Of a stretch of 64,000 nt of DNA, positions 1 to 64,000 are shown one piece after another. The DNA is taken from contig CM057135.1 of the NCBI GenBank assembly GCA_029964075.1, positions 2,155,001 through 2,219,000 of the forward strand. Reading direction: 5' to 3'. The stretch's first letter is position 1. Each line of letters starts with the position of its first letter. The translations under genes were made by a program, and so were the position numbers. The notes beneath the pieces were generated by a model. The model ran no database searches, was not told the DNA's origin, and worked only from the letters and a program-made list of their open reading frames with translations. This DNA comes from Patiria pectinifera. Its lineage: Eukaryota > Echinodermata > Asteroidea > Valvatida > Asterinidae.

Positions 1-1745
1 AGGTATTTCGTAAAAACGTGGTTGTTTTATTTTTCGATGTTTGCAAATGTTGTATATTTCCTTTAAAGGTGCCATCTAGTGTACTTTTGTAACACTTGAC
101 AAGCTCTTCGAGATCATGAGGAGTATCCATACACAGCTTGGAAGATTCGGCTTTCAAAGAATCAGCGTCAATAGATTGGACATCCCTATGAACAATCTTT
201 TTGACGGGGAAGGTGGTTTCTTTTGTTTCAAGTTAAAAAGAACTGATAAGTGATCAGAAAAAAGATGGTGTGCAGTCCGAGGACTGTCCAGAATTATCTG
301 AGCCCGAGCGGTCTTCCGAGCCCGGGAGGTCTCCAGCTGATAAAAATACCTGGACGGCTTCGCCCCTTCCTTGAGGTCACGAACCCGCGAACGGATCTGA
401 GCCCCCTCTGCTTCGAAGTCGTCCAGTTTAGCGAGCTCGTTCTTATTTTTTTTCGTGCCGGGCAAGAACCTCAGGGTTTCATTGCCCGGCATTAAGATCG
501 GAAACGACAGAGTGCAGGGCAGCCACAAGTGACTCCCTGCGCCGTCATCTATTTCTTGCGGACCGGCAAGAAACGAAAATAATAAATTGCTTAATGTGGG
601 ACTCCACGTCCTCCCACCAGAGGAGCACGTTACCGTACCCCTCCTTGAGAGTCCGCCAGCCCGCATAAGCCTTACTGACATCCGTTTGAAAGCCAGCGCC
701 AGGCCAGAACGAAAACATTACATTTCCAAAAAGCCCCAACCGCCGCCGGCAATCTCCGGGAAATTAAATTTCAAATCAAAACATTCATGGTCACTGAAAT
801 AGCATGGCGAATGCCCGCAAGACACAACACCCCCGAACTGGATGTATAAATACGGTCCAGTTGGCTAGTGATCGTATTTGCCGCATTTCGCCTTGTAAAG
901 GAATGCGTGGACGGGTAGAAAGACAGTGCTTGCTCCGCGGCACCGATCCCACAAGATGTTGAATCTCAACCACGGCGGTCAAGCTCTCAATTCGGGACAC
1001 AATTGAGGTCTCCTGCTAAAATAACAGGACGACTACCCGTCAAGAAAGAAGACAACTCTGTGAAGAAGAGACGGCGCGACCTGGGGTCAGTCGGGGCATA
1101 AACTGTGCACAATCGCACACCATTTCCTTTCCCAGGACCGCGCAAAATTCCAGAAACGATCCTTCCATCAGAATCGATGGAAAGATCAGAAAAATTCAAA
1201 AGGACTTTTGGCAGGCAGAAGGATGATGGTCCCACAGGAAGAAGATGTGCCAAAACTGGCAAAAATCTTCCCCCTCCACTCCGCCTGCCAAGAAACTAAA
1301 TCATCATTGCCGGAAATATGACACTCCTGAAGACAGGAAACATACTTCCGACAAAGACTAAAAACGCATCTCCTCTTCACAGGGTAAAGCATTCAATTGA
1401 CATTCAATGAAAGCAATCTGACCATGGTGTGTTGAAGTGAACATATTACTCTGGTGAATCACCTTCCGGATTACCACGAGAGTCAAGAGTGGCAGCGGGG
1501 AGAGAACGACTGTCCCCCATTTGCTTGTCTGTATCTGGGCCCTGGGGCTCGGACTGGCTAGTTTGTGCGTCCCCCAAAGATGTGCGGGAGACAGCACTAG
1601 TTTTAGATGCGCTTGCAGGCTCATTCACTTTCACCTCAGAGTCTGAGAGACACGGCTGTTTCGAGCGTTTAAAACAGCGCCCTCAGTTGTTCTTATTTGG
1701 CCAGGCGAAAACATGGCCGTTGCACGTCGCGACTGTTTGCTGCGT
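1..1745 (-). pseudogene. 5' part of a Tx1/L1-type LINE, cut by the window edge
   Basis: Read on the minus strand, about 1660-1745 gives a zinc-knuckle-like end (CNGHVFAWPN) and 1446-1634 a Ser/Pro-rich tail ending in a stop, as at the C-terminus of an L1/Tx1-type ORF1. From 1392 downwards an AP-endonuclease-like ORF2 starts: LQECHISGNDDLVSW, FGTSSSCGTIILLP, LCTVYAPTD and ILAGDLNCVPN (about 990-1262). It continues in broken frames to LRFLPGTKKNKNELAKL and GAKPSRYFYQLETSRARK at 250-500, the linker between endonuclease and reverse transcriptase. The RT itself lies beyond base 1. Several frame changes and stops show a dead copy. The L1/Tx1 assignment rests on the GxKPSRYF linker and the endonuclease style and is inferred. 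Confidence 0.7.
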
Positions 1746-3109
1746 CCCATGGTACAAGGCTTTATGGCAAGATGCAAATTTTGACCTTTTTCGGAATTGT
1801 GATTGGCTGACTGGTAATTTAAATATGCAAAGTATTTTAAATCCTTATTTGGTCAATATTGTATGATGTCATATCATTTGTGGGCTTATGATTGGCTGTT
1901 TTCCTGGATAAATTGAAAATGGGTCGATGGTACGTCACTCTTCGCGGTCGTGGAAAAAATCCAGAAACAACATTGCGGTGACGAAAAAACGTCTCCAGAA
2001 ACAACGGATGTTCCGACGGATTTTGACTTTTTGAAGGTCAAAACTACTGTTATATCGGTGAATCGAGATATTTATCACAGGATGTTATTGGTGTAAGGAG
2101 CGGGCAATGACAATTTAGAGAAATATCAGTTTTGATCGTAGCAAATTTGGCATGTCATACATGTTTGGCACGTGTATGCGTAAGCACAATTCAGTTTTTG
2201 CATGTTCATCACGTAGGTACGCTGTCTCCTTATCTGCGAATCACGCATGGAAAGAAATAAAATTAGTACCTGATGCCACTTTTTCTTCATGTATCATCTC
2301 AGTATATAGGGCAGTCATTGCAAAAATGAAAAGACGTGACTCCTTATTAATTGTTTAGTTTTAGAACCAAGTGGTGTCTGGATACTACTGACTACATTCT
2401 TTCCAAAGTGCCACAAGTGCCAGGATTAGAAGTAGGACATGTAGGACTTGTTGTAAATGAAACGACTGACCTGACCAGACTATGATGATTCCACGGGAAC
2501 AATAATGTATTTACACTTACTTCAATAATATAATAATTAAGTTACATACTTATCCAACATGTGGTTTAACATGTCCAATGTAGCCTACATATATATGTTG
2601 CAAACAATCAGTTAAATGATGTGCATGTGCGCGCTCTCGGTCGATGGCGATGCTATGGAGCGGATTCTTTAAATTCACGACTCTGGAGTATTTTTTTTAG
2701 AAAGTTAAGTAAAATCCAAGATATCCGTCATTATCAACCGATGTATGGTTATTTATGCATCATCAAGTTTTTGATTGTTTTAAGAGCTAAAAATGAAAAA
2801 CAAGTGTAAGGGGACATAATAATTTGCAAAGAATAGTACTGATATCTACAGACATAACAGTGACGTATAGGCTGGTCAGAAAAATTAAACAGTTGCAGAT
2901 GATCACTAGACAATTTCTTAATTTATTTTTTGGAATTTTTCCGTTTGTGTTAAAATTACTCTTTTATTTGTGAGGATGTATATGTGTACATTTTTATTCA
3001 CATGTTTTGCAGTTGCTTTTGCCGTTTTTGGGTTGAAGGGGTGTTGTGTCAACTAGGTCTATGTACACATGTATGATGTCACATTATGCACTATGTAATT
3101 AAGTTACAC
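1746..3109. other. AT-rich stretch with no supported feature
   Basis: No open frame here has recognisable domains, and the short frames at 2152-2358 and 2621-2809 look random. It could be 5' leader of the neighbouring LINE or unique intergenic DNA. Confidence 0.5.
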
Positions 3110-3330
3110 AAATGGGAGTATGGCCTATGTGGTTAGAATTCATGACTTATAATCAGAGAGTCAGGGGTTCCAATTCACTTCCAGCTGCTGGTTATATCAT
3201 ATGATGTGTCCTTGGGCAAGCCACTTAATCACCCTTTCCTCTCTCCACCCAGGAGTATAAGTGGGTACCGGCGTTAGCTTGGGAGTAACCTGCAATGGAC
3301 TAGCATCCCATCCAGGGGTGATAGAAATTA
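3110..3330 (+). repeat. tRNA-derived SINE
   Basis: An A-box-like stretch (TGGCCTATGTGGTTAGAATT) is followed about 35 bases later by a B-box-like stretch (CAGGGGTTCCAATTC, one step from the usual GGTTCGAATCC). The two are spaced as in an RNA polymerase III promoter of tRNA origin. The body then runs CTTGGGCAAGCCACTTAATC and CCACCCAGGAGTATAAGTGG, a module I know from many aquatic-animal SINEs, and ends near AGCATCCCATCCAGGGG. The B box carries a substitution, so this copy is probably inactive. The exact SINE family is not assigned. Confidence 0.72.
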
Positions 3331-3489
3331 TTTTCAGTTGTTTCATGCTACTGAAACCGAATATAAACACCTGATGAACAATATTGGCTTAAGACAGACT
3401 GTACTTGCATATTAATGTGCATTATCCTTCTATTGCAATCAGTTGTTACTACAATTTTGTACAATTATTCTTCCTTTTTTTCTGCACGA

Positions 3490-3773
3490 GGTTTGGATGC
3501 ATGCCCTCACTTCTGGGGTGGTTGTGGTGTGATGACGTCGCATGATGCTGAGCAACTTCTGAAGTGGATCTCACATTCCTTGAACAACTCGTTGAACCCG
3601 GTTGAACTCGGTATGCACAAGTTCCCCTCCCTGTTCGTTAAGAAGACCAAAGCCTACTTTGTACACAGCAAGCTGTTGTGTTGCATGGTCCGCCAGCAAA
3701 TGCATTTTTGGGCTGATGTTCAAACCTGGAAAGGAGGACCTGGAGCACCGCATAAATTCTTGAATGCTGACAT
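3490..3773 (-). CDS. Exon K: H-x4-H and final Glu block (RAG1-like C-terminus)
   Basis: A TTGCAG acceptor ends at 3774. The exon encodes SIQEFMRCSRSSFPGLNI, SPKMHLLADHATQQL, VGFGLLNEQGGELVHTEFNR, VQRVVQGM, a TGA, then DPLQKLLSIMRRHH. HLLADH matches the H-x4-H of RAG1 (HKTLAH, H937/H942), and the Glu of GGE lies 21 residues downstream against 20 for RAG1 E962 in SEGNES. That registry is the strongest single argument for a RAG1 relationship. The TGA after GM is a nonsense change. The natural end of the frame was not located with confidence. Confidence 0.55.
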
Positions 3774-4009
3774 CTGCAACAAAGTGCAAGGGAATTAAAA
3801 AAACTAAAATGGCTAAAAAAAGAAAAAGTCTACTTAATGCTCAATAGTCGGTACATGACAAGAAATTATTTTTTTCTTGACAGACTTGATTAGTAAGTAT
3901 CCAAATAATTAAGCCATATATTTAGTTCAAATGAGGTACAAATCCAAAAAATGAAAATAATTTTTAGTGTTTTTTTTTGTTTTCATTTATTTTAACAGGT
4001 GTGGTTCCC

Positions 4010-4180
4010 GATGTTTTGCTGAATACAGCTCTGACAAGCATGTAGCAGGTGAGGTCAACAGGCAGCAAGACGTACAGACCCAACTTATGAAGAAGAGAGG
4101 GCAGCTTCTTTATCAGCTGCAAGGTCACAGACCACGTGCAAACAAACTGCTACTAAAAGAATGCAAAAATGCAAAAAATA
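4010..4180 (+). repeat. Inverted partial copy of the coiled-coil exon
   Basis: The plus strand reads EVNRQQDVQTQLMKKRGQLL and QLQGHRPRANK, closely matching VNRQQDVQIQLETKREQL and QLQGYTPRANN of exon H on the opposite strand at 5000-5150. The fragment sits between exons J and K in reverse orientation, so it is a local inverted duplication and not part of the gene's reading order. Confidence 0.7.
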
Positions 4181-4185
4181 CGCAC

Positions 4186-4621
4186 CAATTTTCTGAATTT
4201 GAGTGGTTTATTCTATGATGAATATCAGGAAACTTGAGGAAAAATTTGTCACAGATATTATTGGCTGCTTCCCAGCAACCTTTTAAATGCAGCAATATGA
4301 ATGTCATTCGATTTTGTGCTGGCAACAACTTTCAAGGGCACAGATGTGAAATCTTTGATGACATGGACCTGAAAGCCAATAAAAAAAAAAAACACCAGAA
4401 GCCACAAATTCATTTTTTTGTACTGCCAAAGGTAGTTAATTATGCACTGTACTGACAAACACACTGAAGTAAGTGCTCACCCGACAACACTTATGAACGT
4501 GATTTCCCACAATGCCATGAAAGGCTTGTCGGCAAACGTTGTGTTTGACAAGAGCACTATCAAGGCTGCTGGCTATTGGTCCAATGCCGAAAGAGAGCTG
4601 CACATTTTGGGATTGTTGTTC
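4186..4621 (-). CDS. Exons I and J of the RAG1-like gene
   Basis: Exon I (4481-4621) lies between TTTACAG and G|GTGAGC and reads SFGIGPIASSLDSALVKHNV, CRQAFHGIVGNHVHKCC. Exon J (4186-4368) lies between GGCTTTCAG and G|GTGCG and reads VHVIKDFTSVPLKVVAS and DIHIAAFKRLLG, then after a frame change WEAANNICDKFFLKFP and RINHSN. I recall related VxRQAYHGxxFVGNHVHK segments in invertebrate RAG1-like or N-RAG proteins; that recollection needs a search. Both splice pairs are good, which argues for real exons and against chance frames. Confidence 0.5.
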
Positions 4622-4780
4622 CTGTAAAAAAAGAGAGATGAATTACATAAGACAACATGTGTTCAAAGTCTGCAGATAATGCAATTATGGACCTACATGT
4701 ACATATGTGAACACATTGCTTTTGCATACATGTGCATTCTTGAAAAACCAACATGCATGCGTATAACTACATGTGTAAAC

Positions 4781-4924
4781 GGATACACCTCTATGTTCCG
4801 ACACCCCTATGTTCCGTCTGCACATATTCCTATTCCTAACCCTAACCCTAACCCTAACCCTAACCGGGAGTAACACAATCTAAGTTGTCGGAACATAGGG
4901 GTGTCGGAACATAGAGCAGTCACC
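4781..4924. mobile_element. hAT-like MITE with telomere-like core, copy 1
   Basis: A 144-bp element has inverted ends built from CTCTATGTTCCGACACCCC, with a core of (CCTAAC)n telomere-like repeats. It is flanked by the 8-bp direct repeat GTGTAAAC (4773-4780 and 4925-4932). Eight-bp target duplications are typical of hAT transposons. A second copy is at 38445-38598. Confidence 0.75.
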
Positions 4925-4929
4925 GTGTA

Positions 4930-5379
4930 AACATTACACAAACCATATTTGGCGTATATCTCACCAAGTGATTAATCTCAGCTCGAAGTTGACCAGCTCT
5001 GCGGACCATCTCTCTGAATACATTGTTTGCACGTGGTGTATAACCTTGCAGCTGATGGAGAGAAAGGTTATCCTCTATCTGCTGAAGCTGCTCCCTCTTC
5101 GTCTCAAGTTGGATTTGAACATCTTGCTGTCTGTTGACCTTAGCTGTTAAAGTCTGGTCAAAATTGTACTCGTCATCATTGTCATCAGCACCCTCAACTC
5201 GCAGCTTGAACAACTTGGTGTCAAGGTTGTGGCATTCCAACTCGTACCGATCAAACAATTTCTTAAACACCCCGAGAGAGACGTGCAGGCTCGGCAAAAT
5301 AACCTGTTGTATATGTGACCTGGCACCACCAAATGGGTGGAAAGTAGCAAAATTAAAACAATTAGATAATGCCATCTCT
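4930..5379 (-). CDS. Exon H: LPSLHVSLG block and coiled coil
   Basis: After a TTTCCAG acceptor at about 5380 the exon encodes FATFHPFGGARSHI, QQVILPSLHVSLGVFKKLFD and RYELECHNLD. An acidic stretch (DDNDDEYNFD) and a long Gln/Glu/Lys coiled coil follow (RQQDVQIQLETKREQLQQI). RAG1 has a comparable H-x-x-[LI]-G segment (ALHCDIGNAAEFYKIF) between its zinc pair and its final catalytic block. The open frame runs on to 4920 only because it crosses the MITE inserted at 4924, so the last residues are not genuine. No stops inside. Confidence 0.55.
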
Positions 5380-5399
5380 GGAAAGAAGAAGTTCTAAAC

Positions 5400-6045
5400 T
5401 TTTAAATGATGTATTGTTTGTTCCTGTAGCTTATTCCTAGCTGCCGCTATGCCCTTTTGAAAATCCTAGAGTCATGCCCCCTTGTTTTGAGAAAACGGAG
5501 ATTAAAGTCAGTGAACCGTGCCAACCATAATCTCAGTGCATGTGACCCCATATCACCCCAACAACGGATATGTTTCCTTCTCTTGATTTCAAAGAAACTC
5601 GACACACACAATTAAACAACTACGAGTGACATGTGAATGTAATTTTGGTATTTTTATTTAAAATCTTGCATAGATAATGAGCTGTTAATGAGCATTAATA
5701 TTCATGAAAGTAATTAAAACAATGCTGTAGTTTGCGTTTCCCAAATCGGTTCCGGTTTTTGATTGTTATGCTGCTCCAAATTTATAAAAGTATTTTGTAA
5801 ACCCCGTTCCTTGAAGCCATTCCCCCAATAAAAGCATGTAATCCCTCCCCCGTTGAAAAAAATATCAGCAAAACATGAATATTTCGCAGGTTGTATGTCA
5901 ACCAGTTTTCCGGACCCCTACATCTTGAAATAATCATGCATTTCAATAAAACAAATTTACAACCCCAAAACAGATTACTCCTCTGATAAAGTATTAAGTA
6001 AATTTAACAAAGATGTTGCAAAACCGTTATGTACATTGCTCATTA
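5400..6045. other. Intronic or intergenic DNA, nothing recognised
   Basis: No coding frame or clear repeat is visible. It lies inside the long intron before exon H of the RAG1-like gene. Confidence 0.45.
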
Positions 6046-6425
6046 GGCCAAAAAAAAAAAGTCTCCGGTTTCTGGTATGGAGCTTGCCCCAAAAGTGGTG
6101 CGGCGACGCGGCTTTTTTTTTTTTTTTACCTGTTTTTTTTTTTTGGGGGGCTTCAAATGTCGGCTGATGACTGCAAATGGTGCCTGACTAAACTTAGTGC
6201 AAATATATGGGAGTCCAGAGAGGCCACATAAATCTTATTCTCGATCATAACCCCATCTAAAAACACGTTAAAATTGTGCAGCAGCAGAATTCCAGTCAAA
6301 CCAGTGAGTTTGGCGGTTTTGAAACATCATCTTGTATTGAAAAAAAAACTTTTTCATTTTGCCGACGCGCATGGCTACGGCGACGCGCGCGCATACCAGA
6401 AACCGGAGACTTTTTTTTTTTGGCC
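6046..6425. mobile_element. PIF/Harbinger-like MITE, copy 1
   Basis: A 380-bp element has terminal inverted repeats of about 33 bp: GGCC, an A-run, then GTCTCCGGTTTCTGGTATG. It is flanked by TTA on both sides (6043-6045 and 6426-6428). TTA target duplications and GG-starting ends fit PIF/Harbinger. The interior has no transposase; the small frames in it are chance. Nearly identical to the copy at 16513-16888. Confidence 0.82.
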
Positions 6426-7272
6426 TTATGATCCTTACCAAGTTTTAAAAACAAGAATTGACGGATTTAAACCCCCCCCCCCCCCCCCCCAATGAGTGGG
6501 ATTCTTCAAATGCTAAATTCACCAAAATGCTATAGGTGGCTGGCAATTAAACATAAACCAATAATATGCGAAGTCAGAATATCAATCAAGTGCAAATTAA
6601 AAGAAATATCTGCAAGTATTTACTAAACAGTCTACCTATAGCACTCTGCAATGAATTTGCATACTTTTGCGAAGAAAAGCAGAAAAAATAGCTGATTTAT
6701 GTAAGTATTACAAAACATGTATTCTGATTTCTAAGGCCAACAAGAATTTGAGCTTTGACCTTCTTTGAGCAAATGTTCCACTTATAACTCCATGAAATAA
6801 TTAAAATTTTGCAACAATGAGCTTTTTTTTTAATCCGAGTACCTAAGGTATTAACTGTTCAAAGTTGGTTGATAAAGGGATTTAACTTTGGCAATTAACC
6901 AAAGTAATCTCTAATCTACTTTCCTGCGAGTCAGTGCTTGTCAGTTTTTCGCTGTTTTCTCCGAACTGGTCGCACAACGTCATCATCATCAGAGGATTCC
7001 TCCACATCACTCGAGTCTGGATCGGAAGACGATCCACCACCGACGCTGTCACTTGCAGAGGATGGATCATGGTCATCGCATACGGCATTCTCAGCATGTG
7101 ACATCCTGCTTGTCTGAAGCACAAAAGGGGCGAATCTTTTGGAAGAGCTACTCCTGACGCTTGTGCGACAAACCTGGAGCCGGGATGGGTTGTGGTAGGT
7201 GATCGGGAGAGGAGGGAAAGCACCTTTGGATTTCGCAGAAGCTGTGCCTTCTTCTCTGGAGATTCTGCATAC
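6426..7272 (-). other. Spacer with an unassigned acidic reading frame
   Basis: 6429-6880 shows only a poly-C run and AT-rich DNA. From 7272 to 6900 the minus strand reads LLRNPKVLSLLSRSP and, in a second frame, a Ser/Asp-rich segment (SDSVGGGSSSDPDSSD, VEESSDDDDVVRPVRRKQRK). Acidic-then-basic tails of this kind occur in nuclear proteins and at the ends of some Gypsy polyproteins, but no domain supports either view. It abuts the truncated LTR at 7273. Confidence 0.3.
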
Positions 7273-7331
7273 TGTAACGTGCGTCGCCTAGTCGGTCCCT
7301 TGCCTCTCTGGCCCAGTCCCGATGGAGTTGA
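7273..7331 (-). repeat. Truncated 3' LTR of Gypsy 1
   Basis: About 58 bases match the end of the 5' LTR (TGTAACGTGCGTCGCCTAGT and onward on the plus strand) and are joined directly to RNase H codons. The join lies within a short shared AACTCC-like stretch. Confidence 0.8.
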
Positions 7332-8832
7332 GCAACCATCTCAAGGCTCCATGATCGGTTCTGATTACAAAGTGTCAACCATACAGGTAATGCCGGATGT
7401 GCTTGACAAATGTCACAACGGCCAGGCGTTCTCGCCTCGTGACGCAGTAATTCCTTTCTGGCTTCGACATCGTGCGGCTGAGATATGCAACGACTTTCTC
7501 CACACCATCGTGTTTTTGGGATAGCACAGCTCCCAGGCCTGTGCTACTGGCATCCGTGTCTTGTACAAACTCTCCTACTTCTTCGGGGTAGACTAGTATG
7601 GGTGCTGATGTCAACTGTGTCTTCAGAGTGCGGAAAGCAACCTCGCAGTCCTCTGTCCACAGGAACATCCGATTCTTTTCCATAAGTCGGTGCAATGGTT
7701 GGGCAATCTTGGCAAACCCTTGAATGAAACGTCGGTAGTAAGAAGCCTATCCAATGAAACTCCTTACATCTTTGGTGGACCGAGGTGTTGGCTATTCCTC
7801 CACAATTCTCACTTTCTCGGTGTCGTGTCTACGCCCTCACTAGATATCACGTCCCAGATAGGCTACCGATTGTTTGAAGAGGCTACATTTCTTCGGCTTT
7901 AGTTTGAGGTTGGCCTGTCTCAGCCTCCGGAAGACTTCCCCAAGTCTCTCTATCTCCTCATCCACCGTCTTAGCAAAGACCACGATGTCATCTAGGTACA
8001 GTAGTAGTGTTTCCCACTGAAGCCCAGGGAGAATCCTTTCCATCAGCCTCTCAAATGTAGCCGGGGCGTGACAGAGGCCAAAAGGCATGACCTTCCACTG
8101 GTACAGTCCTCCTCTGGTAACGAAAGCTGATTTGTCCTAGGCATCCTCATTTAGTTCCACTTGCCAGTATCCACTGGCCAGATCTAGGGTACAAAACCAC
8201 TGTGCCCCTGCTAGCGAATCTAAGCTGTCGTCCACCCTGGGTATCGGGTATGCATCTTTCAGTGTGTGTTCGTTGAGAAACCGGTAGTCCACGCAGAACC
8301 GGGTGGATCCATCTTTCTTCTTCACTAAGACGTTGGAGACGCCCATGGGCTATTTGATGGCACGATTATCCCCTTCTGTAGCATGTCTTGTACCTGCTCG
8401 TCTGCCTCGGCCCGTTGCCAGGTAGGGAGACGTCTGGGACGTTGGCGTTGGGGGCCGTATCATCTGTCCTGATCTCGTGACGCACCAGGTCCGTTTTCCC
8501 CAGGTCTCCCGTTGAGAAAACGTCTTGATACTCGATGAGTAGCTTCTACACCTTGTCTCTATCTGGACTCTCCAGTAAGTTCTCAACACTCTGTTGGTAC
8601 AGATCGGTGAGATGTTCTGGGAGCTCTTGACCAGCTTTATTCTCTGCTGTTTCTCCCCCTCTTTCCATCATCCTAATCGTAGCGCGATCATCTTTCTGGA
8701 TGTCCTTATCAGCCGTGGATGTGATGGTCCCCAAGACACTACCTCCACTTATCATCACAATTGTAGTACCTGGGTTGAACACTCGGACCGGGTATTTATC
8801 TGCAGTGGCATCCACAAGTACCCTCGCTACCA
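7332..8832 (-). pseudogene. pol: Reverse transcriptase and partial RNase H of Gypsy 1
   Basis: RT blocks are [20 protein letters not shown] and [14 protein letters not shown] (8137-8346), then MPFGLCHAPATFERLM and LLLYLDDIVVFAKT (7840-8088), with the YLDD catalytic box intact. RNase H follows at 7375-7695 (FVQDTDASSTGLGAVLSQ, VVAYLSRTMSKPERNY, RRERLAVV), then RTDHGALRWLLN, where it breaks into LTR sequence. Frame breaks separate the blocks. The enzyme would copy element RNA into DNA; this copy cannot. Confidence 0.85.
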
Positions 8833-9312
8833 TCAGACCTCGTTTTGCCACCTTACTCCTGTCAGTTGGCTCGATGATCCCCCATCCATGGAGGTCTTTC
8901 TTCTCGTCCAGGACACCTGTGAGGATTGCTTCATGCCCGGGTGGTATCCTTGTAGTCCTGTCTGCTCGCACTCGGCAGCTGAAAATGCTCGATGATCTTT
9001 TCCTTGTAAATGAATTACATGCTCCCCAATCTCCAATTGCTGATACCTCAAGTCCAGTACACTGCCAGTGGTCAGAAGGTAATTCATGCCGAGTATTCCT
9101 TGGTTTCCAATTCCAATTCGTATCTCCATCTGGGCACTTCCTTTTACTGGGAGTGGTTTCCCATCGGCTTGGCGGATAACTTCATCGACCGGTGTCAGTA
9201 TTGGTCTGGTTTCTTGATCCATCAAGTTGTACTCTTTTGTGTCTATCAATGTCTCTGACGACCCAGTGTCTATTAGGAATGGCAGTGGATGTGTCCCAAT
9301 TTCACCCGGCAC
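8833..9312 (-). pseudogene. Aspartic protease of Gypsy 1
   Basis: LPFLIDTGSSETLIDTKEYN carries the DTG active-site triad of retroviral-type proteases. It is followed by VKGSAQMEIRIGIGNQGILG and NYLLTTGSVLDL, where a flap and second hydrophobic strand are expected. It lies between the zinc knuckle and the RT, the usual Gypsy order. The frame then changes into the connecting region at 8546-8971. Confidence 0.8.
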
Positions 9313-9389
9313 GAATACCCCATATAAAGCAACATCACTTGGTAGTGGTACTGGGTGGAGCTGCTTCCTTGAAAGTTCTCCAACATCCT

Positions 9390-11024
9390 TTACTTTTTCT
9401 GGATCTGTATCACAGGTTTGGGGGCTTGTGTTGCCGACCTTCCCACGACCCCCTGGGTTGGTCCGGAGTCGTTTCCCGACGGTGCGCTGTTCTTCAGTTC
9501 AGGGCAGTTTCTCTTAAAGTGCCCCGTGTTTCCACAGTGGTAGCAGGCTGGTTTTTGACGCTTCTGTTCGAAGTCGGCTTGTTCAGGGCGCCGTGTGTCA
9601 TTCTGCATTGCTTGAGTTAGCCCGGCCAACATCTGATGCACTTGCCTCAGTTGCTCCGACATTGCCCGTGTTTGCCTTTCGAACTCATCCCTTGAGACAA
9701 TCTCCACCTGTCTTGTGACTCGATTGTTTCTGTCTGGCCGACCACCCTGGTTTCGCTGCCGTTGTCTCTCCGCTTTCAGAAAATACTCGGTCTCCAGCGC
9801 AGCTCTGATGCGCTCTGAAGATTCCCGCTCTAATGTCTGCATCGGGTATGGCATCCACCAGATACTCTCGTGCCAGACGCTCTCTGCTATCTCGGGGCAG
9901 CTCAGGATACGCCAGCTCCGTGAGTCGACGTATTCCCTGCCCCAGCGCTTGCAAACTTTCGTTTTCTGTCCTTGTTCTGCTCCTAAGCTCGGCTAGGTAC
10001 GTCTCGGCTCGCTCACCAGGCCCATAACGTCTTTCTAGTCTTGCTGTGAGCTCTGCATAGGTCAGCACTTCTCCTGTAGCCCTGTCTCCCAGCACTTGCT
10101 GTGCTTGACTCTTGAGGCTCGCTGCCAGGAAGTAAGCTTTGTCCTCTGCCGTCCAGCTATTAATAACTGCACATGACTCAAAATGAGATTGATAGTCTCT
10201 CCATGGCACCACCCCGGCGAATCGATCCGGCACGATATTTGGCTTCCGATGAACTCTGCTGGTTTTTTCTGCCCCTGCAATTGTTGCTCTCTTGGGTGGA
10301 TCCTGCCCGAGTGGTTCAGGCAGAGTTTTCTTTTCTACTGATTCTTTCTCTCCCAGATCCACTGGTTTCCTCAGGTGCTGCCCTGTGCTCCCGACTTCTT
10401 CCACCACCCACCGTGGTACTGTGCACGTCTGATGTCCAGGCGCCTCTCCCAACCGCTGCTGCAGATTACAACTCGCATCATACGCCGACTGTGGGGTGTT
10501 TATGCTACCTGGCATTTCCCCGGGAGCCTGCATTCTTAGCCGGGCCGAAGGCCATCCAGACTCCACCAGAACATCGCTCGTTCCAGTAGGTCTCTGCCGT
10601 CGAACCTCTGCTGGTTTTACTCCGCCCCAATCAGTCAAACTCCGATAGACGGGCTGCTCTACCACCCCGGTCCCCATGTCACTGGTGTTGACATGAATCT
10701 TGCCTGAGGAGAGGACTCCGCTGTGCCGACCGTAGGTGTCATCACTTCCCCAACTCTTCCGGTCTGTTGGAAGAGCTTTTGTGCCGTCACTGGCTCCGGC
10801 GCCCTGATGCCAACACCTGGCATCCTCTGGGCGGCTCTTGCCGGTGTCAATACAGGAGGCGATGGTGTTACCGCAGGGTGAAGCCTAATGCTTGCTTTAC
10901 TGGTCAGCCTGTCCGGTGTTGCCTCAAAGTATCCAACACTTTCTTCCAACATCCCGTCTCTGCTGTCCATTGTTGCTGTGACTAGTGGTTCTCCACGTCC
11001 ACATCTGAATTCCGTTATCCTCAA
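9390..11024 (-). pseudogene. gag: gag of Gypsy 1
   Basis: The frame begins near MDSRDGMLEESVGYF (about 10972). After a shift near 10660 it continues into the capsid region (VPDRFAGVVPWRDYQSHF, LAASLKSQAQQVLGD, LTARLERRYGPGERAETY, ELAYPELPRDSRERLA). A further shift near 9690-9850 leads to an Arg/Gln-rich segment and one CCHC zinc knuckle, CYHCGNTGHFKRNC, intact. Gag packages element RNA into virus-like particles. Two or more frameshifts make this copy non-coding. Confidence 0.82.
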
Positions 11025-11122
11025 ATCACTGCTTCTGGTAGATCGATCCTGACCCCTCTCACCCTGTGGTTTCTTTGGCTAGCTGTCCCGTCACTCTCAG
11101 TGGATCCCACCGCTGCCACCAA

Positions 11123-11662
11123 TGTAACGTGCGTCGCCTAGTCGGTCCCTTGCCTCTCTGGCCCAGTCCCGATGGAGTTCAAGCACCTGCGGTTGGAGGC
11201 CACAGCACCAAGTGACGAACAGCACTCCCAAATCTGCTCCACCAGGGGAAAGCGCTAACTCAATGTGTGTTTGGGATTTAGGGGATTGGGTGGATTAACC
11301 TGTGGTTTTGGGTGGATTAGCCACTGGTTGGGGTGGTTGACCGGTGGCTCTGGGTGGCTGACCGGTGGTTCAGGGTGGCTGACCAGTGGCTTAAGTGGCT
11401 CAAGTGGCTCAAGTGGGGGAGACTTACACCCTAATTATTGACAATTAGACAATAAAACTGAGACAGGAGACTTCTTTGACTTCTTTGGTCCCACCAGGCG
11501 AAGAAGTGAGATTTATTCTCTCGAACTGTGCCTTTTATAGGCCAACATGGTCATATACATTCACATACAATAAATGTCCCTCATTACTAAAGTACACAGG
11601 GTGTCTCAACCAATGAAAATGCAGTATTGCTCAGTAGATGACTTAAGCCACGCCCCCTAACA
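11123..11662 (-). repeat. 5' LTR of Gypsy 1
   Basis: The LTR runs (minus strand) from TGTTAGGGGGCGTGGC to GACGCACGTTACA, 540 bp, with the TG...CA ends typical of LTRs. The minus-strand sequence TATAAAAGGC at about 11533-11542 could be the TATA box. Immediately downstream on the minus strand, TTGGTGGCAGCGGTGG is in the position of a tRNA primer-binding site; the tRNA is not assigned. The 59 bases at the 7273-11123-type end recur at 7273-7331. Confidence 0.78.
11262..11435. repeat. Degenerate minisatellite inside the LTR
   Basis: Repeated units of roughly 22-28 bp built on GGGTGGCTGACCGGTGG and GGGTGGATTAGCC, ending in GTGGCTCAA steps. It lies wholly within the 5' LTR of Gypsy 1. Confidence 0.6.
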
Positions 11663-12325
11663 GCGCTGGCCAATTAAATGCTGATGTTCTAGTATGAGTG
11701 ACTGGGCACTAAAGAAAAGTCACTATACAGTTCATGTTAATGTTTAAAATTTATAGTTGATGATTCATCACTTTACTCTTTGTAGAAAATGCAGCCTGGA
11801 TGTTCTGAGCTGAATCTGCGCAATGCAAAAAACAAACAAACAAACACATTTTTACTTCAAATTGAATTTTATTTAAGGTTGCCGTTAAGCGCACTCTTTA
11901 CTCTTGCGCAAACTTAATGTACTCCCTCCTGAGTTGATTATCTTATGAATGAATTTCATTCGAAGGCAAATCAACTCATGATGGAGTACAATAAGCTTGC
12001 GCAAGAGTCAAGATGGCGCTTGACACTGCCAAAGGCCCTTGCATGCTATCAATTTCATCAAATGACAAAATTATGCTGCTAACAATGTTAATAAAGAATG
12101 TGCTCTAATTATAATTGCTTCAATGTTTTCAAAAGTTTGTATGACAGTTTATTGGTGAAAAAGATCACAAAAGATGATGGCGAGAATTGAAAAATTGCAG
12201 TGTACTCATTTCATGTAAAGTACATGTACTTGTACAACCTGGCCATAACTTTAAATACTCGTATGTGGTTGATGGACTTCACCCCTGCGAGCGGCTTGAA
12301 GTAGGTCATAAAAAATGCCTGCCAA
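11663..12325. other. Intronic DNA, one short inverted pair
   Basis: No coding frame seen. Around 11898-12017 the plus strand reads CTCTTGCGCAAACTTAATGT and, inverted, ACAATAAGCTTGCGCAAGAG, with GAGTTGATT/AATCAACTC between. This suggests a small foldback or MITE of about 120 bp. Confidence 0.45.
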
Positions 12326-13186
12326 TTAGGTAGGCACATTGACCTCCCCTTCTTCGTTGCCTACAATACATGGGACGTTCACACCAGCAACCGAACTCTC
12401 CTTGCAGAGTTGCTCGATGTCACCGAGGCAGGACACTTGTCGAATTCTGTATGCCTTTTTCAGCAATCCAAAACACCAGTCTGGCGCGAACTTGGTGTGG
12501 CCGACAACTAGGAAATGAAGGTGAATGTTAGTGTGTAGACTATGGATAGTCCGCCACAGCAGGTACCACATGGTGTATCTGTTTTTATTCTGCCCACTGC
12601 AGTTGTCGCAATTTAAGTGCACAGTTTCTTCTCCAAATCGATAGTGTTCAAAAAAATAGTGAAAATAACTCAATACAGAGTTTGACCCTTTGCTGATGGC
12701 CATACCCTCGTCAATGAAGAAATTTACTTGTTGTGGCAGTGCCTCGCAACATACTCCAAGTATGCCACACTTCCGAGGGCACAAGAAGTAGATTGGACCG
12801 GGCTGTTGCGGATCTGATGGAAAGTGAACCTGCTGGGCATAGTCGAAACTGTAATGCATTATTATCTTTTGTGAGTTGGCAGGATGTGGGCCCAGTTTCC
12901 GCTGCGGTAGTCGCATCTCCTTTGATTCCTCAACAAGCTGCTTATACAGCGCCCTCTCTGTGTTCACGTGGTGAAGATGGACCTGCTGAGCAGCCAGTCA
13001 GTGCTGCTTCTCTTCGTCCTGCAGGTTAGCGCTGCGGTACACGGAGCTGTTATTCTGGTGGCAGACCCAGCACAGATCCGTCATTGGTCTTGTTGTTAGG
13101 ATGAAAGGGCAGAACTGGCGCCAAATCTTAGCAAACGTTGTACATTTTGCTACTCGAAGCAATGTCAGTCCTGTTAACACACACAC
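12326..13186 (-). pseudogene. C-terminal part of a transposase-like gene (family A, copy 1)
   Basis: The frame reads FAKIWRQFCPFILTTRPMTD, LCWVCHQNNSSVYRS, an in-frame TGA at 12998, then HHVNTERALYKQLVEESKEM, HYSFDYAQQVHFPSDPQQ, GPIYFLCPRKCGILGV, HLNCDNCSGQNKNRYTMWYL and GHTKFAPDWCFGLLKKAYR. The D-N-C-x-G-Q-N-K-N block and the later GHTKF-P-D block look like the Asp-bearing strands of an RNase-H-fold transposase. I recall this domain as DUF7869, widespread in invertebrate genomes, but have not checked. Homologous exons occur on the other strand at 56709-59335. The single TGA breaks an otherwise clean 280-codon frame. It lies in the long intron of the RAG1-like gene. Confidence 0.6.
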
Positions 13187-13236
13187 AATAAAACAAATAA
13201 ATAAATAAATGCTTACCTACCCAACACAAACAATTA

Positions 13237-13399
13237 CAGTCGAACGTCAATAGTAAGAGCACTGTTAATACAACATTCTGCTTACAACAAGGACAAATTT
13301 AGGTCCCAATTGCTTTTTTTTTTCATTGTTTTCATTCCTGATAATACAAGGTTCCTGTTGTAACAAGGTAATCTGCAAAGTCCAGAGGACGTTCGACTG
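13237..13399. mobile_element. pogo/Tigger-like MITE
   Basis: A 163-bp element begins CAGTCGAACGTC and ends with the inverse (GACGTTCGACTG). It is flanked by TA on both sides (13235-13236, 13400-13401). TA duplication and CAGT ends fit the Tc1/mariner-pogo group. No coding capacity. Confidence 0.78.
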
Positions 13400-13429
13400 T
13401 ATGCCCCATTATCATCCAACTTAAAAATC

Positions 13430-13789
13430 ACTTATTCTAAGGGCCAACAAATCCTTGGTTCTGGTTCTTCTACAGCCATCTTCTAAAAAAGACTGTAGTT
13501 GTGGCATATGGACTGAAGTGTCCTCATGGTTGATGAAACCCTGTCATCAATGGGCTTCTGCATAGCTTCCTTGCTGGCCAAGCAGTATAGGCAACACTGC
13601 CGAGCTTTGAACAAAAAAAAGTTCATATTTTGAAAAGAGCTGATACTTAAAAAAAAAACAAAGAACATTCTTTGCAAATGAAATTCATGTACAATGTACA
13701 CATTCATGCATTACCATTTGCTCCATAGATGCCATACAGCTTTGTTAAGAGCTCATAGTCACCGAAGCAGAACAGACGGATGGTGTGCC
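13430..13789 (-). CDS. Exons F and G: second Asp block and zinc Cys pair
   Basis: Exon F (13715-13789) has a clean TTTTTTCATAG acceptor and a G|GTAATG donor. It encodes HTIRLFCFGDYELLTKLYG followed by IYGANG. Exon G starts at 13596 after CGGCAG and encodes CCLYCLASKEAMQKPIDDR and STMRTLQSICHNY, then shifts frame at a T-run into FLEDGCRRTRTK. In RAG1, D708 (in RGTGYDEKL) is followed about 20 residues later by the CTLC zinc pair; here GDYE is followed by CLYC at a similar distance. This is the best-preserved part of the gene. Confidence 0.6.
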
Positions 13790-13965
13790 CTATGAAAAAA
13801 AATAATGGAAAGCGAAAAATGAATTTTGCATGATGCCATATTCATAATGTCTGATACAATCAATTAGAATTTACATCAACAATACATACAACACCACAAA
13901 ATCCACCAGCCAAGCTTATAAAAAGAAATCAGAACAAGTCATTAAGTGAAGAAATTTGAACTTAC

Positions 13966-14201
13966 TTCCATTGTTGTTCAGTCAGTTTGTTGATCTGGCT
14001 GGCGATTCTTGGTAGTGTTCTTTTGAAATTCTGGGTGGAGTCATTTCCCTCATATCATGCAAACACTACCGTATTTTGAAGGCTGTTTGGATTTTGTTCA
14101 TTGACTATTTGATATTCCATCTTGAAAGACGAACCCCCTTTATCGCCCCCTATATTTCACTAGCAGTAATCACACCGTTGTGCCAGGTCAGGGAGCCACA
14201 C
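13966..14201 (-). CDS. Exon E: first catalytic-Asp block of the RAG1-like core
   Basis: Acceptor TTTAACAG ends at 14202 and donor GTAAGT starts at 13965. The exon reads SLTWHNGVITASEI, then in another frame GGDKGGSSFKMEYQIVNEQN, PNSLQNTVVFA, a TGA, and YEGNDSTQN. The Asp of GGDKGG is in the place of RAG1 D600, where a D in a Gly-rich loop precedes a run of strand residues. A few codons seem to be missing between ASEI and GGDKGG. Together with the TGA this shows decay, although the Asp itself is preserved. Equating this Asp with D600 is inference. Confidence 0.55.
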
Positions 14202-14330
14202 CTGTTAAAGTATATTAAACAAGGTGATATCCATCAGTGTTCATACATGTACTTATATAAGTTGTACCTTATTTGTACTCCGATAGATGTACATGTACAT
14301 ATACATGTATTTTTTATTTTATTTGGATAC

Positions 14331-15618
14331 TCCCTCTATCAGTCTGTCAAGATAATCAAACACCATCTTGCCAAGATCATTAATGCTGGCGTAGGGTACA
14401 ATCCGCATTTCAAAGCCCCGAGTCGCATCAGCTTTAGTACCGGGGAACATCAACTCCACCACCTCAGCCTCTAGGTAGTTTTTCTAGCAGCTCCTTCTGC
14501 TGAATTATCATTGATCTTTCCTATGGTAAAGTCGATCCAACATACCTGTCACAGAAAAAAAAAATTAAGGAAAAGGATAAATTTACAAATGTACAATATA
14601 CATGTAGTTGTATTGCCCCAAAAAATATGGATGTTCATGTACATGTCACCTTTTAGAATTAAAAACTTAATACATAAAATGTCTTATGTACCGTCACTTA
14701 AACCAACACTTGGATCAGTTACCGTATACATTTTATTTGTTCTGAAACATGTAAGTACATGTGTAATGTGTTGTGTACATAACTAATTGTGTGAAATGTA
14801 CTTTCTATATTACAGATGGGTGAAACAAATAACAATACCTACCTTAAAATTTTCCTGACCTGGTCCTATGCGAGGTGGCAGTCCCTCATCATAGCCAGGG
14901 CTCTGTTTGCTTGCTGTTTCTTGGGGGTGGGAGTTGAGGTCTTTTGGCTTTCTTGGGGTCACTTGTTTTCAGTATCTTTTCGTTAGGACACGGTGCATCA
15001 TATTCTTGTTCTCGTTTACTTTTAGACACCTGTTGAATATGTGCAGGCTGATGGAGAAAAGCAAAAGTACTGACTATTGTTATGTACAATTATATTTATT
15101 TCATTCATTTAACTTGCAATTTCTATTTTGTTTAGACAATTAACATTTATTGAAAAACTTCATAGAAATATTTATTAAATAATTGATCGTTTAAGTTATT
15201 CTCTAGTCAATCTTTTAATTAACATGCATGTTAACTAATTAACATACTACCTAATGTATTTGTAGTTACTGAAATTGTGACGATTTTTAAGTATGTAAAT
15301 ATCAACCACATTCTGGTTTCATTTAAACGTACCCGTCCTCCTGTGTTCAATGTTGCTTCTTTGATGAGCTGTTGTAGCTTTAGCCACGTCCATCTATCAG
15401 TTGCACGTTCTATTTCGTAGGGTATCGGTTGACCTCTTTGGTGTGTAAGGACCTCCTCTCTCAAGATTTTGGCTGCGTTTGCCACTGATAATGACTCTGA
15501 TAACGACTCTTGGCCATCTACAAAATTATTCGACTTGACAATTGTCACCTTTGGTAGAGGAGTTGCAGGATTTTCACACGTATGGTGAAATATTTTTTGC
15601 AGACTTTCCTATTGTACC
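14331..15618 (-). CDS. Exons of the linker between RING and catalytic core
   Basis: Three blocks are visible. 15333-15618 gives IFHHTCENPATPLPKV and NAAKILREEVLTHQRGQPIP, ending GGR before a GTACG donor. 14843-15047, behind a CAG acceptor, gives HIQQVSKSKREQEYD, a Lys/Pro-rich stretch and (in another frame) RALAMMRDCHLA, ending AAG|GTAGGT. 14331-14545, behind ACAG, gives IIQQKELLEKLP, then VELMFPGTKAD and GKMVFDYLDRLIEG before a GTATCC donor. In families with this architecture such segments join the zinc N-terminus to the DDE core. Frame changes inside the second and third blocks argue against a working product. Exon limits are read by eye. Confidence 0.45.
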
Positions 15619-16074
15619 CTACTGGGTACAAACTAAATGTAAGTTGTTTAGCTGTACATTTAGGATTCTAGAACTGCGGTCTACTTGGTGGAAATTAATC
15701 TGTTTCCCGCATACAGGACATGGTACATCTGACTGTTTGAGAAACTGAAAGTACTTGGTGAGGCACTGTACACAAAAATTGTGTTCACAAGAAGACTGTA
15801 GGCATGGGGATGGCAATAAACAAAGGTAAATGGGGCACGTAAAAAGGGAATGTTCCTCATGTCTGCCAAGTATCTCGATGTATGGTTCAGTCTCTGTGAC
15901 ACTGTCAATAATGCCAGAGAAAATGATGATTGATACGGCAGAGAATGGTAGATTACCGAGTAGGGATGATGATTGTTTTTCAACAACTCGTTTAGATTTT
16001 TGGGGTCCTCCTCCTTGGAGTGATTGTTCAAATCGTTCACATACAGCACAACTGCCAAGTCTAGGATGTTTTGC
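15619..16074 (-). CDS. Exon B: Cys pair plus RING finger, RAG1 style
   Basis: The block continues the same frame: KHPRLGSCAVCERFEQSLQG, then about 60 residues, then a RING finger (FTCPIYLC, CEHNFCVQCL, DVPCPVCGKQI), followed by RSSRILNVQLNNLHLVC. The spacing matches RAG1's RING and the leucine-rich segment ending in Cys behind it. The second zinc Cys of the RING reads Tyr (CPIY instead of CPIC), so one metal site is probably lost. The block ends at TAG 15619, after which the expected HHTCENP continuation is in another frame. RAG1's RING is a ubiquitin ligase; no such activity is claimed here. Confidence 0.62.
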   Translation of the reverse strand, partial: AKHPRLGSCAVCERFEQSLQGGGPQKSKRVVEKQSSSLLGNLPFSAVSIIIFSGIIDSVTETEPYIEILGRHEEHSLFTCPIYLCLLPSPCLQSSCEHNFCVQCLTKYFQFLKQSDVPCPVCGKQINFHQVDRSSRILNVQLNNLHLVCTQ

Positions 16075-16323
16075 TTAAACTATTTCAGCTGCTCTGCTAA
16101 CATTATTGTATTTCTGAGTTTGTGCCTGGTAGTGCCTTACTTTCCTGGAACAGTTTTCACAGAGAGAATTTGGGTGTTGATCTGGTACATCAGTCCATGT
16201 GCTTATCTGAAAGACGGCAAATATCTCCTTCCTGTTGCCATGGCACAAAGTGGGTCCTCGTTTTGTAATTGTCAGTTGCCTGGCTGACGCAGTTCTACCT
16301 CCACATACTCTACACACAAACAC
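16075..16323 (-). CDS. Exon A: N-terminal zinc domain of the RAG1-like gene
   Basis: The frame opens at ATG 16323 and has C-x2-C at once (CRVCGG), then KEIFAVFQI, then DVPDQHPNSLCENC with a second C-x2-C. RAG1 N-termini have the same layout: Cys pair, a short hydrophobic stretch, then HP-x3-C-x2-C. The frame meets TAA at 16075 but continues in the same register into the next block, so the stop looks like a point nonsense change and not a true end. Its role in RAG1 relatives is zinc-dependent folding and protein contact; in this copy it is probably not expressed. Confidence 0.6.
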   Translation of the reverse strand: MFVCRVCGGRTASARQLTITKRGPTLCHGNRKEIFAVFQISTWTDVPDQHPNSLCENCSRKVRHYQAQTQKYNNVSRAAEIV

Positions 16324-16324
16324 A

Positions 16325-16512
16325 TTGCTGTGTCACTTGACTCACTTTTGGACGATTTTAGTGAGTCATAGTAAATTTGACTCGTATTTAACACCATATG
16401 CATCGCATCAGACTCACTGAAATTTACGTAGCGAGTCAAAAGGGCATTGACTCACTTAGAATGTTTATTGTTGACTCACCTGTCCCTTGAAAATGAGTCT
16501 GGTTTGACATTA
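16325..16512. repeat. GACTCA/TGAGTC-rich repeat, left part
   Basis: At least six GACTCA or TGAGTC hexamers lie in about 190 bases, many followed by an A- or C-rich step (TTGACTCACTTTTGG, ATTGACTCACTTAG). The same motif density resumes at 21590-21835, beyond the inserted MITE and TIR element, so both parts may be one interrupted repeat. Confidence 0.55.
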
Positions 16513-16888
16513 GGCCAAAAAAAAAAGTCTCCGGTTTCTGGTATGGAGCTTGTTCCAAAAGTGGTGCGGCGACGCGGCTTTTTTTGTTTTGTTACCTGGT
16601 TTTTTTTTTTTTGGCTTCAAATGTCGGCTGATGACCGCAAATGGTGCCCGACTAAACTTAGTGCAAATATATGGGAGTCCAGAGAGGCCACATAAATCTT
16701 ATTCTCGATCATAACCCCATCTAAAAACACGTTAAAATTGTTCAGCAGCAGAATTCCAGTCAAACCAGTGAGTTTGGCGGTTTTGAAACATCATCTTGTA
16801 TTGAAAAAAAAAACTTTTTCATTTTGCCGACGCGCATGGCTACGGCGACGCGCGCGCATACCAGAAACCGGAGACTTTTTTTTTGGCC
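16513..16888. mobile_element. PIF/Harbinger-like MITE, copy 2
   Basis: A 376-bp near-identical relative of the element at 6046-6425, with the same GGCC...GTCTCCGGTTTCTGGTATG ends and flanking TTA duplications (16510-16512 and 16889-16891). High identity between the copies suggests recent mobility. Confidence 0.85.
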
Positions 16889-18189
16889 TTATTAGTCCGT
16901 GGGACGAGAGCCCGAAAACGCTTTAGTTTTCGAGATAGGCGATCTGGTTCACCGAATTTTATAAAACTTGCCAGATATGTAGATTATGGTGTACCATATC
17001 AGAAAAACGTTGTTCCCCGGTCCAAGAATTGTTTGAGAATGAGAAATTCTACGACAAAAACACGCACGAATTGTGCATGAGAAAAAAGAAAGAAATAGCG
17101 CCCTCTTTTGACACAGCAAATATACATGTTACACGCCATGCATGCGCGGGCGAGGCGGGTTCGCCCGTCTTGCTGAACATTTGTTTAATGTTAGTTTCTA
17201 GCCTTTTTATTTGTAATTATTTCTAAAGCAAGATGCTTATTACAGTTAAATTAAATTTGAAATAACCAGGCAGTTCCTTATATTATAAAATATCTTGTAA
17301 ATGACAAGCCTTTATGAAAGAATAATGTGTAAAACCCATGAGCCCCAGAACTTGCAAGTTGCTTCGTTATGATATCCCACAAAACTGTAAATCAGTCAAT
17401 CTTCTCTAAATGGCTGCTAGTTAGCTGAAACGCATGATCATCATTAAAATGGGGCAGGTGTCATACTTAAATTGATTTAAATTTAGATTAAATTTGATAA
17501 GAACGATTTGAAACAATAAATAACAAATACGATCCAAATACTGTTTCTATAATTTTTTTATTCCAACTTGGATGTGCTGTACATGACATACTGCATTCAG
17601 CCAAAAGAAATACACAGATGGAAAAATCTTAATCAGTTAGTGTTGTTTTCTTGAATGAACAATTTGAGTAAAGACGGCAGGTACCTCAAACAGGATGAGT
17701 TCATGTATTCCAAATTAAATGACAAAGATCCTCCCCAGAAGAAAGAGCCCCAAAAGAACAGCTTCCAGTAGCAGATAACTTTACAAAAGTTGTTTAAGGT
17801 GTGCAGGCATTCCACTTTAAGTAAAAACTTAGATTCAAAACCATCTAGTATACATTTGTTTCTTGAACTTCTGTTTTAAATGACGATACAATTAATTATT
17901 TCCTTTTTGGCCCTATCCATTCCCCAAATCCCAATATACACCACATCAAACATTCATAAGGGTTTAATACAACTTCAAACACACCTTATGCAGTGTTACA
18001 TGTATCTTTTTGCCAATTTGGTTAACAGCCTTCATGAAAAAGAAATTAAAACAAAAATAAGTTTTCTAAATGCCAGTTTGTAAACAAACACAAATGTGTT
18101 TTCACAGATATCAATTATTCTGACCACACCAATGCAATGGCACTTCCTCAGTTGAATTTCTGCAATTACAGTACATGTATAAGTGTCAA

Positions 18190-20807
18190 ATACAAGAAAC
18201 AATAAGAGCAATTACACAAATGCACCGAAACAATTCTGAGCACATCCATTTTGGATTTGACAATGTGCATAAGAAGTTCTCCATTGTTGTTGTCTTCCGC
18301 CGCCTGTAGCAATCTTTCAGCCTGTAGGGTAGTATATGTGACCAGGGGTTCTTGCCCCCTCTTCCTTGTGACTCGGCAGGTCACACACTTCTCCTTCCTG
18401 CAAAGGATGCACTGTTTGGGAAAACATGTTGTGATCTTGCTGCAGTCTTGGAAACCGTTTGCGTGGCTGACCGGAGTCTTCTCGTTTTCACAGGGGGGTG
18501 GGGAACCTTTTTGGCTGTTTCAGTTTCTAGAATACACTAGAGAAACAGAAAATACAATCTTATTCAACTGTTTACATGTAATTAACATTTATTTGGTTGT
18601 ATTTATTGAAATAAGGCCACTTTTTTCAATGAAAATGTTGTGTTGCTCTCAAAGAAACAAAATCAGGAGGGTATATGTCATGTTTCTTCCTTAAATTTGT
18701 GAGATTATCTTGGGGGTGTCGGTTGGGGAGGGTAAACAACAGTATACATTAAAACCTTCCCCTTCTTTGAAATTACAAATAAATGGAAAGAAAGTTATCA
18801 GTTCTTGGGCCTAATACTGGTATACACAAGTGCATGTACATGGCCATGTATATATTTGTGGATGGTACACTAGCCCAGGTGGACTCCCTTTCCTCCCTAC
18901 GTTACACGTACATTGCGTTTTTATAGCTTTCAAAAGCTACATTAAACTCTTTGGACTGTCTTTTCGTAAACAAAATACATTTCACATGGACACTGGTTGA
19001 ACTGAACTATATGACAACAGTTTTCCAGTGTAACTTAGTTACAGACATCAGATAAATACTGGGGGAGGGAGATTATCAAAGGCACCTCACAAATATACTT
19101 GTATAAGTTTATCACACCATCCTCCCCCTGCAGTTTTTTTTTTCATGAAGGTTACCAAATTTGTTAATGAATAGAAATGGAAGCAGCAGTTTCTATACAA
19201 ATAAAATGTACCTGCAACTTTAGACTTCTCTTTTTGCTGGGCTTGAACTGCTCTCTTCACCTTGGACTTGTCAGTGTACTGACTGTAGCATGACCTATAC
19301 AGAAAGAAAATGTGGAGGTTTACATTTACATAGTACCAACATGACCAATAGGCCTACCATGACTACACAATTGCAAGGCACTAACATCAGAACATGTTCA
19401 CTAACGTTTATACACAATCACTGACTGCATTTAAGGGCCCTGTCACACTTCTGCGTATCCTAATTCCTTATGAGTTGCGCATTGACATTTTTTTCATACG
19501 CAGTCGTACGCACAATACGCACCTCATATGCATCTCTATCGTTTTGTGTAGGTTTTATGTACGCATATATACGCATGGTACGGCCCAGTACGCAGGATAG
19601 TTTTGGGCATGCACAAAACTACGCTGCGTACGCTGTTACGCAGGTCATAAGTTATAAATACGCAGCGCATCGGTCCCGCATCGGTCGAGTGCGTTATGAG
19701 TACGCTATGTGTTCGTGACGCACCCCGTCTGCATATGAGCCGCCTGTATTGGACCTATACATAGCGTACTTGCAGCGCAGATGCAACGCACGCTGGACGG
19801 CGAGCGGCGGAAATGTGGCGGGAATACGCTCAGAAGTGCGTCAAGCATGCGGTCGGCATAAGTCGGGTGCGTCCGGAATACGCTCGGCATGCGCACTGCA
19901 TACTGACCTATTCGCAGCCCAAAAAATAACGTTGTGCACTGCGTACGCAACACATACGCATCTCATACGCAATGGATGGGCTGAATTCGTTACTTGTACG
20001 CTACATGTGCGACGCACATAAGTCAAAGTAATCCAAAAAAAATTGACGTTTTGAGCGTACGGCTGCGTATTGAAAATTTTTGATAAGGAACTCATAAGGA
20101 ATTAGGATACGCAAAGGAGGCTCCACGTAGTATGACCATGATGACAGGGGCTTTAGTAGTTTTAGGAAGGCATAAAAATCTACACGTACTGTGCATGCAG
20201 GCCCCCCTATGCCATGAATTTTCAGAGCCCCCCCCCCCCTTAATGCCCTTGCCCTTATTTTATCTCGATCATCATGATCATAAAAAAGTCAAGTCATCTG
20301 GTCATGGACTAGACCCGTGAACGTGGCGTTGTAACTTTTTTACTAGACATTTATATTACACAATCTCGAAGTGAAGGGAAGTGTACGATTTGTATCTCAC
20401 CGATGATGACCGGCATTCTCTAGGATCGTGACCGCATACTGACGGGCTGATCATGCTGATCCGTAGCAACACTTGCGCCGGCTGACGTGGCGCATGTTTT
20501 GGCGATGAACTGCCTTGGCCCTTGCTATCTCGGCTTGCGGTCCTTTTGTGAAGGCCTTCCAGACGTCGGTATGCTCAAGGAAACGTGACCAGCTGTGCCC
20601 CGTAAATAACTGCACTTCACCCTTTCCAGTCGGAAAGTGCATGAGACACTGAACTGATGATTTTGGAGCATTTTCACCTTCTGTCTCCGCTGCGGTCTCG
20701 GACTCGCGGTACTTGCTTCCGATGACATGGACGACGCCATGTTGGACTCGCCTCTTGTCGACGTATATAGAACGTGCAATTTGATTGGTTCTTTGGCGAC
20801 GCAACAC
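18190..20807 (-). pseudogene. Exon-like blocks of an unassigned Cys-rich gene inside the TIR element
   Basis: 20440-20807 reads VQHGVVHVIGSKYRESETAA, SSVQCLMHFPTGKGEVQLF and HTDVWKAFTKGPQAEIARA. About 19210-19296 reads SCYSQYTDKSKVKRAVQA followed by a GTACA donor. 18190-18525 reads PVKTRRLRSATQTVSKTA, then in another frame KQCILCRKEKCVTCRV, EPLVTYTTLQAERLLQAAED and ELLMHI. I recall CxxCxKxK...LxxAA...SCYxxYT modules at the N-terminus of large invertebrate repeat-associated genes, which need a search to confirm. Frame changes between and within blocks suggest decay. Function unknown. Confidence 0.42.
19434..20152. repeat. Foldback insertion packed with ACGCA/TGCGT motifs
   Basis: A 24-bp perfect inverted pair (GCGTATCCTAATTCCTTATG... 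at 19453-19476, inverse at 20089-20112) bounds a stretch with dozens of TACGCA, ATACGC or TGCGTA words. Outer ends read AAGGGCCCTGTCACAC and GACAGGGGCTTT, similar to P-type or foldback MITE ends. Readings in all frames are rich in Tyr/Ala/Arg by composition only. Confidence 0.6.
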
Positions 20808-21060
20808 AAACCTTGCACGTTATTGGTTGATTTTTATCCTCTCTCTGGCGTTATATTTGTCTAACGATATTTTGGCTGGCTGTAACCTCGAATTTGATGT
20901 TAATTAAAATTCATTTGTGAAGTCCCAAACCACCCACGAATGCGGGAACATGGTTTGTTAGCGCTTTCTATTTTTGATAAATAGAATGAGAAATATTAGA
21001 AAAAAATCGGAAAACCAGATCGCGTAACGAGCGAAAAAAAGGCCTCGTCCCACGGACTAT

Positions 21061-21840
21061 ATGACTTAGTACCAAGCTGGCACCGAGTCATCCCCGAACC
21101 CGTGCGGGCAAGCACAGGAAACCCGCTGTTTGCATCAATCCGCCATTGTTTTTGTCGCGTAGTAGTGGGAGCCAGAGCTCTTTCTTTTTCTTTCTGTTTT
21201 ACGGTATTTTCATGTTCAATGCTGCTATGCTGTTACTTGGGCAAACATATTTTCATGTTCACGCTGCTATCGTGTTGTTAATAACTTTTAATTCCTTGTT
21301 ATCAAGCACTGTTTGCTATGTGTAGCCAAGCCTAAATTACGAAAGTGGCTTTGCCGTCGTACGCCTAGGTTTAACGTTAGTACTAGGCCTACATTGTGTG
21401 AGGCCTAGTGTTAGGCGCAGTGAGCAAAAGCATTTTGTGATCAACAAGGTATATATGCCCTCTAAATCTTTTTTTACTTGTTTTACTGATGCTCTTGTGC
21501 GTAAACTGTCTTCGAATTTGATGGTTTATGCACATCGCAGTGTTTCAGCACAGGACTTAGCTAAACCAAACCATTCAAGTCACATGGCTCGCATGTATCC
21601 CATTCTGAGTAATTGGACTCGTTTATCACATGGCAGTGTGTCACTACATGGACAAAATGGTGACTCATTTAAATGCCACAAAATGAGTCAAAAGACCCAA
21701 ATATTATTCCAGCCCGAGTAACTTGACTCATTTCATGTGAGTCAAATGACTCACTTAAGTCCAAAAGTGTCTCACTACACGGACAAAATCATGACTCACC
21801 TAAATGAGTCTTGTGACTCAGCATTTATTTTCTGTGTACA
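21061..21840. repeat. GACTCA/TGAGTC-rich repeat, right part
   Basis: The DNA before 21590 is unremarkable. From there to 21830 at least eight GACTCA or TGAGTC words occur, including TTGACTCATTTCATGTGAGT. The phrase TGTGTCACTACATGGACAAA recurs as TGTCTCACTACACGGACAAA about 120 bases later, an internal duplication. Confidence 0.5.
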
Positions 21841-22054
21841 CAGTTTAGAAATAACCTCTCTGTGGTGACCGAAACTCCAAACTCTGTACATATTTAGCCT
21901 TCCACACAGTACATATTGTGAACAGTAATTTATGATAACACAATAATTAAAAGCTGAACTTTACAAAGAAAATATTGCCATGATATCCATCCTGTTTTGT
22001 GTTGACCCCGTATTCATGCGTGTGAGCATAGAGCAAGCAACGCGTACTAACTGT

Positions 22055-22185
22055 GGTGTGTACATGTATGTGTACGTGTACGTGTACGTGTAGGTGTAGG
22101 TGTAGGTGTAGGTGTAGGTGTAGGTGTAGGTGTAGGTGTAGGTGTAGGTGTACATGTACGTGTACATGTACATGTACATGTATTC
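22055..22185. repeat. (TGTAGG)n / (TGTACG)n microsatellite
   Basis: About ten units of GTGTAG flanked by GTGTAC and ACATGT variants. Long frames through it (Tyr-Thr or Cys-Arg repeats) are products of the repeat and not genes. Confidence 0.9.
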
Positions 22186-22349
22186 GTATTGCTTTTACGT
22201 GTTTAAATTTCGCGCGCGATGTATGTGTACATGGTTTTCCCATAGTCGCCACACGGAAACAAGGCAAGAGATCGTGATTTTTTTGGGGGGGGGGGGAGAA
22301 ACATTCGCCCTTTTAAAAAAAAATGCGTCATTTGCCTGCTGAATTGTAT

Positions 22350-23023
22350 TGTGACGTGTCGTGCCAGCTGTTCTGCGTCAGGCCGGTTTGGTGGGTAGCG
22401 TGCCGTCCCGATGGTGTCCTATCCCTGCAGTGGTAAGCCACAACACCAGGCTATCCCCGCTTTTCGGTTGACCGGATCAGCCAGTAGTAGTCAGGGCAGT
22501 GGAATGGGAGTGGGAACCGTGAATCGGAATGTGGAGGCGTAGGAAGTGGGTGGAGTCGGAAAGGAGCGGAATAGGCGGAGTCAGAATGTGGGTGGAGTCG
22601 GCGGAGTGGGAATGTGGGTGGAGCAATTTATCTTCCTTGGGACTTTGACCTGGACTTAGTCCTAAGTAGACCTTATACCCTAAGACAGACTAGTAATTGG
22701 TGAACAGAAACAGTAATCAAGTACGGTGGTCATGCCTTTAATCATCATCATTCGTCATGTCATTCCACTTAATCAAGAACCCTAGGAATTTTTCTCATCA
22801 TTGGAGAATCAAGCAATCAAGTGACTAAATCCTAGCCCTGCAACCCCTTTCATAGACTTCAAGCCCCATAGGATGTGTACAACTTCTCTTTGCCATACAA
22901 CAGTGCATAAACTCAATTGACCAATCAGAAACAAGGATTCCTTATAAGCAAAGTGTGGGTGATTCATAGTGTGCTAGTGTATTTAAAACATACAGTTGGT
23001 GACTTAATTCCTATCCCGTCACA
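22350..23023. mobile_element. Solo LTR with 4-bp target duplication
   Basis: The 674-bp unit starts TGTGACGTGTCG and ends TATCCCGTCACA, and is flanked by GTAT on both sides (22346-22349 and 23024-23027). It contains purine-rich GTGGGTGGAGTCGG repeats. No gag or pol sequence is attached, as expected after recombination between two LTRs. It differs from the LTRs of the three Gypsy elements in this window. Confidence 0.7.
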
Positions 23024-23027
23024 GTAT

Positions 23028-24444
23028 TCAATAAATTTACAAACTGGGTCTTACTCTGCATGTAACTGATTTTTTTATAAATTTACTAAAATGTAGAACT
23101 GTAAGAAAATGGGTTTTCAAAACATCAAATTTCAATTGTTTTTTCCAAATTCATTTCATTTTTCAGGAAAGTTATGGTTTGAAAGTTCGCTTATTACAAC
23201 TTTCCCTCGCAAAAAGCACTCAGAAGCATCTAAATATTAAAGAACTTTTATTGTTTTAAGGTCAGCCTTTCAAAAAAATGATTTATTCAAAGGTTTCAAA
23301 TGTGTACAATTGACACGGAATGTAATTTTTCGTCGTTTGTTTTCAGCGGCTGCGCGTGAGTTGCCATGTTGGTGCGTGACGTCACGCGCATTACTGGAGT
23401 AATGTTTGTGCAAAGCGCAATTATATTGAACAATCAACAATCACATTACAGGCAACCTCGTCCCCAGTGCTTACTTTATTTCCAACCGTGTTTCCACTAG
23501 TAAACCCTGGATAGTAAACTTTCTTCCTGTATCCTGATTCGATATCGCAATTGGCTAGTAATGGATTTTTATCGTGTACTTGGTGTTGTTATTCACAACG
23601 TGCAGTACGTGTTTTCACGATTATTCGTCCACGTCTTCTCAAAAACATTCCTTTCCTTTTCCAATTTGTTCATATTAATATGAAATGTGATACTGCATGT
23701 TGTCTCGATAAGATCGTAACAGTTTTATTAAATAAATCACGTTTTCGTAACTCACGCTGTGCTCGCGCTGCGACGAATTGACTCTGTTTTTACCCCAGAC
23801 ACCGCATACAAAAACGAACGATAATGTAACGCTAATGCAGGCACCAGCCTATTTCTCATTTGCATACATGTTCAAAAATCTTGCACATGCAAATGATCCA
23901 ATACCAGGGTGAGAGAGCAGGTAGTGATGGGCGCGTACTGCTCGACACCCTGGGGTCGAGGTTGCATCACAGGGACTTTTTTACGCACGGTCTATGGGAG
24001 CAGGACAGCCGTGAAGACATTTCATGTTTTTTTAGGGACTACACCCGAAGAGGGAAAATCTGAATCAGAAGAGGGATGACGAGCCCACTTCATTTTCTTC
24101 TTCCCTCTTACAGGCAAAAAAACCCCACAGCCCTGTCGATTGCAGCCGTTTGGCAGTCAACGGCGTCGCAAGACACCACGGGTTTGGTGTAAAAACCCGT
24201 GTAGTCTGCGCAGCCGGCTACATGAAATGGCATAGCCCTCAAAACCTTACGGTCGCAATGGAAACATACCCACAAGACCGGAGACCTCAGAGGGCCTACC
24301 AGCCTCGAGAATTGAATGCACGATGCTCGAGGCAACTCCTATTTTGAAGAAACAGAGCTATCCGAGTCCGACAAATCGGACCCGGGAGTTAAAACTGGGT
24401 TGGACCCCTCTGCCTCCGACACGTCCAAGAACGGGCGTGGAATT
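23028..24444. other. No supported feature
   Basis: Several short frames are present but none with a recognisable domain. From about 23900 the composition becomes more GC-rich (GACACCCTGGGGTCGAGGTT), possibly an unrecognised repeat next to the LTR at 24445. Confidence 0.4.
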
Positions 24445-24793
24445 TGTCTCATGATGCTTGCGATGTAGCGAATTAGGAGCTTATCGAGGCTCAAGAACAG
24501 ACATTGGACAACTCAAATCCAAACACAGGAAACTTAAACTCTGCTTCCAAATAATTTAATATGACTACAGAAAATAATGGTAAAGAACACCATGACGAAG
24601 CCAACGCCCTGAAGCCAACTGCAACGAACAATGAATACGGGCGTGCTTATATAGCCACACAAGATTAGGAGGATATGACAAGAATTTGTAGTATAAGAGG
24701 ACCACACCTGAAATTACGTAAGAGCGCCACGTCTGGTAATACATAAGAGCGCCACGTCTGGTACATGTTGTATTCAATAAGAGCGCCACAACA
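24445..24793 (-). repeat. 3' LTR of Gypsy 2
   Basis: 349 bp, roughly 94% identical by eye to 32393-32739. Minus-strand ends are TGTTGTGGCGCTC and ATGAGACA. It contains tandem GAGCGCCACGTCTGGTA units near its minus-strand start and a TATATA box. Confidence 0.85.
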
Positions 24794-25257
24794 TACGCCA
24801 CCCCTAACTGAATTGACTCCTGACAATTAATTACAAAATATAAACAAAATTCGAGCTATCAAAAACACATTATTATTTTTAAGTTACAATATCAGCTAAT
24901 TTAATCCATACTAGGTTGATCGTTGCGTGTCGTAAATGGGGTTTATAGTTGCCTCCATTAACCGCGTAGGACCTCCACACGTACTCCCATCTCGTCATTC
25001 ATCACATCACACACAGTCACTCATCAGGCTGATCAGGCCGCAGGTTCCTCACGTGGTCCGGCATCCTCCACGGTCCCATCCAGGGCGCCACTGGAAGCTG
25101 AAATATTACTTAAGCATTGTAAACTAAACTAGAAATGTGTTTGTGGACAAACACAAGCTGTTTCGGATATTTGAAATACTCTGTGCACGTGATGAACACT
25201 TGATGAAGTCATTTCGAATGTCATCTGCCAAGTGAAAAGTCAATCAGACATACATAT

Positions 25258-25558
25258 AGTGCCAAAGTATGATTTGAAGAAAAACGTGTACAAACCCTAT
25301 GGGGAAAAATGCATCTTTAATGTGAAGTAACCTTACACCTGATGATGTCACGATCACGAATTTCTTCTAGGACCATCTGTAGGTGGTAGTCTAAGTGTGT
25401 ACCAAGTCTAACGTCGATCGGATTTACGAAAGTGCCAAAGTAGAATGTTTTAAAACGTGTACAAACCCTATGGGGAAAAATGCATCTTTAATGCGACGTA
25501 ACCCAACACCTGATCTTAACGAAAACAAGAGCTGTTTCGGTGTGTCACCGAAACAGCT
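25258..25558. repeat. Direct repeats about 171 bp apart and a perfect hairpin
   Basis: ACGTGTACAAACCCTATGGG and about 35 further bases occur at about 25286 and 25457, each preceded by GTGCCAAAGTA. At 25530-25558 AGCTGTTTCGGTG, a TGT loop and the exact inverse form a 13-bp stem. The DNA sits between the chromodomain and the 3' LTR and is probably a separate insertion. Confidence 0.65.
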
Positions 25559-25841
25559 AATTAAATTCATAATTTATTTTTTCATAAAGCCGACTTTATT
25601 TGCTGCAGTTTTTAATTTTTTTAACAATTTAACACTTCTTTTTGTTCAACAGTAAAAAAACAATTAAAGTGACATCAGCAGAAAGTTTCATAAATTAATT
25701 TGATTATTTTAATAATCAAAATGGCATAAAAATGAAGAAGTCGATCACAAAATCAAGACAACAATATCAAGGCCACAACATATGCAATCAAAACAATTAC
25801 AATGCTGATTGATTATACAGGTTTTTTTTAATTATTTTATT

Positions 25842-26144
25842 TTACATTTTACCTGAAATCTTCACTGGAAGTGTTGTAGGGAACTCTAATGCCGCAGCAT
25901 TCAAATTTGTTTCGGGTTCCCAAGTATTCTTTGAGTGAGGAAAACCTTTCCATTTGATCAGGTTCACAAGTCGCTTATTTTTATACCTGCCTCTGATTAT
26001 GCGCTCAATTTCATATTCTTTGGGTCTCTCTGAAATCTGTGGTAATCCTGGAACGAAGGGAATTCCAGAAGATTCCGACTCATTGGATTGATGTACTGCC
26101 GTGAGAGGATGGAAAATGTTTTGTGGGCAGTCATCTTCTTGCAA
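25842..26144 (-). pseudogene. Chromodomain at the C-terminus of Gypsy 2 integrase
   Basis: EYEIERIIRGRYKNKRLVNL, IKWKGFPHSKNTWEPETNL carries the chromodomain signature: an aromatic/acidic first strand, WKGF, then NTWEPE-NL. In chromoviruses this domain binds modified histone tails. It follows the integrase after a frame break. Confidence 0.85.
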
Positions 26145-26204
26145 ATTGATGTGTTCTGCTCTGGATCAAATGGAACAGAATCATTACTTGGGCGAACATA
26201 TCTG

Positions 26205-27447
26205 TTATATGCAAATTTCATTCGGTTCACGTGCACGGGGGAAGACAATAATTTTTTTTTTTTCAAGATTTCTGATTTGAAAATTTACTGGAGATATCTG
26301 TTCTACTAAGAGATACGGTCCAGCCCAAAACTTCGTTAGTTTACGGGATAGTCCTTTTGGGAATGCAGGAATATAAATACAAACTGTGTCTCCAACTTGA
26401 TATGGTACCTTTTGTGCTTTTTCATCAAAACGCTCTTTCATTTTGGCTTGATTGAGCTCTGCATGACGCTTGGATACATCTCGGAAAAACTTCAAGATGG
26501 GAAACTAAGTGATGAATGTGCTCTCTAAGTGTTTTCTCTGGATAATTGGAATTTGTAAGGAGTGTCACATCTAAGGGTAGCCTTGCTTCTCTACCATATA
26601 AAAGGAAGAAGGGGCTGAATCCCACAGAATTTTCAGCAGGTGTAGTGCGATACGCGAACTGTACAGAGATTAAGTACTGATCCCAATCTTTATGACATGT
26701 ATTTACATAATGAGAAATGGTTTGAAGGATAACTGAGTTAAACCTTTCTTGAATTACATTACATTGAGGATGATAGGAACTGGTACAATTTGTGAGTTTG
26801 CATGATTCGACACACCTCTAATACCACCTTGCTAAGAAAGTTTGATCCTCTGTCACTTAGTAGAGTCTTTGGACACCCATGTTCACAAATAACATTGTCG
26901 TAGAGTGCTCTAGCTACTGTGGATGCATCTATGTTCTTCAATGGAACCAAAATAGGCCATCTCGTACAGTGATCAGTGAAACAAAGAACATAACGGTTAG
27001 CATTTGTTGTAACAGGTAATGGTCCTAGAATATCAACACTTACTTGTTCAAAAGGCCCAGGGACTTTCATTGTAATCAACGGTGCTAAAACCTTGTGTCT
27101 ATGCGGTTTTTCTCTGAGCACATGACATACAACTACGGACCCAATTATCTACATCTTTGTACATTCTTTTCCAATAGTAGCGTTGACGGATTTTGCTATA
27201 AGTTCTATGAAATCCAAAATGAGCGGCAAGGACATTGTCATGACAATTATCAAGTACTTGTGCCTACAAACAGTTGGGGTACATACAACTGATGTATATT
27301 CCGTTCTGGCACGTGTCGATTTGACGGAGTATGCCAAATATGATATAATAAACCATTTTTGGCAAAATATTGATCGGCTTGTAATATCAGATTTATGGTC
27401 TTTTTGTCATCGTCTGGTAATTCGTTTCTTTCAAAAAACTTTAGCAT
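26205..27447 (-). pseudogene. Integrase of Gypsy 2
   Basis: The zinc HHCC region is visible at 27120-27280 (AAHFGFHRTYSKIRQRYYW, DNWVRSCMSCAQRK). The core at 26759-27121 has EQVSVDILGPLP and LLSDRGSNFLSK, the two catalytic Asp. The Glu region and SVGFSPFFLLYGREARLPLD follow (26425-26640). 26205-26495 holds the GPY/F-like end (VPYQVGDTVCIYIPAFPKG, LTKFWAGPYLLVEQISPVNF). Frame breaks separate these parts. Integrase would insert the element DNA into chromosomes. Confidence 0.82.
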
Positions 27448-27687
27448 CGTACCAGAAAAGTCATCTACTGCTAATGCTTGTGTAGGGAGCTGAGATTTGA
27501 GATTTGAAATTATTACATGGATGATCCCTCATCATAATCAATCTTGCGTTAGTTCTCCGTTTGTTCTGTGTATAAAGAAACTTCACCTCTATGTAGACCG
27601 TTGCTCAGCCGTTGGTGGCATCTCCCGAGGTACAGTCTGAACTTTTACGGTGAGTCTGAAGGGCGCCACCGCAGGGCGAAGGCGGAT

Positions 27688-28788
27688 CATGCTAATCTCC
27701 CGCCTCCGTCATCGGTCGGTGCTCTTCGACCGCCACTTCACAGGTAACATTTTTGCAGTTTTCTTTTCTTTTGTATTACATATGTCATATGTCCTTAAAC
27801 CGGAAAAACCAGGAAATATTTGTGATATTGCAGATGGGGCGAACTGTTGCATTTTCCCTGCCATTGGGGAGTTTTCATTTTACGAAGTTTGGCCAAGATG
27901 GCGACCCAGTAGTCTTGCTATATAGACCTCTCGGTGATAAAAAGTGCCATAACTTTTCCTAGTTATTATTTTTGTCAGGAATCTAAAATTGACATGATAG
28001 TCTTGCATTTATTCTTTAATAGGCCTGTATTGTGGTGATATGTCAGACCGGAACATTGGAGTCTTTTAAAGCAAATTCCGAGGGTTTTATGATAATTCAT
28101 CGCTCGGTTTTGCTCGGTAAAAAGCGCCCTCTTCCGAGATTTTGTGTAATTCGTTTCTCGGTCGTTTTTACTAAATAGCGCCCCCATTATTAAGTGAAAA
28201 TCGCTAACCATGAGTGAAAGGACTTTATGCATGTAATTATGCCTGAAGAGATGAAGTGTGGCACTGAGACACCCTTATTTGTGATGAATATGGGACTCAA
28301 CTATGTTTGTGCCTTCCTTATTTTTGCCTTAGAGAATTTCTGAATTTGCATTGTGTGACCAAATCGTCCTTTGTGCTAATTTATGAGTACAAAAATATGG
28401 AATTTGTTCTGTCAGTTTTGTGTTTTTATCTGCCCCCTTCTGGTCTGCTATGAAAATGGTACTACTAACACATGTATTTTTTTGCTCGACATGCACTTTA
28501 TTGAACATTCCCTTGTATTGGAGAAATTATGTAGGTTTACATGGGTGACTTTGAAGAAATAACTGTTTCTTTTAGTTCAAACTATTTTCCAATTCGTCGC
28601 TGGGTTTTCGTCATAACCTGTCCATTGCTCCCTTTAATTAGATGTATTGTTTTCCGGTGCCAGCATTAGATCACCTTACAATGTACTTATGATCCCTTTA
28701 TTTTTATTCCTTTCTTGCTCATGTGCCGTTTCCATGCTAATCTCCCGCCTCCGTCATCGGTCGGTGCTATTCGACCGCCACTTCACAG
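27688..28788. repeat. Pair of 56-bp direct repeats flanking about 1 kb
   Basis: CATGCTAATCTCCCGCCTCC... ending CCGCCACTTCACAG occurs at 27688-27743 and 28733-28788 with one mismatch. It interrupts Gypsy 2 between RNase H and integrase. The enclosed DNA has no recognised genes. Confidence 0.75.
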
Positions 28789-28798
28789 AATAAAATAC

Positions 28799-30525
28799 TC
28801 AGTCAAGCCAAACCCAAGAGTGTCGTGGGCCAGTTATCCTTTGTGCATACAATCCCCATGCCATTTGGGAGCTGTGACCTCTGACCCCCCCACCACACTT
28901 GTTTGAAATTTTTAAGATTAATTCCAGTTGGAAATGGAGGAGCCTCTTTTTCAACACAGTCGTTACTCGGTATCCCCTTTCCATACTGATATTTCTTAAA
29001 TTCTTTACAACATTAACATTGAGACTGGATGACTTAACTTCATCAGAAGAACACAAAACATCATCATCAATATCATCAAAATCTGTTTCTACCCAACTGG
29101 TATCCATTGGTGTCGGAACAGTATTGTTAGAAACATGACACCGACTACATTCAGTACAAGATCTATCACAGTCAATTCTACTAAGTGTATCTACATGACA
29201 ATTTCGGCCTTTGACGTGTACAACTTGAAAGTTATGTGACTGTAATTTAAGTGCCCACCGTGCTAATCGAATGCGCAATGGTCAGTAACAATAGTAAATT
29301 TTACTCCCTGGAGATACTGTGCATATTTCTTTACACCTTCGACAACTGCAAGAGCCTCTAATTCAGTCGTAGTGTAGTTTGCGTTCTGCATTATGTAATG
29401 CTTTACCACCATAGGCAATGACCCTTTCTTTATCGTCTTGGACTTGGGCTAGAATAAAGCCAAGTTCTTTTCCAGACGCATTTGTTTGAAGGTAAAATTC
29501 TTTACCGTCAAATCTGGGAAACGCTTAAATAGGTGGTTCAACCAGGTGTTGTTTGAGAGTCTCAAATGCAGTTTGGCACCCAAATAAATGGCACATCTTT
29601 TCTAGTCAAATTAGTGAGAAGTTCTGCAATCCTACAGTAGTCCTTGATAAATTTACGGTAATAACATACAAATCCAAGATATGATCATACTTCTGAAACT
29701 TTCTTTGGTGTAGGATAATTTTTGACAACTTCTACCTTGTCAGGATCGGTTTCAATCCCTTCACTGCTCAGAACCATGCCCAAATACTTTATCTTTTGTT
29801 GGGCAAAAACACTTTTTTGGCTGTAATTTAAGACCAGAGTTACGAAAATGATCAAACACCTGCTTCAAATGATGTAAATGTTCTGCAAATGTATTTGAGA
29901 AGATTATTACATCAGCCAGATAACACAGCACAGATTTTCAATTTAGACCTCTCAACACTTCTTGCATAACCCTTTGGAATGTGGCAGAGTGTAAACCAAA
30001 TGGAAGTATCTGAAATTCATCCAGAGAATCTTGCGTAAGGAAGCAAGGCTTTGATTTGGATGATTCTACAAGTTCTATTTGGCAATATCCAGCTGCTAGG
30101 TCTAGAGTTGAAAAAATACTATGCTTTCATGATGCCTAGGCTATCAAGTGCATCAGATATGTTCGGTAATGGAAAATTATCCATAATACTGATCTTATTT
30201 AGCTACGAAAATCTACACAAAAGCGGTATGAACCTTGCTCTTTCTTTGGCACCATACAGACTGGGAAACTCCATGCGCTAGTAGATTCTCTAATAATGCC
30301 TTCGTTCAACAAAATCTTGACATGTTTTTGTATTTCCTGTTGGGTGATCTCCTGTGTTAATAGTATGTTTGACTCCTGAATATCGGCATCTAGGTCCTCC
30401 ATCAACTTGGAAAATGTCAGAATAATCTGATATTAGCTGAGTTATCGCAGCTGTTTCTGAATTGGACATGTGATCTGTATTCAACATGATTCTGGAGAGA
30501 ATTTCTTCTGTCTGTTTTCCATAAA
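28799..30525 (-). pseudogene. pol: Reverse transcriptase and RNase H of Gypsy 2
   Basis: EITQQEIQKHVKILLNEGII and FPVCMVPKKEQGSYRFCVDF (30199-30405) are RT blocks before motif A. Between 30200 and 29280 the RT and RNase H are in short shifted frames. 28799-29278 gives RLARWALKLQSHNFQVVHVK followed by GRNCHVDTLSRI, the end of RNase H and start of the connection domain. No continuous frame exists. Identification rests on order and these motifs. Confidence 0.72.
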
Positions 30526-31347
30526 TCACCCTTCGGAACAAGCTTCACTCAAACTTGGATTCTTACTGTCAGAAGAAGTTTTAACTACTGCAACGTATGC
30601 CTCATGTTCCTTAAGATCTATCGTTGTCATTGGTACTAACTCAGAGGGATCGATTAAATTGAACGTTCCCAGTTTGGTACGTGGATACAAAGTAATTGTA
30701 TCTTCAGAAACATTCATGACCAAAACATTTGCTTGACCCTTGACATTTGTAACATGACTTGCAGCGCGCGCCACCATTACACCTAGTGACGTAATATGTC
30801 TACCTCCAAGGCATAAACCAACAGTGTTTACACGAAGTTGATTTGAAACTTTTGCACAAACTACGGTTTGAGAGCGTGGTGGGATCGTTTGCTTCTTAAG
30901 AACACGCAACTTGTTTTTCTTAGTAAGTCGTAGTTTACGTGACGTATAATCTATGCTAGCACACTCTTCGCTTAGAAAGTGTGAACCAAAGATCATATGT
31001 GAGGTAAGACTACACACAACATGGAATTCGATTTGAAAACAGGTGTCACACATAGCCATTGGTAAGGTAATAAACCATGTAATGTCTAGGTCAGAATTAT
31101 TAGCCGTTTTAGCACTCATCAAACGAGGCTTTTGGATTAAATGGTGCATGGCAGGCAGATATTTTAAAAGCCAGTCATTATCGATAAGATTAATGGAAGC
31201 ACCGGCATCAATAAGGGCTTCAACTTGTACATGATAAATGTTTACATCAATTGTACTTGAAGAACCCAGATTCATCTCAACACAATCAGAATTACCTTTA
31301 CTTGTGAATTCACAAGGCCTTCTTTTTGTTTGTCTGAGGCTTCCCAA
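30526..31347 (-). pseudogene. Protease region of Gypsy 2
   Basis: A 273-codon open frame contains VQVEALIDAGASINLIDNDW, with DAG where retroviral-type aspartic proteases usually have DTG or DSG. It is followed by FHVVCSLTSHMIFGSHFLSE, typical of the end of the domain, then a linker (TIPPRSQTVVCAKVSNQL) leading to RT. This is the best-preserved frame of the element. Confidence 0.72.
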
Positions 31348-31396
31348 CCTGCCGGTGTTTGAACTTTTGAAGTTTTGACATTAACAGATGGGCTCC

Positions 31397-32093
31397 TTAG
31401 TTTAAAGGATTACCTAAGACATCGAAAGTAGCTCGGCAATACCGCCATTTGTGACCTGTGCGACCAAATCTGTGACAAGTGAATGGATAACGATTGGACT
31501 GCTGAGGATTAGCTGTACCAGGTGAAATTGGTTTCATTTGGACTTCGTTCCTTCTGCTGTTCCAACCTATCCAACCTATTCGCAATTGAATTGATGGTTA
31601 CTGTAAGGGATTGTAAAGTGGAATGGATGGCATTTACGGAAACACTAGGATTAGTATCATTTGCTTTCAATCTATCCGGCTCGTGAGCCGTTTGTTGCAC
31701 AAAAATAGCCAGTCTAGCATAATCCAGAGCATCATGGAATGATTTCGGTTGTTTGGAAAATACAAATGCTCGAATGGATGGTAATAATCCACGTACAAAT
31801 TTGGAAAGACACTCTGCACTTGATTTCTTAACTTGTTGACACATATGCATAATATCTGAAGCATAATTATCCAATGTTTCGGAAGGTAGTTGGTTTCGTT
31901 CAAGCAATTTTGTTTCAACTTGCCACACCCAAGAGTCACCTTGAAAATGTTTCTTTAAAATCTTTTGGATACTCTCTACTGATTTTTTGTCTTCATTCGG
32001 CACACTTTCTAGAAAAATACGGGCGTGGCCAAATATTTGAGACTGTAAAGCCAAGACTTTTTTGGCATCTGCAAAATCTGTTAATGAGGCCAA
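31397..32093 (-). pseudogene. gag: gag and zinc knuckle of Gypsy 2
   Basis: The main frame (31509-32093) reads MASLTDFADAKKVLALQSQI, DSWVWQVETKLLERNQLPSE, SSAECLSKFVRGLLPSIRAF and NSIANRLDRLEQQKE, a helical capsid-like protein. The knuckle in the next frame is CHRFGRTGHKWRYC, in which the second Cys of CCHC is replaced by Phe. The frame change and the lost ligand show decay. Gag forms the particle and binds RNA in active relatives. Confidence 0.75.
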
Positions 32094-32392
32094 AGTCCTA
32101 AATCTAGAAATAAAATCGTCTACGTCCTCTTATATTAATGAATATTTTAGTCCAGAAGAGGCTTAATCATATTTAGTGCCCGACATTGTTGGTTTTTCTT
32201 CTGGATCGACTTCTATAAACATTGAAGGATTGATACTTGAACACAGAAATCAAATGAAACTAATTTCGGCAATCCGCCACTTTATCATTTACTGTATATT
32301 GCTACATCTGTGTCCTGTCCGTCAGAGTCCGGAGTGAAGGACCGGGAAAGCTCGATGTAGGAACACGGAGTTGGTCCGGACCTTCCACCATT

Positions 32393-32739
32393 TGTTATGA
32401 TGCTTGCGATGTAGCGAATTAGGAATGTATAGAGGCTCAAGAACAGACATTGGACAACTCAAATCCAAACACAGGAAACTGAAGCTCTGCTTCCAAATAA
32501 TGAATTATGACTACAGAAAATAATGGTACAGAACACCATGACGAAGCCAACGCCCTGAAGCCAACTGCAACCAACAATGAATACGGGCGTGCTTATATAG
32601 CCACACAAGATTAGGAGGGTATGACAAGAATTTATGGTATAAGAGCGCCACCCCTGAAATAACGTAAGAGCGCCACGTCTCGTATTACATAGAAGCGCCA
32701 CGTCTGGTACATGTTGTATTCAATAAGAGCGCCACAACA
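32393..32739 (-). repeat. 5' LTR of Gypsy 2
   Basis: 347 bp, minus-strand TGTTGTGGCGCTC...GCATCATAACA. A TGGTGGAAGGTCCGG stretch follows directly inside, in the primer-binding-site position. Divergence from the other LTR indicates an old insertion. Confidence 0.85.
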
Positions 32740-33904
32740 TACGGGGGAAGACGCAGAGGACTCCAACCCACTAGATTTGCCAGGAGAGGATTCCGCTCCA
32801 TCAGATTGTACCGGAGCAGACCTCCCTGCACTACTACATCAGCCAACCTTTTTTTTGTAAATATATTATGCAATTGGACCATTGCATAAGTCCTTGGCTC
32901 CGTAAGTCCGACGTCTCATAATTTCTATACGTGTATTTCGAACTTTCGAAGCGTGGGACATATGAGTCGTTAGACCTATGAGTCGTTAGACCTATGATCG
33001 AATCTTCATGAAAGCAGAAGAATCAGGGGAGCCAAAATCAGAAACACGATAATGCAACACAAAGAGATAAGCAAAGTTTAGGTTTTGTCTGTGAAATCTG
33101 TGGTTGATCGTGCGGCCTCTAGTGGTTTTTGAGTGAGAACCTTTTATAATGTGTGAGAACCTTTTAACAATTGGTGAAAGAAACGATAATATGTAAACAC
33201 AATTTGAAAAGCAGTTTCGATGTTTTGTACGTCAGCGATTCATCATAGAGGTTAAGTTATTGAATTTTGTCGCACCTTATGAGTTGCTCTATGTTGTGAC
33301 GAAATAGAGCTGTTTGCATAGCAAGTTGTGAACATAATTTTTTTTTTTTGGTTATGACTTATGTGCCTTAACGTAAATAGCAGAAATGTGCACTGAACAA
33401 TTACACAGGCAGAATCGTATTCGGTCAAACACAAATAATATAGTACAGTTGGGATGGCTATAAATATGCAGTTGTAAAATACCGAGTGAAATAAGCGTGC
33501 GAGTATTCAAGAGCGCAGTTATGCACAAAATGTTTAACAAAAGAAGATCAAGAACTAAGTTGCATAAATAGAACAACATAACAATCAGGTTTGAAAATTA
33601 TTGGCCAAATAGAGAGAATCCAATACAAGGCGTTAAGCCAAATGTCAGGTTTGTGCGTCAATGAGTTAGTGATTGGTCATAGGAAGTGAATTATTGTGTT
33701 GTTTTCAACTTCCATGGAGTGGTCCGGCTATTGACAAACAAATGATGAGTGAGTTATTTGTCATTAAAATAAACCAAAACACTTTTCGATAATGGTAGAA
33801 CAAGTCAATAGGAAGTGTCATTTCCAGTGTCAACACGTATACATGTTCTTGTTAACCGCAGTACCTGAACAGTTCAGCCAACTCTGAAGTAGTCTTCGTG
33901 TGCG
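32740..33904. other. Spacer with a short tandem duplication
   Basis: TATGAGTCGTTAGACC is duplicated in tandem near 32960-32995. No coding frame with recognisable content. The last part may be 5' leader of the LINE that follows. Confidence 0.45.
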
Positions 33905-36900
33905 ATGACGGCTGTTTGGACGTTGTTTGTGATCTTTGAACTACAGGGAGCCGGATCATGCGCGGTAGACATCTTCGTCCACTGTCTGCCAGTCCGTGAC
34001 AGTGAATCACTGAAATTTGTTACTGTTACGTCTAAGATATTTAATTATTTACTTTCTTATTTTGATGTGTGTACCTGTTGTGTATAATGCCCATTAAGTT
34101 CCCTTGTGTCTCTTGTAACCTCTCGGTCAAGGCAAATCAACATGGTATTCTCTGTGACGTATGCAACACTTGGATTCACTTAAAATGTTCAAGTCTTACT
34201 CTGGCCCAATATAATGGTTTATCGGAAAGTGATGAAGTTTATATCTGTAACATTTGCCTGTCAACGATTTTACCTTTCAATTACCTGGATATGCTGGTTG
34301 GCAGGATCTCTTATTTCAAGACAATGACAATGGCCCTATGCTTGACGATTCCAGCCCATTAAATCTTTCCACTTCTTTACCTTCTCTCAATTTTCTGGAT
34401 AGCCAAGATCCCAATAATCCCCTACAAGTTACCAATAATTGTATTTATATCAGTGAAACTGACCTACAAAACAAAATGAACTTAGGAAATCGCTTGTCAG
34501 ATTTGAATCTTGTCCACTTTTACATCAGAAGCCTACCTAAAAATTTTCATAACCCAAGAATTACTTTACAGTCGCTGAGTGAATTTACTGTTATAGCTTT
34601 GTCTGAGACTTGGCTCAAAGAAACATCCCCTGATATGTTCTCCTTGCCTTGCTATACACTCATTACAAATAATAGAACCCCAAAACTTGGTGGAGGTGTT
34701 GCCCTAAATTTGTGGTCAGGCAAGATTTAATTTATACGAATGATTCAATTGAATCTCTCTTTATCGAAATAGACTCTGGATTATCACAAAAATTGTCACT
34801 GGTGTCATTTACAGGCCTCCCAAGGCTTCTGATGATGACTTCATGCTCAATTTTAGTGAAATTATAAATTCCCTATCTTTGCAAAATAAAACCTGCTTCC
34901 TGTCTGGTGACCTTTATATTAATCTACTGAACCATGAGACCGACAAGCATATACAAGATTTTTTAAACACCATGTTATTAATACGGTGCTTAATAAAAAA
35001 TCGAAGTCAAAAAGTATTACGTCAATGTTGATCAACGGGATCTGTACTGGAAACCCAGCTGAAATTGCGGATCATTTTAATGATTATTTTTTAAATATTG
35101 GGTCAAATTTAGCCAAAAATATTCCTGCATGTACTACTAAATATACAGATTTCCTAACTGACCCCAATCCTAACTCAATTTTCTTTTATCCTGCAACTAG
35201 CCAAGAAGTTAACAATGTCATATCCAATCTTGCCAATAATCAAAGCAATGGCCATGATTCTATCACTTCGTTTGTCATTAAAAATACGGCTCCCAACATA
35301 CTTAAGCCCCTCGCTTATATAATTAACCTTCCACTATCATCTGGTACTGTTCCTGATCTATGTTCAAACAAAATGAGACCGACTTGGTCAGTAATTATAG
35401 ACCAATATCGATTCTATCATGTTTCTCTAAGATACTTGAAATAATAGTGTATATTCGAGTTCATAATTTTCTCCTCAAACACAGCATTCTATCTAATTTT
35501 CAATTTGGTTTCCGTAAGAAATACTCAACAACCCATGCAGTTCTTCACTTGGTTAACAAAATAATAGCTGGACTTGAAAACTCAGACCATACCTTGGGGA
35601 CCTTTCTAGATTTTCCAAAGCTTTTGATACCCTAGATCATGACATTTCATTGTAAAAGTTGAATTATTATGGTATTCGTGGTACCGCGTTATCTTGGTTT
35701 AATAGTTATCTTTCAAATAGGAAGCAGTTTGTCTCAATAAACAATGCAACCTCGTCTCAGCGCACCCTTACCTGTGGAGTTCCTTAAGGTTCTATTTTGG
35801 GACCTCTACTTATTCTTATTTACATTAATGACTTCACTAGGTCTTCTGATCTCTTGTCATACATTTTATTTGCTGATTACTCAAATTTATTTTACAGTCA
35901 CAAAGATATTGATGTTCTAATTAATACTGTTAATTCCGAATTTATTAAAGTATCGGACTGGATCAAATCCAACAAATTATCTCTAAACCTAAAGAAAACC
36001 AAGTGAATGTTATTTAGCTTCACTCTCCAAAAATTACCACGAATTATTAATATTAAAAATGCAATGAATTCCGAAACTACTGGTACTAAATTTTTAGTAT
36101 ACTCGTTGACACTAAGTTGTCATGGAAATATCACATTGACCATTTAAGCAAAATTGTTTCAAGAAATATAGGTGTTATTAATAGAATAAAAACATTTATT
36201 CCCGGTCATATTTTGTTTACCTTGTATAATAACTCTAGTTTTATCCTACTTAAACTATGGAATTCTAGCCTTGGGGAACGCAGCCAGGTGTCACCTTAAC
36301 AGACTCCTTGTACTCCAGAAGGCGGCTTTGCGTACATTTCCGAGCCCCTAGCGATCCCCTGTTCTATTCTCACAAAATATTAAATATATATGATCTTTAC
36401 ACCTTTCAGCTTGGCATCTTCATGCAAAAATTATCTCAGAATGTTATTCCATGCTGTCTTGCATCAGTTTTCACTAGAAACATCGCCATTCATTCTCATG
36501 CAACCCGACAATCTGCCCATTATCATTCATCTCCCCAAAGTCCGTACCACACTCAAGCTATGGAACTCCCTCCAACGGCCCTTGCATAATACAAACTCTG
36601 ATATCATATTCAAAAAAACCTTCAAGCAATTCCTTTTAAATAAATACGCCTTGTTCGCACATTATCTTGTCATATTTTAATGTATACGCTCAAATAAAAT
36701 TGTGATTATTTCATTCTAATTATACTTTTCGACATGTACGTATTCTTTATTTTTCACTGTATAATGGAATCGATTTTCTCTTGTTTAATTCAACCTTGAG
36801 TCTTTTTCACTTTTAACGTTTAGCTACTGATCAGAGGTGTTCTTCTTGATATGCAAATGATTTTGTTCTAGTATCATTTTTACCTACACATTATTGTAAT

Positions 36901-37123
36901 TTATTTCCATTTATTCCGGTTTTTGCCTTCCATCCCCATTGTCTTGTTTCTTTCATGTTTGTTGTGTTTATAATCCATTTGTATGTATAGTCATGCTAAT
37001 TATCGGGGTCCATACCCACAAGCTAAGTTTTTTTTTATGGATTCTGCATCTCTATTAATTGTATTTATTATCTGCCTTTCACCTTGTACTCATGTAAATT
37101 ATGAGATGAAATAAAGTCAAGAT
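33905..37123 (+). pseudogene. PHD-finger non-LTR retrotransposon (CR1-like group)
   Basis: 34080-34270 encodes a PHD/zinc finger (FPCVSCNLSVKANQHGILCD, VCNTWIHLKCSSL, YICNIC). 34480-34940 is an AP endonuclease in shifted frames (VIALSETWLKET, TPKLGGGVAL, and FLSGDLYINLLNHE where GDFNI-type is usual). RT follows from about 34990: SNYRPISILSCFSKILEI, NFQFGFRKKYSTTHAV, GVP then a stop, GSILGPLL, and YILFADYSNLFYSHKD, where the catalytic FADD reads FADY. It ends with a TTTKLWNSL-type C-terminus near 36550 and an AATAAAGTCAAG-like 3' end near 37115. Lost catalytic Asp, stops and frameshifts make it dead. Confidence 0.78.
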
Positions 37124-37129
37124 CAACTT

Positions 37130-39029
37130 CAACTTCAGTGTCCGGTTGTTTCTTGAGGAAGACCGCGATGGGCTTGCAGGGGGCGATCTTGACATTGAAG
37201 TGCTTGCCGTAGGTTCCTGACTTATTGACGGGTGTTTGGAACTCAATTCTGGTTGTTTGGCGCAGACACCGTGGGTCATCACTCACAAAGCTGCGGAAGG
37301 TCACAATTTTGCTCGGAAATAGAATGAAAGGCCTCAGGACATCTTCTTGGAGTGGTTGCAACCTGCATGTGAATAAAAAGGAAATTTAGTTATGATTTTG
37401 AGGTCATTATTATGTGGTGGCCATTGAAAATAGAGATAGGTGAATGAAGTCGTTCATTGTCAAAAAAAAGTGTCGGTGACTTAAAGCAGTGATTTAAATG
37501 AGTAAAAATTCTCATATGAATGAAAGTAATGTCTAAACGGTAAGTACGTAAAAAGAGGAGTGTATGTTGGGCGTCGCCATTTGTGTAAATTTGTTGTGCA
37601 TGCGAGACAGAGAACGTACGTTAATACGAGAAAACTTAAGGCCACTGCTGTGGAGAAGTATATGACCCGGTTGCGATAAAAAAAATGCACGTTATTATTT
37701 TGTTGCAGACTTTGACAACTGTATGGAAAATCAAATAGTCCGAGGAATGTTGTGATGAAATACATGGTGGTTGTTTGGTGTCCATGACAAATAACACTTG
37801 TTTTGGACAGGTTTTCGTCAAAATGCTTCAAAATTTAGTCATTTGCATTGGAGAAAGTATTTGCAATAGAAAAAAAGTAATTTTTGTTTGTGTTTTGTCT
37901 CTTGATATGAAAATCATACAATTATCACTGCTTCAAACGTAAGACTAAATATAAAAAGGAACATGAATGGACATTTACCTGCATGAAAACTGTTTTATGG
38001 GCTTCGAAGTGTTCGTCGTAGATCAATGCACCATTTAAGCTGCCCCGGTCAATCTTGGTCGGTGGTGGTTGAATGTCGGAGCAGGTGTAGACGAATACAT
38101 GGATGCCAGCAGCCAATCGGACCAATGATGGTTGCATTAATATGCATTAATTTCAGCGAGGCGTGTTTTCGCAGCCTCTGTAAAAGTCTGGGAGTTGATG
38201 TTGCCAAGGATGTCATACGTGGCCGAAACCAAATCTGAAAATGAAAAGTTATGTACTTGCAGTGCAGCTTGTGCTGCGACAGTGTCGGGAGTGGGTCTAA
38301 GGCATTGAGGGACATGAATCAGAAATTGATCCAGAAGACCTTGACCCTTGTTAAAAGCTGTTAAGAGCGTTGCTACGGGTTGCATTTGGGTTCCACCAAG
38401 AAAGGCAAAGGGAAGAGAAGACGGGATGGCTTGATCGTTTTTTGGGTGACTGCTCTATGTTCCGACACCCCTATGTTCCGACACCCCTATGTTCCGACAA
38501 CCCGCACACAAGACTGTGTACTCCCGGTTAGGGTTAGGGTTAGGAATAGGAATATGTGCAGTCGGAACATAGGGGTGTCGAAACATAGAGGTGTAACCGT
38601 TTTTGTGGCAAATGTAAAGGTGACCGGCACTCCTGAGTATGCCGAGGGAATCCGATATTTCGGAGCTGACGATGAATCCACTTTTGTTGTCGGCCAGGTT
38701 TTTTTTCCGAGACCGGCGGCAGTGCATTTGTTTGACATAGGATTGGGTATGTCTTTCTTATTGAAGAGTTCTAGTAGGGGGTCCGTTGCGATGGCCCTAA
38801 TTGCCTGCGTCGTGCCAGTTGATGGGGGGCCGATGAATATAGTAAACATATTCGCCTTCTGTTGGATTCCATGGGGAAGCTGCACGTCACATTGCAGACT
38901 GACGAGGAAACAGACCGTCGTCAGAATGCTGGACATCACATACCCAGCACAAGTGCTGAGGCTATCCGCCTTTATTTGGACATAACTTGCCACTGGCCGA
39001 GGGAAAACTCCTTCAAGATCGAATTCCAT
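37130..39029 (-). pseudogene. P-loop protein of DUF3987-like type, split by a MITE
   Basis: The N-terminal block (38600-39029) reads SSILTTVCFLVSLQCDVQLP, then the Walker A-like GPPSTGTTQAI, in which the usual Lys before the Thr reads Thr. After the MITE at 38445-38598 the frame resumes: FAFLGGTQMQPVATLLTAFN, KGQGLLDQFLIHVPQCLRPT, and LVRLAAGIHVFVYTCSDI ending at a GTAAAT donor (37979). A last exon at about 37130-37361 reads LQEDVLRPFILFPSKIVTFR and DPRCLRQTTRIEF. The KGQGLLDRFL-CLRP pattern resembles DUF3987-type helicase/primase-like proteins as I recall them. An insertion in the coding part and a changed P-loop Lys make it a pseudogene. Confidence 0.55.
38445..38598. mobile_element. hAT-like MITE with telomere-like core, copy 2
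   Basis: Inverse orientation relative to 4781-4924. The ends carry CTCTATGTTCCGACACCCC (one extra unit here) and a GGTTAGGGTTAGGGTTAGG core. The flanks GTTTTTTG (38437-38444) and GTTTTTGT (38599-38606) differ by one T in the run. It interrupts the P-loop coding sequence. Confidence 0.75.
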
Positions 39030-39295
39030 TGAACTCAGCCGTTGGTGTAATGAACACCAGGTCTCCTTGCGCTGTCAAAATATTTTTGCATGAGCCATTA
39101 TGAACCTGTCTTTGTAAGTCAACTAAGTACATGTGATTTTAAACGCGAGAAATGTTCTCACTTTATTGCGTTGAAGGGGACTTTGTGAGCAGTGAGTTAT
39201 CACGTAGTGCCTATGGGAACGCACGAGAGAGCTTAGTTGATTTATGACGTCCCGTGTAATGCTTTATAGAGGAATCCCACAACGAGGAGTTTAGC

Positions 39296-40440
39296 GTTGA
39301 TCTACGCACTTCCGGGTTTGAAAACGAGGATGGCTGTGTCAGCAGAAACTACACGTTTACCGTCACATGCACAGCGTGCGTTCCTTTCCTGTGATCTACG
39401 GACGCAGTCAATAGAAAACGGCTGTTTGAAGACATTAACTGCATCTTGGGAAAAGATGAGGTTCACATCATCAACATGCTTCTCAGAAACATACATCTAC
39501 GAGTAAGATGTGAAAATCATCTGGGAAGACAATTCCAGACAAACATAGGAGTTCCACAGGGTGACTGCATGAGCCTAGTGCTCTTCACCCTATACCTAGC
39601 TAAAGCCCCGGACAAGCTTGATGGGATCGACAAAAAAACACCTCCACACCTACAGGACCATAAATACACCAACTATGATAGCACAGACTACCTCTTCATC
39701 AACATGCAGTATGCAGACGATGTATGCTGGGTAGCCAACAGCAAACATTTGGCGGAGAATGTAAAAAATGATGCTCCATCAATACTCCTTGACAGGCAAC
39801 TAAATGTCAACAACAATAAAACAGAATAGCTTCACATCAGCAGATGAAAGAAAGACGACCGACAAAAACTAATCCTGAGAAAGAATCCAATTCAAATCAG
39901 CAGTGGAAGAAAACAAAATACCTAAATACCTTGGAAACTGTCTGGATACCACAGAAGATATAAAACGCCGGAAATCACTCACAGAAACAACCATCAAGCA
40001 ACTCAAACCAATACTATACATTTAGAAAATCAACCCACAACTGAGAATAAGAATTCTCAATGCATATGCTGGAAGCGTCTTCCTGTACAACAGTGAACTT
40101 TGGACTCTAACAAAAACCTTGGGAACCAAATAAATGCTTTCCACAGACGTCATCTAAGATACATACTAGGAATTCGCTGGCCAGAAAAGATATCGAATGA
40201 AGACCTGTACACCAAAAGCAACCAAAAGCCGTGGAGTGTAAAGATCAAAAACAGAAGATTGAGCTGGCTTTGGTCATCTACTGCGTCTGCCACAAGACGC
40301 ACCAACAGAGATTGTTCATGACGAAATACAAAGAAAAGTGAAACGACCGGCAGGGGGGAAGAAACGAACATGGTTAGACACAATTAACAACGACCTCAAA
40401 CCCCTAGGCAGACGCGCAATGTTTAATTGAAAACGAGTGC
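39296..40440 (+). pseudogene. Reverse transcriptase fragment of another non-LTR element
   Basis: In 39446-39829: LLRNIHLRVRCENHLGRQFQ, TNIGVPQGDCMSLVLFTLYL and INMQYADDVCWVANSKHLAE, i.e. RT motifs B and C with the ADD box intact. 40100-40321 gives LGNQINAFHRRHLRYILGIR, WPEKISNEDLYTKSNQKPW, the C-terminal region common after the RT of such elements. Frames change between blocks and the 5' part is absent. The clade is not assigned. Confidence 0.68.
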
Positions 40441-41279
40441 GCAACAGACGACAACGATCTACGGTCTGTGTTTGGTATAAAGTACAACTTAAATTCGATT
40501 GAATCGTGTGGAGATACATATCATACAACGATAATGTTAAATGAAGAAAGGTCAGTCTGTAAAATTGTCAGTCTCATTTGGAGTGAAATATGCGTACGCT
40601 TTTGTGAATCAAATGTGTGCGTTCTTCATGCTCAAGATCCTTGACTTGTGCTGCATGTAGGCCTATACAAGAGTTCCATATCTGTGCCCAAACCCTATGA
40701 GACTGGTCTGAAAAATCCCAATCCAAGTGTTTACTCAGTAGGCCCATGCTTCAATCATAGAGGAATAAGTTCCTCCATGCTTCAATATTTTCCCTGCTAC
40801 AAATTTGACTTTTTAGGACATGTTCTCATTTTCTGATGAGTGATAGGTCACTGCAGGGAAAAATTAGTGATGTCCATGTACGAAATTCTTCCCGAAGAAT
40901 TTCATAGGTAAGTCTAGTTCTTGAGTAGTATGTCTATAGTAATAAACAGCACTTGTACGATTTGCACTTGTGTACGATCACATGGAGGCGTCCGCGTTAA
41001 GGTAGGTACATGCTTTTATTTATTTTTTATTATTTTATTAGATAATTTCTTAGGCACGAGACAATTGAAATATTCATATATAAGACAATTTTAAAATTCA
41101 ATTACATAAAAATTGCTAGACAAGACAACGAATATTAAAAGGACAGACTACAAAAGGTAACTATACACGAAACTATCAAACAAACACATTAAAACACATT
41201 CGACATTAAATTGAACCATATGCTGGCCTGAGGGATTGCCTAAAAAGCATAAAATAAGCTTGTCGAGAGGCTCTCCAAC
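40441..41279. other. No supported feature
   Basis: AT-rich DNA, with short frames lacking domain content. GGTAGGTACATGC recurs near 42840. Confidence 0.45.
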
Positions 41280-41745
41280 TACAACAGTACAATTTTGTTA
41301 GTCACAGAAACAAACAAAAGCAAAGGACGACAAACATACAGACAGGCACAAGCTCACGCACACACAAACAAGCAAAACTCACATGAAAAAAAAACAACAA
41401 AAAAAACAAACACCCCAATAACACGACAATCAAACAGACAAACAAACAAACTTTCCAAACAACAAACAACAAACACCCCAACACCCCAACAAACAAACCC
41501 CCCCCCCCCAACAAACAAACAAGAATAATATGAGACAAGCACACAAAGCAAAACATGCATTGGGGATAATAGACAGATCTAAGCACAAAGAACATTACAA
41601 ACACACAAACAAGAAAACTGTAAGGAAACGACAAACATCGGAAGCATAGACAAAAAAAATTGCATGGTACAAGGAACATGAAAAAAAAAGGAAAGATAGA
41701 TGGACAGTGCCAAGCAAATAAAAAAAACCAGCCTCAAATAAAATA
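41280..41745. repeat. A/C-rich low-complexity tract
   Basis: Strong strand asymmetry: (CAAA)n, ACAAACAAACAA and a C9 run. Long frames in it (Thr/Asn/Lys-rich on plus; Phe/Val/Cys-rich on minus) are consequences of composition. Confidence 0.85.
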
Positions 41746-42620
41746 TTATTTTATTACGCAAGTGATGACCTGACGATGATAAGTTTTGCGCGCTTTCTTG
41801 GACACGATCTCTACAAACCCGGCACCTTCACCCTCATCTCTACTGGCTTCCTTCCGCTTCACGCTCCCTGCTCCGATGGCAACCTCGGGCAGCAGGTCAA
41901 AGTTCACTGTGTATCGGTTCACTCTCTCCTCCAGTGAGGCCAGCCGGCGTTCCTGGCTGACTAGGCTCTGGCACTGTTCGGGGACTGTGTTGCGGAGTTC
42001 GGTGATCACTTGTTCCTGCTGGAGGATCTTCTAGCCCTGCTCAGCGATCAGCTTGCGGTGAGCAACGCATGTGTTGATTTTGCGGGAAAGGCCCGCGTTG
42101 AATTTGTCCGGCTTCTTCAGGCTCGCCTTTAGCGCCATGATTTGCTTGAAGATGCTGTTGTTTGAAAGAACTTCTCCTGACAGACTCGGAGGCCCTTGGA
42201 AAACTCTCTTCTTCTCAAGTGTGGGCACACTTTCTTCGTCAAAATGCTCCACGGCCATGGAGGAGATGTCTCAGAGCTCCTTGAGGAGTTCTGACATCGG
42301 GAGGAGGTCTTTAGCATGCTGGACGTGTCGCCGAACTGCAAAGGCTTCATCAATCACCTTGCCAGATATGAAACAACACAGCTGGACAGAAGCGATAGCC
42401 GTGTCTCAACGGCTGAGAGAATGTCACAGCGTTTGGCCAGTGGGTGCTCTTGTCTCTCCGATTCCCGCTTGGGTAGCTGTGCCTTCAGACTCTTGAAACA
42501 CTTGGCGTGGTAGCGGTTCAGTTGGCGACTGCCTTGACTAAGCAAGTCCTGGCATGCTCGGTTGAAGTGACGGCAAACCAATCTCAGTTCACTGGTGTAC
42601 TCATACGTAGTGTGTTGCAA
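41746..42620 (-). pseudogene. Coiled-coil coding remnant, unassigned
   Basis: 42354-42620 reads YTSELRLVCRHFNRACQDLL, SRQLNRYHAKCFKSLKAQLP. After a frame change the next block reads VIDEAFAVRRHVQHAKDLLP, then AVEHFDEESVPTLEKKRVF, FKQIMALKASLKKPDKFNA, RKINTCVAHRKLIAEQG, an in-frame TAG (42031), and ELRNTVPEQCQSLVSQERRL, ASLEERVNRY, ending in a Lys-rich tail. The heptad-like spacing suggests a coiled coil. It has the same strand as the P-loop pseudogene at 37-39 kb and could be 5' exons of it, but no motif proves this. Confidence 0.45.
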
Positions 42621-42835
42621 AAATCTGTCGAAGAATCATATCAGGCAGCGCCACTATTCTGCACTATCTCGTGCACATCCCAAGGTTGACGATCTGTGCA
42701 TCGAGGAATAAGTTTTATTCCGCCATACTCTGTCTTCACTTATTTTATGAATTGTTGTGAGCAGAAAAACAAAAACAAGAAACCCTGGTTGCCTCTGTCC
42801 ATAAAAGTAAGTGACACTGACAAGACTTTGTTAGG

Positions 42836-42945
42836 TTTAGGTAGGTACATGCAGTAATTTATGGTTTTCAGGATTTTATTTCCTCATTCCCCCTCCCCCG
42901 AAAAAAATGAGGGTAGGGGCTGTCAAAATAGGGTTGGTAGGGTAT
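42836..42945. repeat. Inverted relative of the 44418-44657 MITE
   Basis: CAGTAATTTATGGTTTTCAG, TTTCCTCATTCCCC and GAGGGTAGGGGCTGTCAAAA match, in inverse, the interior of the element at 44418-44657 over about 100 bases. Confidence 0.65.
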
Positions 42946-42949
42946 ATCA

Positions 42950-44417
42950 GAAGCATAATAATTCTAGTTTTAGCCTAATTTATAAACTCTACACTCCAAG
43001 AAAGTCCAAACGTCTTACTAATATTAATTTAAATCGAACATCTATTGTTCAATTTATTTTAAATACATGTAGCCAGCACTATCTTGACCTTTATTAATGT
43101 GAGAAAAGATAAATGTTTTGGAGCATATTTTTAAGGGGTCAATTTGTTTATGCTTGGTATTACCTTTAGTCACTATCATATGTAGTGACTGTTAAATAAA
43201 TATGAAATAAAACATAAATTTTAATGTGCTTGGCTTGTTGACTAATTTTATAACTGTATTTTTATGTAAGCCCTTGAATAAAGCTTGCAAAACTTGCCAA
43301 CAAATATTAGTTCACTCAAAGAGGTCAAGATAAGGATGTACACCATCTCACCTTAAGTTTCATAAATGCATACTACTGAGTTATACAAGTACACATTTTT
43401 GTTTCAGATATTTTGATAGGGGTCTACATGTTATTGACACTATTTGATGAAAGTTTGATCCCCAAACCAATGTGCGATACCAGTAAATCAAATATGTCTA
43501 ATGACTACATGTATAATGTATCAACATGAATGTCTTTTTAAAACTATGAATCCTAATATTCATTATGCAAAATATAAGAAAAAGAACCATCTCAGCCAAT
43601 CAGATACCTGATATTTCTAATTATGACCAACATTTACTTCCCAATAAATGGAACAAGGTGTTTGTTAAAAGATTAAACCTTTGTGTGTGTAAGCAACAAA
43701 ATTGCACTATTCTGCTCCCTTTAGCGTCAGCTGACCCTGCACTTGAGGCTCTCCCTCTGCTTATCTGGAGTAAGAGCAACGATTGTAGACTCATTTCCAT
43801 TTCTAAGGGCAAGCTGTTGGATTCTAAAATGGAAATTACAAGAAATGGGAAAAATCAACAATTTGTATTGTCAGAGTAATGTAACATGGTTTACGGGTTT
43901 TAGCCATTGGTGATTGTCAGTTGGCACCGTGTGAGTTATCACATCGGTTTACATGTAGTCATCGTTATTGAATGTAAACACTGTTATCGTCTTCGTATTC
44001 CACCCCAAAAAATCTCTCATAAACACAAAAAAAAACATGCCCTCTCTGCAGCCAGGTATGTTAGTGCAATTGCATAAAAGTGGGTTTTCATTGTCTTATA
44101 AGAACATAAGAAGGGAGTGGTACATGTCAATTCTACAATCACTACCGTATAAGTACTGTCAGCAGTGGTGGATCCAAGTGGGTGTGGAGGGGGCCCCGCC
44201 CCCCCCCCCTGCAGTGACCAACATTTTTCCAAATACGGCTAGTTGTTCACTTGTGAGAGCCCTCCTGTCCCTGCCCTCCCCCTCCACCCTTGGTCTATGA
44301 CTGTATACAAAATGTACTAGGAACACCCCCCCCCCTCTCTGCCATGCCCACATGCTTGCCCAAAACATAGGCAGCACCAGACACTAATTTACTTAGCCTT
44401 AAACGATGTACAAATGA
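42950..44417. other. No supported feature
   Basis: A 104-codon frame at 43565-43879 has no recognised motif, and its composition does not stand out. Poly-C runs occur near 44200 and 44325. Treated as non-coding. Confidence 0.4.
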
Positions 44418-44657
44418 GGCCAAAAAAAATAATAATAGCTTTGCTTCCGGTTAACCTACCTACCCTATTTTGACAGCCCCTACCCTAATTTTTTTTGGGG
44501 GAAATGAGGAAAAAAAACCCCGAAAATCATAAATTACTTTAGTACACTTGACTACACACCGACACCTATCAATAACATGATAAAAAAAATCCTTACCTAC
44601 CTACCCTATTTCCTTATGCCATGTATAAATCGGAAGCAGACGAATTTTGTTGTGGCC
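44418..44657. mobile_element. 240-bp MITE with GGCC-starting ends
   Basis: The left end reads GGCCAAAAAAAATAATAATA then GCTTTGCTTCCG; the right end reads CGGAAGCAGACGAATTTTGT then TGTGGCC. An inner inverted pair, CCTACCTACCCTATTT at both sides, is in direct order. The flanks TGA and TAA do not match exactly. The terminal GGCC suggests PIF/Harbinger-like, but the family is uncertain. Confidence 0.6.
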
Positions 44658-44760
44658 TAACATTTTTCTGCATACATACCTCTATCATCTGCGCCTTGGT
44701 TTTTAAGCCCTTGGCCTTACAAGAATCTCCACGGCATTTTAGCCAAATCTTTTACTCTTC

Positions 44761-45976
44761 GCACTGAAAAAATTACCTAGGTTAAATGGATTAATACTTT
44801 ACCCAAGCATAGGGTCAAAACTGGAACTACCCAAAATTGGGTTGTGCCTACCCAATTGCTTGGGTTAGAATTTCTGGCTACATTTAACCAAAACTTGGGT
44901 TAATACAAGACCAGATTGAGTTATTTCTACTAACAATCGAGTTATATTTACCCCAAAAGATTGGATTATGAAGTGGTTTTGGGTTATTTTTACTTAGAAC
45001 TTGAGGTTAATTTAACCCTTAGCTTGGGATATGACGCTATGCTTGGGTTGTTTTTACTTATAACTTTGGGTCAATTTAACCCTAAGCTTGGGCTATAAAG
45101 CTATGCATGGGTTGATTTTACTTATAACTTTGGGTCAATTTATAAACAGTATCGATGTTTAGGAATGGCAAAGGTCAAAGAGCAAACTAGGACTGGGGAT
45201 TCAGTCACTGTTGGGAAGATAGAGCGTGGGCTTGGTTGGCTAACGCATGCAAAAACGGCTCGGAGAAAAACAAATCGGCCTGTTTCCTGGAAATTATGTC
45301 TTCATTGTCTCTCGAAAGTTTCCTTGGAAAACTCCGGCTAAGCTAGACCTCGTTGGCTTAGAAAACCCAGGTCCAGGTACTGCAGGATAAGCCTGTAGGA
45401 ATCCCTTGGACGGTAAGCCCTGGTAAGCTCGTTCTGCTAGACAGAAAACGAAAAACAAACGATCAGATAAGGAACACGTTTTGTAAAGTGCTAAACGGTA
45501 TACAGGAGAAGTGCGTGTATTTCTGACACTCGGAAAATTTTCAGTATTTGGGAATTTACCTGTAATAATCATTCACTCTCATAATCCGTTGCCAGTCATC
45601 TCAATTATGCAATAGACTATACGGTTAACTCTAATCGAGAAGTAAATTAGTGCTCTAACCTTCCGTATCCGGTCACTTTTCTGTCCCCGTAATTTTGGCT
45701 TGCCGACTGCTGATCTGACAAAAACACGCCTTTCTGAATCTCGTCACGCGGTGGCGCTTTTCTTGGGTCATTCACAATCACTTTAACCCCCCAAAAATAA
45801 ACCAAATAATTTACCCAGAATTTTACTAAGTCATTTTTAACCCAGAATTTCAACCCGGAAAAATGTGCAGATTTAACCAAAATTGGGTTATTCATGATTG
45901 CTTTAACCCAAAATATAACCCAAATTCTGTAACCAAAATTTTGGGTTAAAATTTAACCCAGTCAATTTTTCAGTGC
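44761..45976. mobile_element. TIR element filled with GGTTAA-type repeats
   Basis: The ends GCACTGAAAAAATT and AATTTTTCAGTGC are inverse. Inside, many diverged copies of AACTTGGGTTAATTTAACCC lie near both ends (44780-45150 and 45780-45960), with a central segment of unrelated DNA (45180-45780). No transposase found. A target duplication is not clear (TCTTC is possible). Confidence 0.6.
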
Positions 45977-46419
45977 GGTCTTCATATTTTAGTTTAGAAG
46001 GGCTGGCACAGAAACAACCCGAATTACTCCTGGAATGTCATCTTCTGTGAGATTAGCCATTGTCTAATGAATGAACAAATATCAGTTTATGTAATTATTA
46101 AAAACTGTTTTAAAATGACAGTGATATCTAGTAATTTAAAAGTTTCTTACTTGGATTTGTCTAAATCAATTCACCACTCTGGCTATATTTCTAAAATACC
46201 CGTTTTATTTGTAAACATGCATATACGACTAGAGCCTCCATTTATTAACATCTGCAACCCTGTAATTAATTGAATATGGCACTATTGTCTTTCCAATATT
46301 CTACTAGTCTATACCAAACAACTGAGCAACCTAAGCTCATGAAAACAACGAAACAATAATATTTCAGTAAAAATTCTTCTTGTTTGAGGAACTTCGAAAA
46401 TTGGTCTAGTTTCTGAACT

Positions 46420-47106
46420 TTGGCCTACAGTGACCACGTTCATGCTTTTATTACATCTAAGATAGACTCATGCAACTCGCTTTTGTATGGAATCAACAAT
46501 GCACACCTCTCTCGCCTTCAACGGACACAGAATATTGCAGCAAGGATGATCACCTACACCAGGAAATCAGACCACATCACACCTGTGTTAGCCAACTTGC
46601 ACTGGCTCCCTATCCAACAACGAGTTAACTACAACTGTTCCTCATCATCTTCAAGATCTTACAAGGTGACGCTCCAGCATACTTAAAAGATCTTGTCCAG
46701 CTTTATGCCCCGGGGCATCGGGGCTTACGATCCTCACAACAAAAACTCCTTAAGGAAAACATGGCTAATCATCGATGGGGGGAGAGACGCTTTCAATTTG
46801 CAGCACCAAGACTTTGGAATTTCCTACCTGAAACTGTTAGACTTTCAAATTCACTTGGCACATTCAAGAACAGTTTAAAATCCTACCTGCATAGGGAAGC
46901 ATTTGGTTGAATTTGTTTCTGCTTGCTGCTTGACGATGCCGTCTTGTTAGCGTGACGTTGCATCTTGACGGGTGGGGGGTCGAGTCAACCAGGTGCTTCT
47001 TTATTCTTATTGTTTTTTTTGGTTGTTATGCAGTGCAGCGCCATGAGTGCCGCTAGCGGCGGATACCGGCGCTTTATAAATTTTCATTATTATTATTATT
47101 ATTAAT
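46420..47106 (+). pseudogene. 3' end of a CR1-group LINE
   Basis: ITSKIDSCNSLLYGINNAHL, SRLQRTQNIAARMITYTRKS and DHITPVLANLHWLPIQQRVN are the conserved C-terminal region after the RT of CR1-group elements. The same pattern occurs in the intact LINE at 51-55 kb. The fragment ends GGCGCTTTATAAATTTTCAT followed by (TTA)n at about 47087-47106, the 3' tail. 5'-truncated and frame-broken. Confidence 0.8.
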
Positions 47107-47404
47107 TTCAGCTCATGGGGTTCGATGGTACCAGCCCATTGTCCGTCGGGGGTAATTCAGAATTACTCAAGAATTGATGGAGAATGCGAAGATAGGTCAC
47201 TTTAGGACTTGGTACTTTATTTGAAAGTAACAACCCCCAACCACATTGACCCTTGCATGGTATATGATTGTAAAATGTTGGTTACGTTCGGCATGAACCC
47301 ATAGGACTCAACATTTTAAGGAATTCAAAAACATTATTGAACGTAGGACTGGGTAATTAGTTTCCTAGCTTAAAGAAATCCCAAGCGCAGTTTTTTTTTC
47401 GTGT

Positions 47405-49040
47405 TTTCATGGTGACACAATGGTTACATGTTGCATTGGAGGAAGAAGGTGAAAGAAACTATTGTGATTGTGCCGGGTGGCGTGTGTGTGGCGGTAAACG
47501 TGTTTACAGCTTTGAACATCACTGATATTGTATTTTTTCAGTGCAACATCAAGCCCCCTGCGAACCCCTATACCCCGATGAGGACGTTTGGTTAATTAGC
47601 GGAAACCGTTTGATGTAGCCGGCATTAAGAAAGGTTGTTGGTGTGATTTAGGCGATCATGACATGTTGCCGTTTAAGGCATTATGCAGGGTATGTCTTGG
47701 CATTGGTGAAAGCAATCCTTCTGTAAGGAGTTGGGTGTCGGCTATGGGAGTCGAGTAAGCGTTCCTTTCTCACGTGAGAAGGACTTGCCTTTCAGAGTAA
47801 CGATCCAGTTTGAATAGATTGAGGCATGAAAATTAGTATTTGTTAATTGGAAGCGGCTGTCATCAGTGTTATAAAACTGCGTGGTATTGAAATTTCGCAC
47901 AAAGAACACGTCCCGTCTACTGTATGGTTGGTCATTGCTTTGTAATGTTAGTAAGACATTATTAATAGGTGTGATCAGAAAATGGCTATCAGTGCTATCA
48001 CAAAACTGAGGGCATGGGTGTGATCAATAGAAAGCGACTACGGGTAAAGCATGTTGGATGCGGTACAGATAGTGTGATTAATTGAAGCGGCTATCAGTGT
48101 TATCATAACACTGAGAGGTATTGAAATTGAAATCAAAGAACACGTCCCGTCCACAGTACGGCTGATCATTGATAAGTGTACGGCTGGTCATTGATAAGCG
48201 ATGGCTTTGTAATGTTTGTAAGACATTGTGTTAATAGGTGTGATCAATTGAAAGTGGCGACGGGAGGTATTTAAAAAACTGAGAGGTTCTAAAATGTAAA
48301 ACAAGGAGCAGGCCGCGAACAAGGCATTAGGTATGGATGTAATTGATCAATCAGAAGATGGGAAATGGATGTCCTTTCGGAGAAAAAAAAATTGCGAGCA
48401 GGTCACTCCGCTGTATGACTGGTCCTTGTCGTTTGGCCAGATTTTCATGAAGTAAGGCAGCGGAACTGTTGATGAGTTACAACCGCAGGGTGGTTTGGCA
48501 GACAATTATTTCATTACTCACAGCTTACATAATTTATTATTATGTGAATGCCAAAAAAAAATATTATAACTTTATAACCTGTAAAGTACAACGTATTATT
48601 TTGTTTTGAGGCTATTAAAACAAATAGTAATACTTATTAAATTGTCCCAAAAGTAGCTAAAAAAAATATAGGTCTTCTAAAAAATGATGTACTGTTCAAG
48701 TTCAGCCAGAGTTCTGTTCAAGGGAAATGATGTGATAGTGCAGGCTAATCTTTCAGATGCCAAAAGACTCCTTATCCTTACCAATCCCGGGTTACCCCAA
48801 TTGCAGTGCAATTTTTGCCCATGTTGTCGTGGTGACACCATAGTTTCAGGTTGCAGTGGACGGAGAAGGTGAAAGAAATTATTTTGAAATTACTGTATTG
48901 AGTGGATTTGACGCGCTGGTGGCGGGTGTGCGGCGATAATCACGTGTGCAGCTTTCAGCATCACTAACATTGTGCGTTGTCCAATGTAGTATCAAGTCCC
49001 TGCCTCTCACCCCCCCCCACCCCATGAGAACCTTTAGTTT
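47405..49040. repeat. Diverged duplications, about 1.4 kb and 0.24 kb apart
   Basis: 47405-47600 resembles 48822-49040 (GGTGACAC-ATGGTT, GGAGAAGGTGAAAGAAA, GTGGCGG/GGTGTGCGGCG, CAGCTTTGAACATCACTGAT). Inside, 47850-48050 resembles 48075-48290 (AAGAACACGTCCCGTC, TTTGTAATGTTAGTAAGACA, TTAATAGGTGTGATCA). No coding content. Confidence 0.6.
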
Positions 49041-49636
49041 GCGGACACTTTTTGTTTTAGTGAGGTACCTTAGTGACAAAAATGCCAAGGATCGTGACAC
49101 GGTGGACAAAAGCACCATTTTTTCACCAAAGCATCTCCATGGTTTACCATTTCGAAAAAAAGACGGACGCATAAAATTGGATGATAGGAAGGGCATATAT
49201 GACGTCATTATGACGTCATCAGCTAATTATTACATGAAAAACATATAAATTGATACTATCTTCAGAACGACAAGCATCACAACAAAAAATGTGGTATCAA
49301 ATTAAAGGGAACAACAAGATTTTTCATTTGAGTGGGATGGAATGTAGTACAGGGTGTTTTTTTGCCCAAAAAACCCCTTTTTTGGTAAAAAAACAAAACA
49401 AAATTGGTGCTCAAATCATGGATTTTGGGTAATCATTTTGGCACCTTGTTTTAACATGCAAACCGTTAGTGGTATTGTGAGTTTTGGTTCTTAAGTCAGA
49501 AGGAATGGTTCAAATACTATGCCAAGAGAGTTTTCGTAATTGATTATTGGTATCTTAAATGTTTAAACTTATTCCAAAGATAGGCGGACAAAAAAAATGT
49601 AATTTAAGTTACAGTCGGGTGCCCATCCCAGTGTAT
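49041..49636. other. No supported feature
   Basis: AT-rich DNA beyond the duplicated block, without recognised genes or repeats. Confidence 0.4.
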
Positions 49637-49997
49637 CTAAGTTACAGATTCATCACATGTCTCGCTGTCAAGCTTGGAGGGGTTGGTCAATCTGCCGGGT
49701 GCTTCTGCGATCACCATCATAGCACCAGGTTTGTAGACATCGTCGAAGTCATATCCTTGTAGCTTAAGACGCTGCAACCGGGATGGTACACTGGCTAGGA
49801 TTTTGCGCCATATCGTAACCAATGGTTTTAATGGTCAGTGACAACAATGAAGTTGGAGCCGAATGAAGTTGCAGCAGTGCCACAGCTTCCCTCTCGATAT
49901 TCGAGAATATGCTCTGGGAAGAGGATCTATAGGCTCTTTGAGGACAATGCGATGGGTTTACCTTCCTGGGTGTTGCCCAATCCTCTTTCAGATGCAA
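49637..49997 (-). pseudogene. RNase H of Gypsy 3
   Basis: SIFSNIEREAVALLQLH, then in another frame VTIWRKILASVPSRLQRLKL and QGYDFDDVYKPG, matching the end of Gypsy RNase H (a NIE-REALA helix, then PRLQR and VYKPG). An internal shift separates the parts. Confidence 0.72.
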
Positions 49998-50019
49998 CTA
50001 CTTTGAGGATGGTTTCTAT

Positions 50020-50556
50020 ACCCGTGTGTCCGTTGTTGTCGTTGTTGTCGTTGTTGACGTGGTCGTCATTGACGTTGTTGTCGTCGTTGTCATTGTCGTT
50101 GTTGTCGTCGTCATTGTCGTTAATGTCATGTTGTCGTTAATGTCGTCGTCGTCGTGTTGTTTTTGCGTTTGTGTTTGTGTTCTTTTTTATTTATGTATAT
50201 TAAGTACGTAAATTTTGAAGTATTGTACTGTAGATTTATTCCTTGTTTTTAAACTCTTGTGTTTTTCTAAATCTTTTTGCTTATTGTATTTTGTATCTTG
50301 TTCTTAACTCTTGTGTCTATCTAAATTCCTGCGCTAATTGTAATTACATGTATTTATCAGAGAAATGTCTTGTATTTATAGATTTTTATTCTGTGTTGTA
50401 AGCCATTGGTACCGGAGTTGAAGGCCCTTAGGCCATAGTTTTCAAGTAAGCTTTTTCAACTAAGCTTTTAACCACTGGTTCGTGTCTTTTAATGTATTGT
50501 TTGTATTGTATCGTGTGTCTGTGTTCTAATGCCGAATAAATACTACTACTACTAAT
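50020..50556 (+). repeat. (GTTGTC)n tract and LINE-like 3' end
   Basis: 50026-50160 is built of GTTGTCGTTGTTGTCGTTGT-like units. 50400-50556 runs GCCATTGGTACCGGAGTTGA to AATAAATACTACTACTACTA and AATAATAATAAT, which resembles the 3' end of a non-LTR element inserted in plus orientation. Confidence 0.5.
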
Positions 50557-51009
50557 AATAATCTTCTGTAATAGATGTGATTCGAGAGCCGGAGTCGATG
50601 ACAGCTGTGTGGGTTAAACCATTGATTTTGACCGAGTCTTCGCTATTCGGACCAATAGGCTTCTGGTATTCTAGTTGACTGTGAAGTTTGGTACTTGAGA
50701 TAGAGGCGGACTCTACAGGGCTTTGGCGTTTGGTGGCTCCAACGGCTTGCCCTGCGGACGTGGGCCTTGCTGGTTTAACGGCAGACTCCAACATCCTCTT
50801 GCTATGTGACCCTCTTGGCCACAGCGGTGACAGACGAAGACTCGATCAGTGGGGTAGTCTGCTCTTGGGCGCTGACGTGGTTGACTTTACTTTGTCGACA
50901 TCTGCTCGACTTTCTCTGCAAGTTTTTGCACTGTCAGAAGTAGATCTTGCAGAACTTCGTTGTTCGTTTGCTGGGTTTTGTCAGCTAATGGGTTTTGTGG
51001 TAACACTGA
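50552..51009 (-). pseudogene. Gag C-terminus, zinc knuckle and protease start of Gypsy 3
   Basis: LQDLLLTVQKLAEKVEQMST, a stop, then CHRCGQEGHIARGC (an intact CCHC knuckle), and INGLTHTAVIDSGSRITSIT with a DSG protease triad. The DSG frame is open to 50552, where the inserted simple-repeat tail begins. Confidence 0.75.
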
Positions 51010-51111
51010 CTTGAATAATAATAATAATAATAATACAGTGTATTTATAATGCGCCAAATCCATCAAAAAAACTAATGCTCAAGGCGCAAGGGCTTAAGAA
51101 ATCTCAACACA

Positions 51112-51146
51112 CCCCCCCCCCCAAAAAAAAAAAAAAAAAAAAAAGG
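51112..51146. repeat. Poly-C/poly-A run in the LINE 3' UTR
   Basis: About nine C followed by more than twenty A on the plus strand, between the last codon of the LINE and its (ATT)n tail. Confidence 0.85.
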
Positions 51147-51165
51147 GAACAAGAGATGGGCAATA

Positions 51166-51625
51166 TTAAGACGGTTGGTTATAGGCAATATTAAACAGGT
51201 GTGTCTTGAGATGGGATTTAAAGGTTTGTATACATGTTATCTCTCTGAGTTCTCGAGGTAGGTTGTTCCAAAGGGAAGGCCCAGCGTGATGAAATGATTG
51301 ATCCCCCCAAGATCTGTTGGTCTTTGGGACAACCAAAAGCATGGAGCTAGATGATCGGAGGGAACGAGCCGGAGTGTACAGATTAACAAGACAAGCATTA
51401 TACTTTGGGGCAGAACCATGGACACAATGAAAAACACACAGCAGTAACTTAAACATTATGCGGAACTCGATGGGAAGCCAATGCAAAGACTGCAGGACAG
51501 GGGTAATGTGTGTATGTTTCTTACAGAGTGTGATAATTCTGGCTGCAGCATTCTGTAATTTTTGCAATCTAGAAAGTTGAATTTGTGGTAAATTATACAA
51601 CAGAGCATTGCCAAAATCTAACCGA
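51166..51625 (-). pseudogene. C-terminal region of the same LINE, out of frame
   Basis: SRLDFGNALLYNLPQIQLSR, LQKLQNAAARIITLCKKHTH, ITPVLQSLHWLPIEFRIMFK and SLWNNLPRELREITCIQTFK match the usual C-terminus of CR1-group ORF2. It should follow the RT directly; the upstream frame is lost at about 51620-51630, probably through one small indel. Confidence 0.82.
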
Positions 51626-54568
51626 GAGGAATATAAGTGCGTGAATAACCTTTTCTGCAGCAGAGCGAGTGAGGTATTTACGGATAAACCCGACATTACG
51701 AAGATGATAACGTACTGATTTACATACAGCTGATACTTGACTTGTCATAGACATACATGAGTCAAACATAACACCAAGGTTCCTGCAAGATTTAGAAACT
51801 GATATAACCGAATTACCAATTCCAAAAGATGGTGCATTTATCTTGTCTAACTGTACTTTGGACCCAAACAATATATATTCTGATTTAGTAAAATTCAATT
51901 TCAGTGAATGAGAACTCATCCAATTACAAATATCTCTAACACAATTTTCAAGAATTGATATAGAAGCATCTGCATCGGACTGATTTGGTGGAAAAGACAC
52001 ATACAATTGAATATCATCGGCATAGCAGTGGTAGTTTACCGAATGGCGCTCCAAAATAGATTTCAAGCCAAGTAAATAGATGGAGAATAACGTCGGAACC
52101 CCAACGGATCCCTGAGGAACACCTGATAACAGAGGCAAGGGATCAGATTTAGCATCATCTATGCAAACAATTTGACTGCGACCAGATAGGTAAGAACATA
52201 ACCACTGATAAGCCCTGTCTTTGATACCTAATGACATCAGATTATTCAGTAGAATGGGGTGGCTAACAGTATCAAATGCAGAGGAAAGATCCAGCAAAAG
52301 CAAGGCTGTTATCTTCCCATTATCCATTTCACAAAGTATGTGATTTGAGACATTCAAAAGAAGAGTCTCGCAACTATACTGTGGGCGATATGCAGACTGT
52401 CTGTCATCCAAAAGATCATTGTCGCTGAGATATTCCTTGATCCTGATGAAAACAACTCGTTCAAGCAATTTGGACAAATAAGGGAGGTTAGACACAGGTA
52501 TATAATTTTTTAAGACTTCCGAGTCTAGGCTAGACTTCTTGAGCAATGGATGAATGTATGCAACTTTGAGGGTATGAGGAACACACGCTTGTTCAATACT
52601 GAGGTTCACTATGTCTGAAATGATGGGTGCAAACGAAGCAGCACAGTCCTTTACTAATTTGGTAGGTATAGGATCCAGAGCGCATGTTTTAGCAGGACTG
52701 TTCCTAATGAAACTCTCTATTTCACTTGGGGTAGTAGGCCGGAACGATTCCAAGGATGATGTAGCCGTAGGTACACACGCCTGAGTGGATTGATCCAGGA
52801 AGACCTGTAGACTGTTGCAAATTGACAGAGTTTTAGTGTGGAAAAACTGACTAAAAGTTTGTGCCAGAGACTCACTGCTTCTATGGGCAGGAACATGAGT
52901 GGTTTGTTTCCTATTGAGGAGACGATTAGTGACGTTAAACAGTTGTTTCAAGTTATTACCACAATCCTTAACAATGCTGATGTAGTGGGACCGTTTTGAC
53001 TTGCGGAGGAGAGAATTGACCACATTCTTCTGAATGTTGTAACACTCACGGTCAATAAACAGGCTGTTCTTAGAGCGCATCTTGCGTTCCAGTCTCCTAC
53101 GCTTCCGTTTTGCTATGGTAATGTCATTGTTGTACCATGGTGTAACTGGATGATTCCTGGCCTTACAGATCCTTGCAGGTGCATGTGAATCCAGAAGATG
53201 TTGAAGTTGAGAATTGTAGCAATCAACAGCACTCTTAACATCTTCTGTGAAAGACGAAGTGATGTTCAACTGCACAACATCTCTACTAAACATAGATCTG
53301 TCCAAAGATTTCAGGTTCCTAATCTTCAGAAGACGATTGGTTTGGCAGGGTTTACTCAAAAGTATTTTTGAAGTGACAGCAGAGTGGTCAGATATACCTG
53401 AAATAACATCAACGTCGGAAAACGAAGATTTCTCATGACCACGAATGATAAATGCATCTAGAATATGACCATTCAGATGAGTTGATGAGGTCACCTCCTG
53501 CGTGAGACCATGGCTTGAGAGAAGGTCATTGAACTTCCTGGTATTTAACAGTGATTGATTATCAAGGTGTATATTGAGATCCCCTGTAATGAGAAGAGGA
53601 GATGGTTTACACAGTCTGTCATCAAGTATCTGTGAGAATTTCTCAAGAAATTTTGAGAATGGTGAGCGATTCCCAGGTGGTCTGTAGATGACGATGACTT
53701 CAAATCGTGAGCAGCTTGAGATAAAGGTCCCAGATATCTCAAAACTATCAAAAACATCCGGTGAAGAGAAACTAGGTTTCAGTTCATTGCGATACAAGAA
53801 TCCAACACCACCCCCACGTCTTGTGGCTCTAGTGCGGTGTTCAAAGGTATACCCATTTGGTCGAAGATCGGCAATTACTGCGTCATCGTTAAGAGATAAC
53901 CAGGTTTCACAAACACAAACTATGTCCAATTTGTGATCTAAGGCAAAATCCTGAAATTCTGATGTCTTGTTCCGCAAGGATCTGGCATTCAACATACCAA
54001 GCCGAATGAAGTTGCCTGTAACTGGTTCAGTAGATGGATCCAGACAAGACATGTAGTGGGAATGAGGGTCAGAATTGCACCGTCTAAGTCGTTTCTTTAA
54101 GCCTTTACTACCGCGATGAGTGGGTCTTTTTCGCCGAATGCCAAGGGTCTTTATAGTATCAAAAACGTCGATGCAGATACGAATTCTCTTTCCATATTTC
54201 AAGGGGTTCAAGGCACGCAATGTTGCAGGTTCATAAGTGTATGGATGAGCAGGCTGGTGAGTTGTATTCTGCTTATGGACATCGTGAGAGTCAGATGGGC
54301 CTGGATTAGGGCTAATATCACCACACTTGATGAGTGATAGCTGAAAGGTGGCATCGGAATTGGTACAATACAAGATGCGACGACCAACCCATTTATTGGA
54401 AAAGTATCTGCTACTACACAGATACACATGTGTGTTAGCATGTGCACAATGTAGATGTCCTTGCACAGGTCCAGTAGTGTGTGTCAGGCATGATACTGTA
54501 GTTGTAAGCAGGACAATGCAGACAAGGAAAGCCCCCTTGACTAGGATCATTGTTGCAGTTGAAGACAA
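51593..54568 (-). CDS. LINE ORF: signal peptide, 2A-like motif, endonuclease, reverse transcriptase
   Basis: 991 codons from ATG 54568. Residues 1-27 are hydrophobic (GAFLVCIVLLTTTVSC) like a signal peptide. Residues 84-91 read DISPNPGP, the core of a 2A ribosome-skipping peptide, which would release the N-terminal piece during translation. Residues about 190-420 form an AP endonuclease (MLNARSLRNK, CVCETWLSL, LLITGDLNIHLD, ISGISDHSAV). The RT has LLLLDLSSAFDTVSH (A), LLSGVPQGSVGVPTLF (B) and YHCYADDIQLYVSF (C), all catalytic residues present. Such 2A-bearing CR1-group LINEs are reported in sea urchins and other invertebrates. A frameshift near the 3' end separates the last region, so activity is doubtful but could be lost only recently. 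Confidence 0.88.
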   Translation of the reverse strand: MSSTATMILVKGAFLVCIVLLTTTVSCLTHTTGPVQGHLHCAHANTHVYLCSSRYFSNKWVGRRILYCTNSDATFQLSLIKCGDISPNPGPSDSHDVHKQNTTHQPAHPYTYEPATLRALNPLKYGKRIRICIDVFDTIKTLGIRRKRPTHRGSKGLKKRLRRCNSDPHSHYMSCLDPSTEPVTGNFIRLGMLNARSLRNKTSEFQDFALDHKLDIVCVCETWLSLNDDAVIADLRPNGYTFEHRTRATRRGGGVGFLYRNELKPSFSSPDVFDSFEISGTFISSCSRFEVIVIYRPPGNRSPFSKFLEKFSQILDDRLCKPSPLLITGDLNIHLDNQSLLNTRKFNDLLSSHGLTQEVTSSTHLNGHILDAFIIRGHEKSSFSDVDVISGISDHSAVTSKILLSKPCQTNRLLKIRNLKSLDRSMFSRDVVQLNITSSFTEDVKSAVDCYNSQLQHLLDSHAPARICKARNHPVTPWYNNDITIAKRKRRRLERKMRSKNSLFIDRECYNIQKNVVNSLLRKSKRSHYISIVKDCGNNLKQLFNVTNRLLNRKQTTHVPAHRSSESLAQTFSQFFHTKTLSICNSLQVFLDQSTQACVPTATSSLESFRPTTPSEIESFIRNSPAKTCALDPIPTKLVKDCAASFAPIISDIVNLSIEQACVPHTLKVAYIHPLLKKSSLDSEVLKNYIPVSNLPYLSKLLERVVFIRIKEYLSDNDLLDDRQSAYRPQYSCETLLLNVSNHILCEMDNGKITALLLLDLSSAFDTVSHPILLNNLMSLGIKDRAYQWLCSYLSGRSQIVCIDDAKSDPLPLLSGVPQGSVGVPTLFSIYLLGLKSILERHSVNYHCYADDIQLYVSFPPNQSDADASISILENCVRDICNWMSSHSLKLNFTKSEYILFGSKVQLDKINAPSFGIGNSVISVSKSCRNLGVMFDSCMSMTSQVSAVCKSVRYHLRNVGFIRKYLTRSAAEKVIHALIFLSVRFWQCSVV

Positions 54569-54851
54569 TTGATTGTAAACAATGAAGTTACGTTCCAGTT
54601 GATCGAACAGTGTTCAGTGTAGGGCCCCAACATGGAGAACTCAGTCAATATGGAGTGGTAACATGTAGAAACTGGAAGATGGAATATAACCCAACACTGA
54701 GTGCAAAATATCACTCAAGACTGGTCCAGTGATATCTTTGATCTAATCCAAGAATGATGATATATAATAAACAAATCACCACCAAGAGACAACGATGGAA
54801 TTGAAAAAAGCTGTGAGAGAGGGCAACCAGTGAGGTGCACGCTTCTCTTGA

Positions 54852-55790
54852 GTTCAAACTTCATTACACGGTAAACTAGCACTTCTGTTGTGAAGGAAAG
54901 GGTCTATCTGTCGTAACTCCATCTGCATTTCTTGGAAAGATATGTCCCTGGGCTTCATGGGTGCTAGTTGCTGGATCACCTTTTCATCCCTGACGCCCCT
55001 AATGAACTGCTGAGCTAGCATCCTGTTGCGGGTTTGAAGAGGTCGTCCCCTGTTCATCATTCCTCTATGGTGCGCAAAGTAGCCTCTAGTTCTACTGCGT
55101 AGATGTTGGACGACTCATTCGGTAGCCTAAACCGTTCATAGAAATCGGCCAAGGGATCCCCTAGAAGAGAGACTTCACCAAACTTTGATCGTAGCTCAGC
55201 GAGGGAGGGAGGTTTAACACAAGCTTCCTCGCAGCACCACCAAGATACCGAACGATAGTTGAAAATTGCATGTAGGAGGGCATGGATGTGGTCTCAATCA
55301 AGTATTTTGTGTCTCGGATCCAGTCATCGATGCAGATTGCTGATCCTTCACGGCCTGTGAAAACTGGGACATTCTTCACCTGGTGATACTGGGGTGATGG
55401 GGTAGGCATCGGAAGAGAACCCAATGAATGCGTGCTGTGGTGTGTGAAACGGCTAGGGTCAGGAGTCTTAGAAGATGCGCGTGGTAGGGACGAAGACGAT
55501 TGGCGAGGCTGTTGCTGCTGTGGTTTTAGCTCTGGAAAAGTTGACAGTCTGCGCTCTAGATCCCTCAGGTCAGCTACAAACTTCTCAGGCAGCGATTGGA
55601 AATTTGGTAGATCGTCTGAAGGTAGCGTAGGTGGGGACTGGGTAGCGGTTCTCTGTCGAGGTCTTCGTCTCTGCGGAGTTAGTACTGGGGGATAGAGCGG
55701 CGGCGTTCTGCTCGGCGGATTGGTACGAATCGGGGTGATCGGGAACTGTGGTTGGTCATCTTGCGGGGATCGCCTCTTAGAGGTGGCCAT
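54852..55790 (-). pseudogene. gag: gag of Gypsy 3
   Basis: From ATG 55790: MATSKRRSPQDDQPQFPI, a Pro/Arg-rich N-terminus, a short helix (KFVADLRDLERRLSTFPEL), then the capsid domain: NVPVFTGREGSAICIDDWI, FSTIVRYLGGAARKLVLNLP. After a frame change come ELRSKFGEVSLLGDPLADFY, MLAQQFIRGVRDEKVIQQL and FQEMQMELRQIDPFLHN. The FTG...W...L-GAAR pattern is that of Ty3/Gypsy capsids and their domesticated relatives. A stop lies just before the LINE insertion point. Confidence 0.7.
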
Positions 55791-56708
55791 AGTGCTCACT
55801 TGAAGGAGAGTGGTTGCAACTCCCAGAAATACGACCCAAAATGGAAGAGAGGGCCGAAAGCAAAATCGGGTTGAGTGTGGGCGAGATGGAAGAGGTGGAA
55901 CAGTTCCTAAGATCATTGAAAATGAGAAAACAACAAAGCAACAAAGCAACAATGCAACAGGCATGCACAGATTTGGTTGCAAACAAATAAAATGTATCAA
56001 GAATCAAACATCAATGCCAATGGAAACAAATTAGCAATACCAATCACCTCTACATGCAAACGCAATTATAAGGAACAATCAGCAATGGCATGCAAAATGA
56101 TCTTCGCAAAATGATGAAAATAATTCAATGGAATATCAATACAAGGCAGAAATTAAAACAATAAATCAAAATCAAAATAATCAAAAGCAATAGATTCAAT
56201 GGAAGAAAATCTTTACTTCGCACTCAAATCAACAAATCAACAAAGCCCAAAATTGAATTGAAGTGGCATTTTTGAAATGTGTCAGCTCCCGTATGATCCA
56301 GTATTTTTCATTTTCGGGCTGTAAATTAAGCTCAAAACCCGTCGTTTTCTGACGACTCGCAGCGTGCCGTGTGTACCACCGAAGGACTCCATTTTTTGGT
56401 ATAGTTGGAAAGAAGAATTCCTCGATCTAAAAATAATTCCCCTTGATAGGTCAAAAGGACAATCCTAAGCCAATAACAATGCCGCAAACAAAAGTGTATC
56501 ACCTAACGCGACCTTGTCACCACATCGTTTAAGAACAATGTGCCCGATTGGGTATATTTGATCTTGTGATCTGTATAATTGCAAGCCGACGTCATTCTGC
56601 GCTTGCTCAGTAGATCAATGTAACACTACGCATGCGTAATTTAATGCACAACGGTCATTTAATGACGCGACGCCGGGGAGGACGGAACTGTCTACATGAA
56701 CGTGTACA
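55791..56708. other. Possible leader of Gypsy 3, then intergenic DNA
   Basis: 55810-56010 may be untranslated leader of Gypsy 3. 56010-56250 is A-rich with CAAT steps. A CpG-containing stretch before 56709 could be promoter of the next gene, but no core element is convincing. Confidence 0.4.
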
Positions 56709-56845
56709 ATGGATCCTCAAGAAAAGTTAATTTCTGATCTTTTGAACAACATTCGGGGCTGTAATTCGATGAATAACGATGAAGCTAGCACCGATGGGGG
56801 AGAGTAGAAAAAAATGATCAGTGACTACTTTGCAAGCGGTGAGGG

Positions 56846-56890
56846 AAACGGGGACGAAACTGACGACGAAACTGACGACGAAACTGACGA
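56846..56890 (+). repeat. 12-bp coding tandem repeat (GACGACGAAACT)n
   Basis: Three and a half units of GACGAAACTGAC, coding an Asp/Glu/Thr run inside exon 1 of the transposase-like gene. Confidence 0.85.
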
Positions 56891-57264
56891 CGAAGAGAGC
56901 GGACATGAAGCCGACAACAGCAACGATATCGAGCGTGCACGTGAAGAGGAGCTCGGCCAGGTCCCTCCGATGAATAACCCTCCGATGGTTCCGTTCGGCG
57001 GCGATGACAGTCATTTGTCACTGCACATAGGGGAGTCCATCGCAGCAGAGGAGGCCAACGACTTGGTCTCAGAATTTTACAACATCGAGCAGGCCAAAGT
57101 GGAACGTTTTCATTGCTCATGTAAAAATGAAACGTGCCACAAGGCATTCACCAAGGAGCAGATGTTGGATTCCAGGTTGGAGCTGCGGGCATTCAATGAA
57201 GGCAAGTTTTTGTTTTGTTTCATAGTATGATGTTGATTTGTTACCCGCAATGGCAAACGATGGA

Positions 57265-57445
57265 AACGAGTCAACTCGTACCCAATTCACCTCGTACCCC
57301 AAAATTTACAGCCCAGTCAAGTCGTACTCGACTCCCGATCAAGTCAAGTCGTACCCGAGTCAAGTCGTACCTCACATGCCCGAGTCAACTCGTACCCGGT
57401 TAACTTGGGTACGAGTTAACCTGGGTACGAGTTAACCCGGGTACG
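57265..57445. repeat. GTACGAGTT/AACTCGTAC foldback minisatellite
   Basis: The first half carries CAACTCGTACCC-type words and the second half GGGTACGAGTTAAC in tandem (about 16-17 bp units), so the two halves can pair. It lies in the intron after exon 1. Confidence 0.7.
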
Positions 57446-58122
57446 AGTTTACCCAAAATCCAAACGATAGTCTGGTTCTGCACAAACTTTGTCTCGTGAC
57501 ATCGTACAGACTAATTTAAAAAAAATCAACCAATTATCTGCTATAAGTATTGGGTAAAAGAGTACCATACACATACACGGACAACACTGATTTTTTCCAC
57601 AGGGTGCCACGCATTGTACGTGTACTGTGTCTTTCCAAAAACCTAAAGGTAGTTACATTTATGCTGTGTTGCTTGCATTAATTGATAAAAGCATCCTGGT
57701 CTGGCACAGCCAAGTATACTTGGTGCATCACCGGTATTTGTTTGGTTGTAGGTGGTTCAATTCCACTAATGCTTTAATTTACAATGTGTGGATCACAGCG
57801 TAAATATTGGTACTATGCTGAAAGACCTCCAGCCCTCGTTTGCCACCTTTACAATTTTTACACCAAACAAAGACTTGCAATATCAATTTAATTTTGTGAA
57901 ATATTGTTAGAAAAATTATATGTTGTTTAGCATTTCACAATTACCATGTGCCCTGTTTTCTCTCTAATTATCTTTACAATTGACCTCGTGGCTATTCTTA
58001 GAGCAAAAACTTGGAAAGACATGAATTTCAGACGAGTGTTTTAGATGTAAAGCAAAAGGATGTCTGTGCTGCTGTTAAGATTGAGAATGTTAAAACTGTA
58101 AAATCTATTTTTTCCCTTATTA
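57446..58122. other. Intron of the transposase-like gene
   Basis: AT-rich, no coding content seen. It ends in a pyrimidine-rich TTTTTTCCCTTATTAG acceptor before exon 2. Confidence 0.55.
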
Positions 58123-59335
58123 GCTGAAAAGGATCGTCTTGTGTTGGGAGCAATTCAGTGCCACAACAACATGTCTGAGATGACGATGGCCAAGAAACAC
58201 AAACCTACGGAGCGGAAACATGCGAATACTGAGTTCTTCGTCAGGGGCAAGAAGGTCTGCAGGGATCGCTTCAGGTTCATGTTGCGTGAGTATTCTAACG
58301 CATACAAAAAGAAATAAAGTAGACCACTTAATGTCCCCTTAAGCACACTTAATATTACCACAGAGCTTCCACATTGTTGATATACATGTACATGTACATA
58401 GTGTGTTCACACAATTAAATGCTTTATTTACGAACAGCTGTTTGTTTGCATTTGATATGACCTTTATTAGAATTAGCCAGAATAAGCTGTCAGCGGTGCA
58501 AACGCACTACCAGACGAATGGTGTCTCACTAAGGGACAAGCAGACAACACAAGGAAAGAGGAGAAACTCTGCATTGTCTTTTGAAGACATCCAGCGCATA
58601 GTAGTATTCCGACAAAATTATGCAGCTGCTCATGCAGTAATGCTGCCTGGCAGAGTAGCGGGACACAAAAGGGACGACATCTTGCTTCTTCCCAGCAACA
58701 CCACCAAGGCTCCTGTGCAAAGAGTATACAAGACAATCATCAAGACAGGTGGTAAGTGCATACATGTTACATGTTGACCGTAGTACCAGCTGTTAACAGC
58801 AAAAGCTGCATCTGCCTGATCACCTGTTTCTGCTCGTCCTCAGGATGCTGCTTCTGCCACCACCACCACTAGTACAACCATCACCTCACATATTTTTTTT
58901 AAACTCTCTTATTATCTTTAGGTTTCAGAGTTTTGAGCCTTTCTGCATTCCTTGACATCTGGAGGGAGCTTTGACCCATGACCGACCTTTGCTTCAAATG
59001 TCAAGAGAACAACAGTGCCATCATCAGGTAAACCAACCCTGAGTGAGGAGAAAAAAGGGGGCAAAGCTAAAAGAGCAAGAGCGCCATCTAATGACAGCCA
59101 CCAAGCAGCGTTCCCACTATACAACACAGGTTAAAGAAGCCAAAGATGGCGTGCAGGACCAACGTCTGGATGATTAAGTAAAGGCTTCATCCCCTCCTGT
59201 TGCGCATTATTCGTTTGATTTTGCGCAGTAGGTACACTTTCCCAATAAAGTGTTTCAGCCTGGCCCCATCTACTTTATGACCTCACGGAAGTGTCTGGTG
59301 TTTGGAGTGTGAGCTGAAGCTATTCCTCAACAAGT

Positions 59336-60211
59336 AAGTTACTAACTACATGTACATAGATAACCAATAGCTGGTTGGTAGAAATATCTGAGTTTTGCCA
59401 AACAATTTAGATAATGTAGACTTGCACAAGCCCTCATAATTCTGACTCATGATCATAACATGCTCTATAAATGTTTATTTTGGTTATGAAAATAATAGCA
59501 TTACCCTTAACTGCCAAAAACATGAGGGCCAAATTTCATAGTGCTGCTTAACAGATAGCAGAAAAGTTGTGCTTTTTGCTAACCGTAAACACTATTTCAC
59601 AGCGTGGATGTGCTAACAGATGCGTGTATATGGAGATTTCTATTGTTATATCACCGAGTGAATCCGTGAAATAGATTGAGACTCTGTTGAAACACGTATG
59701 CTAGCAACCCTTTGAAATTTGCCCAAGGCTTATTTATTTGTTTGTGTTTGCAAAGTGAAGTAAAAGTTCTAAATGCCGAGCAGCTTGAAACTATAACTAA
59801 TTTATTGCCTCAATTTAAACAAAGAATAGCACTTTCACCTGGCTTTTTCGTGAGTATAATTTTCAACTCCAATTGGAAATAAATCTAATACCAGAACACA
59901 CTTTATTTTCAACATTCTCAAAAACACGAAGTAGTAGGAGGGGGAGGGTACTAGACTTTACCCCTCCCAGTGATCCCCCTCCCCCAACCCCCGCCCCAGT
60001 GATCCCCCACCCTTCACCCTCCCCTTTCCCCAAATATATCTCTCTCCCTCCCAATATCTCAGTCTCGGAATCGGCCAAAACCGGGGCCCAATATCTCTCG
60101 TCTTGAAGATCTCTCTCTGTCCAGGTACCATATCGAAACCCTTACTCTTCCCCACTCATAAACAGCGCCCTCTAAAAACTTTTCCTTTTGTGAATATTAA
60201 TCAGCAACCAT
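59336..60211. other. No supported feature
   Basis: A C-rich, pyrimidine-biased tract (CCCCTCCCAGTGATCCCCC) lies at 59940-60060. The remaining DNA is AT-rich without recognisable genes. Confidence 0.45.
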
Positions 60212-60470
60212 AGATAAACGTTTCATAGAGATGGATAGCTAGACTGCCTCCCGCGGGGAGCCACTTGATTGTTTTATCTTATATAAAGTTGACTGGCTCC
60301 CGCGGGGAGCCACTTGATTGTTTTATCCTAACGTCAATGCTTTGTGTAAGGTTGACTGATAAACGTTCAGTCATAGAGATGGATAGCTAGACTGGCTCCT
60401 GCGGGGAGCCACTTGATTGTTTTATCCTGACGTCAATGCTTTGTGTAAGGTTGACTGATGTATTTGACGA
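60212..60470. repeat. Hairpin-bearing direct repeats at the edge of the virus-like cluster
   Basis: GATGGATAGCTAGACTG is repeated about 148 bp apart. The palindromic GGCTCCCGCGGGGAGCC (or a one-base variant) followed by ACTTGATTGTTTTATC occurs three times (about 60246, 60294, 60392). CAATGCTTTGTGTAAGGTTG ends two units. Position next to the gene cluster suggests a terminal or regulatory repeat of that element, by inference. Confidence 0.65.
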
Positions 60471-60579
60471 TTGCTGGTGGCCAGACTCATTTTTGTTGAC
60501 ATGGTTCCGTGTGAAAGTACAGATCCATGAAGCGTAATAAATAAAAAAAACTTTATTTAAAAAAAATAATCATTTATAA

Positions 60580-61074
60580 TAAATAAATCTTTTTAAGAGT
60601 GAAAACCTTGAGCTATCTGATAAAACAGATCAATGCGATCACCATATAATCATCGAGAATGTTTTTTTAGTTTGTGAAACGTGCGGTGAAGTAGTCTCAC
60701 GTTACTTTGATTTTTTGGCAGAAAATGCGCAAGAAGATCGTATCAATTCGTCAATTTTAAAAAGAAATAAAAGAAAAACTGTGGAGAAACTTATTTTTTC
60801 TGTGTGTCCAGAGCAAGACTCAGAAGATGTCCAAAAAACAATCAATAAATATAACGAGCTCGTTAATTACCAAACATTGAGGGGAAACGGATGTGTTAAA
60901 CGGTCGTTAATAGCCGCGTGTTTTTATAATCTAGTTGGATTAGACAAAGGACGAGTTAGAGATGTATTTAAAGTGACTCAAAATCAATTTAATAAAGCAC
61001 TAAAAAGATACGATGACCACTACAATAAAGGCGGGGCCGAGGGTGACGCCCTAAGAGGTGAAATAGAGGTATAA
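60580..61074 (+). CDS. TFIIB-like transcription factor, virus-like element
   Basis: The open frame runs from about 60580 with no ATG; TTG 60715 is the first conventional alternative. Translation of the upstream part gives CDHH...LVCETCGEVVS, a zinc ribbon (C-x2-H ... C-x2-C) like that of TFIIB. It is followed by a basic linker (ILKRNKRKTVEKL) and a cyclin-like repeat (LRGNGCVKRSLIAACFYNLV, RVRDVFKVTQNQFNKALKRY). TFIIB recruits RNA polymerase to promoters, and several large DNA viruses encode versions for their own genes. A lost start codon, an unseen upstream exon or a non-ATG start are possible. It is the first gene of the cluster after the hairpin repeats. Confidence 0.58.
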
Positions 61075-61096
61075 CTCGGTGGATCGCTTTCATAAT

Positions 61097-61480
61097 GTTT
61101 ATTTACCGAGAATTCGAACTTGTAAGTTTTTCGATGAGAGATTTTCTTTCTTTTGTCAGCCGTTCGTTCACTTCTTTTTCAAAGTCTGTATCCTTTTTTA
61201 ATTTTTTGAAGTTTTGTGCTGGTATTTGTTCTAATTATTTGCTGAAGCTCGTTCAATTTTGCGAGCTCTCTCGTAATCAATATAAACTTTTCGTGCGATA
61301 TATCTCCGTCGTTGATGGCTTGAGACACGTATTCTTCAATCGTGTTAAGTTTGGAGTCTGCTAATATTTTAATCTGGTCGTGCTTTTTCAGCTTGGCGGA
61401 TAATCGCCTAGACGCGATTCTAAGCAGAATATCTACACCAAAAGCACATATAAACGTTCCTTCTAGCACCAATCCAACGG
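61097..61480 (-). pseudogene. Small hydrophobic/coiled protein of the virus-like element
   Basis: From about 61472: VLEGTFICAFGVDILLRIAS (a Gly/hydrophobic segment), RRLSAKLKKHDQIKILADSK, LNTIEEYVSQAINDGDISHE and KFILITRELAKLNELQQI. The frame ends at 61179 after an A-run, while a continuation in another frame (DFEKEVNERLTKERKSLI) runs to about 61100. So either one indel broke it or the assembly has an error. I recall this hydrophobic-then-KHxxIxxLAxSKxNTI pattern as frequent in cnidarian and other invertebrate genomes, often beside the other genes of this cluster. Function unknown; a membrane or structural role is a guess. Confidence 0.5.
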
Positions 61481-61773
61481 GGGCTGATCAAATAGTGTCG
61501 ATCACTCTCTTTATTTTTTGACTAGTGCGCTCTCGGTGGTCTCTCTCTTTCAAGATTAAAGATCGGACTCTTCAATCTTTTTAAGTCTGTATACTTTTGT
61601 TTCTTCGTTACTATTTAATCGGAGTACATCTCCAGAAATATCGGGGTATAATACATTATTTACTCATGTTTTAATATAAAAAGATTTTAAAATTAACAGA
61701 TCTCCAACTCTATCATTATACTCACACCCTTGTTGTTGATGATCTGTCCTTTTTACCTTATGATTGAAAATGT
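61481..61773. other. AT-rich spacer in the virus-like element
   Basis: A degraded minus-strand frame may lie here (DISGDVLRLNSNEETKVYRL around 61570-61650), probably a further small gene. No start or end can be set. Confidence 0.35.
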
Positions 61774-61855
61774 CAGATTGTCGATTATACCGTTTTTAAG
61801 TTTTTTTAAAAACTTAATTGTCGATTATACCGTTTTTAAGTTTTTTTTAAATCTC
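61774..61855. repeat. Direct repeat of about 33 bp
   Basis: TTGTCGATTATACCGTTTTT followed by AAGTTTTTTT occurs twice in a row with an AAAAACTTAA joint, so it also folds on itself. It lies just beyond the 3' end of the penton-like gene and could act as a terminator or transcription signal (inference). Confidence 0.6.
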
Positions 61856-62505
61856 GACTCGATCAGGCTCGGGTTCGCGCGTACCCACGGGTACGATTTT
61901 CAAGATGTCAGACGGACGACCATCTTGGAAGTTTTCACTCGTACTTAATTGCGGGCATCGAATAAACAAAAATTTAAACGGATTAACGCCGTAAGACCCC
62001 GTATACACCGCTTTGGGTATCAGTCTTCCTTTTGGTAAATTAAGTAATCGAGAGACTTCTCTGTTTAAGCGCAATTTGAGATTTACGTCGGTTACCACCA
62101 ACGTCACCTTTTTAGATTCTCTAAATATTCGAAAACTTACACCGGGTATATAATTTAAAATGAAATCGAACCAATCGACGTCGTACCACCCCGGTGGTAT
62201 GGTGACCGAACCGGTGACGCCGGCTGGTAACGGCGCTAAAAGACTGGAAGAAATAATATCTAAATTATCACCAGACACGATAAGACTCCCCCGTATTGTT
62301 ACCCCAGCTTGTCTAATCATTCTAACTTTAGGTTTGCCTATTGTACCTTCGATATATTCTAGCGCTATCTTTTTACCTTCATTGATGAAGCCTTTTCTTT
62401 CAAATGAAATTGTTATTAAAAGTATAATCGTATTGCGTTGTATGTCGGGGTGTGTTCCGTCTTGAATTTTATTGTGTAAAGTTCTTTGTTTTTCAATTAT
62501 TTGTT
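61847..62505 (-). CDS. Penton-like (minor capsid) protein, virus-like element
   Basis: The frame is open from 62505 to 61847 with no ATG before 62320. Its body reads SLIVSGDNLDIISSSLLAPL, IPPGWYDVDWFDFILNY, VNLKLRLNREVSRLLNLPKG and NPFKFLFIRCPQLSTSE, ending in PVGTREPEPD. The layout is an N-terminal strand region, PPGxYxV, LxRLLxL-KG, then LFIRC with NG/DG-type loops. It resembles penton or minor capsid proteins of Polinton/adintovirus-like and related elements as I recall them. Pentons form the vertex capsomers. The lack of an ATG and the nine-A run at its start, where the upstream gene ends, suggest either a broken single gene or recoding. Confidence 0.5.
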
Positions 62506-62895
62506 CTATTTTTTTTTGATCGATTCTAAAGCAGACTCTAGTCTGTCTTCCTCGTACGCTTCTATAAGATAGTTTATAACTCTATTGAAAGCATTTTCGT
62601 CGTTAATTAAATAGTCGTAGGGTATCTCAGGTATAAACGATTCAATAAAATCTCTATCTGTTCTTACTTCTACATCTGGGTCAACCTGTTTGTATCTTCT
62701 ACCATCATCAGGTCTTTCAGCTGGTCTATCATCTATATTTGTATGCCAATCAATCTCCGTGGCGCTGGAAATATTAAAATATCCGGGGTTAAACATCACC
62801 CTTTTTACGCGTACAGATTTTTGACCGTTTAAATTATCTTCAACGTCTTCTAATTTAAAAGTCTGCTCATTTTGAAACAAGTGAAACGAATGCAT
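62506..62895 (-). CDS. Upstream partner of the penton-like gene
   Basis: 129 codons from ATG 62895: MHSFHLFQNEQTFKLEDVED, VRVKRVMFNPGYFNISSATE, an Asp/Arg-rich stretch, then FIPEIPYDYLINDENAF and YLIEAYEEDRLESALESIKKK. The frame ends TAG directly after an A9 run; the next frame to the left continues without an ATG. It starts 40 bases from the divergent gene at 62936, so a shared promoter is likely. Homology not recognised beyond a general resemblance to capsid-associated proteins of such elements. Confidence 0.45.
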   Translation of the reverse strand: MHSFHLFQNEQTFKLEDVEDNLNGQKSVRVKRVMFNPGYFNISSATEIDWHTNIDDRPAERPDDGRRYKQVDPDVEVRTDRDFIESFIPEIPYDYLINDENAFNRVINYLIEAYEEDRLESALESIKKK

Positions 62896-62935
62896 TTATT
62901 TTAAAGTCTTTTATATTAAAACTGAAACTAAAATA
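62896..62935. promoter_or_regulatory. Divergent intergenic region
   Basis: 40 bases (TTTATTTTAAAGTCTTTTAT) separate two oppositely transcribed genes of the virus-like element. The AT-rich TATTTTAAA and TTATATTAAAAC stretches could serve both start sites. Inferred from position only. Confidence 0.35.
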
Positions 62936-63592
62936 ATGAGTGATTTTGAGTCGTTAAAAAAGCAGGTACAAAGTAAAGCTCATCAGATAACGCATCAAGT
63001 AAATCAAAATGTAGCCAAGGCAAACGAGCTAAAGCATCAAGATGCATCCCAAGCAAAGCTTTTAAGCAGCACTAAACCCAGTGAACTGGAAGTTATAGTT
63101 AATGATACCAACGGGTTTTTAACCTTGTTTCCCGACTTAACCTCAGACTATAAATTGCCTCGCATCACAACGGATGAGGATGTAGATCGTTGGAAATTAC
63201 ACCCCATGTCGTTTTATCAAAATCATTTAAATTTTGCGATCTATTGCGCTACTACGGGCTGCGGTGTTGGATTCGATCTTTTAAACGCGAGCAACCGTTA
63301 CGTTTGGGCCATCTTTAACTTTCATTCATATTTTACGGTTAGAAAGATCCTGTACGACTTTGCCGCTCCTTTACCGGGAGATGACGCATTTAAAGCTCTA
63401 GACAACAGTTATAATCTCAGAGCTTTTACCGATACCTGTTTGTTGTTTGGCATAGATCAAAACAAGTCTTTTAAACAGACGAGAGACACAAACTCTAACG
63501 GTTTAGGTATAGCTGATTACTTGGACACGTCTTACGTACCCGTACCCGGAAACGATTATGATACAACCGACCTTAATCTCGAGAATAGTTAG
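62936..63592 (+). CDS. Virion-like protein of the virus-like element, N-terminal part
   Basis: 218 codons from ATG 62936: an Ala/Gln/Lys-rich helical start (MSDFESLKKQVQSKAHQI), then LTLFPDLTSDYKLPRITTDE, LHPMSFYQNHLNFAIYCATT, NRYVWAIFNFHSYFTVRKIL, YDFAAPLPGDDAFKALDNSY and ADYLDTSYVPVPGNDYD, ending TAG at 63590. The next ATG (63605) is in the same frame, so the TAG is an internal stop in one longer gene. I recall a family with FxVYxxIRRILxxLxxPLPxDxxFxxxNNPY in cnidarian and mollusc virus-like loci; its exact capsid role is not known to me. Confidence 0.5.
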   Translation: MSDFESLKKQVQSKAHQITHQVNQNVAKANELKHQDASQAKLLSSTKPSELEVIVNDTNGFLTLFPDLTSDYKLPRITTDEDVDRWKLHPMSFYQNHLNFAIYCATTGCGVGFDLLNASNRYVWAIFNFHSYFTVRKILYDFAAPLPGDDAFKALDNSYNLRAFTDTCLLFGIDQNKSFKQTRDTNSNGLGIADYLDTSYVPVPGNDYDTTDLNLENS

Positions 63593-63604
63593 TATCGTAA
63601 AAAT

Positions 63605-64000
63605 ATGATGGGTGGAACTAAAATGGGGTTTGGTTTGGAAGATCCACCCAAGGGTTCGGGGCGTTACAGCGATTACACCGTAGCCTTTATCGAACAAAAT
63701 GAATCGGTACAAAAGGCTTGGTTAGATTTTATACCCGACACGAGTTCGTTTACCCCGCGGGAATCATAAAGATCAACGAATCGATCAGATCTTATGTGTA
63801 CGCTTTACTAGGTGCGCAGGCTCAAACAAAAACGAGCGTATTATCACGAGGCACCGGATTAGACGCTCAGAGACAATTTAACGTCATCGTTGAAGATATC
63901 ATCAATGCAGTAGACGACATGGAAACGAGTATCAATCAATTTCAAGCTCTTTGCAGTATGCCAGAACGCCTTTAAATTTTGTTGTGAAACCGGGGCTGTA
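63605..64000 (+). pseudogene. Continuation of the same virion-like gene, frame-broken, cut by window end
   Basis: 63605-63770 reads MMGGTKMGFGLEDPPKGSGR, YSDYTVAFIEQNESVQKAWL. After a frame change near 63740 it continues GIIKINESIRSYVYALLGAQ, AQTKTSVLSRGTGLDAQRQF and VEDIINAVDDMETSINQFQA. A second change near 63950 is needed for the text up to the window end. The SIRxYVxxxLGAQxQxxTxxL pattern belongs to the same family as the preceding part. At least one stop and two shifts make this copy non-functional unless they are sequencing errors. Confidence 0.5.

Follow-up and report, generated by a model that had tools for sequence, protein, structure and literature searches.

A decayed transposase gene with the domain order of RAG1, very probably from a Chapaev transposon, in the sea star Patiria pectinifera

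A nine-exon transposase gene on the minus strand

We analysed a stretch of 64,000 nucleotides of the Patiria pectinifera genome (the window), whose minus strand carries a single transposase gene of nine exons (Table 1). All nine exons are present in the window copy. Exon 8 was weak in the first search and became clear when the exons of copy A1 were used in tblastn. Exon boundaries were predicted from homology and GT/AG dinucleotides, and the phase of the exon 1/exon 2 junction is provisional.

Table 1. Parts of the element in the window
Feature	Position	Strand	Evidence
Whole Chapaev element with nested insertions	1651..23445	-	DNA alignment to copies A and B; inverted-repeat scan
Exon 1, first piece, 12 residues, severed by insertion	21838..21873	-	tblastn, copy A1 exons
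5.5-kb insertion in exon 1; CAC ends, apparent 4-bp TGTA duplication	16315..21836		Junctions read by eye
Exon 1 remainder: zinc (Chapa) region, RING, post-RING cysteines	15333..16317	-	tblastn, copy A1 exons; profiles
Exon 2; one stop, one frame change	14343..14532	-	tblastn, copy A1 exons
Exon 3: GGDKGG; one frame change, one stop	14010..14191	-	DUF1280 match; tblastn, copy A1 exons
Exon 4: FGDYELL	13713..13787	-	tblastn, copy A1 exons; profile alignment
Exon 5: CLYC zinc motif; truncated by large insertion, frame change	13448..13605	-	tblastn, copy A1 exons
8.1-kb insertion(s) separating exons 5 and 6	5314..13447		DNA alignment to copies
Exon 6: LPSLHVSLG	4965..5303	-	tblastn, copy A1 exons
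Exon 7: GNHV region	4481..4621	-	tblastn, copy A1 exons
Exon 8; frame change	4197..4368	-	tblastn, copy A1 exons
Exon 9: HxxxxH and catalytic Glu (NEQGGE); stop near its end	3475..3774	-	tblastn, copy A1 exons; profile alignment

Read along the minus strand, the ORFs of the window specify a CxxC/HPx3CxxC zinc region (HPNSLCENC at 16176), a RING (within 15622-16074), GGDKGG (14150), FGDYELL (13766), a CxxC (CLYC, 13593), LPSLHVSLG (5297), an HxxxxH (HLLADH, in ORF 3574-3840) and a Glu that lies 21 residues past the second His by residue count on that ORF. The original prediction had named this motif series, including the His-to-Glu spacing of 21, and every motif was located on the minus strand in the order it gave. 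Since the same block order recurs in relatives from the same genome, the series does not reflect chance. The encoded protein would have a zinc (Chapa) plus RING N-terminus followed by a DDE-type core. By analogy with RAG1, the vertebrate enzyme that cleaves antibody genes, the Asp of GGDKGG would be the first catalytic Asp, the counterpart of D600, and the Asp of FGDYELL the second, the counterpart of D708. The predicted extent of 3490..16323 takes in most of the gene; it misses the opening 12 codons of exon 1 (21873-21838), and the element itself extends from 1651, where its right inverted repeat lies, to roughly 23,445.

The window copy is dead. Its start region and exon 5 are broken by insertions, the exon 1 remainder carries in-frame stops and one frame change, further stops and frame changes follow, and the left end is lost near 23445. 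The sequence inserted between exons 5 and 6 contains an ORF of DUF7869 as well as a retroelement that encodes reverse transcriptase and RNase H. The copy probably descends from a lineage whose enzyme worked; in this copy, that function would later have been lost through insertions and point changes.

Copies and ends across the genome

Across the P. pectinifera genome we found 63 separate N-terminal matches. Besides the window copy, 13 copies were compared, and 11 of them contain the nine exons in order (copy F, the source of the query, among the 11); in the DNA fetched for copies D and E, exons 1-5 alone are seen. These colinear copies indicate that the zinc/RING and core halves are not separate elements, a split that had been named as a risk to the original prediction. 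Copy F has no stops across its nine exons, and in one relative from this genome all nine exons are open, with a predicted product of about 915 residues. Copies E, F and G are 98-99% identical, and their alignments start at most 2 bases from a CAC inverted repeat. When copy A is compared with the window copy, the exons are 93.2% identical and five non-coding stretches 89.3%, an excess of the kind left by past selection on the protein.

The element ends were located by comparing copies, as an inverted-repeat scan of one locus (L009) had not shown them. The inverted repeats of the family resemble CACGGCYGTTTC, and the right end of the window copy, a CAC inverted repeat, reads CACGGCTGTTTC. Copies A2, F, H and I have CAC at both ends, and copy B has CAC at the left and CTC at the right. 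Identical flanks, all exactly 4 bp, were found in five of the 14 copies scanned (ACCC, AGGC, GCAA, TCCT and TCGG). The other nine gave no matching end pair: some had one end undetected, and copies C, D, E and J yielded only poor right-end candidates with unmatched flanks. Copy A has no left end, and the alignment of A with B stops 44-95 bases before the right ends. As its left end is lost, the window copy's own duplication is unreadable. The family shows signs of past mobility.

Superfamily membership

According to PMC4079192, Chapaev transposons are characterised by CAC ends, duplications of 3-4 bp and the motifs C(2)C, LH and H(4)H, and PMC3985635 equates DUF1280 with the Chapaev transposase. 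DUF1280 (PF06918) matches the GGDKGG exon of the window, exon 3, above the cut-off (E 2.6e-11) and the relative P0002 with an E of 5.2e-19. The window further contains CLYC, SLH and HLLADH as its versions of the three motifs. At the N-terminus, where some Chapaevs carry Chapa plus RING ahead of the core (PMC4411706), the zinc cysteines and histidines align. RING models were weak on the window exon (best E 0.0012, under the cut-off), and on the relative P0001 the zf-C3HC4 and zf-RING_UBOX models score above their cut-offs. Together, the CAC ends, the 4-bp duplications and DUF1280 place the family in the Chapaev superfamily, and the window locus is almost certainly a dead copy of such a DNA transposon. 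We rejected Chapaev3, which has a 3-bp TWA duplication, because the duplications here are 4 bp and of other sequence.

The Chapa plus RING subgroups of Chapaev (Repbase, via PMC4411706) share with our element the CAC ends, the 4-bp duplication, the DUF1280 core, the three transposase motifs (C(2)C, LH, H(4)H) and the N-terminus. What sets the sea-star family apart from known Chapaevs is its nine exons and repeats like CACGGCYGTTTC, although it may already be in Repbase. The same full-length architecture is found in the Asterias amurensis proteins P0001 and P0002, entered just as 'uncharacterized protein'; P0002 aligns to 100% of the query at 41% identity. Core relatives are also present in a crinoid, a hemichordate, a cnidarian and a sponge. 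As in other members of the superfamily, the protein would bind the CAC inverted-repeat ends, cut DNA with an Asp-Asp-Glu triad and insert the ends at target positions separated by 4 bp. As in RAG1, dimerisation or ubiquitin transfer may be the role of the RING.

The original prediction had read the locus as a RAG1-like or N-RAG transposase. A RAG1-like transposase proper (RAGL/ProtoRAG/TransibSU), sister of vertebrate RAG1, would share the order of zinc region, RING and core motifs, and RAG1 is indeed the best PDB match of our N-terminal profile (E 4.8e-12), as predicted for the zinc/RING region. However, DUF1280 membership contradicts it, and the RAG1 model PF12940, with seven genome matches at E <=0.1 to RAG relatives, has none in the window and none on P0001, P0002 or P0006. 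In addition, duplications are 5 bp in Transib and RAG (PMC8355894) and 4 bp here, and the terminal inverted repeats of the family have CAC ends, as in Chapaev. A RAG1-like gene is thus very improbable. The N-RAG alternative in the prediction does not fit either. N-RAG-TP, known from Aplysia, shares a RAG1-like N-terminus within a mobile element, but is N-terminal-like throughout according to the review PMC8355894, whereas exons 3-9 of the sea-star element encode a core.

A host gene of Chapaev origin that decayed later could account for exons being better conserved than non-coding stretches. A transposase would give the same selection signal, however, and the number of separate N-terminal matches and the several copies with inverted-repeat ends and duplications make a host gene just as improbable. 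Least credible is that a RING gene lies by chance next to a transposase unrelated to it: large insertions do part the window blocks, but the ordered exons of the other copies and the presence of both halves in single annotated proteins, P0001 and P0002, speak against it.

A proposed kinship with RAG1

What stands of the original prediction is one decayed transposase gene with the RAG1 domain order in both halves. Judged by curated models, the core fits another superfamily and the RAG1 match is N-terminal alone, the outcome named beforehand as counting against a RAG1 link. The profile-profile comparison does not agree with this. In the PDB, the core profile (HMMER) found coiled coils alone (E 0.9-3.4) and not RAG1. 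With hhalign, 11 core sequences against one RAG1-like sequence gave a weak probability of 12%, and 17 rows against 18 RAG1-like proteins one of 14-18%; a 51-row core against RAG1-like cores reached 75%, a value obtained with no smaller core set. The core score exceeds all 200 shuffles, and HxxxxH and Glu are in register with RAG1. Each half was shuffled 200 times; 3/200 N-terminal shuffles failed and no core shuffles did. On these sequence comparisons the likeness to RAG1 can be regarded as real, though HMMER leaves the cores unlinked.

In the N-terminal tree (unrooted, 112 columns), seven RAG1-like sequences stand apart from 13 Chapaev sequences with a support of 0.945. Because this grouping agrees with the cores being in register, we lean towards a common transposase ancestor of Chapaev and RAG1 that already bore both the zinc/RING region and the core. 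If so, the ubiquitin-ligase end of RAG1 would not be a late fusion. The link to RAG1 is not new: Chapaevs with Chapa plus RING ahead of the core appear in PMC4411706, and PMC3985635 groups DUF1280 and RAG1 in one clade. Chapaevs with the same domain order were described, and the common ancestor proposed, by Kapitonov and Koonin (2015). The sea-star element is therefore a new example and on its own leaves the accepted picture unchanged. Our additions are the shuffle-tested profile comparison of both halves and the core relatives from the crinoid, hemichordate, cnidarian and sponge. The genome also supplies dozens of copies related to each other that carry the full domain order of RAG1, and in one of them all nine exons are open, which makes the proposed origin easier to probe by structure and biochemistry.

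RAG1, RAGL, TransibSU and ProtoRAG also differ from the element in their Pfam core family, and they have a RAG2 partner gene. As to a RAG2-like kelch partner of the element, the longest ORFs in the two ends of copy B and the 3' part of copy F do not exceed 118 residues. Elsewhere, the same genome holds RAG1-like and RAG2-like genes that adjoin each other.

A single nine-exon gene

The window spans positions 2155001–2219000 of contig C7. The host is a sea star, probably Patiria or a near relation, since eight segments of the Patiria miniata protein P0039 align to contig C20 (32.70–32.71 Mb) at 85–99% identity. Every motif listed in the original prediction was found on the minus strand of the window at its predicted position. 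When the window blocks were used as queries against the genome (613.5 Mb in 1,020 contigs), their order was kept, as far as they matched, in all eight fetched regions, one of which (A) contains two copies. Neither of the last two blocks was detected in the fetched DNA of regions D and E. Exon queries were then taken from copy F, a related element whose nine stop-free exons amount to 915 residues. With these, all nine exons were found in order in 11 of 13 copies besides the window copy, a count that includes copy F itself and leaves out the short pieces L006 and L008 (L008 lies on the other strand). Copies D and E gave exons 1–5 only, within the fetched DNA. The window copy contains 9/9 exons, exon 8 being clear only with copy A exons as queries. 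Exons 5 and 6 are about 8.1 kb apart in the window; in A and B the distance is 0.13 kb. Since the exons are colinear across copies and an insertion explains this gap, the N- and C-terminal blocks are not separate elements.

Superfamily assignment and putative mechanism

The element ends read CACGGCYGTTTC with a few changes. Copies E, F and G share 98.5–99% identity, and their alignments start at most two bases from the CAC inverted repeat. Between copies A and B, identity is 97.1% across 7,575 alignment columns; this alignment ends 44–95 bases before the right ends, and copy A has no left end. Paired ends with identical flanks were detected in 5 of 14 scanned copies, always of 4 bp, and duplication lengths of 5 and 3 gave no match. 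The other nine yielded no end pair: one end was missing from the copy or fell beyond the fetched DNA, or, in copies C, D, E and J, the right end had poor candidates only. PMC4079192 gives as Chapaev hallmarks CAC/GTG ends, target-site duplications of 3–4 bp and the transposase motifs C(2)C, LH and H(4)H, and PMC3985635 equates Chapaev transposases with DUF1280 (PF06918). The DUF1280 model had 78 matches genome-wide, window exon 3 among them (E 2.6e-11, over the cut-off). The RAG1 recombinase model (PF12940) had seven matches in the whole genome at E up to 0.1, none of them in the window. Taken together, the ends, the 4-bp duplications, the DUF1280 match and the lack of a RAG1-model match in the window identify the element, by its sequence features, as Chapaev. 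Thus, the predicted RAG1-like or N-RAG transposase stands as to its RAG1-like motif order, but membership in RAG/Transib is rejected. Chapaev elements that carry a Chapa zinc domain and a RING ahead of the core are already described in PMC4411706. Judged against the open-literature papers searched, with Repbase outside the comparison, the window element is at most a further example of a known Chapaev kind.

The family is present here as repeated copies with inverted-repeat ends, a 4-bp duplication length and conserved DDE-type motifs. As in the superfamily at large, the transposase would bind the inverted-repeat ends, cut, and then insert with a 4-bp stagger. The RING may act as in RAG1, for which ubiquitin-ligase activity is reported in PMC4411706.

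Likeness to RAG1

A profile built from eight exon-1 sequences had RAG1 as its best PDB match (E 4.8e-12), with profile positions 4–275 aligned to RAG1 102–390, i.e. the zinc region and RING jointly; other RING proteins in PDB followed from E 1.1e-8. Compared with a set of 18 RAG1-like proteins, minus the rows that had little sequence in the aligned part, the N-terminal profile scored 111.6, against 15.7 ± 3.0 for column shuffles, of which 0/200 were as high. With more sequences the score was 122.3 (0/197 valid shuffles as high). This alignment spans the zinc region only, about 100 columns, because many of the RAG1-like proteins used have no RING. A tree was built from the 20 N-termini in which the zinc pattern was complete, leaving out sequences that lacked it; 13 are Chapaev, including ten from this genome, and seven are RAG1-like. 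The seven RAG1-like N-termini formed one group with support 0.945.

For the core, plain HMMER comparison of the profile with PDB gave no RAG1 match. In profile-profile comparison, a 17-row core scored 34.5 against 18.8 ± 3.0 for shuffles (maximum 29.1, 0/200), with a probability of only 14%; the FGD Asp fell on the Asp of RAG1-like MID, and CxxC on CxxC. A 51-row core scored 48.9 against 18.1 ± 3.1 (maximum 29.4, 0/200), with a probability of 75%. The aligned stretch is 154 columns long and lies at the C-terminal end, and in it both HxxxxH His and the last Glu of GEQGxE match their RAG1-like counterparts in register. The full-length comparison reached a probability of 98.9%, the N-terminus contributing most, and aligned the GGDKGG Asp with the GADGMG Asp. 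The proposed kinship of the core blocks with RAG1 is therefore supported by profile-profile comparison with 51 rows but not by plain HMMER. As the controls were column shuffles alone, with no rival transposase superfamily as target, the core result shows a likeness beyond composition and does not establish RAG1 as the nearest family. RAG1 and DUF1280 are placed together, independently, in PMC3985635.

The core profile found 45 proteins, and named relatives come from sea stars, sea urchins, a sea cucumber, a crinoid, hemichordates, Hydra, a coral and a sponge. We take these organism groups from the species names. DUF1280 was detected in 13 of 14 long relatives scanned, and the RAG1 importin-binding model in 2 of 14; precomputed labels place the latter model on the relatives P0045 (crinoid) and P0054.

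Decay and genomic surroundings

The insertion between exons 5 and 6 contains a DUF7869 ORF and a retroelement, the latter with matches to reverse transcriptase and RNase H. Exon 1 is interrupted past residue 12 by a 5.5-kb insertion which, given its CAC ends and apparent duplication, may be another Chapaev/CACTA-type element. Stops or frame changes occur in exons 1, 2, 3, 5, 8 and 9; exon 5 is also cut short, and the element has lost its left end. In local alignments with copy A, exons are 93.2% identical (2,368/2,542 positions) and five non-coding stretches 89.3% (1,957/2,192), a difference consistent with selection having acted on the protein before the copy decayed. Each large insertion carries one of two similar repeat segments. 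In the intron after exon 8, part of exon 6 is repeated in antisense orientation. This piece is present in the window copy, A and B and absent from three other copies examined; a transcript could form a long hairpin.

Locations of features in the window and elsewhere in the genome
Feature	Location	Strand	Details
DUF7869 ORF	window 12329–12997		E 4.1e-12
Insertion in exon 1	window 16315–21836		CAC ends, apparent 4-bp TGTA duplication; read by eye
Similar repeat segments	window 5998–6495; 16432–16926		by eye, ORF translations
Antisense exon-6 piece	window 4021–4145 against 5023–5171
4-bp duplications	copies A2; B; F; H; I		ACCC; AGGC; GCAA; TCCT; TCGG
RAG-like pair	L034:1316–5083 (C7:13.016–13.020 Mb)
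RAG1 core ORFs	L034	minus	PF12940 E 2.7e-46 and 3.8e-21, single stop in between
Kelch + PHD ORF	L034	plus	converges with RAG1 core ORFs
Divergent RAG1 relative	L035:1026–3553 (C21)		421 residues, PF12940 E 2.9e-14

The Chapaev family is concentrated in the first half (0–22.4 Mb) of contig C7, which makes up 7.3% of the genome. Of 63 N-terminal matches after merging, C7 holds at least 44, with 44/44 of these in the first half, and of 52 exon-6 matches it holds at least 37 (35 in the first half). The contig also carries at least 33 of 62 DUF7869 matches, at least 33 of 150 scored reverse transcriptases and, by hand count, at least 31 of 94 hAT matches; a wider DUF1280 search gave at least eight matches in its second half (hand count). 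Protein kinases numbered 7 of 133 on C7 and none in the first half (hand count; counts are lower bounds). Since transposons favour C7 and protein kinases do not, C7 looks transposon-rich and its first half gene-poor.

Two further RAG-like loci were observed. The RAG1 core on C7 shares 76–77% identity with RAG1-like proteins from Asterias and Acanthaster. The relative on contig C21, with long open frames, may be a host gene or belong to another Transib-like family.
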